Positions 1 to 64,000 of a stretch of 64,000 nt of DNA are shown here, piece by piece. The DNA comes from an uncultured Flavobacteriaceae bacterium (lineage in GTDB: Bacteria; Bacteroidota; Bacteroidia; Flavobacteriales; Flavobacteriaceae). The stretch is from contig CANLUS010000003.1 of NCBI GenBank assembly GCA_947494325.1, forward strand, positions 248,001 to 312,000. The letters are read 5' to 3'. The notes beneath the pieces are model-generated. The model saw nothing but the letters and a program-made list of their open reading frames with translations. It made no database searches and was not told the origin of the DNA. Each line of letters begins with the position of its first letter. Position 1 is the first letter of the stretch. A program made the position numbers and the translations under genes.

Positions 1-1148
1 TTCATCAATTTCAGCCTTTATTGTATCAGGTAGCAACAAGTGGATTAGAGCCTGATTCTATCGTTTTTCCTGTGAGAAAAGTATTTAGAGGGTATAAGAA
101 TTTGATTTTTAGAATGGCCGATGTGATGGCAATTCAAACTAAAGATAAATATGTTCAAACAGACATCGGTAACATTTCGTATGATTATTTAGTTATTGCG
201 ACTGGTAGTACAAATAATTTTTATGGTATGTCAGATGTTGAAGCACATAGTATTGGATTAAAATCAATTCAGGAAGCCTTGGATGTGCGCAGTAATATGT
301 TGCAAAATATTGAGAAAGCCGCACAGTCGAACGACCCAATTGTAAAGGAAAAAAACACCTCCATTGTGATTGTTGGAGCAGGACCCGCTGGTGTTGAAAT
401 GGCTGGAGCTTTCGCTGAATTTAGAAAATATATTTATAAAAAAGATTATCCTGAATTGGTAGACTTCCCATTATCTATTCACTTAATTGAAGCGGGTGAT
501 CAAGTGCTGTCTGCGATGACTGAAAAATCATCAAGAGATACACTGAAAGATTTAAAAAAATTAAAAGTCAAACTTCATCTAGAAACGGCTGTGAACTCAT
601 ATGACGGAGATAAAGTTGAATTATCGAACGGGGAGGTAATATTAAGTACATCATTAATTTGGACAGCAGGTGTAAAAGGGCAATATCCAAAAGGCATAGA
701 GCCGGATGTTGTGGTAAAGGGAAATAGAATTGATGTTGACGAATTTAATAGGGTTAAAGGTACCACAAATGTGTTTGCAATAGGTGATATTGCTTTTATG
801 CATACTGACGCATATCCAAACGGGCATCCTATGGTGGCGCCAACAGCTATTCAACAAGGTGAACATCTGGCAAAAAATTTAAAATTGAAAATAAATGAAT
901 GGAAACCCTTTAAATATATCGACAAAGGATCTCTAGCAACTATAGGTAAAAAAAGGGCCGTCGCCGATATTGGAAAATTTCATTTTCGCGGCATGTTTGC
1001 TTGGTTAATTTGGTCTACAGTACATTTGATGTCAATTAGTGGATTTAAAAACAAATTACGAGTAGGGTTAAATTGGTTGAACAGTTATTTTTCATATGAC
1101 AAAGGAAATCGTTTAATCATAAGAAAGTACAAACGGATAAAAGCATAA
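1..1148 (+). CDS. NAD(P)/FAD-dependent oxidoreductase, type II NADH:quinone oxidoreductase-like (5' truncated)
   Basis: This is the C-terminal part of a type II NADH dehydrogenase-like flavoprotein, which would pass electrons from NADH to quinone at the inner membrane face. The reading frame is open to the left edge. The visible N-terminal residues (HQFQPLLYQVATSGLEP) match the FAD-contacting segment that lies well inside this family, so the true start lies outside the window. A TTG at 21 is only an internal codon. Within the visible part there is a second dinucleotide-binding motif (IVIVGAGPAGVEMAG), the IWTAGV segment and a C-terminal FAD motif (VFAIGDIAF). The C-terminus is basic and hydrophobic, as in monotopic NDH-2 enzymes. 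The stop is 5 bp before the next gene, so the two are probably co-transcribed. The family call is firm; the exact electron acceptor is inferred. Confidence 0.9.
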   Translation, partial: HQFQPLLYQVATSGLEPDSIVFPVRKVFRGYKNLIFRMADVMAIQTKDKYVQTDIGNISYDYLVIATGSTNNFYGMSDVEAHSIGLKSIQEALDVRSNMLQNIEKAAQSNDPIVKEKNTSIVIVGAGPAGVEMAGAFAEFRKYIYKKDYPELVDFPLSIHLIEAGDQVLSAMTEKSSRDTLKDLKKLKVKLHLETAVNSYDGDKVELSNGEVILSTSLIWTAGVKGQYPKGIEPDVVVKGNRIDVDEFNRVKGTTNVFAIGDIAFMHTDAYPNGHPMVAPTAIQQGEHLAKNLKLKINEWKPFKYIDKGSLATIGKKRAVADIGKFHFRGMFAWLIWSTVHLMSISGFKNKLRVGLNWLNSYFSYDKGNRLIIRKYKRIKA

Positions 1149-1153
1149 GATTT

Positions 1154-1864
1154 ATGAAAAGTACGTATTTGATAACAGGTATGACTTGCAACGGTTGTAG
1201 AACGAGTGTTGAAGATAAATTGAATGGCATAGAAGCTATACTAAGAGCTGAAGTTAACTTAGAAGAGGGGACAGCGATTATTGAAACTAATGATCCACTT
1301 TCAATAAATACAGTACAACAGAAATTGGGTCCGAAATATACAATATCCAGAAAAGAGGAACCTATAAATATGGCAAAGGGTACGGATGAAAAGTCAGAAT
1401 TACAGCAGTTATTCCCGCTGTTTTTAATCTTTTTTTATATTATTGGAGGGGCTTTGTTATTAAATTATAGGTGGAAAGATTTTTCTGGATTTATGCTAGA
1501 CTTTATGGGCTTATTTTATATTGTGTTTAGCTTTTTTAAATTCTTGGATCTTAAAGGGTTTCCAGATTCTTTCAGAATGTACGACCCAATTGCAAAGCGT
1601 ATACCAATTTATGGTTGGGTGTATCCATTTATAGAGCTAAGTCTTGGATTATTATTTTTGACGCGAACACAGCTTAACGTCGCTTTGGTACTTACAATTG
1701 TAATTCTAGGAATTACGACTATTGGTGTAACAAAAGTACTCTTAGATAAGAAAAGTATTCAGTGCGCATGTTTAGGTACGGCCTTAAAATTACCGATGAC
1801 CAAGGCAACATTTATTGAGAATTCCGTTATGTTAATAATGGCAATTTCTATGTTAGTCTTATAG
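1154..1864 (+). CDS. HMA metal-binding domain fused to MauE/DoxX-like membrane domain
   Basis: A 236-residue protein. Residues 1-70 form a heavy-metal-associated (HMA) domain with the canonical GMTCNGC motif (Cys12 and Cys15), which typically binds Cu(I) or another soft metal. The rest has four or five predicted membrane helices (about 87-104, 111-132, 152-170, 174-194 and 220-236) and a QCACLG motif (Cys204, Cys206), as in MauE/DoxX-like proteins. Members of that fold are usually linked to redox or thiol chemistry. The gene starts 5 bp after the flavoprotein and heads a metal-related group reaching to 5347. A role in moving or reducing metal at the inner membrane is inferred; substrate and reaction are not shown by the sequence. 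Confidence 0.75.
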   Translation: MKSTYLITGMTCNGCRTSVEDKLNGIEAILRAEVNLEEGTAIIETNDPLSINTVQQKLGPKYTISRKEEPINMAKGTDEKSELQQLFPLFLIFFYIIGGALLLNYRWKDFSGFMLDFMGLFYIVFSFFKFLDLKGFPDSFRMYDPIAKRIPIYGWVYPFIELSLGLLFLTRTQLNVALVLTIVILGITTIGVTKVLLDKKSIQCACLGTALKLPMTKATFIENSVMLIMAISMLVL

Positions 1865-1909
1865 TTTAATATTTAACAATTTGTTTAGAATTTTATCGTT
1901 GAAATATCT

Positions 1910-1917
1910 TAATTTTG
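1910..1917 (+). promoter_or_regulatory. Bacteroidota-type -7 promoter element (TAATTTTG)
   Basis: TAATTTTG matches the TAnnTTTG -7 consensus of the primary sigma factor in Bacteroidota. It ends only 4 nt before the GTG start at 1922, so the transcript would have almost no leader. No clear -33 TTTG was found at the expected distance, so confidence is moderate. Confidence 0.45.
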
Positions 1918-1921
1918 CAAT

Positions 1922-2338
1922 GTGAAAAGAGTTTTCAAACATATAGGATCGTTTTTTTTAGCTTTGATAGTGTTGTTTTCAACATTTTCATTTACAGTTG
2001 AAAAACATTTTTGTGGAGGAGAACTCGCAGATTATTCTTTTATAGGAAACTTAGATCGCTGTGAGATGCCTTCGGCAGCACATGACCAAACTAAAGAGAT
2101 GTTTTTGACTAAGGTTCCTTGCTGCCAAGATAGCAGTGAAATGATAGAAGGAACGAACGATGAACTTTCTATTGTTAAAGAACTTAGTGTTGAAAAAATA
2201 CAGTTACTCGCGGCCTTCGTCTATAGTTACGTGAACCTTTTTGAAGGCTTAGAACAGCATATTGTTCCATTTAAAAATTATGCACCGCCGCTGGTCACGA
2301 AAGACATAACGACCTTATACGACACCTTCCTAATTTGA
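1922..2338 (+). CDS. HYC_CC_PP family protein
   Basis: A 138-residue exported protein of the HYC_CC_PP family, named after its short motifs and found widely in Bacteroidota next to metal-related TonB receptors. The N-terminus (about 1-25) is a signal peptide or membrane anchor. The motifs seen are EKHFCGG near residue 30, a PCCQDS double cysteine near residue 74, and APPL near the C-terminus. The start is GTG; the overlapping ATG at 1920 runs straight into a stop. The protein precedes the TonB receptor by 84 bp. The biochemical role is unknown; metal binding by the cysteines is an inference from motif and context. Confidence 0.75.
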   Translation: MKRVFKHIGSFFLALIVLFSTFSFTVEKHFCGGELADYSFIGNLDRCEMPSAAHDQTKEMFLTKVPCCQDSSEMIEGTNDELSIVKELSVEKIQLLAAFVYSYVNLFEGLEQHIVPFKNYAPPLVTKDITTLYDTFLI

Positions 2339-2422
2339 TTTATTTGAAATTATCTTAACTCGGTTGCCTTTGTAGTACAATGCGCAACCAGTACTAGTTG
2401 TTTTAATTTAATAAATCAAAAA

Positions 2423-4666
2423 ATGAAATTTACATATATAAAAATACTTTTTATCATGCTGCCTTTTCTGTTGCAAGCGCAATCAGAAATGAAGGGTATG
2501 GCTATGATAAAATCGGAAGACGGTAAAGTTTCAGGATTACCCGGAGCGACCGTATATTGGTTAGGTACCGAAGTGGGTACTACTACGAATAACCAAGGTT
2601 GGTTTACGATAAAGTATAAACCTGAATATAAGAAATTGGTATTTAGTTTTGTGGGATACCGAACAGATACCGTGACAGTTAATGCACCTACTGAGTTGCA
2701 TCATTTTATGCAAGAAGAAGGTGTTTTGGACGAAGTGAAGCTCGATGGTAAAAAAAGTAATACCGCAATATCTTATATTCAATCAGCAAATATCATAACA
2801 ATCAATGAGGGTGAACTATTAAAAGCTGCTTGTTGTAATTTGTCAGAAAGTTTTGAAACGAATCCATCTATAGATGTGAACTTTTCAGATGCTTTAACAG
2901 GTACTAAGCAAATACGATTGTTAGGTCTTACAAGTCCGTATATATTGATAGCACAAGAGAATATTCCCTCAGTGCGAGGCGCATCTCAAGCGTATGGATT
3001 AACATTTACTCCAGGAACTTGGATAGAAAGTATTCAAATAACAAAAGGCGCAGGATCGGTAGTGAATGGATATGAGAGCATTGCAGGGCAGATAAATACT
3101 GAGTTGAAAAAGCCGTATAGCGACGACAAGTTCTTTTTAAATACTTATGCGAATCTTAATGGAAGATTGGAGTTAAATATGCAGTTCAGTCAGAAATTGT
3201 CGGATAAGTGGAGTAATAGCTTATTTATCCATGGCAACCGTCGAACTGTAAAAGTTGATAAAAACAACGATAATTTTTTGGATATTCCTTTAGCAGAACA
3301 AATAAATATTATGAATCGTTGGCAGTATACTGATGCAAAAAACGGATTCGTGAGTTTTATTAACTTTAGGTATTTAAAAGATGATAAACAAACTGGAGAG
3401 CGTGATTTTAATCCTTTAACAGATCGCTTAACGACCAATAGCTATGGTTCAGAAATCAATACCGAACGTTTCGATACTTCGGCAAAAATAGGGTATGTGT
3501 TTCCTGAAACTCCATATAAAAGTTTAGGTTTTCAAGTAGCGTATAGCGCGCATAATCAAGACTCTTATTTTGGATTAAATCAGTATGAGATCAACCATAA
3601 AAGTGCATATTCAAATCTCATGTTTAATTCTATTTTGAGTAATACGTTGAACAAATTTAAAACCGGAATTAGTGTTACTTACGACGCTTACGAAGAATTA
3701 GTGAATACTACTGATTTTAGTAGAAATGAAAATTCTGTAGGAGGCTTTTTTGAGTATTCATATGATAATTTAGACGATTTTAGTTTGATCGCTGGGGTTC
3801 GATTGGATATTCATAATTTGCTGGGTACATTTATAACACCACGGCTACATGTTAGGTATGCGCCTTGGGAAAAAGGAGTAGTACGCGCATCTATCGGAAG
3901 AGGGAAACGCAGTGCCAATATTTTTGCCGAGAATCAGGCCTTTTTTGCCTCATCTAGACAATTAAATATTCTTAATACGGATGGAAAAATCTATGGTTTA
4001 AACCCAGAAATCGCATGGAATTATGGTCTTAGTTTTTTACAAGGCTTTAATTTATTTGGTAAAAAAGCCGATATAACCTTAGACTTTTATAGTACGATAT
4101 TTGAAAACCAGGTCATCGTTGATGTGGATCAGAGTCCGCAGCAAGTGTTATTTTATGATCTAGAAGGGGATTCATATTCAAACAATTTTCAAGCACAGTT
4201 TAACTATGAGCTTGCAAAGAATTTAGAATTACGATTGGCCTATAAGTATTATGATGTAAAGACAGATTATTTAAAAGGAAAGCTACAAAAAGCATTGATA
4301 CCAGAACATCGTTTTTTTGCAAATGTATCATATGAAACGACCAAAAAATTAAATGGGGCGCAATGGCGATTTGACTATACCTTTAATTGGTTAGGTGAAC
4401 AACGATTGCCCTTTACTGGTTCTAACCCTGTTGAAGATCGATTACCAGAATATGTACAGAGTTATAGTTTAATGAATGCGCAAATTGCAAAAGTATTTTC
4501 TGATAGTTTTGAAGTGTATGTAGGAGGGGAGAATCTGACAGGTTATACACAAGAAAATCCTATCTTAGGGGCTGAAAATCCTTTTGGACCAAATTTTGAT
4601 AGTAGCATTGTATATGCACCTATCCTTGGAAATATGTATTATGCAGGATTGCGTTTTAAAATTTAA
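2423..4666 (+). CDS. TonB-dependent outer-membrane receptor with carboxypeptidase-like regulatory domain
   Basis: A 747-residue outer-membrane receptor. It has a signal peptide (1-20, ending LLQAQ), an immunoglobulin-like carboxypeptidase D regulatory domain (about 25-95; GATVYWLGTEVGTTTNNQGW and FVGYR are typical), a plug domain (about 115-220) and a 22-strand-type barrel to the C-terminus. It lacks the SusC signature. The double cysteine in KAACCNLSESFETN (Cys137-Cys138) sits at the start of the plug and recurs in receptors found beside HYC_CC_PP and HMA proteins, consistent with copper or another soft metal rather than a siderophore. The neighbours on both sides are cysteine-rich metal proteins. 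The ligand is inferred from context only. Confidence 0.85.
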   Translation: MKFTYIKILFIMLPFLLQAQSEMKGMAMIKSEDGKVSGLPGATVYWLGTEVGTTTNNQGWFTIKYKPEYKKLVFSFVGYRTDTVTVNAPTELHHFMQEEGVLDEVKLDGKKSNTAISYIQSANIITINEGELLKAACCNLSESFETNPSIDVNFSDALTGTKQIRLLGLTSPYILIAQENIPSVRGASQAYGLTFTPGTWIESIQITKGAGSVVNGYESIAGQINTELKKPYSDDKFFLNTYANLNGRLELNMQFSQKLSDKWSNSLFIHGNRRTVKVDKNNDNFLDIPLAEQINIMNRWQYTDAKNGFVSFINFRYLKDDKQTGERDFNPLTDRLTTNSYGSEINTERFDTSAKIGYVFPETPYKSLGFQVAYSAHNQDSYFGLNQYEINHKSAYSNLMFNSILSNTLNKFKTGISVTYDAYEELVNTTDFSRNENSVGGFFEYSYDNLDDFSLIAGVRLDIHNLLGTFITPRLHVRYAPWEKGVVRASIGRGKRSANIFAENQAFFASSRQLNILNTDGKIYGLNPEIAWNYGLSFLQGFNLFGKKADITLDFYSTIFENQVIVDVDQSPQQVLFYDLEGDSYSNNFQAQFNYELAKNLELRLAYKYYDVKTDYLKGKLQKALIPEHRFFANVSYETTKKLNGAQWRFDYTFNWLGEQRLPFTGSNPVEDRLPEYVQSYSLMNAQIAKVFSDSFEVYVGGENLTGYTQENPILGAENPFGPNFDSSIVYAPILGNMYYAGLRFKI

Positions 4667-4670
4667 AAGT

Positions 4671-5027
4671 ATGAAAAGAATAATTTTAGTATTACTTGTA
4701 TTAGCTAGTTGTTCGCTTTCCGCGGAAGCGCAACAAAAGTCAAAAACATCAAGAGTAAAATTTGAAGTAGATGGGGTGTGTAAAATGTGTAAAGCGCGTA
4801 TTGAAAAAGCGGCTATTTTAACGAAAGGAGTGAAGTTTGCCGTGTGGGATGTTAACACCAAAGAATTGTATTGTATTTACAACAATAAAAAGACTTCTAC
4901 GTTAAAAATAAAGAAGGCTCTGGCGGCTGTTGGCCATGATACCAAAGAGATTAAGGCGACAGACGAAGTGTATTCAAAATTAGATGCTTGCTGCTTGTAT
5001 CGAGGTGGTGAGGTCAAAAAACATTAA
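4671..5027 (+). CDS. Secreted heavy-metal-associated (HMA) domain protein
   Basis: A 118-residue exported protein. The start is placed at the ATG at 4671, giving a normal signal peptide (MKRIILVLLVLASCSLSAEA). The frame stays open upstream to 4584, but that would overlap the receptor gene and bury the signal peptide. LASC at 11-14 could be a lipobox; cleavage after AEA is the alternative. The mature part is a single HMA fold with a GVCKMC metal-binding motif (Cys37 and Cys40). A later CC pair (DACCLYRGG) recalls the double cysteines of the neighbouring receptor and HYC_CC_PP protein. It starts 4 bp after the receptor stop, so co-expression is likely. Periplasmic or surface metal chaperone is the inferred role. 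Confidence 0.8.
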   Translation: MKRIILVLLVLASCSLSAEAQQKSKTSRVKFEVDGVCKMCKARIEKAAILTKGVKFAVWDVNTKELYCIYNNKKTSTLKIKKALAAVGHDTKEIKATDEVYSKLDACCLYRGGEVKKH

Positions 5028-5047
5028 TAACTCTAAATTATAGTAAC

Positions 5048-5347
5048 ATGAAGAAATTAATTTTAATGGTAGCCGTTGTGGCGACAGTAACAATTACAGC
5101 TACTTCTTGTAAAAAAGAGAAGACGGAAGAGGTAAAGTCGGAAACTGAAGTAGTAGATGAAGTGAAAAAAGAAGCCCAAGAAGTATTAGCATCGAATGAT
5201 GTGCTACATCAATGTCCGATGGATTGTGAAGAAGGTAAAAGTTATACTGAAGCTGGTAAATGTCCGGTGTGTAAAATGGATTTAAAAGAGAAAAAAGTAG
5301 ATGTGGAAGAAGAAACTGAAGTGAAAAAAGACTCTTCAGACCTTTAG
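5048..5347 (+). CDS. Metal-binding-domain lipoprotein
   Basis: A 99-residue lipoprotein. The signal peptide ends in a lipobox (TATSC, Cys21), followed by an acidic and lysine-rich linker. It then carries a small domain with HQCPMDC (Cys56, Cys60) and KCPVCKMDL (Cys72, Cys75), the pattern of the heavy-metal-binding domain found in copper efflux components, where Cys, His and Met bind metal. The C-terminus is highly charged (EEETEVKKD). It is the last gene of the metal group and is followed directly by a strong terminator. It is probably a surface or periplasmic metal-buffering protein; metal specificity is not determinable here. Confidence 0.8.
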   Translation: MKKLILMVAVVATVTITATSCKKEKTEEVKSETEVVDEVKKEAQEVLASNDVLHQCPMDCEEGKSYTEAGKCPVCKMDLKEKKVDVEEETEVKKDSSDL

Positions 5348-5368
5348 TACATATCAAATCTCAATATT

Positions 5369-5398
5369 AAAAGAGCACCGCAATTGCGGTGCTCTTTT
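5369..5398. terminator. Bidirectional intrinsic terminator
   Basis: A perfect 30-bp palindrome: a 13-bp stem (5369-5381 with 5386-5398) around AATT, with A4 on one side and T4 on the other. It lies between the convergent genes ending at 5347 (+) and 5397 (-) and serves both. Confidence 0.9.
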
Positions 5399-6053
5399 AG
5401 TTTATTTCTTTGTTTAATTTTGTTAAAATAGTTTCACAGCTTTGAAGACTTTTTTCCGTGGATTTTATTTTTAAATCCACCGCTCCGAACATACTTTGCA
5501 TGATACTTTTTAGTAAGCGCTCATCAGTAAACGCTTTTCCTCCTCTTCGGTAGGTATCCATATCCATATTATAAATAAAATAATCTGCAATATATTTAGT
5601 GCTAATATTGACCATTCTGTCGTAATCTTGTTCTAAACTACTGTAATTTCTATAGTGTTCTTGGATAGCAGTTTTTAGGTCGAAGTTGGTGATCAGTTTT
5701 AGATCTCCAGAGTTCATTAAGGTTTGATGCGTAACGCTTTTCGGAGAAAATTCTATAATTTCAACGACCTTAAAGAAATTCGAAGGTAAAATAGAATCTC
5801 GTTTAGGGACGTTTGGGTAAAAATATTTAAACGAATTAAAGATAATTTCTTTTTTCGATGTTAGTTGTGTTAAATTTTGTTCTAAATTTAATTTATCTGT
5901 TTCGATATCATTCTTTAGGTTTTCGAGATATAATTGCTCTAATTTTTGGTCTTGACGACGCTCCGAACATTTGTTTAAACTAAATGCAATAGAGATGCCG
6001 ATAATTACAATTAAAATTTCGCCAAGAGTATAGTTCCAATTTATTTTTTTCAT
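5397..6053 (-). CDS. DUF6090-like single-pass membrane protein
   Basis: A 218-residue protein with one N-terminal membrane helix (about residues 10-27, GEILIVIIGISIAFSLN) followed by a long charged helical region with coiled-coil character (about 30-70) and a soluble C-terminal part. The GEI-IVIIGI-IA--LN pattern resembles the DUF6090 family, which is common in Flavobacteriia and has no known function. The gene stands alone between two terminators, on the opposite strand from the metal genes. The C-terminus overlaps the terminator stem at 5397-5398. No catalytic motif was seen. Confidence 0.6.
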   Translation of the reverse strand: MKKINWNYTLGEILIVIIGISIAFSLNKCSERRQDQKLEQLYLENLKNDIETDKLNLEQNLTQLTSKKEIIFNSFKYFYPNVPKRDSILPSNFFKVVEIIEFSPKSVTHQTLMNSGDLKLITNFDLKTAIQEHYRNYSSLEQDYDRMVNISTKYIADYFIYNMDMDTYRRGGKAFTDERLLKSIMQSMFGAVDLKIKSTEKSLQSCETILTKLNKEIN

Positions 6054-6096
6054 TGGTTCGATTTTTATAAAGATATAAAATCTAAAACATAAAAAA

Positions 6097-6118
6097 ACCG
6101 TTAGTAATTACTAACGGT
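6097..6118. terminator. Intrinsic terminator downstream of groEL
   Basis: A perfect 22-bp palindrome (ACCGTTAGTAA and its complement) flanked by an A-run at 6091-6097, which is a U-run on the minus-strand transcript, and by CTTTTA on the other side. It closes the groES-groEL unit. Confidence 0.85.
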
Positions 6119-6147
6119 CTTTTATTTTTATCTTGGGCGATTCATCA

Positions 6148-7788
<1,641 letters not shown>

Positions 7789-7868
7789 TTAATTTTTTAT
7801 GTGTTATTCCTACATAAGTAGAAATCCAGTTTTGTAATTTGTTTTGTTGAGTTTAGTGAGGGTAACAA

Positions 7869-8147
7869 TTATATAATTGCCAAAATATCACTCTCTCTCA
7901 TGATTAAATAATCTTTTCCGCCAAGTTTTAGCTCAGAACCAGCATATTTCCCGTATAATACGGTATCACCAACTTTTACAGTAGTGGGTTCATCTTTTGT
8001 GCCTTTTCCAACGGCAACAACTTTGCCTTCTTGTGGTTTTTCTTTAGCTGAATCTGGTATGTAGATACCTGATGCAGTTTTTGTCTCAGAAGCCTTCGCT
8101 TCGATCACAACTCTATCAGCAAGAGGCTTGATATTTAATTTACTCAT
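7869..8147 (-). CDS. groES: Co-chaperonin GroES (Hsp10)
   Basis: A 92-residue co-chaperonin that caps the GroEL ring. It starts [17 protein letters not shown]. The mobile loop ([18 protein letters not shown], about residues 20-37) and the C-terminal [12 protein letters not shown] are standard. It is the first gene of the groES-groEL pair. No CIRCE element (inverted repeat TTAGCACTC/GAGTGCTAA) was seen upstream, so HrcA control by that element is not supported here. Confidence 0.99.
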
Positions 8148-8240
8148 TTGTATATTGTTTAAGTTACTATTAATCTATCTTGAAATGGCGAAAAGTATGC
8201 CAATTAAAAAATAATGACAATTTGTTATGTCTCTAAAATA

Positions 8241-8276
8241 AAAAATGCCAACGTGTCATTTCCCGTTGGCATTTTT
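8241..8276. terminator. Intrinsic terminator downstream of secG
   Basis: A 13-bp perfect stem (8241-8253 with 8264-8276, AAAAATGCCAACG and its complement) with a 10-nt loop. The A-run on the left becomes a U-run in the minus-strand transcript. It separates the miaB-secG unit from groES. Confidence 0.85.
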
Positions 8277-8298
8277 ATTCAAAAATAAATTATTTGAA

Positions 8299-8637
8299 TT
8301 AGTTAGTTGTATCTTGAGGAGTTGTTACTGGTTGAGCATCTTGCGATGGAGGAGTAACTTCTCTATCATTAATTGTATTTTCTATTTGAGAATCTTCAAC
8401 TACCGTTTCTCTAGGTATTGTAAAGTTCGAGGCCAAAATCAATACGAAAAGAGCGATCGCCAACGTCCATGTTGTTCTATCGAGAAAATTATTAGTGTTT
8501 TGTACACCACCTAAGCTCTGAGCACCTTGACCTCCGAAAGAAGAAGATAACCCTCCACCTTTTGGGTTTTGTACCATGATGATCAAAATTAATAAAATAG
8601 CTACCGCTATGATTAAAATTAAAAATATACTAAACAT
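8299..8637 (-). CDS. secG: Preprotein translocase subunit SecG
   Basis: A 112-residue inner-membrane protein, the accessory subunit of the SecYEG channel. It has a first membrane helix at about 3-22, the conserved cytosolic loop QNPKGGGLSSSFGGQGAQ, a second helix at about 53-70 and an acidic, proline-rich tail (about 75-112), as is usual for flavobacterial SecG. It starts 2 bp after the upstream TPR gene stop and is the last gene of the unit that begins with miaB. Confidence 0.93.
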   Translation of the reverse strand: MFSIFLILIIAVAILLILIIMVQNPKGGGLSSSFGGQGAQSLGGVQNTNNFLDRTTWTLAIALFVLILASNFTIPRETVVEDSQIENTINDREVTPPSQDAQPVTTPQDTTN

Positions 8638-8639
8638 GT

Positions 8640-9413
8640 TTATGCTTTATTTTGTTGTAAAAATTTGACTGCTTTAATTCGGTCTGCAAAGAAACCACTT
8701 TTTTCTGGATATTTCAAACTTAAAATATGAAAAGCTTTGATGGCTTTATCATACTTTTTTTGCTCCAAATAGACTCTTGCCAATGTCTCAGTCATTAAGC
8801 TTTCATTTTCTACAGTACTTTGTGAAGCAATGTCAATAGAATTCGATGTTTCTGCTGGTTTAATTTTGGGTTTAGAGGCTATAAACTGATCAATTAATTC
8901 AAAATTTTTGGATTTATCAACATCAATTTTCTCTTTAGGAGCTGAGGTTCTTTCTATAGGTCTGAAGCTAGTTAATTGTAACCACTCATTAAACGAGTGC
9001 ATTTCACTTTTATTAAAATCTAATGGTTCTCCGATCTGAAGACTTTCCAGCACAGGTTTTTTTACAATCACTGGTGAATTTGTAGCAGAGACTGGTGTTT
9101 TTTCTACCACTTCAATATCCACGATTTCTGTTTCCTGCAGTACTTTTTGGTGTTTGAGATCTTGTCGTTCAATATCTAACGTATCTGAGGTAATAAACTC
9201 AAATAATACCGTTCTATTGGTGGTACGTGCTGCAGTGGTTTTTAATCCTTTATTATAATTAAAACTATGTTGTTTTTTTAAGCCTTTAAGTTGCAATAAG
9301 TGCGCCACCTGAAAATATGGATACAACTGTATTATACCCTCCATTTCTTTAGTTTGCTCAGGAGTAATTGAACAAGGTTCTTTTAAAAGATATGTGAAAT
9401 CATTTAATGTCAT
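8640..9413 (-). CDS. Conserved tetratricopeptide-type cytoplasmic protein
   Basis: A 257-residue protein without signal peptide or membrane helix. The N-terminal 80 residues (LYPYFQVAHLLQLKGLKK and so on) are helical and resemble a conserved Bacteroidota family found between lptE and secG. The middle is low-complexity and rich in Pro, Ser and Lys. The last 50 residues contain one TPR-like helix pair (ETLARVYLEQKKYDKAIKAF). It abuts lptE with no gap and secG with 2 bp. It may support envelope biogenesis given its neighbours, but no function can be assigned. Confidence 0.7.
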   Translation of the reverse strand: MTLNDFTYLLKEPCSITPEQTKEMEGIIQLYPYFQVAHLLQLKGLKKQHSFNYNKGLKTTAARTTNRTVLFEFITSDTLDIERQDLKHQKVLQETEIVDIEVVEKTPVSATNSPVIVKKPVLESLQIGEPLDFNKSEMHSFNEWLQLTSFRPIERTSAPKEKIDVDKSKNFELIDQFIASKPKIKPAETSNSIDIASQSTVENESLMTETLARVYLEQKKYDKAIKAFHILSLKYPEKSGFFADRIKAVKFLQQNKA

Positions 9414-9920
9414 CTACCATTTTGCTACAGAAGCGTTATATATATCTTGCGTGATTCTTTCAAATATTTCGGTTAGGGCATCTTCTAACAGGCTTCCCGT
9501 GAGTTGAGCATTTGCATCAAAATCTGAGAAAAACGTGAAGGTTTTTTCAAAATCATCATCCGGGACTTGCTTATTGAAGAAGCGAACGCGAACTCCCACG
9601 GTGAGTCTATTTTGGGCCGCGGTTTGATCAGCCGTAGCACTAATTGGAATAATTCGATATTCGGTAATTTCACCTTCGAAACGTAAATCTCCATCGTTCG
9701 TTACTAAATCCAAACTTGTTTGTCTTAAAAATCTATCCTGTAATTCTCGGGTAAATTTTTGACTTACAATTGGTTCTACAAGGGTAGCATTATTTGGAAA
9801 AAAATCAATTTGTATCGTTTTAGCATCACCCGTACTACCTCCGGTAAACGAGTATTTTACACTACAGCTCAGCATTGTGAAGAGTGTAAAAGTCAATACG
9901 ATAAGTATATTTTTTTTCAT
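9414..9920 (-). CDS. lptE: LptE-like LPS assembly lipoprotein
   Basis: A 168-residue outer-membrane lipoprotein with a signal peptide and lipobox (FTMLSC, Cys19). It continues with VKYSFTGGSTGDAKTIQIDFFPNNA, the typical start of the Bacteroidota LptE family. In the Lpt system LptE plugs and assembles LptD for lipopolysaccharide delivery to the cell surface. A conserved amphipathic region near the end (LLEDALTEIFERITQDIYN) matches the family. Its place downstream of miaB and the sigma-54 activator and upstream of the TPR gene and secG is typical of Flavobacteriia. Confidence 0.88.
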   Translation of the reverse strand: MKKNILIVLTFTLFTMLSCSVKYSFTGGSTGDAKTIQIDFFPNNATLVEPIVSQKFTRELQDRFLRQTSLDLVTNDGDLRFEGEITEYRIIPISATADQTAAQNRLTVGVRVRFFNKQVPDDDFEKTFTFFSDFDANAQLTGSLLEDALTEIFERITQDIYNASVAKW

Positions 9921-9956
9921 AAGATAGTGCGCAAAGAAACGATTTAAGAATAGAAA

Positions 9957-11189
9957 TTACAAATCGAATTGTTTTATTTTTCTATAGAGAGTTCGCTCAG
10001 AAATACCTAATTCTTTAGCCGCTAGCTTACGTTTGTTATGATTCCGTTCTAAAGCTCGTTTAATCATTTCAAATTCTTTTTCTTGCAATGATAAGGTTTC
10101 TTCAACAGTTTCAGCATCATGAAAAGGATCTTGCTGCGACTGATACGTTTCTGTTTTTTGAGCAGGGATAATTTCTACTAAATTGTCCTCCTGAGAATCT
10201 TCTTCACCGTAAATCTTTTGAATTAAACGTTGATTATTTTCTTTTACTTGAACGCTATTTCCACTTTCCATTAACTCTAAGGTCAATTTTTTTAAATCGG
10301 TAATGTCGTTTCGCATATCAAATAATACCTTGTAGAGTATTTCGCGTTCATTGGCAAAATCACTACTGCTAGTTTTAGTGTCAACCAAAGCAGGTAAATT
10401 ACCAGTATGCTCTGGCAAATAGTTTGTTAAAGTTGTTGCAGTAATACTTCTATTCTGTTCTATAACAGAAATTTGTTCTGTAATATTTCTTAATTGACGA
10501 ATATTTCCGCGCCAAGCGTAACGTAATAAAATTGGAATCGCTTCTGGCTCTAATCTTATGGTAGGCATACTATATTTCTGAGCAAAATCTGAGGCGAATT
10601 TTCTGAAAATTAAATGAATATCGTCTTTCCGCTTACGTAAAGCAGGTAGATGTATATCTACGGTACTAAGTCGATAGTATAAGTCTTCACGAAACTTGCC
10701 TTTTTGAATGGCTTCCATCATATTCATATTGGTCGCGGCAACAATTCGAACATTCGTTTTTTGTACTTTAGAAGAGCCTACTTTAATGAACTCTCCATTT
10801 TCTAATACGCGCAAAAGGCGCACTTGAGTTGTCAAGGGTAATTCACCAACTTCGTCTAAAAAAATGGTTCCTCTATCGGCCACTTCAAAATATCCGTTTC
10901 TTGTTTGAGTTGCACCCGTAAAAGCACCTTTTTCATGTCCGAAGAGTTCACTATCAATTGTTCCTTCAGGAATTGCACCACAGTTTACAGCAATATATTT
11001 CGCATGTTTTCTATGTGATAATTGATGAATGATTTTAGGGATACTCTCTTTTCCAACACCACTTTCCCCAGTAACTAACACGGTAATATCGGTAGGTGCA
11101 ACACGCACAGCTTTTTCAAGCGATCGATTCAATAAGGCATCATTACCAATGATCCCAAATCGTTGTTTTAAGGCTTGTAAATTTTCCAT
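9957..11189 (-). CDS. Sigma-54-dependent transcriptional activator (AAA+/Fis)
   Basis: A 410-residue bacterial enhancer-binding protein. It starts almost directly with the AAA+ domain (about 10-240): Walker A GESGVGKES, the sigma-54-contacting GAFTGA loop, and Walker B GTIFLDEVGEL. A linker region (about 250-365) follows, then a C-terminal Fis-type helix-turn-helix (AAKELGISERTLYRKIKQF). There is no receiver or other sensor domain at the N-terminus, so activity is probably set by abundance or partner binding rather than phosphorylation. It begins 1 bp after miaB and is followed by lptE after 36 bp. Its target promoters cannot be read from this window. Confidence 0.93.
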   Translation of the reverse strand: MENLQALKQRFGIIGNDALLNRSLEKAVRVAPTDITVLVTGESGVGKESIPKIIHQLSHRKHAKYIAVNCGAIPEGTIDSELFGHEKGAFTGATQTRNGYFEVADRGTIFLDEVGELPLTTQVRLLRVLENGEFIKVGSSKVQKTNVRIVAATNMNMMEAIQKGKFREDLYYRLSTVDIHLPALRKRKDDIHLIFRKFASDFAQKYSMPTIRLEPEAIPILLRYAWRGNIRQLRNITEQISVIEQNRSITATTLTNYLPEHTGNLPALVDTKTSSSDFANEREILYKVLFDMRNDITDLKKLTLELMESGNSVQVKENNQRLIQKIYGEEDSQEDNLVEIIPAQKTETYQSQQDPFHDAETVEETLSLQEKEFEMIKRALERNHNKRKLAAKELGISERTLYRKIKQFDL

Positions 11190-11190
11190 G

Positions 11191-12642
11191 TTAATTATTG
11201 TTTGAGTATCCTACTGCTGTTCCAATAAGAGTCGCTTTCGTACATTCTTCAATTTTCACATTTACAAAGTCTCCCATCTGATAATTTTCTTTAGGAAAAA
11301 TGACAACTGTGTTTTGTGAATTTCTAGCTTTCCAATGAGCATCTGATTTTTTGGAAGTTCCTTCAATGAGTACTTCTTCAATCTTGCCAACGTGTTGCTT
11401 GGTTCTATAATGAGAATGTTCTAATTGCAATTCAATTATTTCGGCCAATCGTCTCTTTTTTACCTCCAACGGAATATCATCCTCAAATTTCTTTGCAGCC
11501 AGCGTACCTGGTCTTTCAGAATAGGCGAACATAAAGCCATAATCATATTTGACATATTCCATTAAAGAAACGGTGTCTTGATGATCTTCTTCAGTTTCAC
11601 CGCAAAAGCCTGTCATCATATCTTGACTGAAAGCCATTTCTGGAACAATTTTTAAAATCGAATCAATCAGTTCAATATATTCTTCGCGTGTATGTTGGCG
11701 ATTCATTTTTTCTAACATTCTCGTACTTCCAGATTGAACTGGCAAATGCAAGTATTTACAAATATTTTGATGTTTCGCCATCGCGTGAATTACATCAAGA
11801 CTCATATCCTGCGGATTAGAGGTGAAAAAGCGAATGCGCATTTTCGGAAATTCTGAGGCGCACATATCTAATAACTGTGCAAAATCTACGGCCGTTGCTT
11901 TGGCAATTTCAGAAGCCTTTTTAAAGTCTTTCTTTAGTCCGCCGCCATACCATAAGTAGCTATCTACATTTTGCCCGAGCAAGGTAATTTCTTTAAAGTT
12001 TTTACGTTGCATTTCTCGTATTTCTTCTAAAATACTTTTCGGATCACGGCTACGCTCTCTTCCGCGCGTAAATGGAACAACACAAAACGTACACATGTTA
12101 TCGCAACCTCGTGTAATAGATACGAAGGCCGATACGCCATTAGAGTTCAATCGTACTGGTGCGACATCACCATATGTCTCATCTTTTGATAAAATAACAT
12201 TAACAGCATCTCTTCCTTCTTCTACTTCTTGTACTAAATTGGGGAGGTCTCTATATGCATCTGGCCCAACAACTAAATCGACAATTTTCTCTTCTTCAAG
12301 AAATTTAGATTTTAAACGTTCGGCCATACATCCCAATACTCCAACTTTCATGGAAGGGTTGATTTTTTTGACCTTATTATAATACTGTAAACGTTTTCGG
12401 ATGGTCTGCTCAGCTTTATCTCTTATCGAACAGGTATTCACTAAAACTAAATCGGCATCATCTAGTTGTTGTGTAGTATTAAAACCCTCTTTGGCCAATA
12501 TCGATGCTACTATTTCGCTATCGTTTAAATTCATTTGACAGCCATAGCTTTCGATAAACAGTTTTTTGCTGTTTCCTTTTATTTGTTCTGTGACCAAGGC
12601 CTGACCTTGTTTTTTCTCTTCTATAATTTTCTCTACACTCAT
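11191..12642 (-). CDS. miaB: tRNA-2-methylthio-N6-dimethylallyladenosine synthase MiaB
   Basis: A 483-residue radical-SAM methylthiotransferase that adds the 2-methylthio group to i6A37 of tRNAs. The start is placed at the ATG ending at 12642 (MSVEKIIEEK). The frame stays open 17 codons further upstream, but that extension is unlike the family. The N-terminal UPF0004 domain has its three cysteines (SYGCQMN, NTCSIR, GCMAERL). The radical-SAM cluster is CDNMCTFC (CX3CX2C), followed by VPFTRGRERSR. A C-terminal TRAM domain follows. All six iron-sulfur cysteines are present. It heads the minus-strand unit running to secG. Confidence 0.97.
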   Translation of the reverse strand: MSVEKIIEEKKQGQALVTEQIKGNSKKLFIESYGCQMNLNDSEIVASILAKEGFNTTQQLDDADLVLVNTCSIRDKAEQTIRKRLQYYNKVKKINPSMKVGVLGCMAERLKSKFLEEEKIVDLVVGPDAYRDLPNLVQEVEEGRDAVNVILSKDETYGDVAPVRLNSNGVSAFVSITRGCDNMCTFCVVPFTRGRERSRDPKSILEEIREMQRKNFKEITLLGQNVDSYLWYGGGLKKDFKKASEIAKATAVDFAQLLDMCASEFPKMRIRFFTSNPQDMSLDVIHAMAKHQNICKYLHLPVQSGSTRMLEKMNRQHTREEYIELIDSILKIVPEMAFSQDMMTGFCGETEEDHQDTVSLMEYVKYDYGFMFAYSERPGTLAAKKFEDDIPLEVKKRRLAEIIELQLEHSHYRTKQHVGKIEEVLIEGTSKKSDAHWKARNSQNTVVIFPKENYQMGDFVNVKIEECTKATLIGTAVGYSNNN

Positions 12643-12761
12643 ATTCAAAAATTGAGGTACAAATATACAACCAAACTCGAAACAAGATGACAAATTGGCA
12701 GTATTTTTTGTGTGTAATTTTTCGTAATATCTCCGTCCAAAGTTAAAACCCTACAGTACAG

Positions 12762-13673
12762 TTGAAAAAAAATCTATTTCTTTTACTCCTATTATTTTTT
12801 GGTTATTTCACAAGTGCTCAAAAAATAGAAGAGCAAATTGAACTTAAAATTGAAAATGATAAATTCCTTTTCATTGATAGATACTATACTGGGGGTCATT
12901 TTCTGACGTATAAAAAGAGTCTGAATAATAATTTTATTTTTAATAAAAAAGATGATAACAACGTCTTGCTAAGTTTTAAAATTGGTAATGAAATTTATAC
13001 CCCCAAAGATTTAAGCTCTTTTAATACGGCCGACTTTGATAGGCCTTTTGCGGGATGGCTTTTTGGTGCAATAGAGGTTGCTACCATAAATGAGTCATCT
13101 GCAAATTTTCTAACCTTCGAAACGGGGATTACGGGTAACGAATCTTTGTCGGGTGATCTTCAGGTTTGGTTTCATGAAGTTCTCGGACTCGATAATTTTA
13201 CAAGTTGGGAAGAGGAGATTGAATTTAAATGGTTGTTCAATTTAAAATATCGATACCTGCATAGTTGGAAATTGAATGGGCGTAATAATCTTCAATATGA
13301 AATTTTCCCCGCTATTGGTACAAAAGATATTTTCCTTGAAAACAATATTCATTATTTTTTTGGGAACTATAATGCTCTTAAAAATTCTTCAAGGTTAGGT
13401 AGTATCGATGTCACAAGTACTAAAGAGTTTTATGGAGTAATTTCCCTAGGATATAGATATGTGGCTCACAATACATTGATACAAGGTAGTATTTTTAAAG
13501 ACGATGTATTATTTACTACGGATATCACAAATCATGTTTTTAAGGTCAAATTTGGGGCGGTTTATAAGACTAAAAGAAATGCGTTTAAATTGATATATAA
13601 TTTTAATTCTAAAGAAACACCGCTTTCAAGTTCACACGGATTCGGAACATTTATCTTCAGTCGAGATTTCTAA
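12762..13673 (+). CDS. LpxR-family lipid A deacylase (outer-membrane beta barrel)
   Basis: A 303-residue outer-membrane protein with a signal peptide (1-20, ending TSAQ) and an amphipathic strand pattern to the C-terminal RDF. It carries the hallmark features of the LpxR/DUF2219 family: END at 31-33, DRYYTGGH at 39-46, DRPFAGW near 93-99 and His138 in WFHEVLG. In LpxR the Asn, Asp, Thr/Ser and His at these points form the calcium-dependent site that removes the 3'-acyloxyacyl chain of lipid A. The start codon is TTG; no ATG fits the signal peptide. It stands alone, divergent from miaB. Activity on the host's own lipid A is inferred. Confidence 0.85.
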   Translation: MKKNLFLLLLLFFGYFTSAQKIEEQIELKIENDKFLFIDRYYTGGHFLTYKKSLNNNFIFNKKDDNNVLLSFKIGNEIYTPKDLSSFNTADFDRPFAGWLFGAIEVATINESSANFLTFETGITGNESLSGDLQVWFHEVLGLDNFTSWEEEIEFKWLFNLKYRYLHSWKLNGRNNLQYEIFPAIGTKDIFLENNIHYFFGNYNALKNSSRLGSIDVTSTKEFYGVISLGYRYVAHNTLIQGSIFKDDVLFTTDITNHVFKVKFGAVYKTKRNAFKLIYNFNSKETPLSSSHGFGTFIFSRDF

Positions 13674-13757
13674 GATTGCGCTTGTTATCGCCATAAATTA
13701 TTGTTAAAAATTGGGGCAGAAAGAAATTAAAATTAGGTACATAAACTTTTTTTCATC

Positions 13758-13765
13758 TACATTTG
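13758..13765 (+). promoter_or_regulatory. TAnnTTTG -7 promoter element for topA
   Basis: TACATTTG, a full match to the Bacteroidota -7 consensus, lies 19 nt upstream of the topA ATG. A transcription start just downstream would give a leader of roughly 10-15 nt. The -33 box is not clear. Confidence 0.5.
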
Positions 13766-13784
13766 TACCTTCAAAAAAATAAAT

Positions 13785-16271
13785 ATGGCAAAAAATTTAG
13801 TAATTGTAGAGTCACCTGCCAAGGCAAAAACTATTGAGAAATTTTTAGGTAAAGATTTTCAAGTAGAATCGAGTTATGGTCATATTGCCGATTTGCCTTC
13901 GAAAGAATTAGGTGTCGATGTTGATGGAGATTTTATGCCAAAATATAGTGTCTCATCGGATAAGAAAGCAGTTGTTAAAAAATTAAAAGACTTGGCGAAA
14001 AAAGCCGAAGTAGTTTGGCTAGCGAGTGATGAGGATCGAGAAGGAGAAGCAATTGCCTGGCATTTATTTAAACAGTTGAAATTGGATGATGAGAAAACAA
14101 AACGTATTGTTTTTCATGAGATTACGAAATCTGCAATCCAAAAAGCTGTTGAAAATCCTCGTTCTATTGATTATGATTTAGTGGATGCGCAGCAAGCGCG
14201 TCGTGTTTTAGATAGAATTGTAGGATATGAGCTATCTCCGGTTTTATGGCGAAAAGTTAAAGGTGGTTTGTCTGCAGGTCGTGTGCAATCGGTATCGGTT
14301 AGATTAATTGTGGAACGCGAACGTGAAATTAACGATTTTAAGCCAGTAGCTTCTTATAGAATAGATGCTGAATTTTCTAATGAGGCCGGGCAATCATTTA
14401 AAGCCAAGTTACCAAAGACATTTTCTACCAAAGAAGAGGCCTATGCCTTTTTAGAGAAAAATGCAACAGCTAATTTTAATGTTGCTAATTTAGAGAAAAA
14501 ACCTGCTAAAAAATCTCCGGCACCACCGTTTACAACATCAACATTGCAGCAGGAAGCGTCTCGAAAATTATACTTTTCGGTTAGTAAAACCATGAACATG
14601 GCCCAACGTTTATATGAAGCTGGTTTGATAACCTATATGAGAACGGATAGTGTTAATTTATCAGATGATGCAAGAAACGGAGCAGCAGAAGCAATCCAGA
14701 ATTTTTACGGAGAAAGTTATAGTAAAGAGCGAAAGTATAAAGGAAAATCTAAAGGAGCCCAAGAAGCTCATGAGGCCATAAGACCTACTAATTTTGCTGT
14801 GAATTCGGTAAATATAGATCGAGATCAAGCTCGTCTTTATGATTTGATTTGGAAACGTTCGATTGCGTCTCAAATGAGTGACGCTCAACTTGAACGAACC
14901 AATGTTAAGATTCAAGCGAATACTCATAATGAAACGTTTACGGCAAACGGACAAGTAATTCTCTTTGATGGTTTTTTGAAGGTTTATTTAGAAGGTACCG
15001 ATGATGAAGAAGCCGAGCAAGAAGGTATGTTGCCAGCAATGAAAGTAAATGAACAGTTATTAAATAGATATATTACGGCTACCGAGCGTTATTCACGGGC
15101 ACCTTATAGATATACCGAAGCTTCTTTAGTAAAGAAATTAGAAGAACTAGGTATTGGAAGGCCATCTACATATGCACCAACAATATCGACTATTCAAAAT
15201 AGGAAGTACGTTGAAAAAGGAGCAGTAGAAGGCGTAGAAAGAACCTATGTGCAGTTGGTGCTCAAAGAAGGTGGTTTAAAAGAAAATAAATTAACAGAAA
15301 AGGTTGGTTCAGATAAAGGTAAATTGGTGCCAACGGATATCGGAATGATTGTTACTGATTTCTTGGTAAATCATTTTAAAACTATTTTAGATTATAACTT
15401 TACCGCTAGTGTTGAAAACCAATTTGATGATATCGCTGATGGAAAAGAAGATTGGACATCCGTAATGAAAACCTTTTATAAAGATTTCCATCCGAAAGTT
15501 TTAGATGTTCAAGAAAATGCTGAGCGAGAATCGGGAGAACGTATTCTTGGAAAAGATCCTAAGACAGGAAAACAAGTAAGTGTGCGTTTAGGAAAGTTTG
15601 GTCCTATGGTACAGATGGGAACGGTAGATGATGAAGAGAAACCTACATTTGCTAGTTTATCGCCAGATCAACAATTAAATACAATTACATATGAACAGGC
15701 AATGGATTTGTTTAAATTGCCTAAAAATATAGGTACATATAAAGGAGAAGAACTATTAGTGAATAATGGTCGTTTTGGTCCTTATGTAAAATTTGGAGCA
15801 AAGTTTGTTTCACTACCGAAGGGTGTCGACCCGTTAAGTGTGGAGTTAGATGATGCTATTGTTTTGATAAAAGAAAAGGAAGAGGCCGATGCTCCTATAT
15901 ATATGTATAAAGAACTACCGGTCCAAAAAGGGAAAGGTAGGTTTGGTCCTTTTATTAAATGGAACAACATGTTTATCAATGTCAATAAAAAATATGATTG
16001 GGATAATCTTTCCGAAAAAGATATTATTGAATTGATCGAACTAAAGATTCAAAAAGAGATTGACAAGGTGGTTCATAATTGGGAAGATGAGGGTATCCGA
16101 GTTGAGAAGGCACGCTGGGGCAGACATAATATCTTAAAAGGTAAGACTAAAATAGAACTTCCTAAAACAGTTGATGCAGCTAAGCTTACTTTAGACGAGG
16201 TCAAAGATATTATTGAAAAGAAAGGACCAAAGAAGAGAGCTGCTAAAAAGAAAACAGCTAAGAAAAAATAA
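13785..16271 (+). CDS. topA: DNA topoisomerase I (type IA)
   Basis: An 828-residue type IA topoisomerase that relaxes negative supercoils. The N-terminal TOPRIM domain begins NLVIVESPAKAKTIEKFLG and has the acidic DEDREGEAIAWH motif. The catalytic tyrosine is Tyr284 in LITYMRTDS. The central domain is complete (EAHEAIRPT, GIGRPSTYAPTI). The C-terminal part has repeated LGKFGPMVQMG / RFGPYVKFG type modules in place of four-cysteine zinc fingers, and ends in a lysine/alanine-rich tail like those of many Bacteroidota topoisomerases. The downstream arginase-like gene follows after 27 bp. Confidence 0.98.
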   Translation: MAKNLVIVESPAKAKTIEKFLGKDFQVESSYGHIADLPSKELGVDVDGDFMPKYSVSSDKKAVVKKLKDLAKKAEVVWLASDEDREGEAIAWHLFKQLKLDDEKTKRIVFHEITKSAIQKAVENPRSIDYDLVDAQQARRVLDRIVGYELSPVLWRKVKGGLSAGRVQSVSVRLIVEREREINDFKPVASYRIDAEFSNEAGQSFKAKLPKTFSTKEEAYAFLEKNATANFNVANLEKKPAKKSPAPPFTTSTLQQEASRKLYFSVSKTMNMAQRLYEAGLITYMRTDSVNLSDDARNGAAEAIQNFYGESYSKERKYKGKSKGAQEAHEAIRPTNFAVNSVNIDRDQARLYDLIWKRSIASQMSDAQLERTNVKIQANTHNETFTANGQVILFDGFLKVYLEGTDDEEAEQEGMLPAMKVNEQLLNRYITATERYSRAPYRYTEASLVKKLEELGIGRPSTYAPTISTIQNRKYVEKGAVEGVERTYVQLVLKEGGLKENKLTEKVGSDKGKLVPTDIGMIVTDFLVNHFKTILDYNFTASVENQFDDIADGKEDWTSVMKTFYKDFHPKVLDVQENAERESGERILGKDPKTGKQVSVRLGKFGPMVQMGTVDDEEKPTFASLSPDQQLNTITYEQAMDLFKLPKNIGTYKGEELLVNNGRFGPYVKFGAKFVSLPKGVDPLSVELDDAIVLIKEKEEADAPIYMYKELPVQKGKGRFGPFIKWNNMFINVNKKYDWDNLSEKDIIELIELKIQKEIDKVVHNWEDEGIRVEKARWGRHNILKGKTKIELPKTVDAAKLTLDEVKDIIEKKGPKKRAAKKKTAKKK

Positions 16272-16298
16272 TTTTACTTAAAAGCCATCCTCCAAAAA

Positions 16299-17456
16299 AT
16301 GAGTTTTGAAATTTTGTTACCTGTAGATGATGCCGTAATAGCGCATACCGCGTTATTATCTGGGCAATCTTTAGGTAAAAATGTAACAATACACTCAAAA
16401 CAATTAGGCGTTCCAGAAATCGATATCGCGCAACTTGCTATCATTGGAGTATTGGAAGATAGAAATACGGTTGATAATTTTGGTTCTGGAAGAGATCTTA
16501 GTATTGTTCGCAAAAACTTATATGAATTATATAATGGTAATTGGTTTGCGAACATTATAGATTTAGGAAATATTCCGCAAGGCAATGAAGTTGAAGATAC
16601 CTATTTTGCACTTAAGGAAATTTTAGAGATACTCGTAAAAAAGAATATAGTACCTATTATATTAGGAGGAGGTCAAGATTTGACCTATGCTAACTATAGG
16701 GCTTATGATAATTTAGAACAAACAGTTAACTTAACTGTTGTCGATAACAAGTTTGACCTTGGAAATATAGAAGAAGAGATTAGCGCTACATCTTATTTAA
16801 GTAAGATTGTAATGGAAAAACCAAATAACCTCTTTAACTTTAGTAATATAGGATATCAAACTTTTTTTAACTCTCAAGAAGAGATTGATTTATTATCTAA
16901 ACTACATTTTGATGCCTATCGTTTAGGAGAAGTAGCAAGTAATGTAAAACTTGTCGAACCTATTATGCGAGATGCTGACATTGTTAGTATAGACATTGGT
17001 GCCATTCGTAGAACCGAAGCTCCAGCGAATAATAATGCCGTACCAAATGGTTTTTACGGAGAGGTTATTTGTGCTATTTCGAGATACGCAGGTATTAGTG
17101 ATAAAGTTTCTTCTTTTGGTATTTATGAATACAATGCGAAGTTTGATGACCAAGATCAAACCGCACAATTAATAGCTCAAATGATCTGGTATTTCATTGA
17201 AGGCTATAACTTTAGAACAAATGAATATCCATTTACTTCTAAAAAAGACTACAAAAAATACATTGTACTAGTAGAAGATACTACTATACATTTCTTCAAA
17301 AGCAATAAAAGCGACCGCTGGTGGATGGAAGTTGTTCATCAGAATAATAAATCGCTAAAGCGCACGTTAATACCATGTACCTATGATGATTATTTAATGG
17401 CGGGAAATCAAGTTGTTCCAGAAAGATGGTGGAAAACTTTCAGAAAATTAAATTAG
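16299..17456 (+). CDS. Arginase/formimidoylglutamase-fold protein with degenerate metal site
   Basis: A 385-residue protein that follows the arginase fold, as in formimidoylglutamase of histidine breakdown. The three metal-binding motifs can be aligned but are altered. GGGH(D) is GGGQD, with Gln126 in place of the His ligand. DAHxD is DNKFD at 149-153, with Lys151 in place of His. The S-x-D-x-D motif is SIDIGAIRR, keeping Asp232 but with Gly234 for the second Asp. Half the usual Mn ligands are therefore missing, so a hydrolase role is doubtful despite the family name. It is probably co-transcribed with topA. The urocanase gene in this window is about 28 kb away, so context does not support a hut role. 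Confidence 0.75.
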   Translation: MSFEILLPVDDAVIAHTALLSGQSLGKNVTIHSKQLGVPEIDIAQLAIIGVLEDRNTVDNFGSGRDLSIVRKNLYELYNGNWFANIIDLGNIPQGNEVEDTYFALKEILEILVKKNIVPIILGGGQDLTYANYRAYDNLEQTVNLTVVDNKFDLGNIEEEISATSYLSKIVMEKPNNLFNFSNIGYQTFFNSQEEIDLLSKLHFDAYRLGEVASNVKLVEPIMRDADIVSIDIGAIRRTEAPANNNAVPNGFYGEVICAISRYAGISDKVSSFGIYEYNAKFDDQDQTAQLIAQMIWYFIEGYNFRTNEYPFTSKKDYKKYIVLVEDTTIHFFKSNKSDRWWMEVVHQNNKSLKRTLIPCTYDDYLMAGNQVVPERWWKTFRKLN

Positions 17457-17584
17457 TTATACACTAAAGATAATTTTTTGACGTTCTTAAAGTGATCTCA
17501 GTTGAAAATAGATATTTTCGCGGGCTTAAATTAAACACAAACAATAAGTATTACTCCCTTTACGGAGAATGTAAATTTTTATTT

Positions 17585-18994
17585 ATGAAAAAATTAACCG
17601 TATATTTTTTATTGATAGCAGCAGTGCTTCTATCAAGCTGTGGTTCGAGCGACAAAGGTGAATTAACAGGTGTAAGATCTAAAAAGAAATTTTTCCCTGA
17701 AAAACCTTTAGGAATGACATTAATTCCTGGTGGCGCTTTTACGATGGGTAAAGTTGATGAAGATGTTGCTGGAGCGTTAAATACGCCTTCTCGTACAGTA
17801 ACTGTGAGACCATTTTATATGGATGAAACAGAAATTACGAATGCTGAATATAGAGAATTCGTAATTAGAGTTAGAGACTCAATCGTTAGAACTCAGTTAG
17901 CTTTATTGGCTGAAGAACAGGGTTTTGGAGCGGAAAGTGCTGATTTAGATGCTGGTGCTCAAGGCGGCGGTGGAGATGCTGACGGAATCCAAAAATATAA
18001 ATTTGCTGAGCCTGATACCACTGCCAATGTATACTATAAGTATATGATGGAAAACTATGGTAGCTTAGGTGATTTGAACTCTCCTACAGAAGGGAAAGCA
18101 TTAAATTGGGATGTAGATTTAGTATGGGATCTAGCATCTTATCCAGACCAGTACTATGCTGAAGCAATGGATAGTATTTATCTACCTATTACTGAAACGT
18201 TCGATGGTAAGAGAATAATTGATACCAAAAAATTAAGTTACTTATATTTTACTTTTGATAGAGAAGGGGCTGCTAGAAATAGCGGAAGTAGAAAGGATTT
18301 TGTAAAAAGAAATACAGTTGAGGTTTATCCAGATACTACTGTATGGGTGAAAGACTTTAACTATTCGTATAACGATCCAATGCATCAGAATTATTTTTAT
18401 CACAATGCATATAATGATTATCCAGTAGTTGGTGTATCATGGTCTCAAGCAAGAGCATTTTGTGACTACAGATCTCAAAAGAAGAATAAGTTCTTATCGA
18501 ACTCTAAGTCGGGAGGTAAAGTTCCAAACTTTAGATTACCAACTGAAGCTGAGTGGGAATATGCTGCTCGTGGAGGTCTAGAATACGCAAAATATCCTTG
18601 GGGTGGTCCTTATACAACTAGTGATAGAGGTTGTTTCTTAGCAAACTTTAAGCCAGAAAGAGGAGACTATGCAGCTGACGGTGCTTTATATACCATGGAA
18701 GCAAAATCTTTTAAACCTAATGATTACGGATTATATAATATGTCAGGTAATGTTGCAGAATGGACAAACACTTCATATAACCCTTCATCTTATTACCTAG
18801 GTTCTACAATGAATCCAAATGTTGATGATGGATCGAACAAGAGAAAAGTAGTTCGTGGAGGTTCGTGGAAAGATGTAGCTTATTTCTTAGAAGTAAGTAC
18901 AAGAGACTATGAGTATGGCGATTCAGCAAGAAGTTATATTGGCTTTAGAACTGTGCAAGATTACATGGGAACAACAAACAATAAAAAGAAATAA
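17585..18994 (+). CDS. gldK: Gliding motility / type IX secretion lipoprotein GldK
   Basis: A 469-residue outer-membrane lipoprotein that forms the periplasmic ring of the type IX secretion system with GldN. The start is set at the ATG at 17585, which gives a proper lipoprotein signal (VLLSSC, Cys19). The frame is open to a GTG at 17492, but that would add 31 residues before the signal. It has a formylglycine-generating-enzyme/sulfatase-modifying fold: MTLIPGGAFTMG, PVVGVSWSQARAFCDY, FRLPTEAEWEYAARGG, GNVAEWT and RKVVRGGSWKD. It is first of gldK-L-M-N, an order conserved in gliding and T9SS-bearing Bacteroidota. Confidence 0.97.
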   Translation: MKKLTVYFLLIAAVLLSSCGSSDKGELTGVRSKKKFFPEKPLGMTLIPGGAFTMGKVDEDVAGALNTPSRTVTVRPFYMDETEITNAEYREFVIRVRDSIVRTQLALLAEEQGFGAESADLDAGAQGGGGDADGIQKYKFAEPDTTANVYYKYMMENYGSLGDLNSPTEGKALNWDVDLVWDLASYPDQYYAEAMDSIYLPITETFDGKRIIDTKKLSYLYFTFDREGAARNSGSRKDFVKRNTVEVYPDTTVWVKDFNYSYNDPMHQNYFYHNAYNDYPVVGVSWSQARAFCDYRSQKKNKFLSNSKSGGKVPNFRLPTEAEWEYAARGGLEYAKYPWGGPYTTSDRGCFLANFKPERGDYAADGALYTMEAKSFKPNDYGLYNMSGNVAEWTNTSYNPSSYYLGSTMNPNVDDGSNKRKVVRGGSWKDVAYFLEVSTRDYEYGDSARSYIGFRTVQDYMGTTNNKKK

Positions 18995-19094
18995 CACAAG
19001 AACACTAGGAATTTTCGAATGCTAGTTGTTATAAAATTAAATAAACAATAAATACCTATTAAAAAATTAACCAAAAACTTAAAAATTAGAAATT

Positions 19095-19730
19095 ATGGCA
19101 GGATCACTTAAACAAAAGAAATTTATGAATATGGTCTACGGACTAGGAGCAGCAGTTGTATTAATTGGTGCATTATTCAAAATCTTACATTTTAGCATTG
19201 GACCTTTAACAGGTGGATTAATGTTAACAATTGGACTACTTACCGAAGCAGGTATATTTATCTTTTCAGCTTTTGAAGCAGTAGAAGAAGATCTAGATTG
19301 GTCACTTGTATACCCTGAATTATCTGGTGGTGAGGCAACAGGATCTAAAGGTGGATCTAATTCAGAAGGTCTTTCTGATAAGTTAGATGCAATGTTAGAA
19401 GAAGCGCAGTTAGATTCTGCAAAAATGGGAAGATTAGCTGATAGTATTCAGAGTTTTGCTGGTGCGGCAGAAAATATCGCTCCTGCAGCAAATTCAGTAG
19501 CAGCAACAAGTGCTTATAGTGAGCAATTATCATTGGCAGCTACACAAATGGAATCTTTAAACAGCTTATATAAAGTACAGTATGATAGCGCTGAGCGTCA
19601 AACTCAAATGAGTGATGCAGTAGCAGAAAATACTGAAAGATTAAAAGACCAAATGGAGTCTTTAGCAACAAACCTTTCGTCATTGAATGGTGTATATGGT
19701 GGTATGTTATCTGCTATGTCTAACAAGTAA
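19095..19730 (+). CDS. gldL: Gliding motility / T9SS motor protein GldL
   Basis: A 211-residue inner-membrane protein that, with GldM, forms the proton-driven motor powering type IX secretion and gliding. Two membrane helices at about 14-35 and 40-62 (IGPLTGGLMLTIGLLTEAGIF) carry the conserved glutamate (LTEAG) expected for proton flow. The rest is a cytoplasmic helical region rich in Ala, Ser and Gln with coiled-coil character. It starts 100 bp after gldK and is followed by gldM after 35 bp. Length and sequence are normal. Confidence 0.97.
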   Translation: MAGSLKQKKFMNMVYGLGAAVVLIGALFKILHFSIGPLTGGLMLTIGLLTEAGIFIFSAFEAVEEDLDWSLVYPELSGGEATGSKGGSNSEGLSDKLDAMLEEAQLDSAKMGRLADSIQSFAGAAENIAPAANSVAATSAYSEQLSLAATQMESLNSLYKVQYDSAERQTQMSDAVAENTERLKDQMESLATNLSSLNGVYGGMLSAMSNK

Positions 19731-19765
19731 TAACAACCTAATAACTAACCTAAAACCCTAGAAAA

Positions 19766-21310
19766 ATGGCAGGAGGCAATTTATCACCAAGGCAGAAAAT
19801 GATTAACTTGATGTATTTGGTATTTATCGCGATGTTAGCGATGAATATGTCAAAGCAAGTATTATCTGCTTTTGGTTTCATGAACGAGAAGTTAGCTGAT
19901 TCTAATATAACAGCTACTTCAAAAAATGGAGCGACGTATGCTAGTTTAGCTACGAAAGCTTCAGAACAACCAGAGAAGTATACTGAACTTAATAAAGAAG
20001 CTCAAAAAGTACAGGCCCTAGCGCAAGAATTCAATTCTTATTTAGAGAATATGAAAACTGCCTTAACCGAAGGAATCGAAGATCCTACGAATTATGAGTC
20101 TATGGACGGTACTGATCAAGGAGATAGTTATTTCTTTAAAGGCGAAGGTAATACGCCAGCTGGTGACGAGTTTTTAGGTAAACTCGATAATTTTAGAACA
20201 AAAGTTTCTGCAGCATTAGGTACAAAGTACAAGAGTATTGCAGAAAGTGTAAACAAACGTTTTGATACTTCAGATCAGAAAGTAAAAGATGGTGATGCTA
20301 CGCAACCTTGGTTACGTAATCGTTATGAAGGTTTTCCTTTAATCACAACAATTACCAATCTTTCTCAAATTCAGGCAGATGTAAAAACTACTGAGGCAGA
20401 AATGTTATCAGCAATGTTACAAGGTCAGTTAGAAAGTGAAGTTTCAATGAGTAACTATACGACTATCTTAATACCAGATAATGCGGCTACCTTACAAGGT
20501 ACTAACTTTAAAGGTAAAGTAGTATTGGGTCGTTATGATGCAAGTTTAAAACCATCTAAAGTAATTATCAATGGAAAAGAGATTTCTGGAGATGCTTTAA
20601 AAGATGGAGGTGCAGTATTAGATTTCCCTGCAGGTAATGTTGGTGAAAATGAAGTTACAGGTAAATTTGTCTTTAAAGAAAATGGTGAAGACGTAGAGAT
20701 TCCTATTAAGCAAAATTATGCGGTAGTTGCGAAACCAAGTTCTGCAGTAATATCAGCTGATAAGATGAACGTTGTATATCGTGGTGTTGCAAATCCAATT
20801 ACAATTTCTGTACCAGGTGTACCAGATAATGCTATCAAGGCATCAGCTGCAGGAATGAAAAAAGCAAAAGGATTGGGTAAGTATACAATCTCTCCTGGTA
20901 AAGGAAAAGAAGTACGAATCAACGTATCTGCAACCTTACCTGATGGATCTCCGGTAAAATCTAGTAGTACGTTCAGAATTAAAGATATTCCAGCGCCAAC
21001 AGCTACGGCAAGAGGGCAGTATGGATTGATTAAAATGCCTAAAACAACCGTTCAAAAAGTAACGATTGGTGCAGCATTACCTGATTTTGTATTCGATTTA
21101 AATTTAAAAGTATCTGGATTTAGTATGAAAGTACCGGGTTCACCTACAGTTATCGTTAAAGGAACGAAAATGAATGGTGCAGCAATTAGAGCTTTAGGTA
21201 AAGCAAGAAAAGGTGATATGATTACAATATTTGATGTGAAAGCATCGTTAATAGGTAATTCAGGATACTACTTGAAGAAAGTAGGTACCTTAAACATACA
21301 AATACAATAA
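19766..21310 (+). CDS. gldM: Gliding motility / T9SS motor protein GldM
   Basis: A 514-residue protein with one N-terminal membrane helix (about 15-35, MINLMYLVFIAMLAMNMSKQ) and four periplasmic domains: a helical D1 (about 40-220) and beta-rich D2-D4 (about 225-514). It spans the periplasm and transmits motor force from GldL to the GldK/GldN ring. The opening MAGGNLSPRQKMINLMYLV is nearly invariant in the family. It is followed by gldN after 10 bp. Confidence 0.97.
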   Translation: MAGGNLSPRQKMINLMYLVFIAMLAMNMSKQVLSAFGFMNEKLADSNITATSKNGATYASLATKASEQPEKYTELNKEAQKVQALAQEFNSYLENMKTALTEGIEDPTNYESMDGTDQGDSYFFKGEGNTPAGDEFLGKLDNFRTKVSAALGTKYKSIAESVNKRFDTSDQKVKDGDATQPWLRNRYEGFPLITTITNLSQIQADVKTTEAEMLSAMLQGQLESEVSMSNYTTILIPDNAATLQGTNFKGKVVLGRYDASLKPSKVIINGKEISGDALKDGGAVLDFPAGNVGENEVTGKFVFKENGEDVEIPIKQNYAVVAKPSSAVISADKMNVVYRGVANPITISVPGVPDNAIKASAAGMKKAKGLGKYTISPGKGKEVRINVSATLPDGSPVKSSSTFRIKDIPAPTATARGQYGLIKMPKTTVQKVTIGAALPDFVFDLNLKVSGFSMKVPGSPTVIVKGTKMNGAAIRALGKARKGDMITIFDVKASLIGNSGYYLKKVGTLNIQIQ

Positions 21311-21320
21311 TAAAAGAATT

Positions 21321-22217
21321 ATGAAGAATTGGAAATTTTTAGTTGCAGTGTGTGCTATCGTATTAGCAACGAATACTCTAAGTGCACAAGCAAACTTGTT
21401 AAATGCAAAAATTCCCGAAGAAATTGGCGTGAAGACTGCTGAACAGTTAGCTGCAGATAACGACAAGCCGTTGCCATACGGATACATCGATGATAGAGAT
21501 ATTTTATGGTCAAAGGTAGTGTGGGAATATGTTGATTTGAATGAAAAAATCAACTTGCCATTTTACTATCCAGTAGATACAAATAATATTAGCTCTAGTA
21601 GAAGATCTTTATATGATACTTTATTAAGAGGTATCAAAAATGGAGAGATTGTAGATGTGTATGATGATTCTTATTTTGAAAATAAATTGACTATGAAAGA
21701 TATCAACGGCAGATTATCGCGAGTTGATACAAGTGATGCAGGATTCGAGTTATTAAACGAAGGGTCTGAATTGACTGACGAGTATATCGATAGAATTGAT
21801 TTAACCGCTGGAGAAATTGCTGGCCTTAAGATTAAAGGGGTTTGGTATTTCGATAAAAGACAAGGAGAGTTAAAATACCGTTTATTAGGTATTGCTCCTG
21901 TAGCACCAGATGTGAATTTTATGGAAGATGACAGTCAAGATGCATTAATTGAATTGTTTTGGGTATGGTATCCAGGTGTTCGAAATATTACACACGATAT
22001 GAAAGTGTTTAATAACAAAAACTCTGCATTCCCATTATCATATGATCATTTATTAAATGCGCGTCGCTTTGTAGCGAGTATTTATAGAGAAGAGAATATC
22101 TATGGAAACAGAGACGTATCACAATACATTAAAGGAAATGCATTATTCCAAGTTCTTGAAGCTGATAGACTCAAAGAGAATATTAGAAATAAAGAATTAG
22201 ATATGTGGAATTACTAA
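21321..22217 (+). CDS. gldN: Gliding motility / T9SS ring protein GldN
   Basis: A 298-residue periplasmic protein with a signal peptide (about 1-24, ending LSAQ). It is the partner of GldK in the outer-membrane-associated ring of the type IX secretion system. The family sequence is clear (DRDILWSKVVWEYVDLNEKIN, LFWVWYPGVRN, FNNKNSAFPLSYDHLLNARRF). It ends the gldKLMN unit and is followed by an intrinsic terminator. Confidence 0.97.
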   Translation: MKNWKFLVAVCAIVLATNTLSAQANLLNAKIPEEIGVKTAEQLAADNDKPLPYGYIDDRDILWSKVVWEYVDLNEKINLPFYYPVDTNNISSSRRSLYDTLLRGIKNGEIVDVYDDSYFENKLTMKDINGRLSRVDTSDAGFELLNEGSELTDEYIDRIDLTAGEIAGLKIKGVWYFDKRQGELKYRLLGIAPVAPDVNFMEDDSQDALIELFWVWYPGVRNITHDMKVFNNKNSAFPLSYDHLLNARRFVASIYREENIYGNRDVSQYIKGNALFQVLEADRLKENIRNKELDMWNY

Positions 22218-22240
22218 TTTCCTGTCAAAATTTTTAAGTA

Positions 22241-22268
22241 AATCCCGCCTATATGGCGGGATTTTTTT
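22241..22268 (+). terminator. Intrinsic terminator of gldKLMN
   Basis: A 9-bp GC-rich stem (AATCCCGCC with GGCGGGATT), a 5-nt loop and an uninterrupted T-run, 24 bp after the gldN stop. Confidence 0.92.
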
Positions 22269-22351
22269 GTTCTGTATATTAAAAAGTTATCCTCCACTCA
22301 ACGAATTTTAAATTTCAATTGAATTGAGCTTTTAAAAGGGTAAATAAAATT

Positions 22352-22359
22352 TACATTTG
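22352..22359 (+). promoter_or_regulatory. TAnnTTTG -7 element (TACATTTG)
   Basis: A full match to the Bacteroidota -7 consensus ending 4 nt before the ATG at 22364, so the messenger is likely leaderless or nearly so. The geometry is the same as at 1910 and 47695. Confidence 0.5.
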
Positions 22360-22363
22360 CATC

Positions 22364-23404
22364 ATGCAAGTAGATTATATAATTGTTGGTCTTGGTTTGG
22401 CAGGTTTAGCCTTCGCGGAAGAGCTCATAGAAAACGACAAATCATTCGTAATTTTCGAAGATCAATCTCAACATTCTTCTTTTGTTGCTGCAGGCACTTA
22501 TAATCCGGTTGTTCTAAAGCGCTTTAATGCTGTTTGGGATGTGCAGAAACAATTGGCATATGCCTTGCCTTTATATCAAAAATTAGAAAAACGATTTGGC
22601 CAGAAATACGATTACAAAATCGACATACATCGTATTTTCACTTCTGTAGAAGAGCAAAATAATTGGTTTATAGCATGTGATAAACCTGTTTTACGCGATT
22701 ATATGCACCCTGCTATTATTAAAAACGAAAATAAGGCCATTAAAGCACCATTTGGATTTGGTAGACTATCGAAAACTGGTTGGATAAACACTAAGGCTTT
22801 ATTAGAAGATTATAGAAGGGATCTTCTTAATAAAAAACGGTTGATTAAAGAAAGGTTCAATTATACTGAGATGACCTTGTTAGATACGAATATTTGCTAT
22901 AAACATATTACTGCACAGAAGGTGGTTTTTTGCGAAGGATTCGGAATGCGTAAAAATCCTTACTTTAAAGAATTACCAATGGAAGAGGCTAAGGGTGAGT
23001 TGATTACGGTTAATTCTCCAAATTTAAACCTTAAGAATGTATTGAAGGGACCAGTTTTTGTACAACCCTTAGCGGATGATTTATATAAGGTAGGTGCCAC
23101 CTTTAATTGGGATGATAAAACCTCAGACCCAACCCCAAAAGCTAAAGACGAGTTACTCTTAAAATTGGCGACTATGATTGATGTTCCTTTTGATGTTGTT
23201 GCTCATGAGGCGGGTATAAGACCTACGGTCAAAGATAGAAGGCCATTAGTAGGTATCCACAAAGAATATACACAACTAGCTATTTTAAATGGGTTAGGAA
23301 CACGCGGCGTTTTATTAGGGCCAACAATGGCCAAAGAACTATATGAACATATAGAATTGAATACAAAACTACCAACAGAAATTTCTATAAGTCGTTTCAA
23401 TTAA
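22364..23404 (+). CDS. FAD-dependent oxidoreductase (D-amino-acid-oxidase-like)
   Basis: A 346-residue flavoprotein with an N-terminal FAD-binding motif (DYIIVGLGLAGLAFAEEL) followed by an acidic beta-strand end (FVIFED). It has the DAO-type C-terminal pattern (AGIRPTVKDRRPLVGIH, LNGLGTRGVLLGPTMAKELY). The substrate cannot be read from the sequence. It has its own promoter and terminates by overlapping the convergent DUF983 gene by 4 bp (23401-23404), so the two stop codons interlock. Confidence 0.88.
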   Translation: MQVDYIIVGLGLAGLAFAEELIENDKSFVIFEDQSQHSSFVAAGTYNPVVLKRFNAVWDVQKQLAYALPLYQKLEKRFGQKYDYKIDIHRIFTSVEEQNNWFIACDKPVLRDYMHPAIIKNENKAIKAPFGFGRLSKTGWINTKALLEDYRRDLLNKKRLIKERFNYTEMTLLDTNICYKHITAQKVVFCEGFGMRKNPYFKELPMEEAKGELITVNSPNLNLKNVLKGPVFVQPLADDLYKVGATFNWDDKTSDPTPKAKDELLLKLATMIDVPFDVVAHEAGIRPTVKDRRPLVGIHKEYTQLAILNGLGTRGVLLGPTMAKELYEHIELNTKLPTEISISRFN

Positions 23405-23835
23405 TTCGTAGCTGATTCCGTTGAATCTTCAATTTCTAAACTTGATTTGATCTTCAAGTCACTCTTATACTCCGGATCATATTTCACAAACATATTGATA
23501 TAAATAAGTCTCGAAAGACGGAGTGTAAAAGGTGTACATACCACTAGTGCAACGACAATACCAATAAAAACCTGGAGTAAATTCAACCCTAGAGCATATA
23601 AAATAATAAAAGTTAAGATTGAAATACCAACGGTGAGGCCATAAGAGACATACATCGCCCCGTAGAAAAAAGAGGGTTCAATAACATATTTAAACCCACA
23701 ATGTGAACAGTTCTCGTTTGTAGAAAGTACTTTTTTGAGATGTAATGGGTTATTGCCTTCAAAAAAATTACCCTGATGACATTTTGGACATTTATTTTTA
23801 AAAATGCTATATATTTTTGTGCCTTTTTTAAGCAT
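23401..23835 (-). CDS. DUF983 zinc-ribbon membrane protein
   Basis: A 144-residue DUF983 protein. Two CxxC pairs near the N-terminus (CPKC at about 15-18 and CSHC at about 43-46) form a zinc ribbon. Two membrane helices follow at about 62-84 and 88-108, then a charged tail. It is conserved in Bacteroidota with unknown function. It is convergent with, and overlaps by 4 bp, the flavoprotein gene. The true start is the ATG ending at 23835. Confidence 0.85.
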   Translation of the reverse strand: MLKKGTKIYSIFKNKCPKCHQGNFFEGNNPLHLKKVLSTNENCSHCGFKYVIEPSFFYGAMYVSYGLTVGISILTFIILYALGLNLLQVFIGIVVALVVCTPFTLRLSRLIYINMFVKYDPEYKSDLKIKSSLEIEDSTESATN

Positions 23836-23977
23836 AACAATGTTAAAATTAAATTAGCTTTGCAAAGGTAAAACAAAAAACACATGCTTCGATGAAAAGG
23901 ATCGAAGTTTCAATTGAATTTGTCTATCCTGCGAAAGCTAGAATCTATGGATAAATTCACGATTAATTTATAATTTC

Positions 23978-25873
23978 ATGCTAAACGCACATAATATAAC
24001 AGTTTCTTTTCAAGGGGAAGACTTATTTTCTGGGATTACTTTTAAACTCGATGCCGGAAATAGAGTTGGGTTGGTAGGAAAAAACGGAGCAGGAAAATCT
24101 ACTTTGCTAAAAATAATCGCCAAAGAACAAGAGTTCGATAGTGGCACCTTGGCTTTAGAAAAAGAAGTAAAAATTGGTTTTTTAAAGCAAGATATTGACT
24201 TTGAAGTAGGTAGAACTGTCTTAGAAGAAGCCTATGAAGCCTTTGTCGAAATTAAAGAAGTTGAACGACAACTTGATGAGGTTAACAAAGGGTTAGCAGA
24301 AAGAACTGATTATGAAAGTGAATCGTATAATCAGCTTATCATAGATTTAAGCGACCTAACTCAGCGCTACGAAGTACTGGGCGGCTATAATTATCAAGGA
24401 GATACTGAGAAGATATTACAAGGTCTTGGATTTAAACGTGAAGATTTTGATAAGTTAACAGATACTTTTTCAGGTGGTTGGCGCATGCGTATCGAATTAG
24501 CAAAATTGCTCTTACAGGCGAACGATATTTTATTACTTGATGAGCCCACCAATCACCTAGACATTGAATCTATTATATGGCTCGAAGAGTTTTTAAAGAG
24601 TTATTCAGGTGCCATTGTATTAGTGTCTCATGATAAAATGTTTTTAGATAATGTTACCAATCGTACGATTGAAATATCATTGGGTAAAATATATGATTAT
24701 AAGTACCCATATTCTAAATATTTAGTGCAGCGTAAAGAGTTACGAGAAAAGCAATTACAAGCATTTAAGAATCAAGAAAAAGAGATTAAACATACCGAAC
24801 AACTCATTAATAAATTCAGAGCTAAAGCGAACAAAGCTACGATGGCGCAATCGCTCATTAAAAAATTAGATAAAGTCGAACGGATTGAAATTGATGCCGA
24901 AGACAACTCGGTAATGAAAGTTCGTTTTCCCGTATCGATGCAACCAGGTAAAGTAGTAGTAGAAGCTGAGAAAGTTGCAAAAAATTATGGAGAGAAGCAG
25001 GTGTTAAATAATGTGAATTTATTGATCGAACGAAACAGTAAAATTGCATTTGTAGGGCAAAACGGACAAGGTAAAACCACCTTAGCTAAGATGATCGTTA
25101 ATGAGATTCCATATGAAGGAAACTTAAAACTAGGACATAACGTGCAAATAGGTTATTTCGCTCAAAACCAGGCAGAATATCTCGATGGTAAAAAAACGGT
25201 CTTGCAAACTATGGAAGATGCATCGAATGATGGTAATCGCATTAAGGTACGTGATATGCTCGGTTCTTTTTTATTTGGAGGTGATGATGTAGAAAAGAAA
25301 GTAAGCGTTTTGTCTGGAGGTGAACGTAATCGACTGGCATTGTGTAAAATGTTATTATCACCGTTTAATGTGCTAGTGCTTGATGAACCAACCAATCACT
25401 TAGATATCGCTTCCAAAAATGTATTAAAAGAAGCCTTGCGTACTTTTGAGGGTACGTTAATTTTAGTATCTCATGATCGTGATTTTTTAAAAGGATTGGC
25501 GACTACTGTTTTTGAGTTTAAAGATGGGCGTATTAAAGAATATTTAGGTGATATCGATTATTATTTAGAAGAACATAATTTTGAAAGTCTCCGTGAAGCA
25601 GAGAAGCGCACGAAAGTGGTGGCCATAAAAGAGGTTACGAATAAGAAATCATACGAAGAAGAAAAGGCTCAAAAAAAGCGCTTGAATAAGATAAGTAAAA
25701 TTGAATCGCAGATCGCCAACCTAGAGGAAGAAATCGCTGCAATCGATACCAGATTATTAGATCCTGTTCAATATGAAAAATTAACGGCGGATCAAGAATT
25801 TTTCACAACATATCAGGCAAAAAAAGACAGCGTCAATTCGTTGATGCAAGAATGGGAGAATTTGCAAGATTAG
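23978..25873 (+). CDS. ABC-F family ATPase (Uup-like)
   Basis: A 631-residue soluble protein with two ABC ATPase domains and no membrane part, the ABC-F layout of ribosome-acting factors. Domain 1 has Walker A GKNGAGKST, signature FSGGW and Walker B LLLDEPTNHLD. Domain 2 has GQNGQGKTT, LSGGERNRL and LVLDEPTNHLD. The linker between them (about 235-315) is charged and helical. A C-terminal coiled coil (about 560-631) resembles the DNA/RNA-binding extension of Uup. A housekeeping role at the ribosome is more likely than antibiotic resistance. Confidence 0.9.
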   Translation: MLNAHNITVSFQGEDLFSGITFKLDAGNRVGLVGKNGAGKSTLLKIIAKEQEFDSGTLALEKEVKIGFLKQDIDFEVGRTVLEEAYEAFVEIKEVERQLDEVNKGLAERTDYESESYNQLIIDLSDLTQRYEVLGGYNYQGDTEKILQGLGFKREDFDKLTDTFSGGWRMRIELAKLLLQANDILLLDEPTNHLDIESIIWLEEFLKSYSGAIVLVSHDKMFLDNVTNRTIEISLGKIYDYKYPYSKYLVQRKELREKQLQAFKNQEKEIKHTEQLINKFRAKANKATMAQSLIKKLDKVERIEIDAEDNSVMKVRFPVSMQPGKVVVEAEKVAKNYGEKQVLNNVNLLIERNSKIAFVGQNGQGKTTLAKMIVNEIPYEGNLKLGHNVQIGYFAQNQAEYLDGKKTVLQTMEDASNDGNRIKVRDMLGSFLFGGDDVEKKVSVLSGGERNRLALCKMLLSPFNVLVLDEPTNHLDIASKNVLKEALRTFEGTLILVSHDRDFLKGLATTVFEFKDGRIKEYLGDIDYYLEEHNFESLREAEKRTKVVAIKEVTNKKSYEEEKAQKKRLNKISKIESQIANLEEEIAAIDTRLLDPVQYEKLTADQEFFTTYQAKKDSVNSLMQEWENLQD

Positions 25874-26200
25874 TTTTAGTTTGCCTTTGTCTGAAATGTA
25901 CAAACTGATTTCCGAAAATAATTAAGAATACATCTACTTTCCAAAATAGGAATAATCCTGACGAAAAAAACAGGGTTTTTCCTATATACTTCTTTTTTTA
26001 TACTGTGTTTTTTTTAGTATTTTTATAACAGCTAAACGTTATAATACATGATATAAAAAACCCCTGTATCATAATGTAGCATTGATTACGGTTAACACGT
26101 AGTACAATTACGTATTAACCATATCCTAATAAGGAGTTAATTATTTATTTTAGAGGTAGCCCTGAGCCGAAGTAACAAATTAATATCTGAGTTAAAATCT
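25874..26200. other. Gene-free leader of the LytTR regulator
   Basis: This AT-rich stretch has no credible gene. It contains an oligo-T region around 25985-26025, an imperfect inverted repeat near 26045-26077 (ACATGATAT / TATCATAATGT) and a longer one at 26090-26120, listed separately. It probably holds the promoter and operators of the regulator at 26201. Confidence 0.5.
26090..26120. promoter_or_regulatory. 12-bp inverted repeat, candidate operator upstream of LytTR gene
   Basis: GGTTAACACGTA and TACGTATTAACC form a 12-bp inverted repeat with a single mismatch around a 7-nt spacer, 80 bp before the LytTR gene. Symmetry and position suggest a regulator-binding site, possibly autoregulatory. 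No transcript-terminating T-run follows. Confidence 0.45.
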
Positions 26201-26542
26201 ATGGATTATACATCGCAAAAAGGCAAAACGATTATCTTAAAATCGGCAAGAAGGGTTCGTCAAATTAGTATAGAAGATATTGTTCACATTACCTGCGATT
26301 CCTATTTACTTTCGATTTACTTAGCAGAACAAAAAGAACCCGAAATTGTTTCCAAATCCCTTAAAGAAATTGAAAGAGAATTGGCGAATTTTCATTTTTT
26401 GAGAATAAGTAGAAATAGACTGATCAATTTAAAATACTTCAAATCATACCATATTAACGGCGCAAGAAGAATTACCATGTTTAATGGTGATACCTTGCCT
26501 GTTTCACGGAGAAAATGGTCAGAAATTAAGAATTACTTTTAA
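26201..26542 (+). CDS. Stand-alone LytTR DNA-binding domain regulator
   Basis: A 113-residue protein made almost entirely of a LytTR domain. KGKTIILKSARRVRQISIEDIVHITCDSYLLSIYL aligns with the start of such domains, and FHFLRISRNRLINLKYFKSY with the conserved end. There is no receiver domain or membrane part. LytTR proteins commonly control bacteriocin or peptide production and quorum-type loci. Its place 148 bp before the VKOR fusion gene and at the head of the peptide cassette region suggests it controls that locus; this is inference. Confidence 0.85.
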   Translation: MDYTSQKGKTIILKSARRVRQISIEDIVHITCDSYLLSIYLAEQKEPEIVSKSLKEIERELANFHFLRISRNRLINLKYFKSYHINGARRITMFNGDTLPVSRRKWSEIKNYF

Positions 26543-26690
26543 ATAGTACACTTTCCGTTTGCCGTCGTACAGCAACCGTTTATCAAAAAGAATAACCACT
26601 ATAAGTTACTGCTTCATTAAACACCTAACTTGTATCTAAGTTTAGTGATAATCAAATTGTGCCCTGCAATTGATATAAATATATAGGTTT

Positions 26691-28283
26691 ATGGATGATC
26701 AACTTTTTTTCTTATTGAAGAAACTTTTAGTTAAAGAAAATTTCAAAATTAATTTTGAGGAACTTAAATTACAGTTATTAAGTCATCCTTCGTATCCCAG
26801 TTTACATGCTGTTACTGGTGTTTTAAATCATTTCGAAATAGAGAATTTGGCACTAGAGGTTCCTCAGAATGTTGAAACTCTAAAACAATTACCAACTTAT
26901 TTTTTATCATTCTTAGAAACTAAGCAGTTTGTCTTAGTAAAACAGACTAGAGATGGGTTAGAACTAACCTTCGAGGACGAGACCAAAAAAAGTTTTGAGG
27001 TTGATGATTTTATATCAATTTGGAGCGGGATTATTGTGGTAATTGAAGCAGAAAATATGCCACAAACTGATGCTCATTTCAAGGGAAAAGAAGTTGCTAA
27101 AGGATTACAAATACTATCAGTATTATTAATCGTTTGTTTTTTCTTCTATGTCAAGCCATCACTGTTTGAAGCAATTTATTGTATACTTTCCTTAACCGGC
27201 ATTTGGATTAGCGTGCTCATTTTAAAACAGGAATTGGGTTTTTACTCAAAAACTGTTGAGAAGTTTTGTACTGCAGCACCTTCAAGTAATTGTGATGATG
27301 TATTAAAATCTAGAGGGGCATCGTTCTTGGGGTTCTTCAAATTAAGTGATCTTAGCGTAATCTATTTTAGTGCCTTGGCAATAGGAGCAATAATTGCAAC
27401 GCTATCTTCAATAACTTATGATGCATTTGTTACCATAAGTTTACTCGCATTACCGATTACAATTTATTCTATTTACTATCAATACTATGTAGTGAAAAAG
27501 TGGTGTCCGTTGTGCCTAACAATAGTGTTGGTTTTATGGTTGCAGGCTGCTAGTGTTTTTTTCGGAAATTCTTCAATAACCAATTTAGAATTTGATGTAT
27601 TGAGTAATTTTATACTATTTTTTAGCCTTGTTTTATGCGGAGCAATATGGTTATTTTTAAAACCACTCTTAAAAAAACAGCATGAATTTAAAAAATTAGA
27701 GATTGATCATTATAAATTTAAACGAAATGCCGACTTGTTCAAGGCGGCGTTAAATAACAGTGATTATTTAGAAACTAATATTGCCGAAATCAACGAAATT
27801 TCTTTAGGAAACATAAATTCTCCGTTAAAGATATTACTCGTAACAAGTCCCTCTTGCTATTATTGTAAATCTGCACATTTAGATTTAGAAAAGATTCTCC
27901 GAAAACATCCAGATGAGGTGCATATGACTATTCGTTTTAACGTACCAGAAGATTCCTCACAAATAGCCAATAAAGTCGCTCAAAGACTTTTAGAAATCTA
28001 CAATGTTGGAAATAATAAAGAAATTAATGAAAGTTTGCATTCTGCGTACGAAGAAAACGTTGATTTAGAAAAATGGATAACGATAAACGGAGAAAGTTCA
28101 ACTTCATTTAAATCTACTTTAAAAGCTCAAAAAACGTGGTGTATCGACAATCGCGTTAATTTTACCCCAGCATTATATATCAATGGAAAATTTTTTCCGA
28201 GAGTATATGATCGTACAGACCTTTCCTATTTTATTGAAGATCTTACCGAACAGATCGAAATAACTGAACCGGCCATTAATTAA
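26691..28283 (+). CDS. C39-like / VKOR / thioredoxin fusion protein (disulfide-forming membrane enzyme)
   Basis: A 530-residue protein with three parts. Residues 1-120 resemble a C39 peptidase domain but the catalytic Cys and His are absent (SHPSYPSLHAVTGVL where DCGxxCL would be). Residues about 140-325 form a vitamin K epoxide reductase (VKOR) membrane domain with all four redox cysteines (Cys193, Cys201, and the CPLC pair Cys272/Cys275). Residues about 375-530 form a thioredoxin-like domain with a CYYC active site (Cys389/Cys392) and a cis-proline segment (NFTPALYING). VKOR-thioredoxin fusions make disulfides in exported proteins. Downstream lie cysteine-rich peptide genes and a C39 exporter, so oxidation of those peptides is the likely job. 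The dead C39 domain could recognise their leaders. Confidence 0.87.
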   Translation: MDDQLFFLLKKLLVKENFKINFEELKLQLLSHPSYPSLHAVTGVLNHFEIENLALEVPQNVETLKQLPTYFLSFLETKQFVLVKQTRDGLELTFEDETKKSFEVDDFISIWSGIIVVIEAENMPQTDAHFKGKEVAKGLQILSVLLIVCFFFYVKPSLFEAIYCILSLTGIWISVLILKQELGFYSKTVEKFCTAAPSSNCDDVLKSRGASFLGFFKLSDLSVIYFSALAIGAIIATLSSITYDAFVTISLLALPITIYSIYYQYYVVKKWCPLCLTIVLVLWLQAASVFFGNSSITNLEFDVLSNFILFFSLVLCGAIWLFLKPLLKKQHEFKKLEIDHYKFKRNADLFKAALNNSDYLETNIAEINEISLGNINSPLKILLVTSPSCYYCKSAHLDLEKILRKHPDEVHMTIRFNVPEDSSQIANKVAQRLLEIYNVGNNKEINESLHSAYEENVDLEKWITINGESSTSFKSTLKAQKTWCIDNRVNFTPALYINGKFFPRVYDRTDLSYFIEDLTEQIEITEPAIN

Positions 28284-28287
28284 AAAT

Positions 28288-28322
28288 GCTAGCACTTTTC
28301 TGCGCAAACAGAAAAGGCTAGC
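28288..28322 (+). terminator. Strong hairpin after the VKOR fusion gene
   Basis: GCTAGC-(bulged A)-CTTTTCTG pairs with CAGAAAAG-GCTAGC around a 6-nt loop: 14 bp with one bulge. No T-run follows, so it may be a transcript-end stabiliser or attenuator rather than a classic terminator. It lies directly before the first pseudoknot leader. Confidence 0.5.
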
Positions 28323-28334
28323 GTGAACAATATC

Positions 28335-28383
28335 TTCTCGCGAAAGATAGACTGAAACCTTGACGGTCTCAAAATGTTCAGGG
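28335..28383 (+). promoter_or_regulatory. Pseudoknot leader element, copy 1
   Basis: Stem 1 is AGACTG (28349-28354) with CGGTCT (28364-28369), including one G-U. The loop carries CCTTGA (28358-28363), which pairs with TCAGGG (28378-28383), one G-U, to form stem 2 of an H-type pseudoknot. It is preceded by the CTCGCGAAAGAT box and ends 26 nt before the start of peptide 1. Confidence 0.75.
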
Positions 28384-28409
28384 CTAATATAATTTAAAAA
28401 TTTACTATC

Positions 28410-28607
28410 ATGAAAAAATTAGCAAATTTAAAAGGAGTTAAAACCTTAAGTAAGCAGCAACAGCTGGGTATTACCGGTTCTAGACTAAAGGCCTGTCAAG
28501 TTGGTTGTGCGGGTTTGAGTCATGGTGATAGCTGTTGGGCAACTGGTGTTTCACCAAATTGTTCTTGCCCAGGAATGTGTGCCGGAGGAGTTTGTAATCC
28601 TTTTTAA
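28410..28607 (+). CDS. Double-glycine-type leader peptide precursor 1 (7 Cys)
   Basis: A 65-residue precursor. The leader (MKKLANLKGVKTLSKQQQLG) is shared with the other seven cassette peptides and ends ITGS at 21-24, where most siblings have GG, so the cleavage site is a Gly-Ser variant. The 41-residue core has seven cysteines, including CQVGC, CSCPGMC and a terminal VCNPF, and few charges. This fits a small secreted disulfide-bonded peptide exported by the adjacent C39 exporter and oxidised by the VKOR fusion. No lanthipeptide or other modifying enzyme is nearby. Activity (bacteriocin, signal or other) is unknown. A pseudoknot leader sits 26 nt upstream. Confidence 0.8.
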   Translation: MKKLANLKGVKTLSKQQQLGITGSRLKACQVGCAGLSHGDSCWATGVSPNCSCPGMCAGGVCNPF

Positions 28608-28616
28608 ACCGATATG

Positions 28617-28641
28617 AGCCGAGAGTGTTTTCTTCTTGGCT
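28617..28641 (+). terminator. Hairpin after peptide 1
   Basis: AGCCGAGA pairs with TCTTGGCT (8 bp, one G-U) around a 9-nt loop and is followed by TTTATTTT. It is a weak to moderate terminator. Confidence 0.5.
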
Positions 28642-28654
28642 TTTATTTTGCAAT

Positions 28655-28691
28655 AGACCGAAACTTTGACGGTCTTAAAAGCGCTCAAAGT
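28655..28691 (+). promoter_or_regulatory. Pseudoknot leader element, copy 2
   Basis: Stem 1 is AGACCG (28655-28660) with CGGTCT (28670-28675), a perfect 6 bp. Stem 2 is ACTTTGA (28663-28669) with TCAAAGT (28685-28691), a perfect 7 bp. The CGCGAAA box is missing in this copy. It ends about 25 nt before the peptide 2 start. Confidence 0.78.
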
Positions 28692-28715
28692 CGATAAAAT
28701 TTAAAAATTTATTTA

Positions 28716-28961
28716 ATGAAAAAATTAGCAGATTTAAAAGGAGCAAGAGCTCTAAATAAAATAGAACAACAAAGTGTTAACGGCGGTGGAAGATTGAAAC
28801 CCGGTGGAGGTGGAGGTTGTTGTGACCCCGCGATCGATTGTTGTGTACCAAATGACGGGGCTCCGAGACCGCAATGTCCACCTCCAACAGGTAGTGCAAA
28901 TTGCACTTTTTTATATTCTTATCAGACTACAAATTCTCCATATACGAGTTGCTGTTTCTAA
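28716..28961 (+). CDS. Double-glycine leader peptide precursor 2 (8 Cys)
   Basis: An 81-residue precursor. The leader MKKLADLKGARALNKIEQQS ends in VNGG at 21-24. The core has a glycine/proline-rich start (RLKPGGGGG) and eight cysteines in paired form (CCDPAIDCC, then single Cys residues in PQCPPP and SANC, then a terminal CCF). The paired-Cys pattern CC-x4-CC is shared with peptide 3. The rest is hydrophilic with Tyr and Thr. It is a member of the cassette family, presumably secreted and disulfide-bonded. Confidence 0.8.
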   Translation: MKKLADLKGARALNKIEQQSVNGGGRLKPGGGGGCCDPAIDCCVPNDGAPRPQCPPPTGSANCTFLYSYQTTNSPYTSCCF

Positions 28962-28968
28962 GTTATTT

Positions 28969-28994
28969 AGTCCAAGGAAGATGTTTCTTGGACT
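28969..28994 (+). terminator. Hairpin after peptide 2
   Basis: AGTCCAAGGAA pairs with TTTCTTGGACT (11 bp, one G-U) around a GATG loop, followed by TAACTTTT. It probably limits read-through to the next cassette. Confidence 0.6.
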
Positions 28995-29023
28995 TAACTT
29001 TTCACAATGACTTAGTCAATGGA

Positions 29024-29058
29024 AGACTGGAACCTTGAGAGTCTTAAAATGTTCAAGG
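29024..29058 (+). promoter_or_regulatory. Pseudoknot leader element, copy 3
   Basis: Stem 1 is AGACT (29024-29028) with AGTCT (29040-29044). Stem 2 is CCTTGA (29033-29038) with TCAAGG (29053-29058), perfect. There is no CGCGAAA box. It ends 25 nt before the peptide 3 start. Confidence 0.77.
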
Positions 29059-29083
29059 ATAGGATAATTTAAAACATAACATT

Positions 29084-29281
29084 ATGAACAAATTAATGAA
29101 TTTGCCCGGTGTAAAAACACTCAATAGAAAAGAACAACAAAACATAAATGGAGGAGGGAAAGGTCGTCCAACTTGTTGTAATCCAACAATTTATTGTTGC
29201 TCAATAGTAAATAGTCCCAACTTAGACTGTTTGGTTTATGGATCAGATGATGCTTCTGGATTTACAGATGATTGCGTTTAA
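29084..29281 (+). CDS. Double-glycine leader peptide precursor 3 (6 Cys)
   Basis: A 65-residue precursor with leader MNKLMNLPGVKTLNRKEQQN and INGG at 21-24. The core has a basic start (KGRPT), then CCNPTIYCC, which mirrors peptide 2, then two further cysteines and an acidic C-terminal half (GSDDASGFTDDCV). Peptides 2 and 3 look like divergent copies of one another, while peptide 1 has a different core. It lies directly upstream of the C39 exporter. Confidence 0.8.
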   Translation: MNKLMNLPGVKTLNRKEQQNINGGGKGRPTCCNPTIYCCSIVNSPNLDCLVYGSDDASGFTDDCV

Positions 29282-29305
29282 ATTAATTGAAAATTAAAAA
29301 CATAT

Positions 29306-29340
29306 TACATCAAGAATGAGTTTTTCTCATTCTTGATGTA
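29306..29340 (+). terminator. 15-bp perfect hairpin between peptide 3 and exporter gene
   Basis: TACATCAAGAATGAG (29306-29320) pairs with its perfect complement (29326-29340) around TTTTT. It is followed by TTAATTCT rather than a long T-run, so it may be a partial terminator that lets the small peptide be made in excess of the exporter. Confidence 0.65.
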
Positions 29341-29362
29341 TTAATTCTGATAATCAAAAGTA

Positions 29363-31555
29363 TTGAAGAAATTCCCACATTATAAACAAACGGAATCAAA
29401 AGATTGCGGCCCAACTTGTATTAAGATTGTTGCGAGACATTTTGGTAAGACGATACATGTGCAAACTTTACGTGATTTGTCCGAAACTACACGAGAAGGT
29501 AGCAGTCTCTTAGGCTTAAGTGAAGCCGCCGAAAAAATAGGGTTTCATACCATAGGAGTTAAACTGAATTTTAAAAAATTAGAAGAAGCCCCATTGCCTT
29601 GTATTGTACATTGGAATAAAGAGCATTTTGTTGTCGTCTACAAAATTAAAAAAGATGAGATCTATTTGTCAGATCCGGCTCATGGTTTACTAAAATATAC
29701 AAAGGAAAAATTTCTACAACATTGGATTGGTCATAATACTGATGAAACTACCGAAGAAGGTATTGCTTTATTGATAGAACCAACACCAAAATTTTACAAC
29801 GATGACCTTTCATCCAAGGAGGATGTAAAATTCAATTTTACTTTCATTTCAAGATACTTGTTCAAGTACAAAAAGTTTATTATACAAATTATAATTGGTT
29901 TGCTTGCCGGTAGTTTGTTACAGTTAATTGTTCCGTTTTTAACACAGAGTATTGTAGATGTAGGAATTCAAAACCAAGACATTCACTTTATATATTTAAT
30001 CTTATTTGCTCAATTATTCCTGTTTTTTGGTCGTACTGCGCTAGAAGTAATAAGAGGCTGGATATTACTGCACTTAAGCACGCGCATCAATATATCGTTA
30101 GTATCCGATTTTTTTATCAAATTAATGAATTTACCCATTTCATTTTTTGATACGAAAATGACGGGTGATTTGTTACAACGCATAAATGATCATAGCCGCA
30201 TTGAAAGAATTTTGACAGTATCATCTCTAAGTGTACTATTCTCGATCGTAAATATGATCATTTTCGGAATTGTTTTAGGCTATTATAGTTTACAGATATT
30301 CTCCATCTTTTTAATTGGTAGTATCTGTTATTTTGCATGGGTCTTATTCTTTTTTAAACGAAGAAAAGACTTAGATTATATGCGTTTTTCTGAAGTAAGT
30401 CAAGAGCAGAGCAAGGTCATCGAATTGATCAATGGCATGCAAGAAATCAAATTACATAATGCCGAGCGTCAAATGCGCTGGAATTGGGAGTTTGTGCAGG
30501 CACGCTTGTTTAAAGTAAGTATGAAAAGCTTGGCTCTAGAGCAAACGCAATCGGTGGGGTCTTCTTTTATTAATGAGCTGAAAAACATCTTAATAACAGT
30601 ATTGTCCGCCAAATTGGTTATTGAAGGTGATATTACCTTAGGTATGATGATGGCTATTTCGTATATCGTAGGGCAGCTTAACGCTCCTGTGGCGCAATTA
30701 ATTGCTTTTTTAAGAGATGCGCAAGATGCAAAGATCTCATTAGATCGATTGGGTGAAATACATAATAAAGAAGATGAAGAATTGGCGGGAGAACAAAAGA
30801 TTATGCTTCTTCCAGAAAATCAAGATATTCATCTTAACAATATCACCTTTAGATATATAGGGGCCCTAGAACCTGTAATAAAGAATTTAAATGCTGTCAT
30901 TCCAGCCAATAAAATAACGGCAATCGTGGGCGTTAGCGGAAGTGGTAAAACCACCTTAATGAAATTGTTACTAAACTTTTATCCCTTAGATAAGGGAGAT
31001 ATTATGGTCGGCAGTTATAATCTCAGAAACATTTCACAAAAGGTATGGCGAGAGCGCTGTGGTGTGGTGATGCAAGAGGGTTATATTTTTAATGATACGA
31101 TCGCAAAGAATATAGCCGTGGGTGCTGCTTTTGTGGATCATGAAAAACTGTTACACGCGAGCAAAGTCGCCAATATCAATTCGTATATCAACGAACTTCC
31201 TTTGGGTTATAATACCAAAATTGGCTTAGAAGGTACGGGCTTGAGCACGGGTCAAAAACAACGCTTGTTAATAGCAAGGGCCGTCTATAAAAATCCGGAC
31301 TATCTATTTTTTGATGAAGCGACAAGTGCCTTAGACGCTAACAACGAAAAGGTGATCATGGAGAATTTAAACGAATTTTTTAAAGATAAAACAGCAGTAA
31401 TTATTGCCCATAGATTGAGTACTGTAAAAAATGCGGATCAGATCATAGTGTTAGATAAAGGAGAAATAGTAGAAAAAGGAGATCATAAAGAATTAACAAA
31501 ATTAAAAGGAGCCTACTATCATTTGGTCAAGAATCAACTGGAGTTAGGCAACTAA
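29363..31555 (+). CDS. Peptidase-domain ABC exporter (C39 PCAT), cassette locus
   Basis: A 730-residue exporter that cuts leaders after double glycine and exports the peptide. The C39 peptidase domain (about 1-135) has its catalytic triad: Cys15 in SKDCGPTC, His88 in KEHFVVV and Asp104 in LSDPAHG. The membrane domain (about 165-450) has six helices. The ABC domain has Walker A GVSGSGKTT, signature LSTGQKQRL (Thr for Gly, a mild variant) and Walker B LFFDEATSALD. The start codon is TTG at 29363; no ATG fits upstream of the conserved FPHYKQTESKDCG. It is surrounded by eight leader-peptide genes and the HlyD adaptor at 31908. Confidence 0.95.
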   Translation: MKKFPHYKQTESKDCGPTCIKIVARHFGKTIHVQTLRDLSETTREGSSLLGLSEAAEKIGFHTIGVKLNFKKLEEAPLPCIVHWNKEHFVVVYKIKKDEIYLSDPAHGLLKYTKEKFLQHWIGHNTDETTEEGIALLIEPTPKFYNDDLSSKEDVKFNFTFISRYLFKYKKFIIQIIIGLLAGSLLQLIVPFLTQSIVDVGIQNQDIHFIYLILFAQLFLFFGRTALEVIRGWILLHLSTRINISLVSDFFIKLMNLPISFFDTKMTGDLLQRINDHSRIERILTVSSLSVLFSIVNMIIFGIVLGYYSLQIFSIFLIGSICYFAWVLFFFKRRKDLDYMRFSEVSQEQSKVIELINGMQEIKLHNAERQMRWNWEFVQARLFKVSMKSLALEQTQSVGSSFINELKNILITVLSAKLVIEGDITLGMMMAISYIVGQLNAPVAQLIAFLRDAQDAKISLDRLGEIHNKEDEELAGEQKIMLLPENQDIHLNNITFRYIGALEPVIKNLNAVIPANKITAIVGVSGSGKTTLMKLLLNFYPLDKGDIMVGSYNLRNISQKVWRERCGVVMQEGYIFNDTIAKNIAVGAAFVDHEKLLHASKVANINSYINELPLGYNTKIGLEGTGLSTGQKQRLLIARAVYKNPDYLFFDEATSALDANNEKVIMENLNEFFKDKTAVIIAHRLSTVKNADQIIVLDKGEIVEKGDHKELTKLKGAYYHLVKNQLELGN

Positions 31556-31565
31556 AAATATCATT

Positions 31566-31614
31566 TCGCGAAAGATGGACACAAACTGCAAGTGTCTTAA
31601 AATGATTGCAGTTT
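31566..31614 (+). promoter_or_regulatory. Pseudoknot leader element, copy 4
   Basis: It is preceded by TCGCGAAAGAT. Stem 1 is GACAC (31578-31582) with GTGTC (31592-31596). Stem 2 is AAACTGCAA (31583-31591) with TTGCAGTTT (31606-31614): the core base pairs differ from other copies yet all pair, which is covariation. It lies just before the peptide 4 start. Confidence 0.8.
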
Positions 31615-31638
31615 TTAATAATGTTTAAATTTTTAAGT

Positions 31639-31851
31639 ATGAAAAAATCAATTTCAGAATTAGGTGAAGTATTAACAAAAGTGCAACAAAAGTCTATTAC
31701 AGGGGGCGATCCTCCTTGTTTTGAATGGTGTGCTGATGAAGATTTACAAGAACATTTTCCTTTGGCAGAATGTTCATGTGGTTCTAATGGTGGAGGTCCA
31801 GGTGGAGGTTCTGGCAGTGGTGACGATGGCGGACCAGGAAATGCCTTATAA
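31639..31851 (+). CDS. Double-glycine leader peptide precursor 4 (4 Cys, Gly/Pro-rich tail)
   Basis: A 70-residue precursor. The start is set at the ATG at 31639 to match the sibling leaders. The frame is open to 31606, but that start would lie inside the pseudoknot. The leader MKKSISELGEVLTKVQQKSI ends TGG at 21-23. The core is acidic with four cysteines (PPCFEWC, ECSC) and then a glycine-rich low-complexity tail (about 27 residues of G, S, D, P). The tail resembles the Gly-rich stretch near the N-terminus of the peptide 7 core. It sits between the exporter and adaptor genes. Confidence 0.75.
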   Translation: MKKSISELGEVLTKVQQKSITGGDPPCFEWCADEDLQEHFPLAECSCGSNGGGPGGGSGSGDDGGPGNAL

Positions 31852-31907
31852 AATCTATCTACAATAGTAGTAGGGGGAGGAAACTCCCTCTGTTTTTCAA
31901 ATAAAAT

Positions 31908-33200
31908 ATGACCGAAGAAAATAAAGACATAAAAATACGAAGTGAGGAGGTTCAAGAGATATTGAGCTTTGTACCTAATTGGATGATTCGCTGGGGCAAT
32001 ACCTTGATTTTGTTTTTAATCATTGGATTGTTGCTTATATCATGGTTTGTTAAATATCCAGATACTATTGTCACCGAAATTACGGTAACTACGCAAATAC
32101 CTCCCGAGAAGATCTATGCGCGTACTAGCGGACAAATAGATGCGATTTTGGTAGATGATAATGAAGAAGTATCTAAAAATAAATTATTGGGTATCATAGA
32201 AAATACCGCCAATTATAAAGATGTCATTTTACTCAAAAATATTTTAGATACACTAACGATCAATTATAAAGATTTTTACTTTCCACTAGAAGAATTACCG
32301 ATTTTATTTTTAGGAGATGTAGATAGTGATTTTGGGTTATTTGAACGTAGCTATGCTTCCTACAAATTGAATAATGCCTTACAACCCTTCTCGAATGAAT
32401 CATCAGCAAACCAGCTGTCGATGGCAGAGGCTAAAAGTAGATTGAATACTATGATTGCACAGCAAAGTCTTAATCGTAAAGAGATCGCTCTAAAGAAGAA
32501 AGATATGGGCCGCTTTGAAAAGTTATTTAAAAAGGGCGTGATATCTGCGCAAGAATATGATCAAAAGCAGCTCGATTATTTACAATCACAGCGCGCCTAT
32601 CGCAGTATGAGTACTTCTATTTCTCAATTGCGAGAAACGATTGGAAATTCGAAGAAAAATTTAAGAGATACCGAGATACGAAAGGCCCAAGACGATAATG
32701 CGGCCTTAAAGAGTGTGATACAATCGTACAATCAGCTCAAACGAAGCGTAAAGAAATGGGAACTTAATTTTGTGTTGCAAAGTTCAATAGAAGGTGAAGT
32801 CTCTTTTTTATCTTTTTGGAATGAAAATCAAACAGTAAATCAAGGAGATCAGGTGTTTACTATTATTCCAACAGGTGATAATTCGTTTATAGGCAAGATC
32901 AAAGCACCAGCACAAAATTCTGGTAAGATTAAAGAAGGGCAAAATGTCAATATCCGCTTAGCCAATTATCCATATACAGAGTTTGGTATGTTAGAAGGTA
33001 CGATTAGAAGTATATCAATGGTGCCAGATACTAATGGAAATTATTTGATCGATGTTCAACTACCCGAAAAATTAATAACGACCTACAAGAAAGAAATTGC
33101 CTTTAAACAAGAAATGAGTGGTTCAGCCGAAATTATTACTGAAGATCTACGCTTGATAGAACGATTTTTCTATCAATTAAAAAATATATTTAATAAGTAA
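31908..33200 (+). CDS. HlyD-family periplasmic adaptor, cassette locus
   Basis: A 430-residue membrane-fusion protein. It has a short cytoplasmic start, one membrane helix at about 28-47 (LILFLIIGLLLISWFVKY), a lipoyl-type half motif (YARTSGQIDAILVDDNEEVSKN), a long coiled coil (about 150-280) and a second lipoyl/beta-barrel part (SIEGEVSFLSFWNENQTVNQGDQVFTII). It links the C39 exporter to an outer-membrane channel, presumably TolC-like and encoded elsewhere. No TolC gene is in the window. It is followed directly by pseudoknot copy 5. Confidence 0.93.
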   Translation: MTEENKDIKIRSEEVQEILSFVPNWMIRWGNTLILFLIIGLLLISWFVKYPDTIVTEITVTTQIPPEKIYARTSGQIDAILVDDNEEVSKNKLLGIIENTANYKDVILLKNILDTLTINYKDFYFPLEELPILFLGDVDSDFGLFERSYASYKLNNALQPFSNESSANQLSMAEAKSRLNTMIAQQSLNRKEIALKKKDMGRFEKLFKKGVISAQEYDQKQLDYLQSQRAYRSMSTSISQLRETIGNSKKNLRDTEIRKAQDDNAALKSVIQSYNQLKRSVKKWELNFVLQSSIEGEVSFLSFWNENQTVNQGDQVFTIIPTGDNSFIGKIKAPAQNSGKIKEGQNVNIRLANYPYTEFGMLEGTIRSISMVPDTNGNYLIDVQLPEKLITTYKKEIAFKQEMSGSAEIITEDLRLIERFFYQLKNIFNK

Positions 33201-33209
33201 CAATATTTT

Positions 33210-33256
33210 TTCGCGAAAGATAGACACAAACCTTGAGTGTCTAAAAAAGTTCGAGG
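33210..33256 (+). promoter_or_regulatory. Pseudoknot leader element, copy 5
   Basis: The TTCGCGAAAGAT box is followed by stem 1, AGACAC (33222-33227) with GTGTCT (33237-33242), and stem 2, CCTTGA (33231-33236) with TCGAGG (33251-33256, one G-U). It ends 24 nt before the peptide 5 start. Confidence 0.77.
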
Positions 33257-33280
33257 CTAGTAAATTTTAAAACTATAAGT

Positions 33281-33484
33281 ATGAAAAATTTAATGAATTT
33301 AAAGAGCGCGAAGCTCTTAAGCAAAGCAGAGCAAAGGAATATACAAGGTAAAGGCCCTGGTGGACCACCAGTTAATGAAGGTCCATGTGGTGAAACAGGA
33401 GGAACAACAACTAGTGATACTTATTTCAGTTGCATAACGTATGGTTATGTTTGGTCGTTCAACCAATGTTGGGTCTGTTATTAA
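33281..33484 (+). CDS. Double-glycine-type leader peptide precursor 5 (4 Cys)
   Basis: A 67-residue precursor. The leader MKNLMNLKSAKLLSKAEQRN ends IQGK at 21-24, so the usual second glycine is lysine; a GG occurs later (GPGG at 25-28). The core is Gly/Pro-rich at first, then has four cysteines and an aromatic C-terminus (YVWSFNQCWVCY). The leader is close to those of peptides 7 and 6. It follows the HlyD gene by 80 bp and is closed by a strong terminator. Confidence 0.77.
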   Translation: MKNLMNLKSAKLLSKAEQRNIQGKGPGGPPVNEGPCGETGGTTTSDTYFSCITYGYVWSFNQCWVCY

Positions 33485-33513
33485 TTAAAAATGATGTGTT
33501 TGTTACCCAGTGT

Positions 33514-33542
33514 AAAACCAAGAAGAAATTCTTCTTGGTTTT
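33514..33542 (+). terminator. Intrinsic terminator after peptide 5
   Basis: AAAACCAAGAAGAA pairs with TTCTTCTTGGTTTT, a near-perfect palindrome (about 12 bp usable stem, small loop) ending in T4, 30 bp after the stop. Confidence 0.82.
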
Positions 33543-33601
33543 ATATAAATATCATAATTCGATTTGAAATCATGACTGACGATCTTACTTTATATAAATG
33601 T

Positions 33602-33640
33602 TCTTTAATCAACTCAAAAAAATATTTAATAAGTAACAAC
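33602..33640 (+). repeat. Duplicated 3' end of hlyD ahead of cassette 6
   Basis: The segment reading ATATTTAATAAGTAACAA and its flanks (33630-33650) matches the last codons and stop region of the HlyD gene (33186-33205), running straight into a pseudoknot in both places. This marks a duplication of the hlyD-end/pseudoknot/peptide unit. The copy is non-coding. Confidence 0.6.
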
Positions 33641-33643
33641 ATT

Positions 33644-33692
33644 TTTCGCGAAAGATAGACACATATCTTGAGTGTCTTTAAATGTTCAGGAT
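33644..33692 (+). promoter_or_regulatory. Pseudoknot leader element, copy 6
   Basis: The TTCGCGAAAGAT box is followed by stem 1, AGACAC (33657-33662) with GTGTCT (33672-33677), and stem 2, ATCTTGA (33665-33671) with TCAGGAT (33686-33692). The outer C-G pair of other copies is T-A here. It ends about 22 nt before the peptide 6 start. Confidence 0.78.
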
Positions 33693-33713
33693 TAATATTT
33701 TAAAATTTTTATT

Positions 33714-33896
33714 ATGATAAATTTATTGAGCTTAGGGAAAGTCTTAAGCAAGTTAGAGCAACAATCTATTCAGGGCGGATTTGCCATTACTTATTGGGAA
33801 GACAGAACCGAATGTATAGACGATACCAGAGTATGGATATATGAAGATGATCCAACAGCGGAAGAACTAGAGGCATATAATACAGTAGAATGTTAG
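33714..33896 (+). CDS. Double-glycine leader peptide precursor 6 (2 Cys, acidic)
   Basis: A 60-residue precursor with leader MINLLSLGKVLSKLEQQSIQ and GG at 21-22. The 38-residue core is strongly acidic (ECIDDTRVWIYEDDPTAEELEAY) with only two cysteines, one near the start and one at the C-terminal residue, which could form a single ring-closing disulfide. Its composition is unlike a cationic antimicrobial peptide. It arose in a duplicated unit (see 33602-33640). Confidence 0.75.
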   Translation: MINLLSLGKVLSKLEQQSIQGGFAITYWEDRTECIDDTRVWIYEDDPTAEELEAYNTVEC

Positions 33897-34119
33897 CTTT
33901 TAGATGTAACTATAATTTATAGTATTCCATTTTAGCAATGATGGTATATCCAATAAAGTGGATATGCCATCTGGATTAAACAAAATATTACCTATCAAAT
34001 AAATTGATCATACTTAAGATCACTTTTCATGCCTTAATTTGATTATAAATGAATTAACTGGATAGTTACAAAAAGATCAGATCTTAATCATAAAAATAAC
34101 TTATGAAGTAACAACATTT

Positions 34120-34167
34120 TTTCGCGAAAGATAGACACAAACCTTGAGTGTCTCAAAATGTTCGAGG
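34120..34167 (+). promoter_or_regulatory. Pseudoknot leader element, copy 7
   Basis: The TTCGCGAAAGAT box is followed by stem 1, AGACAC (34133-34138) with GTGTCT (34148-34153), and stem 2, CCTTGA (34142-34147) with TCGAGG (34162-34167, one G-U). It is almost identical to copy 5. It ends 23 nt before the peptide 7 start. Confidence 0.77.
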
Positions 34168-34190
34168 CTAATAAATTTAAAATTTTAGAT

Positions 34191-34424
34191 ATGAAAAAAT
34201 TAGCAAATTTAAAAGGGGCGAAGCTCTTAAGTAAGTTAGAACAAAAGAAATTGTTGGGTGGTGACCCAATACCGAGCGGACCAGGTAGTGGAGGTAACGG
34301 CGGAGGCGGAAATACTGGTTTCCCTCCAGGTTACGGATGGCCTACTAATGAAGAAGATTGTATACTATGTTGGGGTGAATGGGAAGGTATTTGTGCCTTG
34401 CCATATGATTCTCCATGTCTTTAA
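34191..34424 (+). CDS. Double-glycine leader peptide precursor 7 (4 Cys, Gly-rich)
   Basis: A 77-residue precursor. The start is set at the ATG at 34191; the open frame upstream to 34158 begins inside the pseudoknot. The leader MKKLANLKGAKLLSKLEQKK ends LLGG at 21-24 and is closest to that of peptide 1. The core begins with a Gly/Pro-rich spacer (PGSGGNGGGGNTGFPPGYGW) and ends with four cysteines (EEDCILCWGEWEGIC and a terminal PCL). It is followed 18 bp later by peptide 8. Confidence 0.8.
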   Translation: MKKLANLKGAKLLSKLEQKKLLGGDPIPSGPGSGGNGGGGNTGFPPGYGWPTNEEDCILCWGEWEGICALPYDSPCL

Positions 34425-34442
34425 TAATTTAAATCTTAGCAT

Positions 34443-34655
34443 ATGAAAACAATAATGAATATAAAAGGTGTAAAAGCCTTGAGTAAAAATGAGCAACAAC
34501 AAGTATTTGGAGGTTGGCCAGTAGGGTTTGCCGATTCTTGTACCAATCCATCTGGATTGTCATGTGATCCTGCTCAAACTTCGATGATTACGGGCAACCC
34601 CGATTGTCGATTAAATGAGACTTGCTCAGCCCAAGGGGTATGTGTTTGTGCTTAG
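34443..34655 (+). CDS. Double-glycine leader peptide precursor 8 (6 Cys)
   Basis: A 70-residue precursor with leader MKTIMNIKGVKALSKNEQQQ and VFGG at 21-24. The core has six cysteines spread through it (DSC, LSC, PDC, ETC and a final GVCVCA). It has no pseudoknot of its own and lies 18 bp after peptide 7, so it is read from the peptide 7 transcript. It is the last gene of the plus-strand peptide locus and is followed by a strong terminator. Confidence 0.8.
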   Translation: MKTIMNIKGVKALSKNEQQQVFGGWPVGFADSCTNPSGLSCDPAQTSMITGNPDCRLNETCSAQGVCVCA

Positions 34656-34670
34656 GTTATTAGAACTGAT

Positions 34671-34696
34671 GAGAGAGAAATTTCGATTTCTCTCTC
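34671..34696. terminator. Bidirectional terminator between the two peptide-export loci
   Basis: GAGAGAGAAAT pairs with ATTTCTCTCTC, an 11-bp perfect stem around TTCG, followed by T6. It separates peptide 8 (+) from the convergent CPBP protease gene (-). Confidence 0.9.
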
Positions 34697-34717
34697 TTTT
34701 TTATTATTTTTTAAAGT

Positions 34718-35365
34718 TCAATAGTGGATAAAATTGGTAAAGCTAATAATCAGAAAGTATGCTATTAAACTCGAAAATGAATTAAATTTTAACCTTAAAT
34801 GAGCTAATACAATACCAATTATTATTATTGGAATGATGTGATAAAAAAGTATTTCGCGCCCACTGGTATATTCTAACTCAAATTTGGAAACATGAAACGT
34901 AGAAAGCGTAATAAGAGATAGGACAAAGTTTATTTTTTGTACCCATTTGGAATTCACCCTTCTATTATAAAAAATAATAATAAAAAGGGAATATATGCCG
35001 TAAGTATAAAGATGTGCGCTTTGATCTAAAAAACTTTTACAACCTAAAAATAAGAGCAATGGTAAAGTAAGTAATATATTATTTATTGAAATTTGCAATG
35101 ACTTTCTAAAAACAAATTCTTCAAAGAAGATGTAAAAAATAATAGCAGGAAAAATTTTATTGTTATACTGTGCATAATGAAAGTTCTCTTTAAGTACGAA
35201 CATCCCGCTACTGACTGAGAAATCATTATTATAAATTAAAACTAAACAAATACCATATAAGAGGAGTAGCGTGGTTGATAACAAGGAAGAATAAAAAGTA
35301 TACTTAAGCAGATAAGCCCAAGTATACCTTTTATTTTCTTCATGTCTTCTTTTAGGAAAGTCCAT
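34718..35365 (-). CDS. CPBP/Abi-type intramembrane metalloprotease-like protein
   Basis: A 215-residue protein with about six membrane helices. The first CPBP motif EExxxR is present (FFEEFVFRKSL, about residues 80-90). A later STFH matches the FxxxH-type motif loosely, and an AHLRLKFN segment may be the third motif. CPBP/Abi proteins act in prenyl-protein cleavage and, beside bacteriocin genes, in self-immunity or maturation. The gene abuts the stop of the double-glycine peptide at 35366 with no gap, so translational coupling is likely. Immunity is inferred from context. Confidence 0.75.
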   Translation of the reverse strand: MDFPKRRHEENKRYTWAYLLKYTFYSSLLSTTLLLLYGICLVLIYNNDFSVSSGMFVLKENFHYAQYNNKIFPAIIFYIFFEEFVFRKSLQISINNILLTLPLLLFLGCKSFLDQSAHLYTYGIYSLFIIIFYNRRVNSKWVQKINFVLSLITLSTFHVSKFELEYTSGREILFYHIIPIIIIGIVLAHLRLKFNSFSSLIAYFLIISFTNFIHY

Positions 35366-35557
35366 TTATTTAAACCATGAAAAAGGACTTAGATTTTTAA
35401 TAATATCTCCAACGTCAGATATGGTTTGGCCGATAGTCTGACCTATGTGATATCCTAAACTATATCCTCCTTGGACATTTCCATTATTACTAACGTGACA
35501 TTGTGGGCAATCACCTCCATTTATTTCGATTAATTCTTGGGCATTTAAATTTTTCAT
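35366..35557 (-). CDS. Class II bacteriocin-like double-glycine peptide B
   Basis: A 63-residue precursor. The leader MKNLNAQELIEING ends with GG at 14-15 (ELxEINGG is the classic ComC/class II pattern). The core starts DCPQCHVSNN and has a glycine-spaced segment GYHIGQTIGQTISDVGD containing GxxxG-like spacing, then a hydrophobic tail (SPFSWFK). GxxxG motifs drive helix pairing in two-peptide (class IIb) bacteriocins. It lies 10 bp downstream of peptide A and directly before the CPBP gene. No experimental function is known. Confidence 0.8.
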   Translation of the reverse strand: MKNLNAQELIEINGGDCPQCHVSNNGNVQGGYSLGYHIGQTIGQTISDVGDIIKNLSPFSWFK

Positions 35558-35567
35558 ATGATATATT

Positions 35568-35771
35568 TTAATTACTCATTCCATTTCTAATACCATCTCC
35601 AAGACCAGCTAGAAACCCTAAAGTTGCCAAACCTGTATCTAAAGCTTTGGATCCAATCCAAATTGACGATCTAAATAGAGAACTCATACCATCTGTTAAT
35701 CCTCCCCCATTTAATTTATAGATTTCGTTATTATCTAATTCTAAAACTTTGTATTTTTTTAAATTTTTCAT
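35568..35771 (-). CDS. Class II bacteriocin-like double-glycine peptide A
   Basis: A 67-residue precursor. The leader MKNLKKYKVLELDNNEIYKL ends NGG at 21-23. The core is cysteine-free, glycine-rich and amphipathic (IWIGSKALDTGLATLGFLAG, then LGDGIRNGMSN), with several small-xxx-small spacings typical of class IIb bacteriocins. It pairs with peptide B (10-bp gap, same strand). Its leader is unlike those of the plus-strand cassette family, so it probably uses the minus-strand exporter. Confidence 0.8.
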   Translation of the reverse strand: MKNLKKYKVLELDNNEIYKLNGGGLTDGMSSLFRSSIWIGSKALDTGLATLGFLAGLGDGIRNGMSN

Positions 35772-35886
35772 AAAAATATGCTTTTAAATTAATAGTTTAT
35801 TTTGCATTGCTAATTGAAATTAACAAGTATTTCAAAACTTTGGTTACGTCTAACCTACCACGTCTAGTATTCTAGTTTTGATATTG

Positions 35887-36240
35887 CTAAGTTAGTTTTG
35901 TGCAATGCCGTATCCTGTCGTTATACGTATTAAACAATGTAGTTTCTAAAATTCTATTTAAAACAGCAGCTCCTGCATAAATAGTAACTAATTCTTGGTT
36001 TACCAATGCTTTTACGGATACATTAACCAATAAATCAAAATCGCAATCATAATAATATGAGTTAGAGGCTCGAGAAAAAACTATTTTTGCATCCAATTCT
36101 TTTAGATATTCCAAAATTCTATATAATTCTCTTTCGCTGATGTACAATCTTCTTGAGAATTCTTTGGGTGAGCCCGTATTGCCTTGTTGAATGAGTTTAT
36201 GTGCTTTACGTAGTCTTTCAAGTTGTTTTAAAGTTTTCAT
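35887..36240 (-). CDS. Small helix-turn-helix regulator of the bacteriocin-like locus
   Basis: A 117-residue protein. Residues 1-75 form a winged helix-turn-helix (LERLRKAHKLIQQGNTGSPKEFSRRLYISERELYRILEYL), with the wing in FSRASNSYYYDCDF. The C-terminal 40 residues are of unknown type. It lies 40 bp after the exporter gene and 115 bp before peptide A on the same strand. It resembles short HTH proteins encoded beside double-glycine peptides in Flavobacteriia, and likely regulates peptide expression. Confidence 0.75.
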   Translation of the reverse strand: MKTLKQLERLRKAHKLIQQGNTGSPKEFSRRLYISERELYRILEYLKELDAKIVFSRASNSYYYDCDFDLLVNVSVKALVNQELVTIYAGAAVLNRILETTLFNTYNDRIRHCTKLT

Positions 36241-36280
36241 ATCGGGAAATTTATATTTAATTATTGTTTTGTTTTAACAC

Positions 36281-38452
36281 TCATTTTAAATTAGGAGGGC
36301 TTAAAGATGGCATTTGTTTGCGCCATAAATTGTAATAATGTTTTTGTCTATTTAAGAGTTCATTATGAGAACCTTGTTCAATAACCTTACCTTTGTTTAA
36401 AACTACTATGGAATCTGAATTTACAACAGTACTCAGGCGGTGTGCTATGAGCACAATAGTTTTTTGCTGATTTCGTAAGTTCTGAATTGTTTTTTGAATA
36501 ATATTTTCTGAAGCGCTATCTAGGGAGGATGTCGCTTCATCTAACAATAAAATCTCTGGTTGTCTGTATAAGGCGCGGGCAATAGCTATACATTGTTTTT
36601 GACCACCCGATAAGGTGGCGCCATTTTCACCCAAATAAGTGTTGAATCCGTTAGGTAGTGCTTCAATGAATTTCAGAATGCCTATATCATTGCAAATTTT
36701 TAAAATAAGTTCCATATCTGGTTGAAAATCTCCTACAGCGATATTATCAATAAGATTACCTGAGAAAAGGTCAGTTTTTTGGGGCACGACACTAACGAGG
36801 TTTCTAAGACTCATAGTTTCAATATAGCGTAGGTTGAAATCACCAATTGAAATGTGACCGTCTTGCAGTGGATACATGTTTTGCAATAATGAGATTAACG
36901 TAGATTTACCAGATCCACTCTCACCAACTATGGCGGTTATTTCCCCTTTTTTTAAAGTAAGGTTGAAATTTTTAAATACTTCCATGCGTGTACCATAACG
37001 AAATTCTACATTTTTAAAAGTTATGTTTTCTATTTTATCAGATGTTAATTTGAACTTATTTTTGACTTGTTCACGGTCTAAATCCATTATTTCAAAAAGT
37101 CTGTCTGCGGCAATTAGAGCATTCTGTATTGTTTTATTAGCCATAATTAGACTGGATATTGGCCCGGTGAAATACCCAATAATCGCATAAAAAGAAAGTA
37201 ATTCACCTGGAGTAATTTCTTTGTCAACGACGAAATAAGTCCCGCTCCATAATAAGATGATGGTAAATAATCTCGAAATCGATTGTGATGAATTTCCACT
37301 AAAGATACTGTTCAAAGCTGACGTATAGCCAATATGTAACAAACTAATGAAACGAGTCTCGGTTTTTATATTTGTGAAATCTTCCAAACCAAAACGTTTT
37401 ATAGTGGCTACTGAATTTAAAGATTCTACCAACTGACTTTCTAAATCTGCCGAACGCTCCATTACATGACGTTCTGTTTTTTTATTTAATTTATTGGTTA
37501 TTAAGTAAATAATTATATATACTGGAATTATACTAAGCATAATTAATGCAAGTTTCCAATAGTAACTGAACATTAAAGCAAATGAGAAAATGACTATAAA
37601 AATATTTACAGTAAGTGTTAATGATGTGCTATTGATGAATACTCTAATTTTCACAGCGTCATTGATACGGGAAATAATTTCACCCACCCGCATCGTATCA
37701 AAAAACTGTTGAGGTAGTTTTAGAAGGTGCTTGTAATACCCTAAAATAAGTCTAGCATCTATTTGTTGACCTGTTTTTATGATGAATATATCTTTAAAAG
37801 CTCCAATAAATATTTGAATTATAAGTAAAGCGAGCATTATAATACTTAATAGATTTAATAATTTTATATTTCCGCCTACTAAAACATGATCCGTAATTTT
37901 TTGAATGTAAATTGAAGTTGATAAACCGAGGAGGGTATATATAATAGCACCAATTAGAGCCTGAATTAAAACAAATTTGTGAGGTTTTAGTAAAAACCAA
38001 AATCGTTTAAAAACAGAAACTTTTTCATTGCCTTGAGTAAAACTTTCATTCGGTAATAAGATTACTAATACACCTGTCCACTCCTCTCTAAATTCAACGT
38101 GCGTTTTCTTTTGTATTTTACCCGTAGCTGGGTCCATGATTTTTACATATTTTTTGTCAATGCCGTAAAAGACAACATAATGTAGTAAACGTTCCTTTAA
38201 GACTAAATGGGCAATCGATGGTTTAGGTATTTTGAAGAGACTATTAAAATCACCACGTACACCTTTTGCATCAAAACCTAGTTTTTGAGCAGCTTCAAGT
38301 AGACCCAAAACGTTGGTTCCTTTTTTATCAGTGCTGGCATACTGTCGAATTCGGGCGATGGGTATTTCCAATTTATAATGAGCACATATAGAAGCTAAAC
38401 AGGCGGCACCACAATCGGTAATATCGTGTTGTTTAATTGAAATTTTCGACAT
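36281..38452 (-). CDS. Peptidase-domain ABC exporter (C39 PCAT), minus-strand locus
   Basis: A 723-residue exporter. The start is set at the ATG ending at 38452 (MSKISIKQHDITDCG), 1 bp after the HlyD stop. An open frame continues 21 codons upstream into hlyD but is unlikely. The C39 domain has Cys14 in ITDCGAACL, His91 in LHYVVFYG and Asp107 in MDPATG. Six membrane helices lie at about 160-440. The ABC domain has GESGSGKST, LSGGQKQ and ILLLDEATSSLD. It is clearly distinct from the plus-strand exporter and is expected to process peptides A and B. Confidence 0.95.
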   Translation of the reverse strand: MSKISIKQHDITDCGAACLASICAHYKLEIPIARIRQYASTDKKGTNVLGLLEAAQKLGFDAKGVRGDFNSLFKIPKPSIAHLVLKERLLHYVVFYGIDKKYVKIMDPATGKIQKKTHVEFREEWTGVLVILLPNESFTQGNEKVSVFKRFWFLLKPHKFVLIQALIGAIIYTLLGLSTSIYIQKITDHVLVGGNIKLLNLLSIIMLALLIIQIFIGAFKDIFIIKTGQQIDARLILGYYKHLLKLPQQFFDTMRVGEIISRINDAVKIRVFINSTSLTLTVNIFIVIFSFALMFSYYWKLALIMLSIIPVYIIIYLITNKLNKKTERHVMERSADLESQLVESLNSVATIKRFGLEDFTNIKTETRFISLLHIGYTSALNSIFSGNSSQSISRLFTIILLWSGTYFVVDKEITPGELLSFYAIIGYFTGPISSLIMANKTIQNALIAADRLFEIMDLDREQVKNKFKLTSDKIENITFKNVEFRYGTRMEVFKNFNLTLKKGEITAIVGESGSGKSTLISLLQNMYPLQDGHISIGDFNLRYIETMSLRNLVSVVPQKTDLFSGNLIDNIAVGDFQPDMELILKICNDIGILKFIEALPNGFNTYLGENGATLSGGQKQCIAIARALYRQPEILLLDEATSSLDSASENIIQKTIQNLRNQQKTIVLIAHRLSTVVNSDSIVVLNKGKVIEQGSHNELLNRQKHYYNLWRKQMPSLSPPNLK

Positions 38453-38453
38453 G

Positions 38454-39611
38454 CTAGGAGTTGTTTTCTGTACCAGGATTGAACCAATTATCAACTTTAT
38501 CATATAGCAAATCAAAAGCAGAGCGGTTTGCTATGAAAAATCTAGCATTGAGGGTCATTCCTTTTTTAAGCTTTCCTGGAAAACCATTTTTGAGATGTAG
38601 TTGGGTTTGTTCTAATGAACAAATAACTTTAAACATGGGAGCATTATTCATAAAAGTGATATCATTGCTTATTGAAATAATTTTTCCATCGGCCATTCCC
38701 CATTGATTGTAATTGAAAGAATCGATTTGTAATTTAACATTCGTTTCAGATTTTAATAAGCCAATATCGCTAGGTTTTACATAGCATTCGGCAATTAATT
38801 CTGTATTGGGAGAGATTTCAGCTAATGAGTTTCCTGCAGTAATAAAATTTCCAACTTCAACGCCAATTAAATTTTGGATGATTCCATTTACTGGTGCCTT
38901 TATGATATGATTCTTTCGCTTTTCTTGGTATTGCAATATCGAACTTTGAAGCTCTTTTAAGCTATTTGTTCGTTGAATTAACTCCGATTGCCATTGACCA
39001 TATTGCTGCTTTTTAAAATAACTCAGTTCGTTGAGCGCCAAGTTCAAATTGAAACGACTATTCTGATATTCTACTTTGGCAATAATATTTCTATTATATA
39101 ATTTTTCGTGACGAATAAAATCTCTTTTTGTTTTTAAATATTTTGTTTGAAATTCACGCAATTTTTGAATGTGTCGGAGGTGTTGTTTTCGGTACAGACC
39201 TGATTTTAACGAATCTTTTAAAATATGTTTGTTGTTAGTTAGATGATTTAGGTCGTGGATAAATAATTTGATTTGCTGTTGCTCGTCTGATAGCAGATGA
39301 ATCTTATTTTTTATTGTAGTATTATCAATAATAATTATTGTATCTCCTTTTTTAACAGTTTGATTTTCTTGGATGAAAATATTTGCTATTCTTCCTGAAT
39401 GTAATGATATGAGTAAGTTTTTTTCTTTTTTAGATTTGATAATGCCTTGAGCCGATGAGTATATATCTATAAAAACAAAAGGTAAGGAAATACATATGAT
39501 AATTATACATGTCGTCAAAAGGCCGTAAATGATTTTACTGGAAATTTTATGCCTAAAACGGTATACTTCAACCGTATTTTGAATAATTTCTTTAGGGAAA
39601 ATTTGCTTCAT
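38454..39611 (-). CDS. HlyD-family periplasmic adaptor, minus-strand locus
   Basis: A 385-residue membrane-fusion protein with one membrane helix (about 28-48, IIYGLLTTCIIIICISLPFVF), a lipoyl half motif (SLHSGRIANIFIQENQTVKKGD), a long coiled coil (about 95-240) and a second lipoyl/beta part (IIKAPVNGIIQNLIGVEVGN). It is the first gene of the minus-strand unit HlyD, exporter, HTH, peptide A, peptide B, CPBP. Its stop is 1 bp from the exporter start. Confidence 0.93.
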   Translation of the reverse strand: MKQIFPKEIIQNTVEVYRFRHKISSKIIYGLLTTCIIIICISLPFVFIDIYSSAQGIIKSKKEKNLLISLHSGRIANIFIQENQTVKKGDTIIIIDNTTIKNKIHLLSDEQQQIKLFIHDLNHLTNNKHILKDSLKSGLYRKQHLRHIQKLREFQTKYLKTKRDFIRHEKLYNRNIIAKVEYQNSRFNLNLALNELSYFKKQQYGQWQSELIQRTNSLKELQSSILQYQEKRKNHIIKAPVNGIIQNLIGVEVGNFITAGNSLAEISPNTELIAECYVKPSDIGLLKSETNVKLQIDSFNYNQWGMADGKIISISNDITFMNNAPMFKVICSLEQTQLHLKNGFPGKLKKGMTLNARFFIANRSAFDLLYDKVDNWFNPGTENNS

Positions 39612-39787
39612 TTGATTGTTATATTTAATAATATTTCATATTTATTAACTTCAATAATTGATATAGTATTGACAAGCGTATAGGCTTCTTTAAAACGAAG
39701 CTTATTGGTACAGATCGATAAATAAAGTTAAGTATTAACTAATTTCTGAAGTGTTCTTGGAAAAGGATGTTTGTTACCCTAAAATGT

Positions 39788-42571
39788 TTAATTTTTTCTT
39801 TTTTTGTAGATAGAAAATGAAATACTACCAATAAGAGTAACAAGGAGTAATATATAATAAAAAGTATAGTTCGGAGGGAGTGACATAGAATTAGCGTCGC
39901 CAATTAGCACAAAAGATGCCCAATAATAAGGTGATAACTCGCTCAGTTTATGAGTGTCTAAATAGTTAAGTTTGGCTTGTCGAAGAGCTTCAGACTTAGT
40001 TTTTCCCTTTTTAAGTTGTTTGTAAAAATCGATAATAATTTCGGAAGATGATTTGTCATTTACATTCCATAATGTAGATAAAACACTATTGGCACCAGTA
40101 TTAAAAAATCCCCTAGATAAACTCATCACACCTTCTCCCTGGTTTAATTCTCCCAAAGAGGTTTCGCAAGCACTTAGAACAACTAGATCTGCAGAATTTC
40201 TGGTTAGATATAATTCGTCCAATGTCAGTTTTTCGTCATTAAAGGCGATCCAAGGGTTTTCGGTATCCGACGCATTAGAATGAGAAGCCAAATGTATTAT
40301 GCTGCTTCCTAGGCTATTGTTGATGAAATTTTCCTTAGTCGCTGTGTCATAAAGAAAGGTAGTTGCAGAAAATTGTGCAGCACCAAAACCTACTTCTTCT
40401 TTGCTTCGCGTAAGACTAGCCATATTTGTAAAATTTACAGGGGCAAAACCTATAAAAATTTGTTTGTTCTGTCTTTTAATGTTTCCATTTTGTACTAAAA
40501 AGGAAATTGAATAGGCGTAACTAATATCATTGGATTTGATAAAATAACTATGAGGTTCAGTAGAAGTTTGCAATGCCTCAAAGGGTATATTTTGTAAAAA
40601 AGAATCTGGAACAAAGGTAATTTTTTTATCTATAATGAAGGATCGTATATTCTGCGGAATTAAAATATTGTATAGTTCATTACTCGTTGCTTGATAAGTA
40701 CTTAAGGTCTTTTGATCACTTTGAGGCTGTTCTAATAATCTCTTGTATTTTTTCGAAAGTTTAACAAGCTCAGAGATATTTTTAATTTTAAATAATTGTG
40801 CATTAGTTTTCGTAATGACTAGACCAAAACCATCTAGGTCACCTAGAATATAAGAGATATAAGCATCATTTTTAGAGATAATTTTATTCTGTAATTCGCT
40901 TATATTAAATATTTTAGAAATTTTCTGAGACCTGGAATATATATTGTGAGTATCCTCTAAAGAATCCAAAAAAGAAGTGTAGTCTTCTTTCGCTCTTAAT
41001 AGCATAGGTCGCAAAGAATCAATTTTAGAAGAATTCTTTACCAGAAATTTATTTAGATCTAAAATTTGTTTTTTGAGCTCGAATTTATGTTTTGTAACAG
41101 ATTCGGGAATTCCTGCGTTTCTAATTTGCTGTTGCAACGAAACATCTTCGAGCAATAAGAGGGCTTTATTTTTTTCCATAAAATAAAACGCTTCTTCAGA
41201 TTTATTTAAATAAAAACAAGCGCGCACAGCATTTGTATAAACTTTTGAGGCTGTCTTTCTCCAAAAAAATTTTGATTGCTGCTCGGTACTTTCAAAACGA
41301 ATGATTTCTACTAAATAATCTGCAAGTTTTAGTGTTTCTAAGGCATTTATGACATAATCACTGTTTGTAGAATTTTTATCGTGAAAAGCAAATAATATAT
41401 CAGCTTTGGTAATGAGACTTATCAATAACTCATCTTTAGATCTCGAAAGAGCAGTCGCTTCTTTTGAAGGTAAGGCATAAAAATTCTCAACTTTTATGGG
41501 AGATACAGCGTCAATAGCGAGTTGAATATTTTTTAAGGCCTCCTCAAATTTACGAATCTGTAAAAAATAGTCGGCTCTATTCTCATAAATTAATGAGGTT
41601 GTACTTTTTTTTGTTTTATACTGTAATGCCTTGTCTAAATACGAAATGGCAATAGTATCAAGATCATGTAAATGCAAGTAACCTAAATTATTATAGGTCC
41701 TAGCTATATTGTTAGAATTTTTTGATTGTAGTGCAATGGCTAAGGATTTATCATAATTGAGTTGACTATTTTTAAAATCATATTGGGTGTTTTCGTTGTA
41801 TAAATTGCCAAGGTGATTGTATAATTGAAATAACCGATTTACACCAATATTCTTTTTGTCTGGATCCTTATTTATATCAACGGCAATTTGTATAGCCTCA
41901 TTCAATATTTGAACACCTCTTTTAAAACTTTTCTGAGTACCAATGTTTTTATAATTTATCCCTGCATCTATACTAGCGAGTATCAATGTATTTGTGTCAT
42001 CAATTTGTTTGGAGGATGCAATAGAAGCTTCGTAATATTCTGCTGCTTTATAAAAATCACCTAAATATCGAAGGTTTCTAGCTGCTAATCTATAGGCATC
42101 TGCAGTAAATTCATCATTTTTGCCAATATTTGTGACTTTCTCAAAGGCTTTGTATGTATTGAAATAATCCCTTTTTTTACTATAAAAAAAGCCTAAATTA
42201 TTGACGGTACGTTTAAAGACAATTTCATTAAAATTTGGGTTTAGACTATCAAGTAAACGAATATTACATTTGCTTGTTTCTATCGCATTATCAACGGTAG
42301 TATTGCTGTAATGCCATTTAGCATAATCATAAAGGTCATTGGTTAACCATTTAAGCCTCCCTGATGCTTCATATGTTTGAAGTAAACTATCTATTCTTTC
42401 CTTTTTAATTTGAGTAGATAACTTATCCGAATCTCGAATAACTAGATACCTTTCTGAATTTTCTTGAGCAATAGATTGAGTAGAATAAATGAAGAGTAAA
42501 AAAAAGTATAATTTTAGATCTTCATGTCTAAAATTATACTTTTTTGTATTATTTCTAAAACTGATTACCAA
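39788..42571 (-). CDS. TPR-CHAT protease-like protein, membrane-anchored
   Basis: A protein of up to 927 residues. A signal peptide-like stretch (LKLYFFLLFIYSTQSIAQ) lies after a short N-terminal extension, then about 12 TPR-type helical repeats (about 60-450) and a coiled region. The C-terminal CHAT (caspase-like) domain has the His/Cys dyad: His764 in HLASHS and Cys802 in VLSACETS. A final membrane helix (about 903-922) and a KKRKN tail anchor it, so the protease would face the periplasm. The only in-frame start is a TTG at 42571, upstream of a 19-bp terminator-like hairpin, so the real N-terminus is uncertain. CHAT proteases are usually switched on by TPR partners. Confidence 0.85.
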   Translation of the reverse strand: MVISFRNNTKKYNFRHEDLKLYFFLLFIYSTQSIAQENSERYLVIRDSDKLSTQIKKERIDSLLQTYEASGRLKWLTNDLYDYAKWHYSNTTVDNAIETSKCNIRLLDSLNPNFNEIVFKRTVNNLGFFYSKKRDYFNTYKAFEKVTNIGKNDEFTADAYRLAARNLRYLGDFYKAAEYYEASIASSKQIDDTNTLILASIDAGINYKNIGTQKSFKRGVQILNEAIQIAVDINKDPDKKNIGVNRLFQLYNHLGNLYNENTQYDFKNSQLNYDKSLAIALQSKNSNNIARTYNNLGYLHLHDLDTIAISYLDKALQYKTKKSTTSLIYENRADYFLQIRKFEEALKNIQLAIDAVSPIKVENFYALPSKEATALSRSKDELLISLITKADILFAFHDKNSTNSDYVINALETLKLADYLVEIIRFESTEQQSKFFWRKTASKVYTNAVRACFYLNKSEEAFYFMEKNKALLLLEDVSLQQQIRNAGIPESVTKHKFELKKQILDLNKFLVKNSSKIDSLRPMLLRAKEDYTSFLDSLEDTHNIYSRSQKISKIFNISELQNKIISKNDAYISYILGDLDGFGLVITKTNAQLFKIKNISELVKLSKKYKRLLEQPQSDQKTLSTYQATSNELYNILIPQNIRSFIIDKKITFVPDSFLQNIPFEALQTSTEPHSYFIKSNDISYAYSISFLVQNGNIKRQNKQIFIGFAPVNFTNMASLTRSKEEVGFGAAQFSATTFLYDTATKENFINNSLGSSIIHLASHSNASDTENPWIAFNDEKLTLDELYLTRNSADLVVLSACETSLGELNQGEGVMSLSRGFFNTGANSVLSTLWNVNDKSSSEIIIDFYKQLKKGKTKSEALRQAKLNYLDTHKLSELSPYYWASFVLIGDANSMSLPPNYTFYYILLLVTLIGSISFSIYKKRKN
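42500..42545. terminator. 19-bp perfect hairpin at the 5' end of the CHAT gene
   Basis: A 19-bp perfect inverted repeat (42500-42518 with 42527-42545) around an 8-nt loop, with A6 and T6 at the ends, so it can act in both directions. It sits 20 bp after the lipoprotein stop and inside the first codons of the TPR-CHAT frame. It would strongly limit read-through from the lipoprotein gene. Confidence 0.8.
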
Positions 42572-43086
42572 CCGAACGTGTCGTTACCGTCTTCATCTTT
42601 AAATTCATCTCCTAATCCAATAGGAATAAGTCCGAATCCTGAGTCTTCAATAGGGAGAGGTCCAATTACAAATATGCAACTAGGTTTTAATACAGCTCCT
42701 GTTGAATCGGCGTCATCATCATCTTCAGTTTCATTTGGAAAATTAAATAAATAGTCTAAGTATTGTTGTCTATTAACGACCCATCTTTCTTCATCCTCAC
42801 ATACTAATGACCCCCATCTTTCATATATGGCAAAGTGCTGAGACATCTCTATGACACGTACCATTTTTATATGATCCTTTTGCTCCTGAGTCGCTCCCAG
42901 AGAGAAATTAAACTTCATATAAATTGTTTTTCTATTATTATTGGGCGTGCCCGATTTAGTTTGAAAGGTTTCTATTTTATTCGTTTCTTCCAGAATTTCT
43001 AAACCTGTATCGGTTGAACAGTTGCTCAGTGCAATTAAAATACCAAAAAGCGATAAATACCTCAGTAATGTATAGTTTTTCATCAT
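42565..43086 (-). CDS. Lipoprotein of unknown function next to CHAT gene
   Basis: A 173-residue lipoprotein (signal peptide, lipobox ALSNC, Cys23). The mature part has no family I recognise. It contains a conserved-looking basic/aromatic middle (YMKFNFSLGATQEQKDHIKMVRV), a run of acidic residues (ETEDDDDADS), two cysteines (LVCEDE, PSCIF) and an acidic C-terminus (EFKDEDGND). Its stop overlaps the nominal TTG start of the CHAT gene by 7 bp. It is divergent from the ECF sigma gene. It could be the substrate or sensor for the CHAT protease, but nothing in the sequence proves this. Confidence 0.7.
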   Translation of the reverse strand: MMKNYTLLRYLSLFGILIALSNCSTDTGLEILEETNKIETFQTKSGTPNNNRKTIYMKFNFSLGATQEQKDHIKMVRVIEMSQHFAIYERWGSLVCEDEERWVVNRQQYLDYLFNFPNETEDDDDADSTGAVLKPSCIFVIGPLPIEDSGFGLIPIGLGDEFKDEDGNDTFGW

Positions 43087-43185
43087 AATTTTGTTTTATA
43101 GTTTTTCATACTGTGCAATTTTTATTTTTTTTGTTACCCCGATAAAGATATAAATTTTATTTTTGTTTGAACCTTACTATACCAA

Positions 43186-43749
43186 ATGACCGATAATGCT
43201 TACTATTTAGAAGCTCTTTTGAAGGGGAGTTCTAAAGATATTCGAAATATCTATAAAAAAAATTTTCCTAGAGTTAGAGGTTTTGTACTTCAAAATAAAG
43301 GGAGACAAGAAGATGCTGAAGATGTTTTTCAGAAAGCACTATTGCAACTAGCGATTCGATATAAAAAAGAAAAATTTGAGATACGTCAAAGTTTTGAAGC
43401 TTATTTATTTACAGTTTGTAAAAACTTATGGAGACGGGAGTTAAATAAATCAAAAAACAAGGTAACGAATGGTATTGTTATAGAACCTAAAAATGAAGAA
43501 AGAGATATGGCACTTTCAATTTTGGAACAAAAAAGATGGGAATTGTTCACGGAGAGTTTAGAATTAATCTCAGAAAATTGTAAAAAAATTCTTAAAATGT
43601 TTTTTGATAAAGTATCGTATGCCCAAATTGTAATTAATATGCAATACAACAGTGAAACAGTTGCAAGACAACGCGTTTTTAAATGTAAGAATCAGTTAAG
43701 AAAGCTGATTGAGAAAGATCATCGTATGAATGCCTTAAGAGAATTATGA
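43186..43749 (+). CDS. ECF-type RNA polymerase sigma factor
   Basis: A 187-residue sigma-70-family factor. Region 2 includes RGFVLQNKGRQEDAEDVFQKALLQL with the core-binding and -10 recognition helices; AYLFTVCKNLWRRELNKSK follows. Region 4 (about 120-175) has the HTH SYAQIVINMQYNSETVARQRVFKCK. It overlaps the next gene by 4 bp (ATGA type), so the two are translationally coupled. It is divergent from the lipoprotein-CHAT pair, with about 100 bp between the start codons, and probably controls that pair. Confidence 0.9.
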   Translation: MTDNAYYLEALLKGSSKDIRNIYKKNFPRVRGFVLQNKGRQEDAEDVFQKALLQLAIRYKKEKFEIRQSFEAYLFTVCKNLWRRELNKSKNKVTNGIVIEPKNEERDMALSILEQKRWELFTESLELISENCKKILKMFFDKVSYAQIVINMQYNSETVARQRVFKCKNQLRKLIEKDHRMNALREL

Positions 43750-44561
43750 GTATAGAGGAAGATATACTAATAGAGCGTTATTTAAATGATAACTTATCTG
43801 AACAAGAGCTGAAAGATTTTTTAGTTCGTTTAAGAACTGATATTGAGTTTAGTGAAAGAGTTACGTTTGAACGACAACTAAAGGCTTCATTCAATGAAGA
43901 TAGTTGGAGCTCAATAGACGAAAATACAGAATCAGAATTAATAGATGCCTATAAGGAAGTTTATCGAAGTAACGATATTCGTGTCTTAGAACAGGAATTA
44001 AATCATGCAACCACTAAATATAAGACTTCTAAAAAAACTAAAATATTTAGATTGATGTTATATGCGAGTGCCGCGGTCATAGCGTTGTTAGTGGTTTTAA
44101 ATACGTTTTCATCAGCCTATACATCTAATGAGCTTTACGGTGAAATGTTGGACCTAAATCGTTTATCTTCTTTTATTTCACGAGAAAATGCGAATGAAAA
44201 TGAATTAGTGAAGGCTCAATTATTATTTGAAGAAGAAGCTTATGAAAAAGCTGCTGCCATCTTTGAAAAAGAATTGATTGCATTAGAGAGTTCAGAGGAT
44301 GCGAATATCTATCTTTATCTAGGTATTTCTCAAATGGAAATAGATGATTTTGAAAATTCAGAAATTACATTTAATAAATTGATTTCAAGTAATTTGATTG
44401 ATGCAGAAAAGGGCAAGTGGTATAAGGCTTTATTGTTTTTGAAGATGGAACGCATTGAAGATTGCAAAAAATTGTTAGAAGAAATTATTACTTTAAATTC
44501 TTATAACTCCGATAAAGCTAAAAAGCTTTATGGCAAACTATCAAAACTCAAAACCCCTTAA
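43746..44561 (+). CDS. TPR-containing membrane protein, candidate anti-sigma factor
   Basis: A 271-residue protein. The first 100 residues are charged and helical and contain ERYLNDNLSEQELKDFLVRL, resembling the N-terminal zinc-less anti-sigma domain of Bacteroidota. A single membrane helix lies at about 101-121 (LMLYASAAVIALLVVLNTF). The periplasmic part (about 150-271) has two or three TPR-like helix pairs (AQLLFEEEAYEKAAAIFEKEL, YLYLGISQMEIDDFENSEITF). Overlap with the sigma gene and the topology support an anti-sigma role. The TPRs on the far side could bind the lipoprotein or CHAT protein. Confidence 0.75.
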   Translation: MSIEEDILIERYLNDNLSEQELKDFLVRLRTDIEFSERVTFERQLKASFNEDSWSSIDENTESELIDAYKEVYRSNDIRVLEQELNHATTKYKTSKKTKIFRLMLYASAAVIALLVVLNTFSSAYTSNELYGEMLDLNRLSSFISRENANENELVKAQLLFEEEAYEKAAAIFEKELIALESSEDANIYLYLGISQMEIDDFENSEITFNKLISSNLIDAEKGKWYKALLFLKMERIEDCKKLLEEIITLNSYNSDKAKKLYGKLSKLKTP

Positions 44562-44585
44562 AAAGTACTACTCTTTAAGGGGTTT
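44551..44585. terminator. Intrinsic terminator after the sigma/anti-sigma pair
   Basis: AAACCCCTTAAA pairs with TTTAAGGGGTTT (12 bp) around an 11-nt loop, followed by CTCATTTAT. It overlaps the end of the gene at 44561 and may also serve the convergent DUF4136 gene. Confidence 0.8.
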
Positions 44586-44619
44586 CTCATTTATATAAAC
44601 AGAAAATATAAATTCTATC

Positions 44620-45225
44620 TTACTCGGTTTGTGGAGGGTATTTTGTCATAATCTCGGCTACAAACTCATTGATACGTGCTTCTTTCTTTTGCACATCTTT
44701 CGACGTAATCAGAGTACCTGTGCCCATACCTTGCCAGGCAAGTTCTTTTTTATCGGCATCGATTAAATCAATAAACAAGGTGCCTTCTGTAGATTTACTA
44801 ATATTGGTATTGTCAAATCCAAAACCTGCACCCCATGGGCTAAAACCACCCCAAGGTCCAAATCCACCCCAGCCAAATCCACCCCAGCCAAAGCCACGAC
44901 CCCAGCCAAAGCCTCCGCCCCAACCAATATTGTTGTTGTAAACGTTTACTTTTTCTCTAGCCTTCGTAAAAATATTAACTAATAAATCTGGATTATCCGA
45001 CTTTGTAAAGCCTCGTGCCACCAACTGTGATTCGATAGCCTTTAAAATACGTCGTTTGTCTAAGTCAGAAATTTCGACTTTGTCAATGCCTTTTTTATAA
45101 AAAGCAAATGTTTTATACTCTTTAAAATCTGCTTGCTGATCATAGTCAGCAGTTACTTTTATCGAAACACATGAGGTTGCAATCAAAGCAATCAATACGA
45201 AGGGAAGTAATTTTACTATTTTCAT
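44620..45225 (-). CDS. DUF4136 lipoprotein with glycine/tryptophan-rich insert
   Basis: A 201-residue lipoprotein (lipobox ATSC, Cys19) of the DUF4136 family: DYDQQADFKEYKTFAFY at the start, then conserved KRRILKAIESQLVARGFTKS and a C-terminal EGTLFIDLIDADKKELAWQG. The insert at about 100-140 is built from imperfect GWGGG-F repeats (GWGRGFGWGGFGWGGFGPWG), giving a short tandem repeat in the DNA near 44825-44935. It is probably the second gene of a unit with urocanase (14-bp gap). Function unknown. Confidence 0.82.
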   Translation of the reverse strand: MKIVKLLPFVLIALIATSCVSIKVTADYDQQADFKEYKTFAFYKKGIDKVEISDLDKRRILKAIESQLVARGFTKSDNPDLLVNIFTKAREKVNVYNNNIGWGGGFGWGRGFGWGGFGWGGFGPWGGFSPWGAGFGFDNTNISKSTEGTLFIDLIDADKKELAWQGMGTGTLITSKDVQKKEARINEFVAEIMTKYPPQTE

Positions 45226-45239
45226 CTTACCTAATAAAG

Positions 45240-47279
45240 TTAATTAAATAAATCTCTCAATATAGAATCATCAACACTGTTGGGGAGGGTAACCTTTAAA
45301 TTAGGTTCCGCTTGCATCGCACGCTTAATAGCAAAAACAGCCTCTTTATTACGTGCCCAACTACGTCTTGATATTCCGTTGTTTACATCCCAAAACAGCA
45401 TGGCTTTGAGACGTTTATCGGCCGCTTTAGATCCATCAAGAACCATGCCGAAACCTCCATTAATGACTTCGCCCCAACCTACACCGCCACCGTTATGAAT
45501 AGACACCCAAGTGGCACCTCTAAAACTATCACCAATTACATTGTGAATGGCCATATCAGCGGTAAACTGAGACCCATCATAAATATTCGAAGTTTCTCTA
45601 TACGGAGAGTCGGTTCCCGAAACATCGTGATGGTCTCTACCCAACACCACCGGGCCAATACTTCCATCAGCTATAGCGGCATTAAAAGCTTCGGCAATTT
45701 TCATCCGCCCTTCGGCATTAGCATATAAAATACGCGCCTGCGAACCTACTACTAAGTTATTGGCTTGCGCTCCACGGATCCACCGAATGTTGTCGGCCAG
45801 TTGTTGCTGAATTTCTACAGGAGCAGTCTCTTTAAGAGCTTCTAAAATATCGCAAGCAATGGCATCTGTTTTGGCTAAATCTTTTGGGTCTCCAGAAACA
45901 CATACCCAACGAAAAGGCCCAAATCCATAATCAAAACACATTGGTCCCATTATATCTTGAACATAACTAGGATATGCAAATATATCGCCTCCCAGTGCGG
46001 CATTATCTTTACTACAAAAGTTGTCATTTGCATCTTTATAAACTCGGGCATTGGCGCGAGAAGCTTCGAGTAAAAAAGCATTACCATAATCGAAAAAATA
46101 GGTGCCTTTTGCCGTATGTTTGTTAATGGCATCGGCTTGTCGCCGTAAACTCAATTGCACCTTTTCCTTAAATAAAGTTGGATTTTCGGCCATCAATCTA
46201 TTGGCTTCTTCATACGAGATATCTACCGGATAATAACCACCCGCCCATGGGTTGTGCAACGAGGTTTGATCTGAACCTAAATCGATATAAATGCCATCAT
46301 TATCAAATCGTTCCCACACATCTACAATATTTCCGAGATAGGCAATAGAAACCACTTCTTTGTGCTCTTTTGCTTGTCTAACACGAACAACGAGCGTTTC
46401 TAAATCATCTATAACTTCATCTACCCAACCTTGTGAATGACGTGTATGCACGGCTTTTGGGTTAATCTCGGCACAAACAGTAACACAGCCTGCAATATTG
46501 CCGGCTTTGGGTTGAGCGCCACTCATACCGCCAAGACCCGAAGTAACAAATAGTTTTCCGTCAAGGCCTTCACCATCTTTTGAAATTTTTCGACCGCCAT
46601 TCAACACCGTAATGGTGGTGCCATGAACAATACCTTGTGGCCCAATATACATATAGCTACCGGCAGTCATCTGCCCGTACTGCGTAACACCTAGGGCATT
46701 AAATTTTTCCCAGTCGTCGGGTTTCGAGTAATTAGGAATCATCATTCCGTTCGTTACCACCACGCGTGGTGCCTCGCTATGCGATGGAAATAAGCCCATC
46801 GGATGCCCGGAGTACATCACCAAGGTTTGCGCATCATTCATTTGTGCCAAATATTGCATGGTGAGGAGATACTGTGCCCAATTTTGAAAAACGCCACCAT
46901 TACCGCCATAGGTAATGAGTTCATGTGGGTGTTGTGCCACGGCATCGTCTAAATTATTCTGAATCATGTGCATGATGGCCTGTGCCTGTAACGATGTACC
47001 TGGGTACTCATGTATAGGGCGGGCATAGATTTTATATGATGGGCGAAATCGATACATATATATTCTACCATATGTTGTTAATTCATCGGCAAATTCTTTG
47101 CTCAAAATTTCATGATGTCGCTCATCAAAATAACGGAGAGCGTTACGAATGGCCAATTCTTTTTCGGAGGCGTTTAAGATGTCTTTTCGTTTGGGGGCAT
47201 GATTGATGCTGGCATCAAAAGGTTGCAAGTCGGGTAATTCGTTAGGGATACCTTGTAAAATATGTGCTTTAAATGTCAT
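45240..47279 (-). CDS. hutU: Urocanate hydratase
   Basis: A 679-residue urocanase, the second step of histidine breakdown (urocanate to imidazolone propionate), using tightly bound NAD. It is the longer form seen in Bacteroidota. Conserved segments include YGGNGGVFQNWAQYLLTMQYL, MYSGHPMGLFPS, NAGG-like HNGGGVGWGEVINGGFG and GCVTVCAEINPKA. The other hut genes are not adjacent. Its codon use looks more GC-rich than its neighbours. A DUF4136 lipoprotein gene follows after 14 bp. Confidence 0.96.
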   Translation of the reverse strand: MTFKAHILQGIPNELPDLQPFDASINHAPKRKDILNASEKELAIRNALRYFDERHHEILSKEFADELTTYGRIYMYRFRPSYKIYARPIHEYPGTSLQAQAIMHMIQNNLDDAVAQHPHELITYGGNGGVFQNWAQYLLTMQYLAQMNDAQTLVMYSGHPMGLFPSHSEAPRVVVTNGMMIPNYSKPDDWEKFNALGVTQYGQMTAGSYMYIGPQGIVHGTTITVLNGGRKISKDGEGLDGKLFVTSGLGGMSGAQPKAGNIAGCVTVCAEINPKAVHTRHSQGWVDEVIDDLETLVVRVRQAKEHKEVVSIAYLGNIVDVWERFDNDGIYIDLGSDQTSLHNPWAGGYYPVDISYEEANRLMAENPTLFKEKVQLSLRRQADAINKHTAKGTYFFDYGNAFLLEASRANARVYKDANDNFCSKDNAALGGDIFAYPSYVQDIMGPMCFDYGFGPFRWVCVSGDPKDLAKTDAIACDILEALKETAPVEIQQQLADNIRWIRGAQANNLVVGSQARILYANAEGRMKIAEAFNAAIADGSIGPVVLGRDHHDVSGTDSPYRETSNIYDGSQFTADMAIHNVIGDSFRGATWVSIHNGGGVGWGEVINGGFGMVLDGSKAADKRLKAMLFWDVNNGISRRSWARNKEAVFAIKRAMQAEPNLKVTLPNSVDDSILRDLFN

Positions 47280-47425
47280 GATAGATGTGCTTAAATTACG
47301 TTAATTGATAAGAAGTTTGATCAAGTAAGCTTGCACTAAGGATAACGCGTTGGTACTCTATGATAAGAGTGGGCAATCGCATTTTTATATGTCATATCGA
47401 AGGTGTCCAAAAAATCGAAATGTTC

Positions 47426-47704
<279 letters not shown>

Positions 47705-47706
47705 TC

Positions 47707-48609
47707 ATGAAAATGACACCTCTCGTCAGTGAAAATCAGCGTATTGTTTTCGATGGTATGGCATTCACCGTTAAACGGGAAGATCAATTACATCCACACA
47801 TCTCGGGCAATAAGTATCGAAAGTTAACATATAATCTGCTAGAGGCAAAACAACAAGGGCATACCACCTTGCTTACGTTTGGTGGCGCCTATTCGAATCA
47901 TATTGCGGCTACCGCTTTCGCGGGAACAGCATACGGATTGAAAACCATTGGTGTCATAAGAGGTGAAGAATTAGAAAATAAGATTGTGGGCAATGCTACC
48001 TTACGCTATGCACAAGAATGCGGGATGCAATTAGTCTTTATAACTCGAGAAGCGTATCGACAAAAATCGGAACCTACTTTTTTACTGCAACTTCAAGAGT
48101 TGTACGGGGCTTTTTACCATGTGCCTGAAGGAGGTACGAATGCTTTGGCAATAAAAGGATGTGAAGAAATTCTGACAGCGCAAGATCTCGAATATGATCT
48201 CATTTGTACAAGTGTGGGTACTGGAGGTACTATGACAGGGCTTATAAATTCCGCGCAAGCGCATCAAAAAATATTGGGATTTTCTGCATTAAAAGGCGAT
48301 TTTTTAACAGCCGAAATACATAAAAATACCCAACGAAATAATTGGCAACTAAACGGCGATTATCATTTTGGTGGTTACAGTAAAATAAAACCCGAATTAA
48401 TTACGTTTATCAATGAGTTTAAAGAAGAAACGGGCATCCCATTAGACCCTATATATACAGGTAAAATGTGTTATGGTATTGTCGATATGATACGACGCGA
48501 TTTGTTAGATAGAACACAACAAATACTAGTGATTCATACAGGCGGGTTACAAGGAATACATGGTATAAACGAAAAATTGAAGCGGCAACAAATGCCACTA
48601 ATAACATAG
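47707..48609 (+). CDS. ACC deaminase/D-cysteine desulfhydrase-like PLP enzyme
   Basis: A 300-residue fold-type II PLP enzyme of the 1-aminocyclopropane-1-carboxylate deaminase / D-cysteine desulfhydrase family. The PLP lysine is in HPHISGNKYRKL, followed by TFGGAYSNHIAATA and the phosphate-binding loop SVGTGGTMTGL. In this family such enzymes more often act on D-cysteine than on ACC; the substrate cannot be decided from motifs alone. A short 3-bp gap links it to the glucosaminidase lipoprotein gene, suggesting an operon. Confidence 0.85.
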   Translation: MKMTPLVSENQRIVFDGMAFTVKREDQLHPHISGNKYRKLTYNLLEAKQQGHTTLLTFGGAYSNHIAATAFAGTAYGLKTIGVIRGEELENKIVGNATLRYAQECGMQLVFITREAYRQKSEPTFLLQLQELYGAFYHVPEGGTNALAIKGCEEILTAQDLEYDLICTSVGTGGTMTGLINSAQAHQKILGFSALKGDFLTAEIHKNTQRNNWQLNGDYHFGGYSKIKPELITFINEFKEETGIPLDPIYTGKMCYGIVDMIRRDLLDRTQQILVIHTGGLQGIHGINEKLKRQQMPLIT

Positions 48610-48612
48610 AAG

Positions 48613-49488
48613 ATGAAGCGAATAGTAGTGATAGTAAGTGTGTTATCGATTGTAATGCTAACAAGTTGTGGTGCTAATAAAAGAGCAACTACGGCGAAAA
48701 AATCGCGTTATATGGATGCACCTACCGAGACTGAACCGGTGGTAAAAGAAGACCCTAGGGTGGAGGATACTACGGTGAAAGTAGAGAAAATTCCGTTCGC
48801 CGATGATTTGATCAATGACCTAAGAGCTCGAAAGCCTCATTTGAGTAAGAGTACGGGCGATTATATCGAAGAGTATAATGATATCGCAATTGCTGAAATG
48901 TTGCGTTATAAAATTCCGGCTAGTATTACCTTGGCACAAGGTATTTTAGAATCGAATAGCGGTAAAAGTAGACTAACTGTAAAAGGTAACAATCATTTTG
49001 GTGTTAAATGTCATAGAAGTTGGAAAGGTAAACGTATCTACCATGACGATGATGCTAAGCAAGAATGTTTTAGAAAGTATGAGCATCCGTTGCGCTCTTT
49101 TAGAGATCATTCCTTATTTTTATTTGAGCGAAAGAGATATGCGGCATTGTTTGATCTTAAACTAACCAATTATAAAGGGTGGGCGAGAGGTCTCAAAAAA
49201 GCGGGATATGCTACCGATCCTAAATATCCTGTAAAACTAATTCAAATTATCGAGGCATACGAACTCGATAAATATGATAAATTCAATAAAAAATATGCTG
49301 GAGGTGTGACACGTGTGTCAAAACCAAAACCAAAAAAGCCAGGTTCTTATATCGTGGTAAAAAAAGGAGACACCTTGTATTCGTTATCGAAACGACATAA
49401 TATCTCTGTAGATCGCTTAAAGTGGTTAAACGGTTTAAAGAGTAATAATTTAGATATTGGTCAAGAACTTTTTATAGAAAAGCAATAA
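48613..49488 (+). CDS. Glucosaminidase lipoprotein with LysM domain
   Basis: A 291-residue cell-wall hydrolase. It has a lipoprotein signal (MLTSC, Cys19), a Thr/Glu/Val-rich linker, a glucosaminidase domain of the FlgJ/LytG type (about 75-220; PASITLAQGILESNSGKSRL with the catalytic Glu, then NNHFGVKCHRSWKG) and a C-terminal LysM (about 246-291; VVKKGDTLYSLSKRHNISVDRLKWLNGL) that binds peptidoglycan. It follows the PLP enzyme by 3 bp. Confidence 0.92.
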   Translation: MKRIVVIVSVLSIVMLTSCGANKRATTAKKSRYMDAPTETEPVVKEDPRVEDTTVKVEKIPFADDLINDLRARKPHLSKSTGDYIEEYNDIAIAEMLRYKIPASITLAQGILESNSGKSRLTVKGNNHFGVKCHRSWKGKRIYHDDDAKQECFRKYEHPLRSFRDHSLFLFERKRYAALFDLKLTNYKGWARGLKKAGYATDPKYPVKLIQIIEAYELDKYDKFNKKYAGGVTRVSKPKPKKPGSYIVVKKGDTLYSLSKRHNISVDRLKWLNGLKSNNLDIGQELFIEKQ

Positions 49489-49497
49489 CATAAGAAA

Positions 49498-49517
49498 AGC
49501 ACGACTCTCGCCGTGCT
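49498..49517. terminator. Short hairpin between convergent genes
   Basis: AGCACG pairs with CGTGCT around an 8-nt loop, preceded by A4 and followed by ATTTCT. It is a weak bidirectional terminator candidate between 49488 (+) and 49571 (-). Confidence 0.4.
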
Positions 49518-49570
49518 ATTTCTACACCAATTCAACCAAACTTACCTATCTTTATATATCTTAGTAGCAA

Positions 49571-50023
49571 TTAAGATCTTCGCATGCGTTTGCGCTGCAT
49601 CATACGTTTTCCTTTTTGTTGCTTCATTCTTTTTCCTTTTTTCTTTCTTGCTTCAATCCAAGTTTCGTACTGCTCGGCAGTTAATATTTGTTTCATCTCG
49701 GCTTTATGAGCAATCATTGCGTCTAACTGCTTGTTTTTGCGTTCAAAAAGTTGAGCGTTTGTGGGTTTTTGATCGCTTTCTTTCAGTTTTTTACGCTCCG
49801 CTTTTTTCGCTTTGTGCTCGGCCACTTTCTGTTTATTAATAGCAAGAATTTGTTGTTGTTGCTGCAAATTTAAATCTAACAGTAAGGTCATTTTTTTAGT
49901 TTTGATCGTTGCAATTTGATCTACTGTAAATTCAGCTTTTTTTTGTTGTTTTTTTCGTCCTTCTTGAGCTGCGACACTTAGTGTGAAAAGTGCCATCAAT
50001 GCTAGTGTTATTACTTTTTTCAT
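49571..50023 (-). CDS. Small exported helical protein, Spy/LTxxQ-like
   Basis: A 150-residue protein with a signal peptide (about 1-20, ending SVAAQ) and a very basic, fully helical mature part. It includes LTAEQYETW, close to the LTxxQ motif of the Spy/CpxP periplasmic chaperone family, and a lysine/arginine/methionine-rich tail (KKGKRMKQQKGKRMMQ). Similar proteins are common in Flavobacteriia. A periplasmic chaperone or stress role is a family-based guess. Confidence 0.7.
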   Translation of the reverse strand: MKKVITLALMALFTLSVAAQEGRKKQQKKAEFTVDQIATIKTKKMTLLLDLNLQQQQQILAINKQKVAEHKAKKAERKKLKESDQKPTNAQLFERKNKQLDAMIAHKAEMKQILTAEQYETWIEARKKKGKRMKQQKGKRMMQRKRMRRS

Positions 50024-50347
50024 TTCGTTTAAATTTTCTGTTTATATACTGTGTTTGCCTTTTTGACTTGTGAAATTTAAAAAGGTTTAAAGGGAGTGAA
50101 TTCTTTAACAGGGTTTTAACTTTTAGAGCAAAAATAACCAGCCATTTTATTTAGAACGAATGAAGTCTTTTTTACCATTTGTTAGAAAAATTATACCGTT
50201 TACCCGAAAAAGGTACTACTCAAACTAATTCATCAAAAAAAACTTAAAAATCGGTTCTAGCTTTATTGTCGAAATGATAAATATTATCATTCTTAAGTAA
50301 TTGAGTCTACTAAATAGACAGTTTTATACTCTTTTTAAAAATTCATT
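50024..50347. other. Gene-free region upstream of the Rhs-type genes
   Basis: An AT-rich stretch between the divergent Spy-like and YD-repeat genes. No ORF is credible. It contains a perfect inverted repeat at 50273-50291 (AATGATAA-ATA-TTATCATT), 56 nt before the start at 50348, which could be an operator. Nothing else was recognised. Confidence 0.5.
50273..50291. promoter_or_regulatory. Perfect 8-3-8 inverted repeat upstream of Rhs region
   Basis: AATGATAA and TTATCATT flank ATA. It is symmetrical and lies in the intergenic region, consistent with a regulator-binding site. No T-run follows, so a terminator is unlikely. Confidence 0.4.
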
Positions 50348-53300
50348 ATGATAAAAAAAGCCCTCCTTTCACTTATTTTTGTATGTGCAACATTTGTAGT
50401 ACCTGCACAAGTTTCAGATTACGACATGCCCGAAATTATTGGCCCGTCACCAACGGTAGCCAATTTAATGCGCTTCGAAGAAGTACCCGTCAATTACTAT
50501 ACGGGCCAACCAGATATTTCGATACCCTTGTTTTCGAAGCAGCTAGATAAAGGCTTAAGTTTAAATTTGGCATTACGCTACAATACGCAAGGTGTGATGA
50601 TTGATAACCTGTCTGGGTGGACAGGTACAGGATGGTCTATGGAAATTGGAGGTGTGATCTCTCGAACAGTACGAGGAATACCCGATGAATTTGATAATGG
50701 CGGTACCTTATCAATTATGAAAGGCGTGTTTCACAACCCAGATTTTTGGAATTACGATACTTTAAATAATGCTCAAAAAGAAGAATTTAAATGGAAAGCT
50801 GTAGGCACAACCTTCGACAATTATGATACCGAACTCGATTTGTATCAGTTTAGTTTGTTAGGCGCTAGTGGTCGATTTATTGTGGTAAAAGAAGGTTCTT
50901 TATTAAAAGCTAAATTACTCTCTAAAAGTCAAAATGTAAAGATTGATTTGAATTACAATAGCAGTACCTATGTGATGAATAGTTTTGTGGTGACCGATGC
51001 TTATGGGTATAAATATACCTTCGATAAAATAGAAACCACGACGTCTACAATTACAACCACACATAAGTATCAAGGCGATAATAATGTTACACCATTAGTG
51101 CTTACCAGTCCAAATTCAGTTATTCAAAGTAGGTCGGCATGGCATTTGTCTAAAGTAACCACAAGTAACAATATAGAACTAGCAAACATTACATATACTA
51201 TTGCGGGTTACTCATATTACGCACCTACTAAAACTACTTATAACAAAATCACAAGTGCCATACCAACAGGTTTTTTACAGAACGCCTACAATAAAAGCAT
51301 TCTTAAACCAGCGGCATCATTCACATACTACAATACAAATATATCAACACAGAAACCCTTGAAGATAACCTTCAAAGATAGTACGAGTATTGACTTTGCA
51401 GTTGTTAATAACAATCACCCTGAGACAAACGGCTCTATTTTAAATGACGTAATTATCAAAAATAAAGTGAATCAAGAAAACAAACGCTATACATTTAATT
51501 ATAGTACTGTTAAAGGTCGCTTATGGTTAGATAAGGTCGACGAAAAGGCGGGCTCAGAAACCTTAAGCTATACCTTAGATTATATTGACAAAAACGGCTT
51601 AGCGGAGTTTGGTTATTCTAGTGACGCTTGGGGCTATAATAATGGAATCACTTCCAACCCTAGTGTCTGCAGTAATGGCTTATCCTATGATCCCAATACA
51701 ATTAAAAAAGGCTTGTTATGGAAAATTACCTATCCAACTGGAGGCAGTAAAGAGTTTACCTTCGAACCGAATACCTTTTCGTATGTAGGCAATCAGGTGA
51801 TTCCAGCATCAGAGTATATGTCAAACCCTATTAATGTTTCGGCCGCCGAGATCACGCGAAACTTTTCGGCAACAAATGGTCAAATTAATAGTATACCCCA
51901 AATTGTGAATTTTACGCATGCGCAAAGCGTATATGTATCTACAACTCTTACTGCAGGTAGCGCATCCGAAGCTAATCTTTATAGAATATCTCTTTCCAAA
52001 CTGGGCGGACCCAGTTATGAGTTTTCAGTCGATCAAGCTAGTTGTGCATCTGCTAGTGTAGGAGCCGGAGTTTATATATTAGAACTCATATATAAGACAC
52101 CTACCTTCGACCCCCATACTGTTTCAGGATCTGTTCGATTAGATTATGCTATCCAAAATGCAACGGTTTCAGAATCTCTATTAGGCGGCGGTGTTCGGAT
52201 TAAAGAAATTAAATTTAAAGATGGGTTGAATGAGGCAAAAAAAATCTCATATGATTATAACGATGCTAGCAATAGCAATAAATCTTCTGGTTCGGTTGAT
52301 GGGAGATTAGGAAATCTTTCAAAAGAATATACGCAAACAACATTTAAGTCATTGTTTAATGGTGCTACGAACAGTCCTCTTGGTTTTGGCGGCAAATTAA
52401 CAACTTATGAGATTACGTCTAAAGGAGTAAATGCGCAGTTGAGTAAAGGAAGTTATATAGGCTATAAAACGGTGAAGGTATCGCAAGAAAATAATGGGTA
52501 TTCTACCTATTCCTATACCAATGCACAAGACTATCCAAGTCCGGCTCAGGTCTTTGAATTCCCTTTTAGACCTTTTCCAAATATCGATCATAAAAGAGGG
52601 CAATTACAAAAAAGCGAAGTTTTCAATGAGTCAAATCAAAAATTAAAAGAAGTAACACATACCTATCAAAATTTTGAAGAACTTATTTCAACTTCTCTTA
52701 GTGTGATTGATATGGAACAATGCGAATGGAAACAATTTTATGGCACTTATGTCGACTATATTTCTAATTCACCAACGAATGTACCCCCATGTGGTCAAGG
52801 AACGTGTCTTTTAAACTATGATGACTGCGGTAATATTATGGTCCATTATGATGACGATTTAGAGTCAACATACACAAGAGTAATTGAAACCGCTACCAAA
52901 GATTATACCTATGTTGGCTCAAATCAATCGATCACCGAACGTGTAGAACAATACGGTTACAATACAATAAATTTTCAAAGAAATGAAGTCACTACCTATT
53001 TTGAGGGCATTGGTAGTAATGAACCTTATTATAGTACAAAAACATTCTTTCCAGTGGGTGGCTACCCAAGTAGTGATTATACCAGTACCCAAAATGCGGC
53101 AATTAGTAAAATGATCGCACTCAATAAAATAAATGTACCCGTATATACCGAAACCTACAAGAACACAACCCTCTTAACAAAGAGTCAAAATGTATTTAGA
53201 GAGTTTTTTACCAATATGGTGGAGTTAGAAGAAGTAAAAACAGCCAAGGGTAATCAGGGCTTAGAAAGCCGATTAACCTATCATAGTTATTATGACAACG

Positions 53301-53710
53301 GTAGAGTAAAAGAAGTCAGTCAAAAAGATGGCTCCACCACGGTGTATATTTGGGGTTATAATGAAACGCTACCCATTGCGAAGATAGATAATGCAACCTA
53401 TGCAGAGGTGTCGAGTCAAATACCCAATCTGCAAAATAAGTCAAATGACGATGATGACACTTGTACAGATCAGTCGAGTTGCGATGAGAAGAATTTACGT
53501 ACGGCATTGACAAACTTAAGAAATACAGCCGCCTTGTCTGATGCTCTGGTCACCACCTTTACCTACGATCCCGTCAAGGGGGTCACCAGTGTCACTGACC
53601 CCACTGGGCAAACCATGTATTACCATTATGACAGTCTAAACAGATTAGAAATGGTAACCGATGTAGATAATAAAGTAATTAGCAAGAACACTTATAACTA
53701 TAAAAACTAA
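50348..53710 (+). CDS. Large exported YD-repeat (Rhs/SpvB-like) protein
   Basis: A 1120-residue exported protein with signal peptide (about 1-21, ending VPAQ) and an N-terminal domain typical of Bacteroidota Rhs-type proteins (NYYTGQPDISIPLFSKQLDKG, LNLALRYNTQGVMIDNLSGWTG). Beta-rich YD-type repeats follow, including GVTSVTDPTGQTMYYHYDSLNRL at the C-terminus. It ends without the Rhs core or a toxin tip. It pairs with the DUF6443 protein 7 bp downstream, so the two may form a split Rhs/Tc-like shell. The route of secretion is unknown; no T9SS C-terminal signal was seen. Confidence 0.82.
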   Translation: MIKKALLSLIFVCATFVVPAQVSDYDMPEIIGPSPTVANLMRFEEVPVNYYTGQPDISIPLFSKQLDKGLSLNLALRYNTQGVMIDNLSGWTGTGWSMEIGGVISRTVRGIPDEFDNGGTLSIMKGVFHNPDFWNYDTLNNAQKEEFKWKAVGTTFDNYDTELDLYQFSLLGASGRFIVVKEGSLLKAKLLSKSQNVKIDLNYNSSTYVMNSFVVTDAYGYKYTFDKIETTTSTITTTHKYQGDNNVTPLVLTSPNSVIQSRSAWHLSKVTTSNNIELANITYTIAGYSYYAPTKTTYNKITSAIPTGFLQNAYNKSILKPAASFTYYNTNISTQKPLKITFKDSTSIDFAVVNNNHPETNGSILNDVIIKNKVNQENKRYTFNYSTVKGRLWLDKVDEKAGSETLSYTLDYIDKNGLAEFGYSSDAWGYNNGITSNPSVCSNGLSYDPNTIKKGLLWKITYPTGGSKEFTFEPNTFSYVGNQVIPASEYMSNPINVSAAEITRNFSATNGQINSIPQIVNFTHAQSVYVSTTLTAGSASEANLYRISLSKLGGPSYEFSVDQASCASASVGAGVYILELIYKTPTFDPHTVSGSVRLDYAIQNATVSESLLGGGVRIKEIKFKDGLNEAKKISYDYNDASNSNKSSGSVDGRLGNLSKEYTQTTFKSLFNGATNSPLGFGGKLTTYEITSKGVNAQLSKGSYIGYKTVKVSQENNGYSTYSYTNAQDYPSPAQVFEFPFRPFPNIDHKRGQLQKSEVFNESNQKLKEVTHTYQNFEELISTSLSVIDMEQCEWKQFYGTYVDYISNSPTNVPPCGQGTCLLNYDDCGNIMVHYDDDLESTYTRVIETATKDYTYVGSNQSITERVEQYGYNTINFQRNEVTTYFEGIGSNEPYYSTKTFFPVGGYPSSDYTSTQNAAISKMIALNKINVPVYTETYKNTTLLTKSQNVFREFFTNMVELEEVKTAKGNQGLESRLTYHSYYDNGRVKEVSQKDGSTTVYIWGYNETLPIAKIDNATYAEVSSQIPNLQNKSNDDDDTCTDQSSCDEKNLRTALTNLRNTAALSDALVTTFTYDPVKGVTSVTDPTGQTMYYHYDSLNRLEMVTDVDNKVISKNTYNYKN

Positions 53711-53717
53711 AAGCCTT

Positions 53718-56700
53718 ATGAAAAAGTATATTTTATTGGTGCTTTTAGCACTACCGTCAATACTAATAGCGCAAACACCAACGCAAACAGAAAATTATGT
53801 ATTGAGTACAACTTACCAAAAAGGCTTTGTAAAAGGGCTCGAATGGACGGCTCAAGACAAAGATAAAATAGCCTCAGTGGCCTATTTAGATGGCCTCGGT
53901 CGACCTGTACAGAACGTAGCCGTAAGAGCAGGAGGCGCCAATGAAGACATTATTACCTTTATAGATTATGACGTATACGGCAGACAAATCAAAGAGTATC
54001 TACCCTATGCAGCTTTAAGTACCGGAGGTACCTTTCGAACTAATGCGTATACAACCACAAACAGTTTTTATACAGCCAAATATGGCAGTGCAGTTACGAA
54101 TCCGTATTCCGAAAAACATTTTGAGGCTTCACCTTTAAATAGAATGGTAGAACAGGCAGCACCAGGTACGGCTTGGGCCTTAAATAAAACAAACGATCTA
54201 GATAAGACCGTTAAGTTTGGGTATCAAACCAACACTGCAAATGAGGTAAAAAAATATACAGTGAGTCTTGCTTTTGCGAGTAATACCTACACTCCAACTT
54301 TACAAGGTGGTTCTAGTTATTATGGCGCCACACAGCTGTATAAAACTATTACCAAAGATGAAAATTGGACAGCAGCCGATGGTACCAATCGAACCACCGA
54401 AGAATTTAAAGATAAATTAGGGCGTGTCATTTTAAAACGTACCTATGCAGATGTGAGTGGAAATTCTACGGCTCATGACACCTATTATGTCTATGACGAT
54501 TATGGTAATTTAAGTTATGTCTTACCTCCAAAAGCAGAGCCACAAACGGCAAAACCAGATGCTACAGAATTATCAGAATTATGTTATCAATACAAATACG
54601 ATCATAGAAATAGGTTGGTAGAAAAAAAAATTCCCGGTAAGGAGTGGGAGTATATTATTTATGATTTGTTAGATAGACCAGCGTTAACTCAAGATGTTAA
54701 TCAACGATCTGCTCGCGAGTGGTCATTTACAAAGTATGATGCATTGGGGAGAATTATATATACAGGAATTTATACTCACGCCTTTGTTAAAAATAGAGTT
54801 GAAATGCAAAATCATTTTTCTCATCAAAATGACCTCGCAGGAGAATTGTATGAGGTAAAAGCAACATCAAATTCTGGATATCAGGGTACCTATTATTCTA
54901 ACAGCGATTATCCGAAGACCAATATCGAAATCTTAGCGGTAAATTATTATGATAATTATTTCTTTGATAAAGCGGGAACTACAAGCACCATCAATTCATA
55001 TGGAATAGTTAGTGCTGGTATAGTTAAAGGCTTCGCCACGGGCTCGAGAGTAAAAGTTTTGGGAAGTAGTAATTGGATTACTACTGTGACTTATTATGAT
55101 GATAAATCTCGACCTATTTATGCATATAACAAGAATGACTTTCTAAATACCACAGATATTGTAAAGAGCAAACTAGATGATTTTACAGGAAGAGTACTAG
55201 AAACCAAAACCACTCATAAAAAAACAGGAAAGACTGATATTGTAACCATCGATCGTTTCGAATACGATCATCAAGGGAGAGTTGCGGTCCAAACACAAGA
55301 TTTAAGCAATGCTGTTTCAAGACGCTTAGTCAAAAACAACTATAATAACTTAGGAGAGTTAGAAAGTAAGTTGGTCGATAATGGAACTGAAGATGGGTAT
55401 AAGGATTTAGTTGGCGTCTCAGTAGTCAATGATTTAATTACGAATGTTTCCGGTAGCTCATGGGGAAGTGCAGGTTTGGCAACTAAGGGTAGTTTTTCAG
55501 GAGATGGCTATGTAGAATTTGAGGCTCCTCAAACTAATAAAGCAGTTATGGTAGGTTTGTCTCCTCAAAATTTAAGTGCACATTATAACACCATTAAATA
55601 TGCAATTTATCTGGTTGGCAACGGAAACATTAAGGCATATGAATCTGGTGTCAATAAAGGGGCATTTCATTCTTATCAAACCGGTGACATTTTTAGAGTT
55701 GAAAGAGTTGGAACAACGGTATATTATAAGCACAACGGAGTTACCTTTTATACGTCGCCATTAGCATCGACGAGTTCTTTATTAGGTGATATTGCTTTTT
55801 CTCATAATCAGGGAAAATTAAAGGATTTTAAAATAGTAGACAACACAAAAGGCCTACAAAAAGTCGATTATAAGTACAATGTACGCGGTTGGCTCACAGA
55901 TATCAATGATGTCAATAGCTTAGGAGATGATCTCTTTACTTTTAATATTCGCTATGATGATCCTACAAGTGGTACCGCCTTGTACAATGGTAATATCAGT
56001 CAGACTTTTTGGAAAACAAAAAACACCGATCAAAGTCTTAGGAATTATAAGTACACCTATGATGCTTTGAACAGAATAGAAAGTGGTATCGATAATACTG
56101 GTGGCCAGCGTTATAGTTTAAATAATGTTGACTATGATAAAAACGGAAATATTACCCGTATCGATAGAAGGGGAGCCATAAATACAGCCGGAACGTCTTT
56201 TGGAGGAATGGATGTTATTTTTTACTCGTATCATGATAGTAATAAGAGTAATAGATTAAGATGGGTAGTAGATTATGGTAACGATGATTTCGGGTTCGTT
56301 GACGGTAATCCGTCAGGGACAGATTATTGGTACGACCTCAATGGTAACATGACCAAAGACTTAAATAAAGGCATTACTAATATCAACTACAACCACCTAA
56401 ATTTACCAACCCAAGTTACCATCATTGGTCAAAATATTTCGTATGTTTATGACGCAGTAGGAGCAAAATTACGAAAAACAGTTAGCGGTACAACGACAGA
56501 TTACGCAGGTAATTATGTATACGAGAATGGCGATTTGCAGTATTTTAATACCTCAGAAGGGTATGTAACTCCTGACGGAAGTTCTTTTAAATATATATAC
56601 CAATACAAAGATCATTTGGGCAACATTCGCCTAAGTTATAACGATGCCAATGGAGATGGTACGATTGCTCAATCTGAAATCATAGAAGAAAACAACTACT

Positions 56701-57689
56701 ATCCTTTTGGCTTAAAACATAAAGGGTATAATGCTATTGTAAATTCTAATGGTAACTCTGTTGGTAACAAACGCAAGTTTGGTGGCAATGAATTACAAGA
56801 TGAGTTAGGCTTAGAATGGTATGATATCACAGCTCGTAATTATGACCCTGCTTTAGGGCGTTGGATGAATTTAGATCCGTTGGCGGAGGAGATGACACGT
56901 CACTCACCGTATAACTATGCCTTCGATAATCCGATCTATTATATCGATCCTGATGGGATGAAACCTGTAGGTGCATATGGGGAGCAGTTATCTGAATCTG
57001 GAGCGATAACGTGGTGGTCTAGTGATCCTAATGATTGGGAGGTAAGGATGACTGGTGGAAATAAGGGATCAGGAAATAGTGGTCCCGGTCAAGATTTTGT
57101 TATTAATACAAAGAAACATCAAATAACGATCTATGAATCAGATAAAGATTTTGATCGCCTTATAATAGATGGAGAATTGATATCTGATAGTTTGGTTAGA
57201 GGATCACTTGGTTCTTATATAAGTTCACTACGAGATAATGAGGGATATGGAGTTAGAAGAATGAACGGAGTTGGAATGGGTCTAACAGATTTTGCATTAA
57301 CATGGTTTTCAGGAGAAGCAGCGTTGAAAGGCCTTGGGAAACTCGGTGCATACATCTGGGGTATGAAGACTATAGTAAAGGCAAAAAAAATAGCTTCTGT
57401 AATTGAAAAACTTAGTCCTTTTGATTTAAAGTCGACTCAAGCTTTAAATCTTTCAAAAAAGGAGTTCCAAAAATTAGTTGCAGGTATAAAAAAGGATGGT
57501 ATATTAGAACCCATTGAATATTCAGTAAAAAATAACGTTAAATATATTCAAAATGGACATCATAGAGCTTTCATTGCGAAAAAGCTTGGGTTAAAAAATG
57601 TTCCCGCTAAAGAAATTCCTTATAAAGTCGGAGATGAATTTTTTGAATCAGGAAAGAACCCGGGCTATTTAAAATATATAAAATGGTAA
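53718..57689 (+). CDS. DUF6443 / Rhs-repeat protein with C-terminal ParB-like toxin domain
   Basis: A 1323-residue protein. It has a signal peptide (1-19), an N-terminal DUF6443 domain (about 20-180), YD repeats to about residue 1030, and the Rhs core (ITARNYDPALGRWMNLDPLAEE, then the hyperconserved YYIDPDGM). Beyond the core a variable tip begins: a segment with a hydrophobic stretch (about 1180-1215) and, at about 1240-1310, a ParB-like domain (KKDGILEPIEYSVKNN, then IQNGHHRAFIAKKLGL and KEIPY). ParB-like tips occur as nuclease or NTP-using toxins in polymorphic systems. A small gene follows 21 bp later. Toxin activity is inferred. Confidence 0.87.
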   Translation: MKKYILLVLLALPSILIAQTPTQTENYVLSTTYQKGFVKGLEWTAQDKDKIASVAYLDGLGRPVQNVAVRAGGANEDIITFIDYDVYGRQIKEYLPYAALSTGGTFRTNAYTTTNSFYTAKYGSAVTNPYSEKHFEASPLNRMVEQAAPGTAWALNKTNDLDKTVKFGYQTNTANEVKKYTVSLAFASNTYTPTLQGGSSYYGATQLYKTITKDENWTAADGTNRTTEEFKDKLGRVILKRTYADVSGNSTAHDTYYVYDDYGNLSYVLPPKAEPQTAKPDATELSELCYQYKYDHRNRLVEKKIPGKEWEYIIYDLLDRPALTQDVNQRSAREWSFTKYDALGRIIYTGIYTHAFVKNRVEMQNHFSHQNDLAGELYEVKATSNSGYQGTYYSNSDYPKTNIEILAVNYYDNYFFDKAGTTSTINSYGIVSAGIVKGFATGSRVKVLGSSNWITTVTYYDDKSRPIYAYNKNDFLNTTDIVKSKLDDFTGRVLETKTTHKKTGKTDIVTIDRFEYDHQGRVAVQTQDLSNAVSRRLVKNNYNNLGELESKLVDNGTEDGYKDLVGVSVVNDLITNVSGSSWGSAGLATKGSFSGDGYVEFEAPQTNKAVMVGLSPQNLSAHYNTIKYAIYLVGNGNIKAYESGVNKGAFHSYQTGDIFRVERVGTTVYYKHNGVTFYTSPLASTSSLLGDIAFSHNQGKLKDFKIVDNTKGLQKVDYKYNVRGWLTDINDVNSLGDDLFTFNIRYDDPTSGTALYNGNISQTFWKTKNTDQSLRNYKYTYDALNRIESGIDNTGGQRYSLNNVDYDKNGNITRIDRRGAINTAGTSFGGMDVIFYSYHDSNKSNRLRWVVDYGNDDFGFVDGNPSGTDYWYDLNGNMTKDLNKGITNINYNHLNLPTQVTIIGQNISYVYDAVGAKLRKTVSGTTTDYAGNYVYENGDLQYFNTSEGYVTPDGSSFKYIYQYKDHLGNIRLSYNDANGDGTIAQSEIIEENNYYPFGLKHKGYNAIVNSNGNSVGNKRKFGGNELQDELGLEWYDITARNYDPALGRWMNLDPLAEEMTRHSPYNYAFDNPIYYIDPDGMKPVGAYGEQLSESGAITWWSSDPNDWEVRMTGGNKGSGNSGPGQDFVINTKKHQITIYESDKDFDRLIIDGELISDSLVRGSLGSYISSLRDNEGYGVRRMNGVGMGLTDFALTWFSGEAALKGLGKLGAYIWGMKTIVKAKKIASVIEKLSPFDLKSTQALNLSKKEFQKLVAGIKKDGILEPIEYSVKNNVKYIQNGHHRAFIAKKLGLKNVPAKEIPYKVGDEFFESGKNPGYLKYIKW

Positions 57690-57710
57690 AAAATTAGATT
57701 AATAGAATAT

Positions 57711-58190
57711 ATGTCAATTTATCAGAATTCTTATTTTATTGTACCAAGAAGAGGGAATTACTCTTTGTTTGAAGGTTTAAACCTTAAATCCTTTTTGGAA
57801 GATGATACGTTATTTGAGGATGATTTGTTTTGGGATAATCTTAGATTGCCAATTAAAGAGTTTGAAAGTTATTTAAGAAAAAATTTTCTAGAAGATGCTA
57901 GTTGGTCTGACGATTTAAAAATTTACGGAAATAATGAAACGAATTGTATTAAGTTAATTTTTGAGAATGGTTTTGTCAATTCAGTATCTTTTAGAGTTAA
58001 TTTCAAAACTGATTACAGCAAGTTTCTAAATAAATTAATTGAATTTTGCGAACGAAATAATTTATTAGTTGTGGATAATGATTTAAATATTTTATATTTA
58101 GATTATCAGGTAATTGTTGATAATATTAATAGTTCAAAGGCATTTGAAAATTATAAAAAATTCACCCGCCCCGATGGCGCGGATTTATAA
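57711..58190 (+). CDS. Candidate immunity protein for the ParB-tipped Rhs protein
   Basis: A 159-residue acidic cytoplasmic protein with no signal peptide and no family I recognise. It contains charged and aromatic residues in a beta/alpha pattern (LKIYGNNETNCIKLIFENGF, VNSVSFRVNFKTDYSKF). It lies 21 bp after the toxin-tipped Rhs gene on the same strand, the usual place of the immunity gene, and has markedly lower GC than the Rhs core. The last residues (TRPDGADL) read into a GC-rich REP-like block at 58160-58250, suggesting the original C-terminus was replaced. Confidence 0.65.
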   Translation: MSIYQNSYFIVPRRGNYSLFEGLNLKSFLEDDTLFEDDLFWDNLRLPIKEFESYLRKNFLEDASWSDDLKIYGNNETNCIKLIFENGFVNSVSFRVNFKTDYSKFLNKLIEFCERNNLLVVDNDLNILYLDYQVIVDNINSSKAFENYKKFTRPDGADL

Positions 58191-58204
58191 GCCCCCCGCT
58201 CCCG

Positions 58205-58247
58205 CTAGATTGCATCTAGTGGTTCGCTATCGCTAATTTATAATTAG
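58205..58247. repeat. REP-like hairpins after the immunity gene
   Basis: Two small palindromes, CTAGAT-TGC-ATCTAG (58205-58219) and CTAATT-TAT-AATTAG (58233-58247), each with a 6-bp stem and a 3-nt loop. The region is GC-rich compared with its surroundings at its left end and resembles the other hairpins around the transposase gene. Confidence 0.6.
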
Positions 58248-58336
58248 TAGTAAAAACAACTATAACAGCAATCAGCAATGCTTGCTGTTTTTTATGCTAC
58301 ATAACTTATAGTTTAATTTTTATAAAAGAGATTCCA

Positions 58337-58351
58337 CGAGTTACAAACTCG
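58337..58351. repeat. REP-like hairpin upstream of RAYT gene
   Basis: CGAGTT-ACA-AACTCG (6-bp stem, 3-nt loop), followed by CAGTAGCG. A matching copy lies at 59021 on the other side of the transposase gene. Confidence 0.65.
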
Positions 58352-58450
58352 CAGTAGCGATCTGATGTAAATTTGTAGTAACTAATATATGACTGCCATG
58401 ATAGGTACGTGAATACTTTTTTCTTTGAAATTTTAATTGAATTTTCAAGA

Positions 58451-59008
58451 ATGAGTAGAAATTATAAATTTCATAATAAAGAAGGGTTGTACTTTGTGAG
58501 TTTTGCTACTGTAAACTGGGTAGATGTATTTGTAAGACAGGTATACTTTAATGTACTTGTTGAGAGCATAATTTATTGTAGGGCTAATAAAGGCATGCAA
58601 TTATATGCCTATTGTTTTATGCCAAGCCATGTACATTTAATTTTTCGTTCTGCAAATGGTAATCCTGCAGAATTAATTAGAGATTTTAAGCGTTATACTT
58701 CGAGAAAAATGATAAAGACCATAAAAAATAACTCACAAGAGAGTAGAAGAGAATGGTTATTGAAAAAATTTGAGGAGGCAGCTATTGCGAAAAGTAATGT
58801 TTCGAAATATCAATTTTGGCAACATCATAACAAACCAATAGAACTTTGGAGTGAAAAGGTAATCAAACAAAAAATGGAGTATATTCATAACAATCCAATT
58901 CAATCAGGTTTTGTTACAGAACCAATACAATGGAAATATAGCAGTGCACGTAATTTTCAAGATGATCATACAATTTTAAGAATAGATGAAGTAGGATTTA
59001 TAAGCTGA
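58451..59008 (+). mobile_element. REP-associated tyrosine transposase (RAYT, IS200-like Y1)
   Basis: A 185-residue Y1-type transposase (start at ATG 58451; an open frame to 58409 adds a doubtful 14 residues). The HUH motif is HVH in FMPSHVHLIF and the catalytic tyrosine lies in MEYIHNNP. RAYT proteins move or spread REP hairpins rather than full transposons, and usually exist as single domesticated copies. Hairpins with the same shape flank it on both sides (58337, 59021) and further copies lie at 59166 and 59237. No terminal repeats of an insertion sequence were seen. Confidence 0.9.
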
Positions 59009-59020
59009 TTGTTTATACCA

Positions 59021-59035
59021 CAAGTTACAAACTTG
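59021..59035. repeat. REP-like hairpin downstream of RAYT gene
   Basis: CAAGTT-ACA-AACTTG with CGGTAACG following. It is the partner of the copy at 58337, with compensating changes in the stem. Confidence 0.65.
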
Positions 59036-59165
59036 CGGTAACGACGATTATATTTTTAGTTCAGCGAGAAATTAAGCAGAACTAACCACCGAATTATATA
59101 TAACAAGGTTAAACATTTTCTGTATTGTAATTAAGTATGTTTTGATAATTAAGCTAATAGGTAAT

Positions 59166-59184
59166 CGCGGATTGCAAATCCGCG
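59166..59184. repeat. REP-like hairpin
   Basis: CGCGGATT-GCA-AATCCGCG, an 8-bp perfect stem with a 3-nt loop, in a 100-bp block between the transposase and the DUF4294 gene. Confidence 0.65.
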
Positions 59185-59236
59185 CTATCCAGTTAAAACG
59201 CTGGCGCGCAAATGTTTTCCGTGCCTAACAAGACGT

Positions 59237-59255
59237 CACGGATTAGCAATCTGTG
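59237..59255. repeat. REP-like hairpin touching the DUF4294 gene end
   Basis: CACGGATT-AGC-AATCTGTG, an 8-bp stem with one G-U. It ends 2 bp before the last codon of the minus-strand DUF4294 gene and may also act as its 3' end signal. Confidence 0.6.
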
Positions 59256-59256
59256 C

Positions 59257-59937
59257 CTACCGATTATTAATGACGCCAACCACATCAATATCTTTAAATT
59301 GAGAAGACGCCTTAAAATAGTCAATGGGTATTCGTGCCTCTTGCGCATCCAATTTGCCATCTGCAAAAGCACGCTGTAACACATCTTCTACCAAATAATC
59401 TAGGGGCTCTGTTTCGGGTTGGTACTTACTTTTTAAGTTTAATTTAAAAACTTTCGCCGTCGTATTATACCAAAAAGCTTTCCAACCACTACGGTATTCT
59501 TTTACCAAATCAAAAGCCGTGAGTCCGGTTTGACGATGCAGTAGTTTAATGAGTATTTTACCTTCAGTTCGTGTTAGTTTTTTTAATTGGGCAGTGAATT
59601 CACCTTCCATATATTTTTGCATCTTTTTCGTATGCTTTTTACGCTTCCGTTTTGATCTAATTTTTGCCAATTGGGCATTGAGTTGTGTCAAGCGTTCGGC
59701 AGCCAATTTTGCATAGGGATACGCCTTAAATACTTTACGATAATACCAATAATAATAGCGCTTCGATTTTGTATCTTTAAATTCTAGCTTTTTAAAAACC
59801 AACACCTCGTTTAACGGAATTGTAATGGAATCGGCTTCTACAAAAATAGAATCGTCAAAAATAGAGTCGCCAGGTTTATCTTGTGCAGACAAGCCAAAGG
59901 CACCTAAAAATACAATATATAGAACTACTTTTTTCAC
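59257..59937 (-). CDS. DUF4294 exported protein
   Basis: A 226-residue exported protein (signal peptide about 1-18, ending LSAQ) of the DUF4294 family of Bacteroidota. Typical segments are KRYYYWYYRKVFKAYPYAKLAAERL, RKRKKHTKKMQKYMEGEFTAQLK and LTRTEGKILIKLLHRQTG. It is basic and rich in aromatic residues. It is divergent from the M42 peptidase gene. Function unknown. Confidence 0.88.
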   Translation of the reverse strand: MKKVVLYIVFLGAFGLSAQDKPGDSIFDDSIFVEADSITIPLNEVLVFKKLEFKDTKSKRYYYWYYRKVFKAYPYAKLAAERLTQLNAQLAKIRSKRKRKKHTKKMQKYMEGEFTAQLKKLTRTEGKILIKLLHRQTGLTAFDLVKEYRSGWKAFWYNTTAKVFKLNLKSKYQPETEPLDYLVEDVLQRAFADGKLDAQEARIPIDYFKASSQFKDIDVVGVINNR

Positions 59938-60056
59938 GTTTTCTGAGACTAGAACTACTATGAGCTATCAAAATTAATGCAATTAAACGACGCACTAAAA
60001 ACATTAACGTTTATTTCACAGTAAATTATTACATTCGTATAAAATAATAGTAAACA

Positions 60057-61145
60057 ATGGCAAAAAAATCACTTCTGAATAAAAAATCATTAACATTTTT
60101 AGAAAAATATTTAAATAACGCCTCACCAACAGGGTATGAGTGGGATGGTCAAAAAATATGGATGGACTATCTAAAGCCCTATGTCGACGAGTTCATCACA
60201 GATACCTATGGTACTGCCGTGGGGGTGATCAATCCGAAAGCGAAATATAAAGTAGTAATCGAAGGTCACGCCGATGAGATTTCTTGGTATGTGAACTATA
60301 TTTCAGATAATGGCTTATTATATGTCGTAAGAAATGGGGGTTCTGACCATCAAATCGCACCAAGTAAAATTGTAAATATCCACACCAAAAAAGGAATCGT
60401 TAAAGGCGTCTTTGGTTGGCCAGCAATTCATACCAGAAGTAGAGCAAAAGAAGAGCCACCAAAACCTAATAATATCTTTATCGATGTAGGCTGTAAAAAG
60501 AAAGCAGAGGTTGAGAAGCTTGGTATCCATGTTGGATGTGTAATTACCTATCCTGATGAATTTCATATTCTAAATAAAGACAACTTCGTATGCCGTGCGA
60601 TGGATAACCGTATGGGTGGTTTTATGATTGCTGAGGTAGCTCGTTTACTCAAAGAAAATAAGAAGAAATTACCTTTTGGCTTGTATATTGTAAACGCTGT
60701 TCAAGAAGAAATAGGCTTGCGAGGTGCACAAATGATTGCCGAAAGAATCCAGCCCAATGCTGCGATTGTTACCGACGTGACACATGATACGACCACGCCG
60801 ATGATCGATAAAAAAGTACAAGGGCATTGCGAAATTGGTAAAGGCCCAGTAATAGCCTATGCGCCTGCGGTACAACAAAAACTACGTGATTTAATTACCG
60901 ACACGGCCGAAGAAAAGAAAATTCCGTTTCAGCGTAACGCCTTATCAAGAAGTACAGGTACAGATACCGATGCTTTTGCCTATAGCAATAGTGGCGTAGC
61001 CAGTGCACTGATTTCGTTGCCTTTACGTTACATGCATACCACTGTAGAGACGGTGCATAAAGATGATGTGGAGAACGTAATTAAGTTGATTTATGAATCA
61101 CTCTTAAAGATTAAGAACGGAGAAACATTTAGCTATTTTGATTGA
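60057..61145 (+). CDS. M42-family metallo-aminopeptidase
   Basis: A 362-residue cytoplasmic zinc aminopeptidase of the M42 (glutamyl/tetrahedral aminopeptidase) family. Metal ligands and catalytic residues can be placed: His in IEGHADEISWYV, Asp in CRAMDNRMGG, Glu-Glu in VQEEIGLRGA, Asp in VTDVTHDT and His in MHTTVETVH. The length is normal. It is followed after 49 bp by a tricorn-like protease gene, and both act on peptides, so an operon is possible. Confidence 0.94.
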   Translation: MAKKSLLNKKSLTFLEKYLNNASPTGYEWDGQKIWMDYLKPYVDEFITDTYGTAVGVINPKAKYKVVIEGHADEISWYVNYISDNGLLYVVRNGGSDHQIAPSKIVNIHTKKGIVKGVFGWPAIHTRSRAKEEPPKPNNIFIDVGCKKKAEVEKLGIHVGCVITYPDEFHILNKDNFVCRAMDNRMGGFMIAEVARLLKENKKKLPFGLYIVNAVQEEIGLRGAQMIAERIQPNAAIVTDVTHDTTTPMIDKKVQGHCEIGKGPVIAYAPAVQQKLRDLITDTAEEKKIPFQRNALSRSTGTDTDAFAYSNSGVASALISLPLRYMHTTVETVHKDDVENVIKLIYESLLKIKNGETFSYFD

Positions 61146-61194
61146 TGAAATGGCATTATAAACCTGTAAACTAATATCTTAAAAACTTTCCAAA

Positions 61195-64000
61195 TGAAAA
61201 AATTACTCATCTGCTTACTGCTATGCCCTTTGGGTTTAATAGCGCAAAATGATCCTTTATGGATGCGATATTCTAGTATCTCACCCGACGGTAAAGAAAT
61301 TGCATTTTCCTATAAAGGAGATTTGTATAAAGTTGCAGCTTCTGGTGGAGTGGCCCTGCAATTAACCAATCATCAAGCACATGATTATGAACCTGTTTGG
61401 AGTAATGATGGTAAACAAATTGCGTTTGCATCTGATCGACACGGTAATTTTGATGTTTTCATTATTTCGGCTAATGGAGGAAATGCTAAAAGGTTGACCT
61501 ACCATTCCGCTGGAGATCACCCAACCGATTTTACCCCCGATAATAAAAGTGTAATTTTCTCTTCTTCACGAAAAGATCATCATAAGGCAGTATTCTTTCC
61601 ATCAGGAGCCTTACCAGAAGTGTATCAAGTGTCTGTTAATGGAGGTCGTGAAAAACAATTGTTAAGTATTCCGGGTGAAATGGCACAGTATAGCCCGAAC
61701 GGTAAAACAATGATATTTCATAATCGTAAGGGGTATGAAAATGCATGGCGTAAGCACCATACTTCTTCTGTTACAAGAGATATTCATACCTATGATTTAG
61801 ACACAAAGAAATTTACCAAGGTAGTGGGTTGGCAAGGTGAAGATCGTAATCCGATTTGGAAGAACGATACCGAATTCTATTACCTCACAGAAAAAAGTGG
61901 TGATTTCAATGTATGGAAATCATCTACGGCAGGAGGAACACCAACACAGCTTACAAAATTTAAAGAGCATCCAGTTAGGTTTCTAAGTAGCTCGAATAAC
62001 GGTGTGTTATGTTTTGGATGGGATGGTGAAATATATACCATGAAAGAGGGTGAACAACCTTCTAAAGTAGCCGTTAAAATCAATGCTGATGCCCAGTATA
62101 ATGACGTTGTGATTAAAAGAATTACGGGCGGAGCATCAGACTTCGCCGTGTCACCAAATAACAAAGAGGTAGCCTTTATAGCACATGGTGAAGTGTTTGT
62201 GACATCAATTGAACATTCGGTTACTAAACGAATTACCGATACGCCTCAGCAGGAACGTAATTTAACCTTTAGCAAAGATGGAAAGTCACTTGTGTATGCT
62301 ACCGAAAGAGGAAGTAGTTGGGATATTTACAAAGCAACGCTTGGTCGTTCACAAGACAAATATTTCTACAATGCAACGATCATTAACGAAACGGCATTGA
62401 TAGATACAGAAGCCGATGAGTTTCAACCAGAGTATTCTCCTGATGGAAAGGAAATAGCATATCTCGAGAATCGATCAACTATAAATGTATACAATGTAGC
62501 TTCGAAGAAGACAAGAAAAGTAATGGATGGTTCTCTAAACTATTCATATTCTGATGGTGACCAGTATTTCGCGTGGGCGCCAGATAGTAAATGGTTATTA
62601 GTTCATTTTTTCGATGCGGATAGATGGAATACAGATATCGGATTGCTTAATGTTGGATCTAAAGAAATGATCAATCTTACTAAAAGTGGTTATAATAATT
62701 ATGGTGCAAAATTCGCCATGGATGGAGAAATGGTCTATTGGGCAACCGATAAACAAGGATATCGATCACACGGTAGTTGGGGAGCGCAAAGCGATGTGTA
62801 TGCCATTTTCTTAACGCAAGATGCGTATAATAAATTCTCATTATCCAAAAGCGATTACGAATTATGGAAAGAGGAGCAAGAAGATGCGAAGAAAGAAAAG
62901 AGCGATGATGATGCAGATAAAAAGAAAGACAAAAAGAAAAAAGCAGCTAAAGATGCGAAAAAGGCGACAGCCAAGCTCTTGAAAATAGAAAAAGATGGCT
63001 TAGATGATCGAAAAGTGAGATTGACAACCAATTCGTCATTTTTGGCCGATTTCTTAATTGATAAAAAAGGAGAGGAATTATTCTATATCACCAGGTTTGA
63101 AAAAGGGTATGATCTATGGTCTAACAAATTTAAAGACAACAAAACAAAACTGTTGGCAAAACTAGGTACGACGGGATCTAGTCTGGAGTTTGATAAAGAT
63201 CAAAAACAAATTTATTATTTAAATCGCGGACGAATCAATAAAGTATCTGCGAAAGATGGCAGTAATAAAGGGGTTTCGTTTTCGAGTGAAATGAATTTAA
63301 ATAAACAAGAAGAAAGAGCCTATATGTTCAATCATGCTTGGAGACAGTTTAAAATGAAATTTTACGTTGAAGATTTGCATAATGTTGATTGGGATATGTA
63401 CAAAAAAGTATATTCTAAATTCCTTCCGCATATTAATAATGGATATGATTTTGCCGAAATGTTAAGTGAAATGCTCGGTGAAGTAAATGCTTCTCATACA
63501 GGTTCGGGTTATTTCGGTGGGCCAAGCATAAGAGATCGTACGGCGACATTCGCAGCTTTTTATGATGAAAGTTATCAAGGTGATGGATTAAAAATTGCCG
63601 AGATTATAGATAAAAGTCCGTTACATACCAAAACTGGTAAGATCAAACCAGGTGTGGTGATTGAGAAAATAAATGGTACAACGATTAAATCGGATATGAA
63701 TCAATATCATTTAATGAACCGAACTGCAGGTACGAAGTTATTGGTAGGCTTATATAATCCTGCAACGAAAACTAGGTGGAGCGAGGTGATCAAGCCTATT
63801 TCGACTGGTGCCGAGAACAATTTGTTATATGAACGTTGGATTGAAAGTAGAGAAGCACAAGTTGATAAATTATCGAACGGTCAAATCGGATATGTGCATG
63901 TACGTGGTATGAATAGTGCTAGCTTTAGAGAGGTTTTTGAAAAAGTTTTAGGAAAGCATAATAAGAAAAAAGCCTTGATTGTCGATACGAGATTTAACGG
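61195..64000 (+). CDS. Tricorn-type S41 protease with PD40 propeller (3' truncated)
   Basis: A gene reading from the ATG at 61195 to the right edge (at least 935 codons, open throughout). It has a signal peptide (about 1-18, ending LIAQ), many WD40-like PD40 repeats forming the tricorn propeller (YSSISPDGKEIAFSYKGDLY, EPVWSNDGKQIAFASDRHGN and so on), a lysine/aspartate-rich insert near 570-600, a tricorn C1-like domain, a PDZ domain (LHTKTGKIKPGVVIEKINGT) and the beginning of the S41 peptidase (IGYVHVRGMNSASFREVF). The catalytic serine lies beyond the window. Likely an exported peptide-degrading enzyme. Confidence 0.9.

What the first reader, a model, noticed from the sequence alone, without database searches (positions are those of the whole stretch)
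28335..34167. Seven copies of a covarying H-type pseudoknot ahead of the peptide genes
A segment of about 35 nt recurs at 28349-28383, 28655-28691, 29024-29058, 31578-31614, 33222-33256, 33657-33692 and 34133-34167. Each folds as stem 1 (5-6 bp, for example AGACAC/GTGTCT, AGACCG/CGGTCT, AGACT/AGTCT), whose loop pairs with a downstream strand to make stem 2 (CCTTGA/TCAAGG, ACTTTGA/TCAAAGT, AAACTGCAA/TTGCAGTTT, ATCTTGA/TCAGGAT). The bases change between copies but pairing is kept in both helices, with only G-U variants, which is strong evidence for selection on RNA structure. The distance to the start codon is 22-27 nt every time. I know of no named RNA class with this structure and gene context, though I cannot search.
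Basis: seen in the sequence. Interest (0 to 1): 0.92.

Follow-up and report, generated by a model that had tools for sequence, protein, structure and literature searches.

The report
Pseudoknot ahead of secreted-peptide genes
A small knotted RNA, whose two stems change together during evolution, sits just before the start of many small exported-peptide genes in flavobacteria; it matches no family in the Rfam catalogue and probably controls how the peptides are translated.

Summary
All seven copies fold as a roughly 35-nt H-type pseudoknot (S1 6 bp, short L1, S2 6 bp or more, no S1/S2 linker, A-rich L3), 21-26 nt before an ATG. Paired bases change together: 0 of 500 shuffles reach the covariation score with 7 or with 48 sequences. 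Among 271 sequences the six strongest covarying column pairs are all S1/S2 pairs. A covariance model found 119 copies in 36 of 397 genomes of the same family; 109 of 119 precede a double-glycine (GG) leader peptide gene, against 155 of 4000 random positions. Named carriers include Tenacibaculum, Aquimarina and Flavobacterium. No Rfam family matched the copies. Copies can lie 15-30 nt behind transporter genes, at a narrow distance from the start codon, without an evident ligand pocket. I therefore favour translation-level control of the peptide cistron; that step is inferred, and no function was tested.

The parts
28349..28383 (+). pseudoknot copy 1 (S1 28349-28354/28364-28369, S2 28358-28363/28378-28383)
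28332..28348 (+). P0 hairpin abutting copy 1 (5 bp, loop CTCGCGA)
28410..28607 (+). GG-leader-type peptide gene 1 (65 aa, site GS)
   Evidence: no Pfam or NCBIfam match
28655..28691 (+). pseudoknot copy 2
28716..28961 (+). GG-leader peptide gene 2 (81 aa)
29023..29058 (+). pseudoknot copy 3 (S1 AAGACT/AGTCTT)
29084..29281 (+). GG-leader peptide gene 3 (65 aa)
29363..31555 (+). peptidase-C39 ABC exporter (PCAT), 730 aa
   Evidence: Pfam PF03412, PF00664, PF00005
31563..31576 (+). P0 hairpin abutting copy 4 (4 bp)
31577..31614 (+). pseudoknot copy 4, 21 nt after the PCAT stop; S2 replaced by ACTGCAA/TTGCAGT
31639..31851 (+). GG-leader peptide gene 4 (70 aa)
31908..33200 (+). HlyD-family membrane fusion protein, 430 aa
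   Evidence: Pfam PF13437
33205..33221 (+). P0 hairpin abutting copy 5 (7 bp)
33222..33256 (+). pseudoknot copy 5, 21 nt after the HlyD stop
33281..33484 (+). GG-leader-type peptide gene 5 (67 aa, site GK)
33641..33656 (+). P0 hairpin abutting copy 6 (6 bp, loop CGCG)
33657..33692 (+). pseudoknot copy 6
33714..33896 (+). GG-leader peptide gene 6 (60 aa)
34116..34132 (+). P0 hairpin abutting copy 7 (7 bp)
34133..34167 (+). pseudoknot copy 7
34191..34424 (+). GG-leader peptide gene 7 (77 aa)
34443..34655 (+). GG-leader peptide gene 8 (70 aa), follows gene 7 by 18 nt, no pseudoknot of its own
26691..28283 (+). VKOR/thioredoxin fusion protein with a weak C39-like N-terminus (below Pfam's cut-off), 530 aa; co-occurs with the pseudoknot across genomes
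   Evidence: Pfam; co-occurrence

Best explanation
Shown by comparison: a conserved cis-acting RNA, made of a short hairpin (P0, in most copies) abutting a 6+6 bp H-type pseudoknot, lies on the coding strand about 27 nt upstream of the start codon of GG-leader peptide genes of Flavobacteriaceae. Inferred: it acts after transcription, at translation initiation of the peptide cistron. The folded knot ends about where the upstream edge of an initiating 30S subunit would lie, behind an AU-rich, SD-less start region. Most likely it works like a standby or docking structure that raises, and perhaps through a bound protein tunes, translation of the exported peptides relative to the transporter genes beside them.
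For: RNA structure: covariation on 7, 48 and 271 sequences. Of 14 further diverged copies that I folded one by one, all 14 form both helices, with S2 arms such as TCGCGA/TCGCGA, TCAAGA/TCTTGA and TCGTGT/ACACGA, and 13 of 14 precede a GG-leader peptide gene (one of the 14, L302, is the training copy L022 again). Link to peptide genes: 109 of 119 matches against 155 of 4000 random positions. Post-transcriptional: in 43 of the 144 copies with a same-strand ORF upstream the gap from its stop to S1 is at most 40 nt, often after PCAT, HlyD or VKOR genes, which leaves no room for a promoter in between; the flavobacterial -7 box TAnnTTTG occurs within 150 nt upstream in 11 of 176. Translation: S2 end to ATG is 24-30 nt in 148 of 163, SD 1.9 nt when 4 outliers are set aside, at least 2 of them (copy 4 and L149) wrong start choices by my script, while the gap to the upstream stop runs from 16 to 262 nt (5th to 90th percentile). 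The spacer is 10% G+C; A at -3 in 141 of 163 and at -12 in 139 of 163, positions shown to raise translation in F. johnsoniae (PMC6847099, abstract and section 15 read). Precedent: a pseudoknot needed for 30S and S1 binding at the E. coli tisB standby site (PMC7708055, abstract read).
Against: No expression, binding or ribosome data exist here, and transcripts were not seen. The A(-3) signature is the same (0.88 and 0.88) and A(-12) nearly so (0.87 and 0.75) in 57 peptide genes of the same loci without a knot match, so it does not depend on the knot. A at -6, another published positive position, is not enriched (51 of 163; 0.34 with against 0.58 without the knot). The constant spacing could partly be inherited with duplicated peptide genes. 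Strong sequence conservation of S1 (AGAC/GTCT) and of bases in L1 and L3 suggests specific recognition, which a plain standby structure would not need. In tisB the standby site lies about 100 nt upstream of the RBS. In the loci studied 22 of 160 peptide genes that do not directly follow another one lack a model match, so the knot is not essential for every such gene.
Confidence: 0.48

Rival explanations
1. mRNA processing and 5' stabiliser: the polycistronic RNA is cut in the AU-rich stretch before P0, and P0 plus the pseudoknot then shields the new 5' end, giving long-lived mRNAs for peptide cistrons that end in 3' hairpins.
For: Place between genes of apparent operons; terminator-like hairpins after some peptide genes (17 sites on both strands of 28250-35600 against 4.4 expected); an excess of hairpins 25-30 nt upstream of S1 (42 and 37 of 176 with at least 5 bp against 5-16 of 176 at the other shifted offsets); P0 abuts S1 in 105 of 176 against 13.5 in shuffles.
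Against: A shield needs no fixed distance to the ATG, yet the distance is narrow. Sequence conservation inside S1 and L3 is more than a structural block needs (part of that set was chosen by a pattern that fixes some of these bases).
Confidence: 0.25
2. Ligand- or protein-switched regulator: a metabolite or a dedicated protein binds the knot and turns peptide translation on or off.
For: Near-invariant AGAC/GTCT in S1 and conserved AAA in L3; many copies per genome that could form one regulon (up to 18 matches in one genome).
Against: In most copies twelve pairs follow on one another with no unpaired base at the S1/S2 junction (a few have one, such as L341 and L308), which leaves no evident small-molecule pocket. 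The start region is 10% G+C, so an alternative pairing with it looks unlikely, though I did not compute one. No trans-acting gene was identified; none was searched for.
Confidence: 0.2
3. DNA-level element: operator, promoter or recombination site that helps peptide cassettes shuffle.
For: Repeated copies flank cassettes; P0 is often a near-palindrome around TCGCGA, TGCA or AGCT.
Against: Two interleaved helices covary, with S2 replaced wholesale in some copies (copy 4), which a DNA site does not explain; fixed strand and place before the ATG.
Confidence: 0.04

Closest known systems
DUF805b RNA (Rfam RF02914, clan CL00115)
   Same: 35-nt cis element of Flavobacteriaceae. In 29 of the 30 best-scoring loci an ATG ORF was found, in 26 of 29 at about 17-30 nt; many of the proteins have signal-peptide-like starts and five or six GG-type leaders, by eye. 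In three genomes it fills the slot between the VKOR gene and a GG-type peptide gene (one with AG at the site). Its shape (S1, loop, S1', UAAAA-type stretch, then GG) looks pseudoknot-like to me; that is my reading and not in the Rfam model.
   Different: Different sequence (CCGAAAA...GAGUAGG) and 4-bp S1; more widespread (115 of 199 genomes at E 0.001 against 36 of 397 for this knot); neither model finds the other. I did not test it for a P0-like hairpin.
DUF805 RNA (RF03081, same clan)
   Same: Cis element of the same Rfam clan, with an A-rich stretch after S1'
   Different: Only a chance-level, misaligned match: 14.2 bits against a gathering score of 51.1, E 1.7.
tisB standby pseudoknot (E. 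coli; PMC7708055, abstract read)
   Same: A 5'-UTR pseudoknot required for 30S and S1 binding, supported by compensatory mutations
   Different: Its standby site lies about 100 nt from a sequestered RBS, in one toxin gene; no sequence relation was tested.
preQ1-I riboswitch (recalled)
   Same: Compact H-type pseudoknot of about 34 nt with an A-rich L3
   Different: No Rfam match; here S2 is a full covarying helix, mostly with no unpaired junction base.

Membership tests
Rfam DUF805b (RF02914) | score at or above the gathering cut-off (35.6 bits) of the Rfam model | tested here: not met
   no match in the window at gathering, none up to E 5 in 28250-34500, none up to E 10 at copy 5
Rfam DUF805b (RF02914) | conserved CCGAAAA and GAGUAGG segments | tested here: not met
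   absent from the seven copies and from the 48-sequence alignment, by eye; consensus seen
Rfam DUF805b (RF02914) | reciprocal: model R2 of the new knot finds DUF805b copies | tested here: not met
   7 weak matches (E 0.74 or more) in 29 of the 30 DUF805b loci fetched, none at the DUF805b positions
Rfam DUF805b (RF02914) | place just upstream of exported-protein or GG-peptide starts | tested here: met
   similarity of context, not membership
Rfam DUF805 (RF03081) | score at or above the gathering cut-off (51.1 bits) | tested here: not met
   14.2 bits, misaligned on the spacer of copy 5; no match at gathering in the window
   0 matches in the 64-kb window; in 16 other loci the only match is DUF805b at another place
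30S standby/docking structure (works-like claim) | 30S or bS1 binding lost on stem mutation and restored by compensation | not testable with these tools
   needs binding and toeprint assays
30S standby/docking structure (works-like claim) | structure outside the start region, open SD-less start site | tested here: met
   spacer 10% G+C, 24-30 nt in 148 of 163; G at most 5% at nearly all spacer positions

The most novel reading that the evidence does not exclude
Flavobacterial ribosomes, whose anti-SD tail is locked away, use small structured RNAs as substitutes for the Shine-Dalgarno sequence: this pseudoknot and the unrelated-looking DUF805b are two interchangeable docking modules that recruit the 30S platform or bS1 to mRNAs of exported peptides.
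Probability: 0.2. Interest if true: 0.87.

Novelty: new variant of a known kind. Interest (0 to 1): 0.73.

Why it matters
It adds a strongly supported RNA class that Rfam 15 did not match, tied to a secretion system for small peptides (candidate bacteriocins or signals) in flavobacteria. It gives a search handle for finding such peptide genes, including scattered singletons. Bacteroidia do not recognise Shine-Dalgarno sequences (PMC9976891, abstract read), so a structured element at a narrow distance from the start codon makes the open question of how their ribosomes choose and rank mRNAs directly testable. DUF805b gains a context too: it can replace this knot before GG-leader peptide genes.

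Tried and rejected
Rejected: a purely repeated-DNA or operator reading (two interleaved covarying helices); a standard promoter just upstream (11 TAnnTTTG boxes within 150 nt in 176 copies, against 15 on the other strand); use of the AUG in L3 as a coding start (present in 110 of 163, frames 34/30/46, 15 of them open through the peptide start); membership in DUF805b or DUF805. The A(-3)/A(-12) start signature is not specific to knot-bearing genes. 'Followers never have a knot' (35 of 35) is largely forced, since knot plus spacer does not fit into a gap of 45 nt or less; those loci were also fetched because they hold knots, so the 138 of 160 rate for the other genes is not unbiased. With 48 sequences one slid control (+1) reaches the same number of pairs with two-sided change (9), though far fewer cells (17 against 62).

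Led nowhere: sigma-70 style promoter scan (39 found against 31.9 +/- 5.5); literature searches for a published description (listings only, of which 24, 66 and 76 showed 15 of 17, 12 of 63 and 8 of 28 papers): none of the titles names such a motif, but the held library misses most subscription papers, including the 2017 survey in which I recall DUF805b being described (not held). One narrow pattern found nothing in viral contigs; plasmid and phage records were not searched.

Rows dropped: 4 of 53 matches (two in G019, one each in G095 and G179) read as non-members. Alignment A3 has 48 hand-chosen rows: near-duplicates, those four and the weak rows (E above 0.04) were left out. One search kept 271 of 319 segments (S1-only filter, locus-edge and duplicate removal); 141 of the 319 came from the pattern, which fixes parts of S1, L3 and the ends of S2, but not pairs 10-33, 11-32 and 12-31, which rank 2nd, 1st and 5th. 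One search used 176 of 178 after removing duplicates. The 119 matches were picked from the 178 by locus and score rank; their number equals the sum. In one search I folded 13 of the 17 matches plus one stretch found by eye; two of the 17 were known before (L357, L358) and two weak ones (L303 1764, L307 1923) were not looked at. The GG call is a regular expression, not a curated model; of the peptides tested, Pfam names none of six and NCBIfam none of eight.
Full report
What is there. The stretch 28335-34167 lies in an export locus: a VKOR/thioredoxin fusion protein with a weak C39-like N-terminus (26691-28283), a peptidase-C39 ABC exporter (29363-31555), an HlyD-type fusion protein (31908-33200) and eight small genes for peptides with GG-type leaders (six end in GG, one in GS and one in GK by eye). 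Seven of the eight peptide genes are preceded by the element; the eighth (34443) follows the seventh after 18 nt and has none. The copies share one geometry: S1 6 bp (AGAC at the outer end in most), L1 of about 3 nt, S2 of 6 bp or more, no linker, S1', A-rich L3 of about 8 nt, S2'. S2 is wholly different in copy 4 (ACTGCAA/TTGCAGT) yet pairs.

Is it more than chance? With seven sequences, 7 of 12 pairs show two-sided change and no shuffle of 500 reaches the observed pairing or covariation score; the slid controls collapse. With 48 sequences, 95.8% of cells pair, 9 of 12 pairs have two-sided changes (62 cells), and the covariation score is 0.432 against 0.186 +/- 0.013 in shuffles and at most 0.132 in slid controls; one slid control also reaches 9 pairs, with 17 cells. 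In a model-free test, mutual information with average-product correction over columns -28 to +41 of 271 sequences (effective number 134) ranks S2 and S1 pairs 1 to 6. That set was filtered on S1 and partly pattern-selected, so the S2 pairs are the cleaner evidence. These tests do not model the tree. As a check outside the training set I folded 14 weak or by-eye copies from genomes below the first cut-off: all 14 form both helices, with new sequence in S1 (GGACC/GGTCC, GGACAT/ATGTCC) and S2 (TCGCGA/TCGCGA, TCAAGA/TCTTGA, CCACG/CGTGG, TCGTGT/ACACGA), and 13 of 14 precede a GG-leader peptide gene, the other (L306) a lipoprotein-like gene (L302 repeats the training copy L022).

Distribution. Model R2 matches 36 of 397 genomes of the window's family at E 0.001, and 8 of 395 in a phylum-wide draw, all eight in that family; searches of this size use stricter filters and lose weak copies. 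With model R1 two real copies lie in other families of the same order (L020 and L025). One narrow pattern found nothing in viral contigs.

Gene context. All 119 family-wide matches at E 0.001 were fetched: 109 are followed by a short ORF with a GG-type leader. The same rule is met at 155 of 4000 random positions. Of the ten others, three have GG-like leaders with an altered site (L087, L161, L181), four read to me as broken or start-less peptide genes (L141, L150, L157, L178), one looks like a lipoprotein (L184), one is an unrelated ORF (L136) and one has no ORF (L153). In the wider set 163 of 178 matches precede GG peptides, and 132 of 141 pattern matches; of the nine others there, four lie at the end of their locus, two have altered sites, two are homologous Aquimarina lipoprotein-like genes (L213, L229) and one (L262) has another ORF. 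The leaders fall into visibly different groups, so the knot is not just a by-product of one leader sequence. A lipoprotein-like gene (L046 19611) and a secreted-protein-like gene (L020) also carry it. Not every peptide gene has one: of 195 GG-leader ORFs in the loci searched, 138 have a match, 22 that do not directly follow another peptide gene have none (a few, such as L186 2034 and L046 16192, show a diverged knot by eye), and 35 that follow within 45 nt have none. Of the 36 knot-bearing genomes, 34 have the VKOR-thioredoxin gene, against 55 of 397 overall. Of the 21 genomes with that gene but no strong knot, 8 gave weaker knot matches, four more show diverged knots downstream of the gene (L341, L345, L346, L350), and three have DUF805b in that place (L349, L355, L356; one of these genomes, G472, is also among the 8). 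In the rest I found neither within the roughly 1 kb fetched.

Extra anatomy. A hairpin of at least 5 bp ends within 2 nt of S1 in 105 of 176 copies, against 13.5 +/- 3.5 in shuffles and 5-42 of 176 at shifted positions. Its loop is usually TCGCGA-like, sometimes TGCA or AGCT; many versions are near-palindromes. I call it P0. It is weak in copies 2 and 3. Between knot and ATG there is an AU-rich stretch of 10% G+C, almost without G, so without an SD-like sequence.

How it most likely works. Shown: an RNA-type structure on the coding strand, tied to peptide starts. Strongly suggested: no promoter of its own nearby, since in 43 of 144 copies with a same-strand ORF upstream it begins at most 40 nt behind that stop codon, often of PCAT, HlyD or VKOR, and the published -7 box (PMC9723704; passages, part 1 of section 15 and section 19 read) is not enriched upstream. 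Inferred: action at translation initiation. The reasons are the narrow distance to the ATG (24-30 nt in 148 of 163), the open start region with A at -3 and -12, the lack of an evident pocket, and a bacterial precedent for a pseudoknot that loads 30S and S1 (PMC7708055, abstract). Against this stand the unexplained conservation of S1 and L3, the much the same start signature in genes without the knot, no enrichment of A at -6, the peptide genes that do without, and the absence of functional data. mRNA stabilisation after processing, and a protein- or ligand-driven switch, remain open.

What is known. No Rfam family matched the copies, and six paper searches (listings only, partly capped) show no description by title. 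The nearest relative in place and size is DUF805b: it occurs in 115 of 199 family genomes at E 0.001 (86 above its cut-off), in the best-scoring loci mostly 17-30 nt before a start codon (26 of 29), and it can fill the very slot that the knot fills elsewhere. Membership was tested both ways and not met. I therefore file the knot as a new RNA class of a known kind (short cis-acting leader pseudoknot), with an unknown partner.

Noticed in passing
L150 8745-8780 (-); L349, L355, L356; G000:C7:148865-148897: DUF805b RNA (RF02914) stands before GG-type peptide genes, in three genomes in the same slot as the knot; one copy is elsewhere in the window's own genome.
   Followed up: partly
window 35366-39611 (-): A second C39-type ABC exporter with an HlyD-like protein and GG-leader peptides of another type (read from the translations); the window search with the knot models shows no copy there.
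   Followed up: no
window 26201-26542: LytTR DNA-binding domain protein just upstream of the export locus, a candidate regulator.
   Followed up: no
L141 920, L178 6193, L157 1764, L047 9674: Knots kept in front of peptide genes that look broken or lack a start codon.
   Followed up: no
L213 1140, L229 303 (Aquimarina), L046 19611, L184, L020, L306: The knot precedes lipoprotein-like or other secreted-protein-like genes instead of GG peptides.
   Followed up: partly
L3 of the knot, for example window 34158-34160: An AUG lies in L3 in 110 of 163 copies without clear frame preference relative to the peptide start.
   Followed up: yes
P0 hairpin, for example window 34116-34132: Loop region often self-complementary (TCGCGA, TGCA, AGCT), which could allow kissing dimers or a DNA-binding site; unexplained.
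   Followed up: partly
L259 (JALZUO010000115.1): A knot with a GG peptide on a contig labelled Oligoflexales MAG; a sister record set (JALZUT, same MAG series name) holds Olleya, so it may be a misbinned contig.
   Followed up: no
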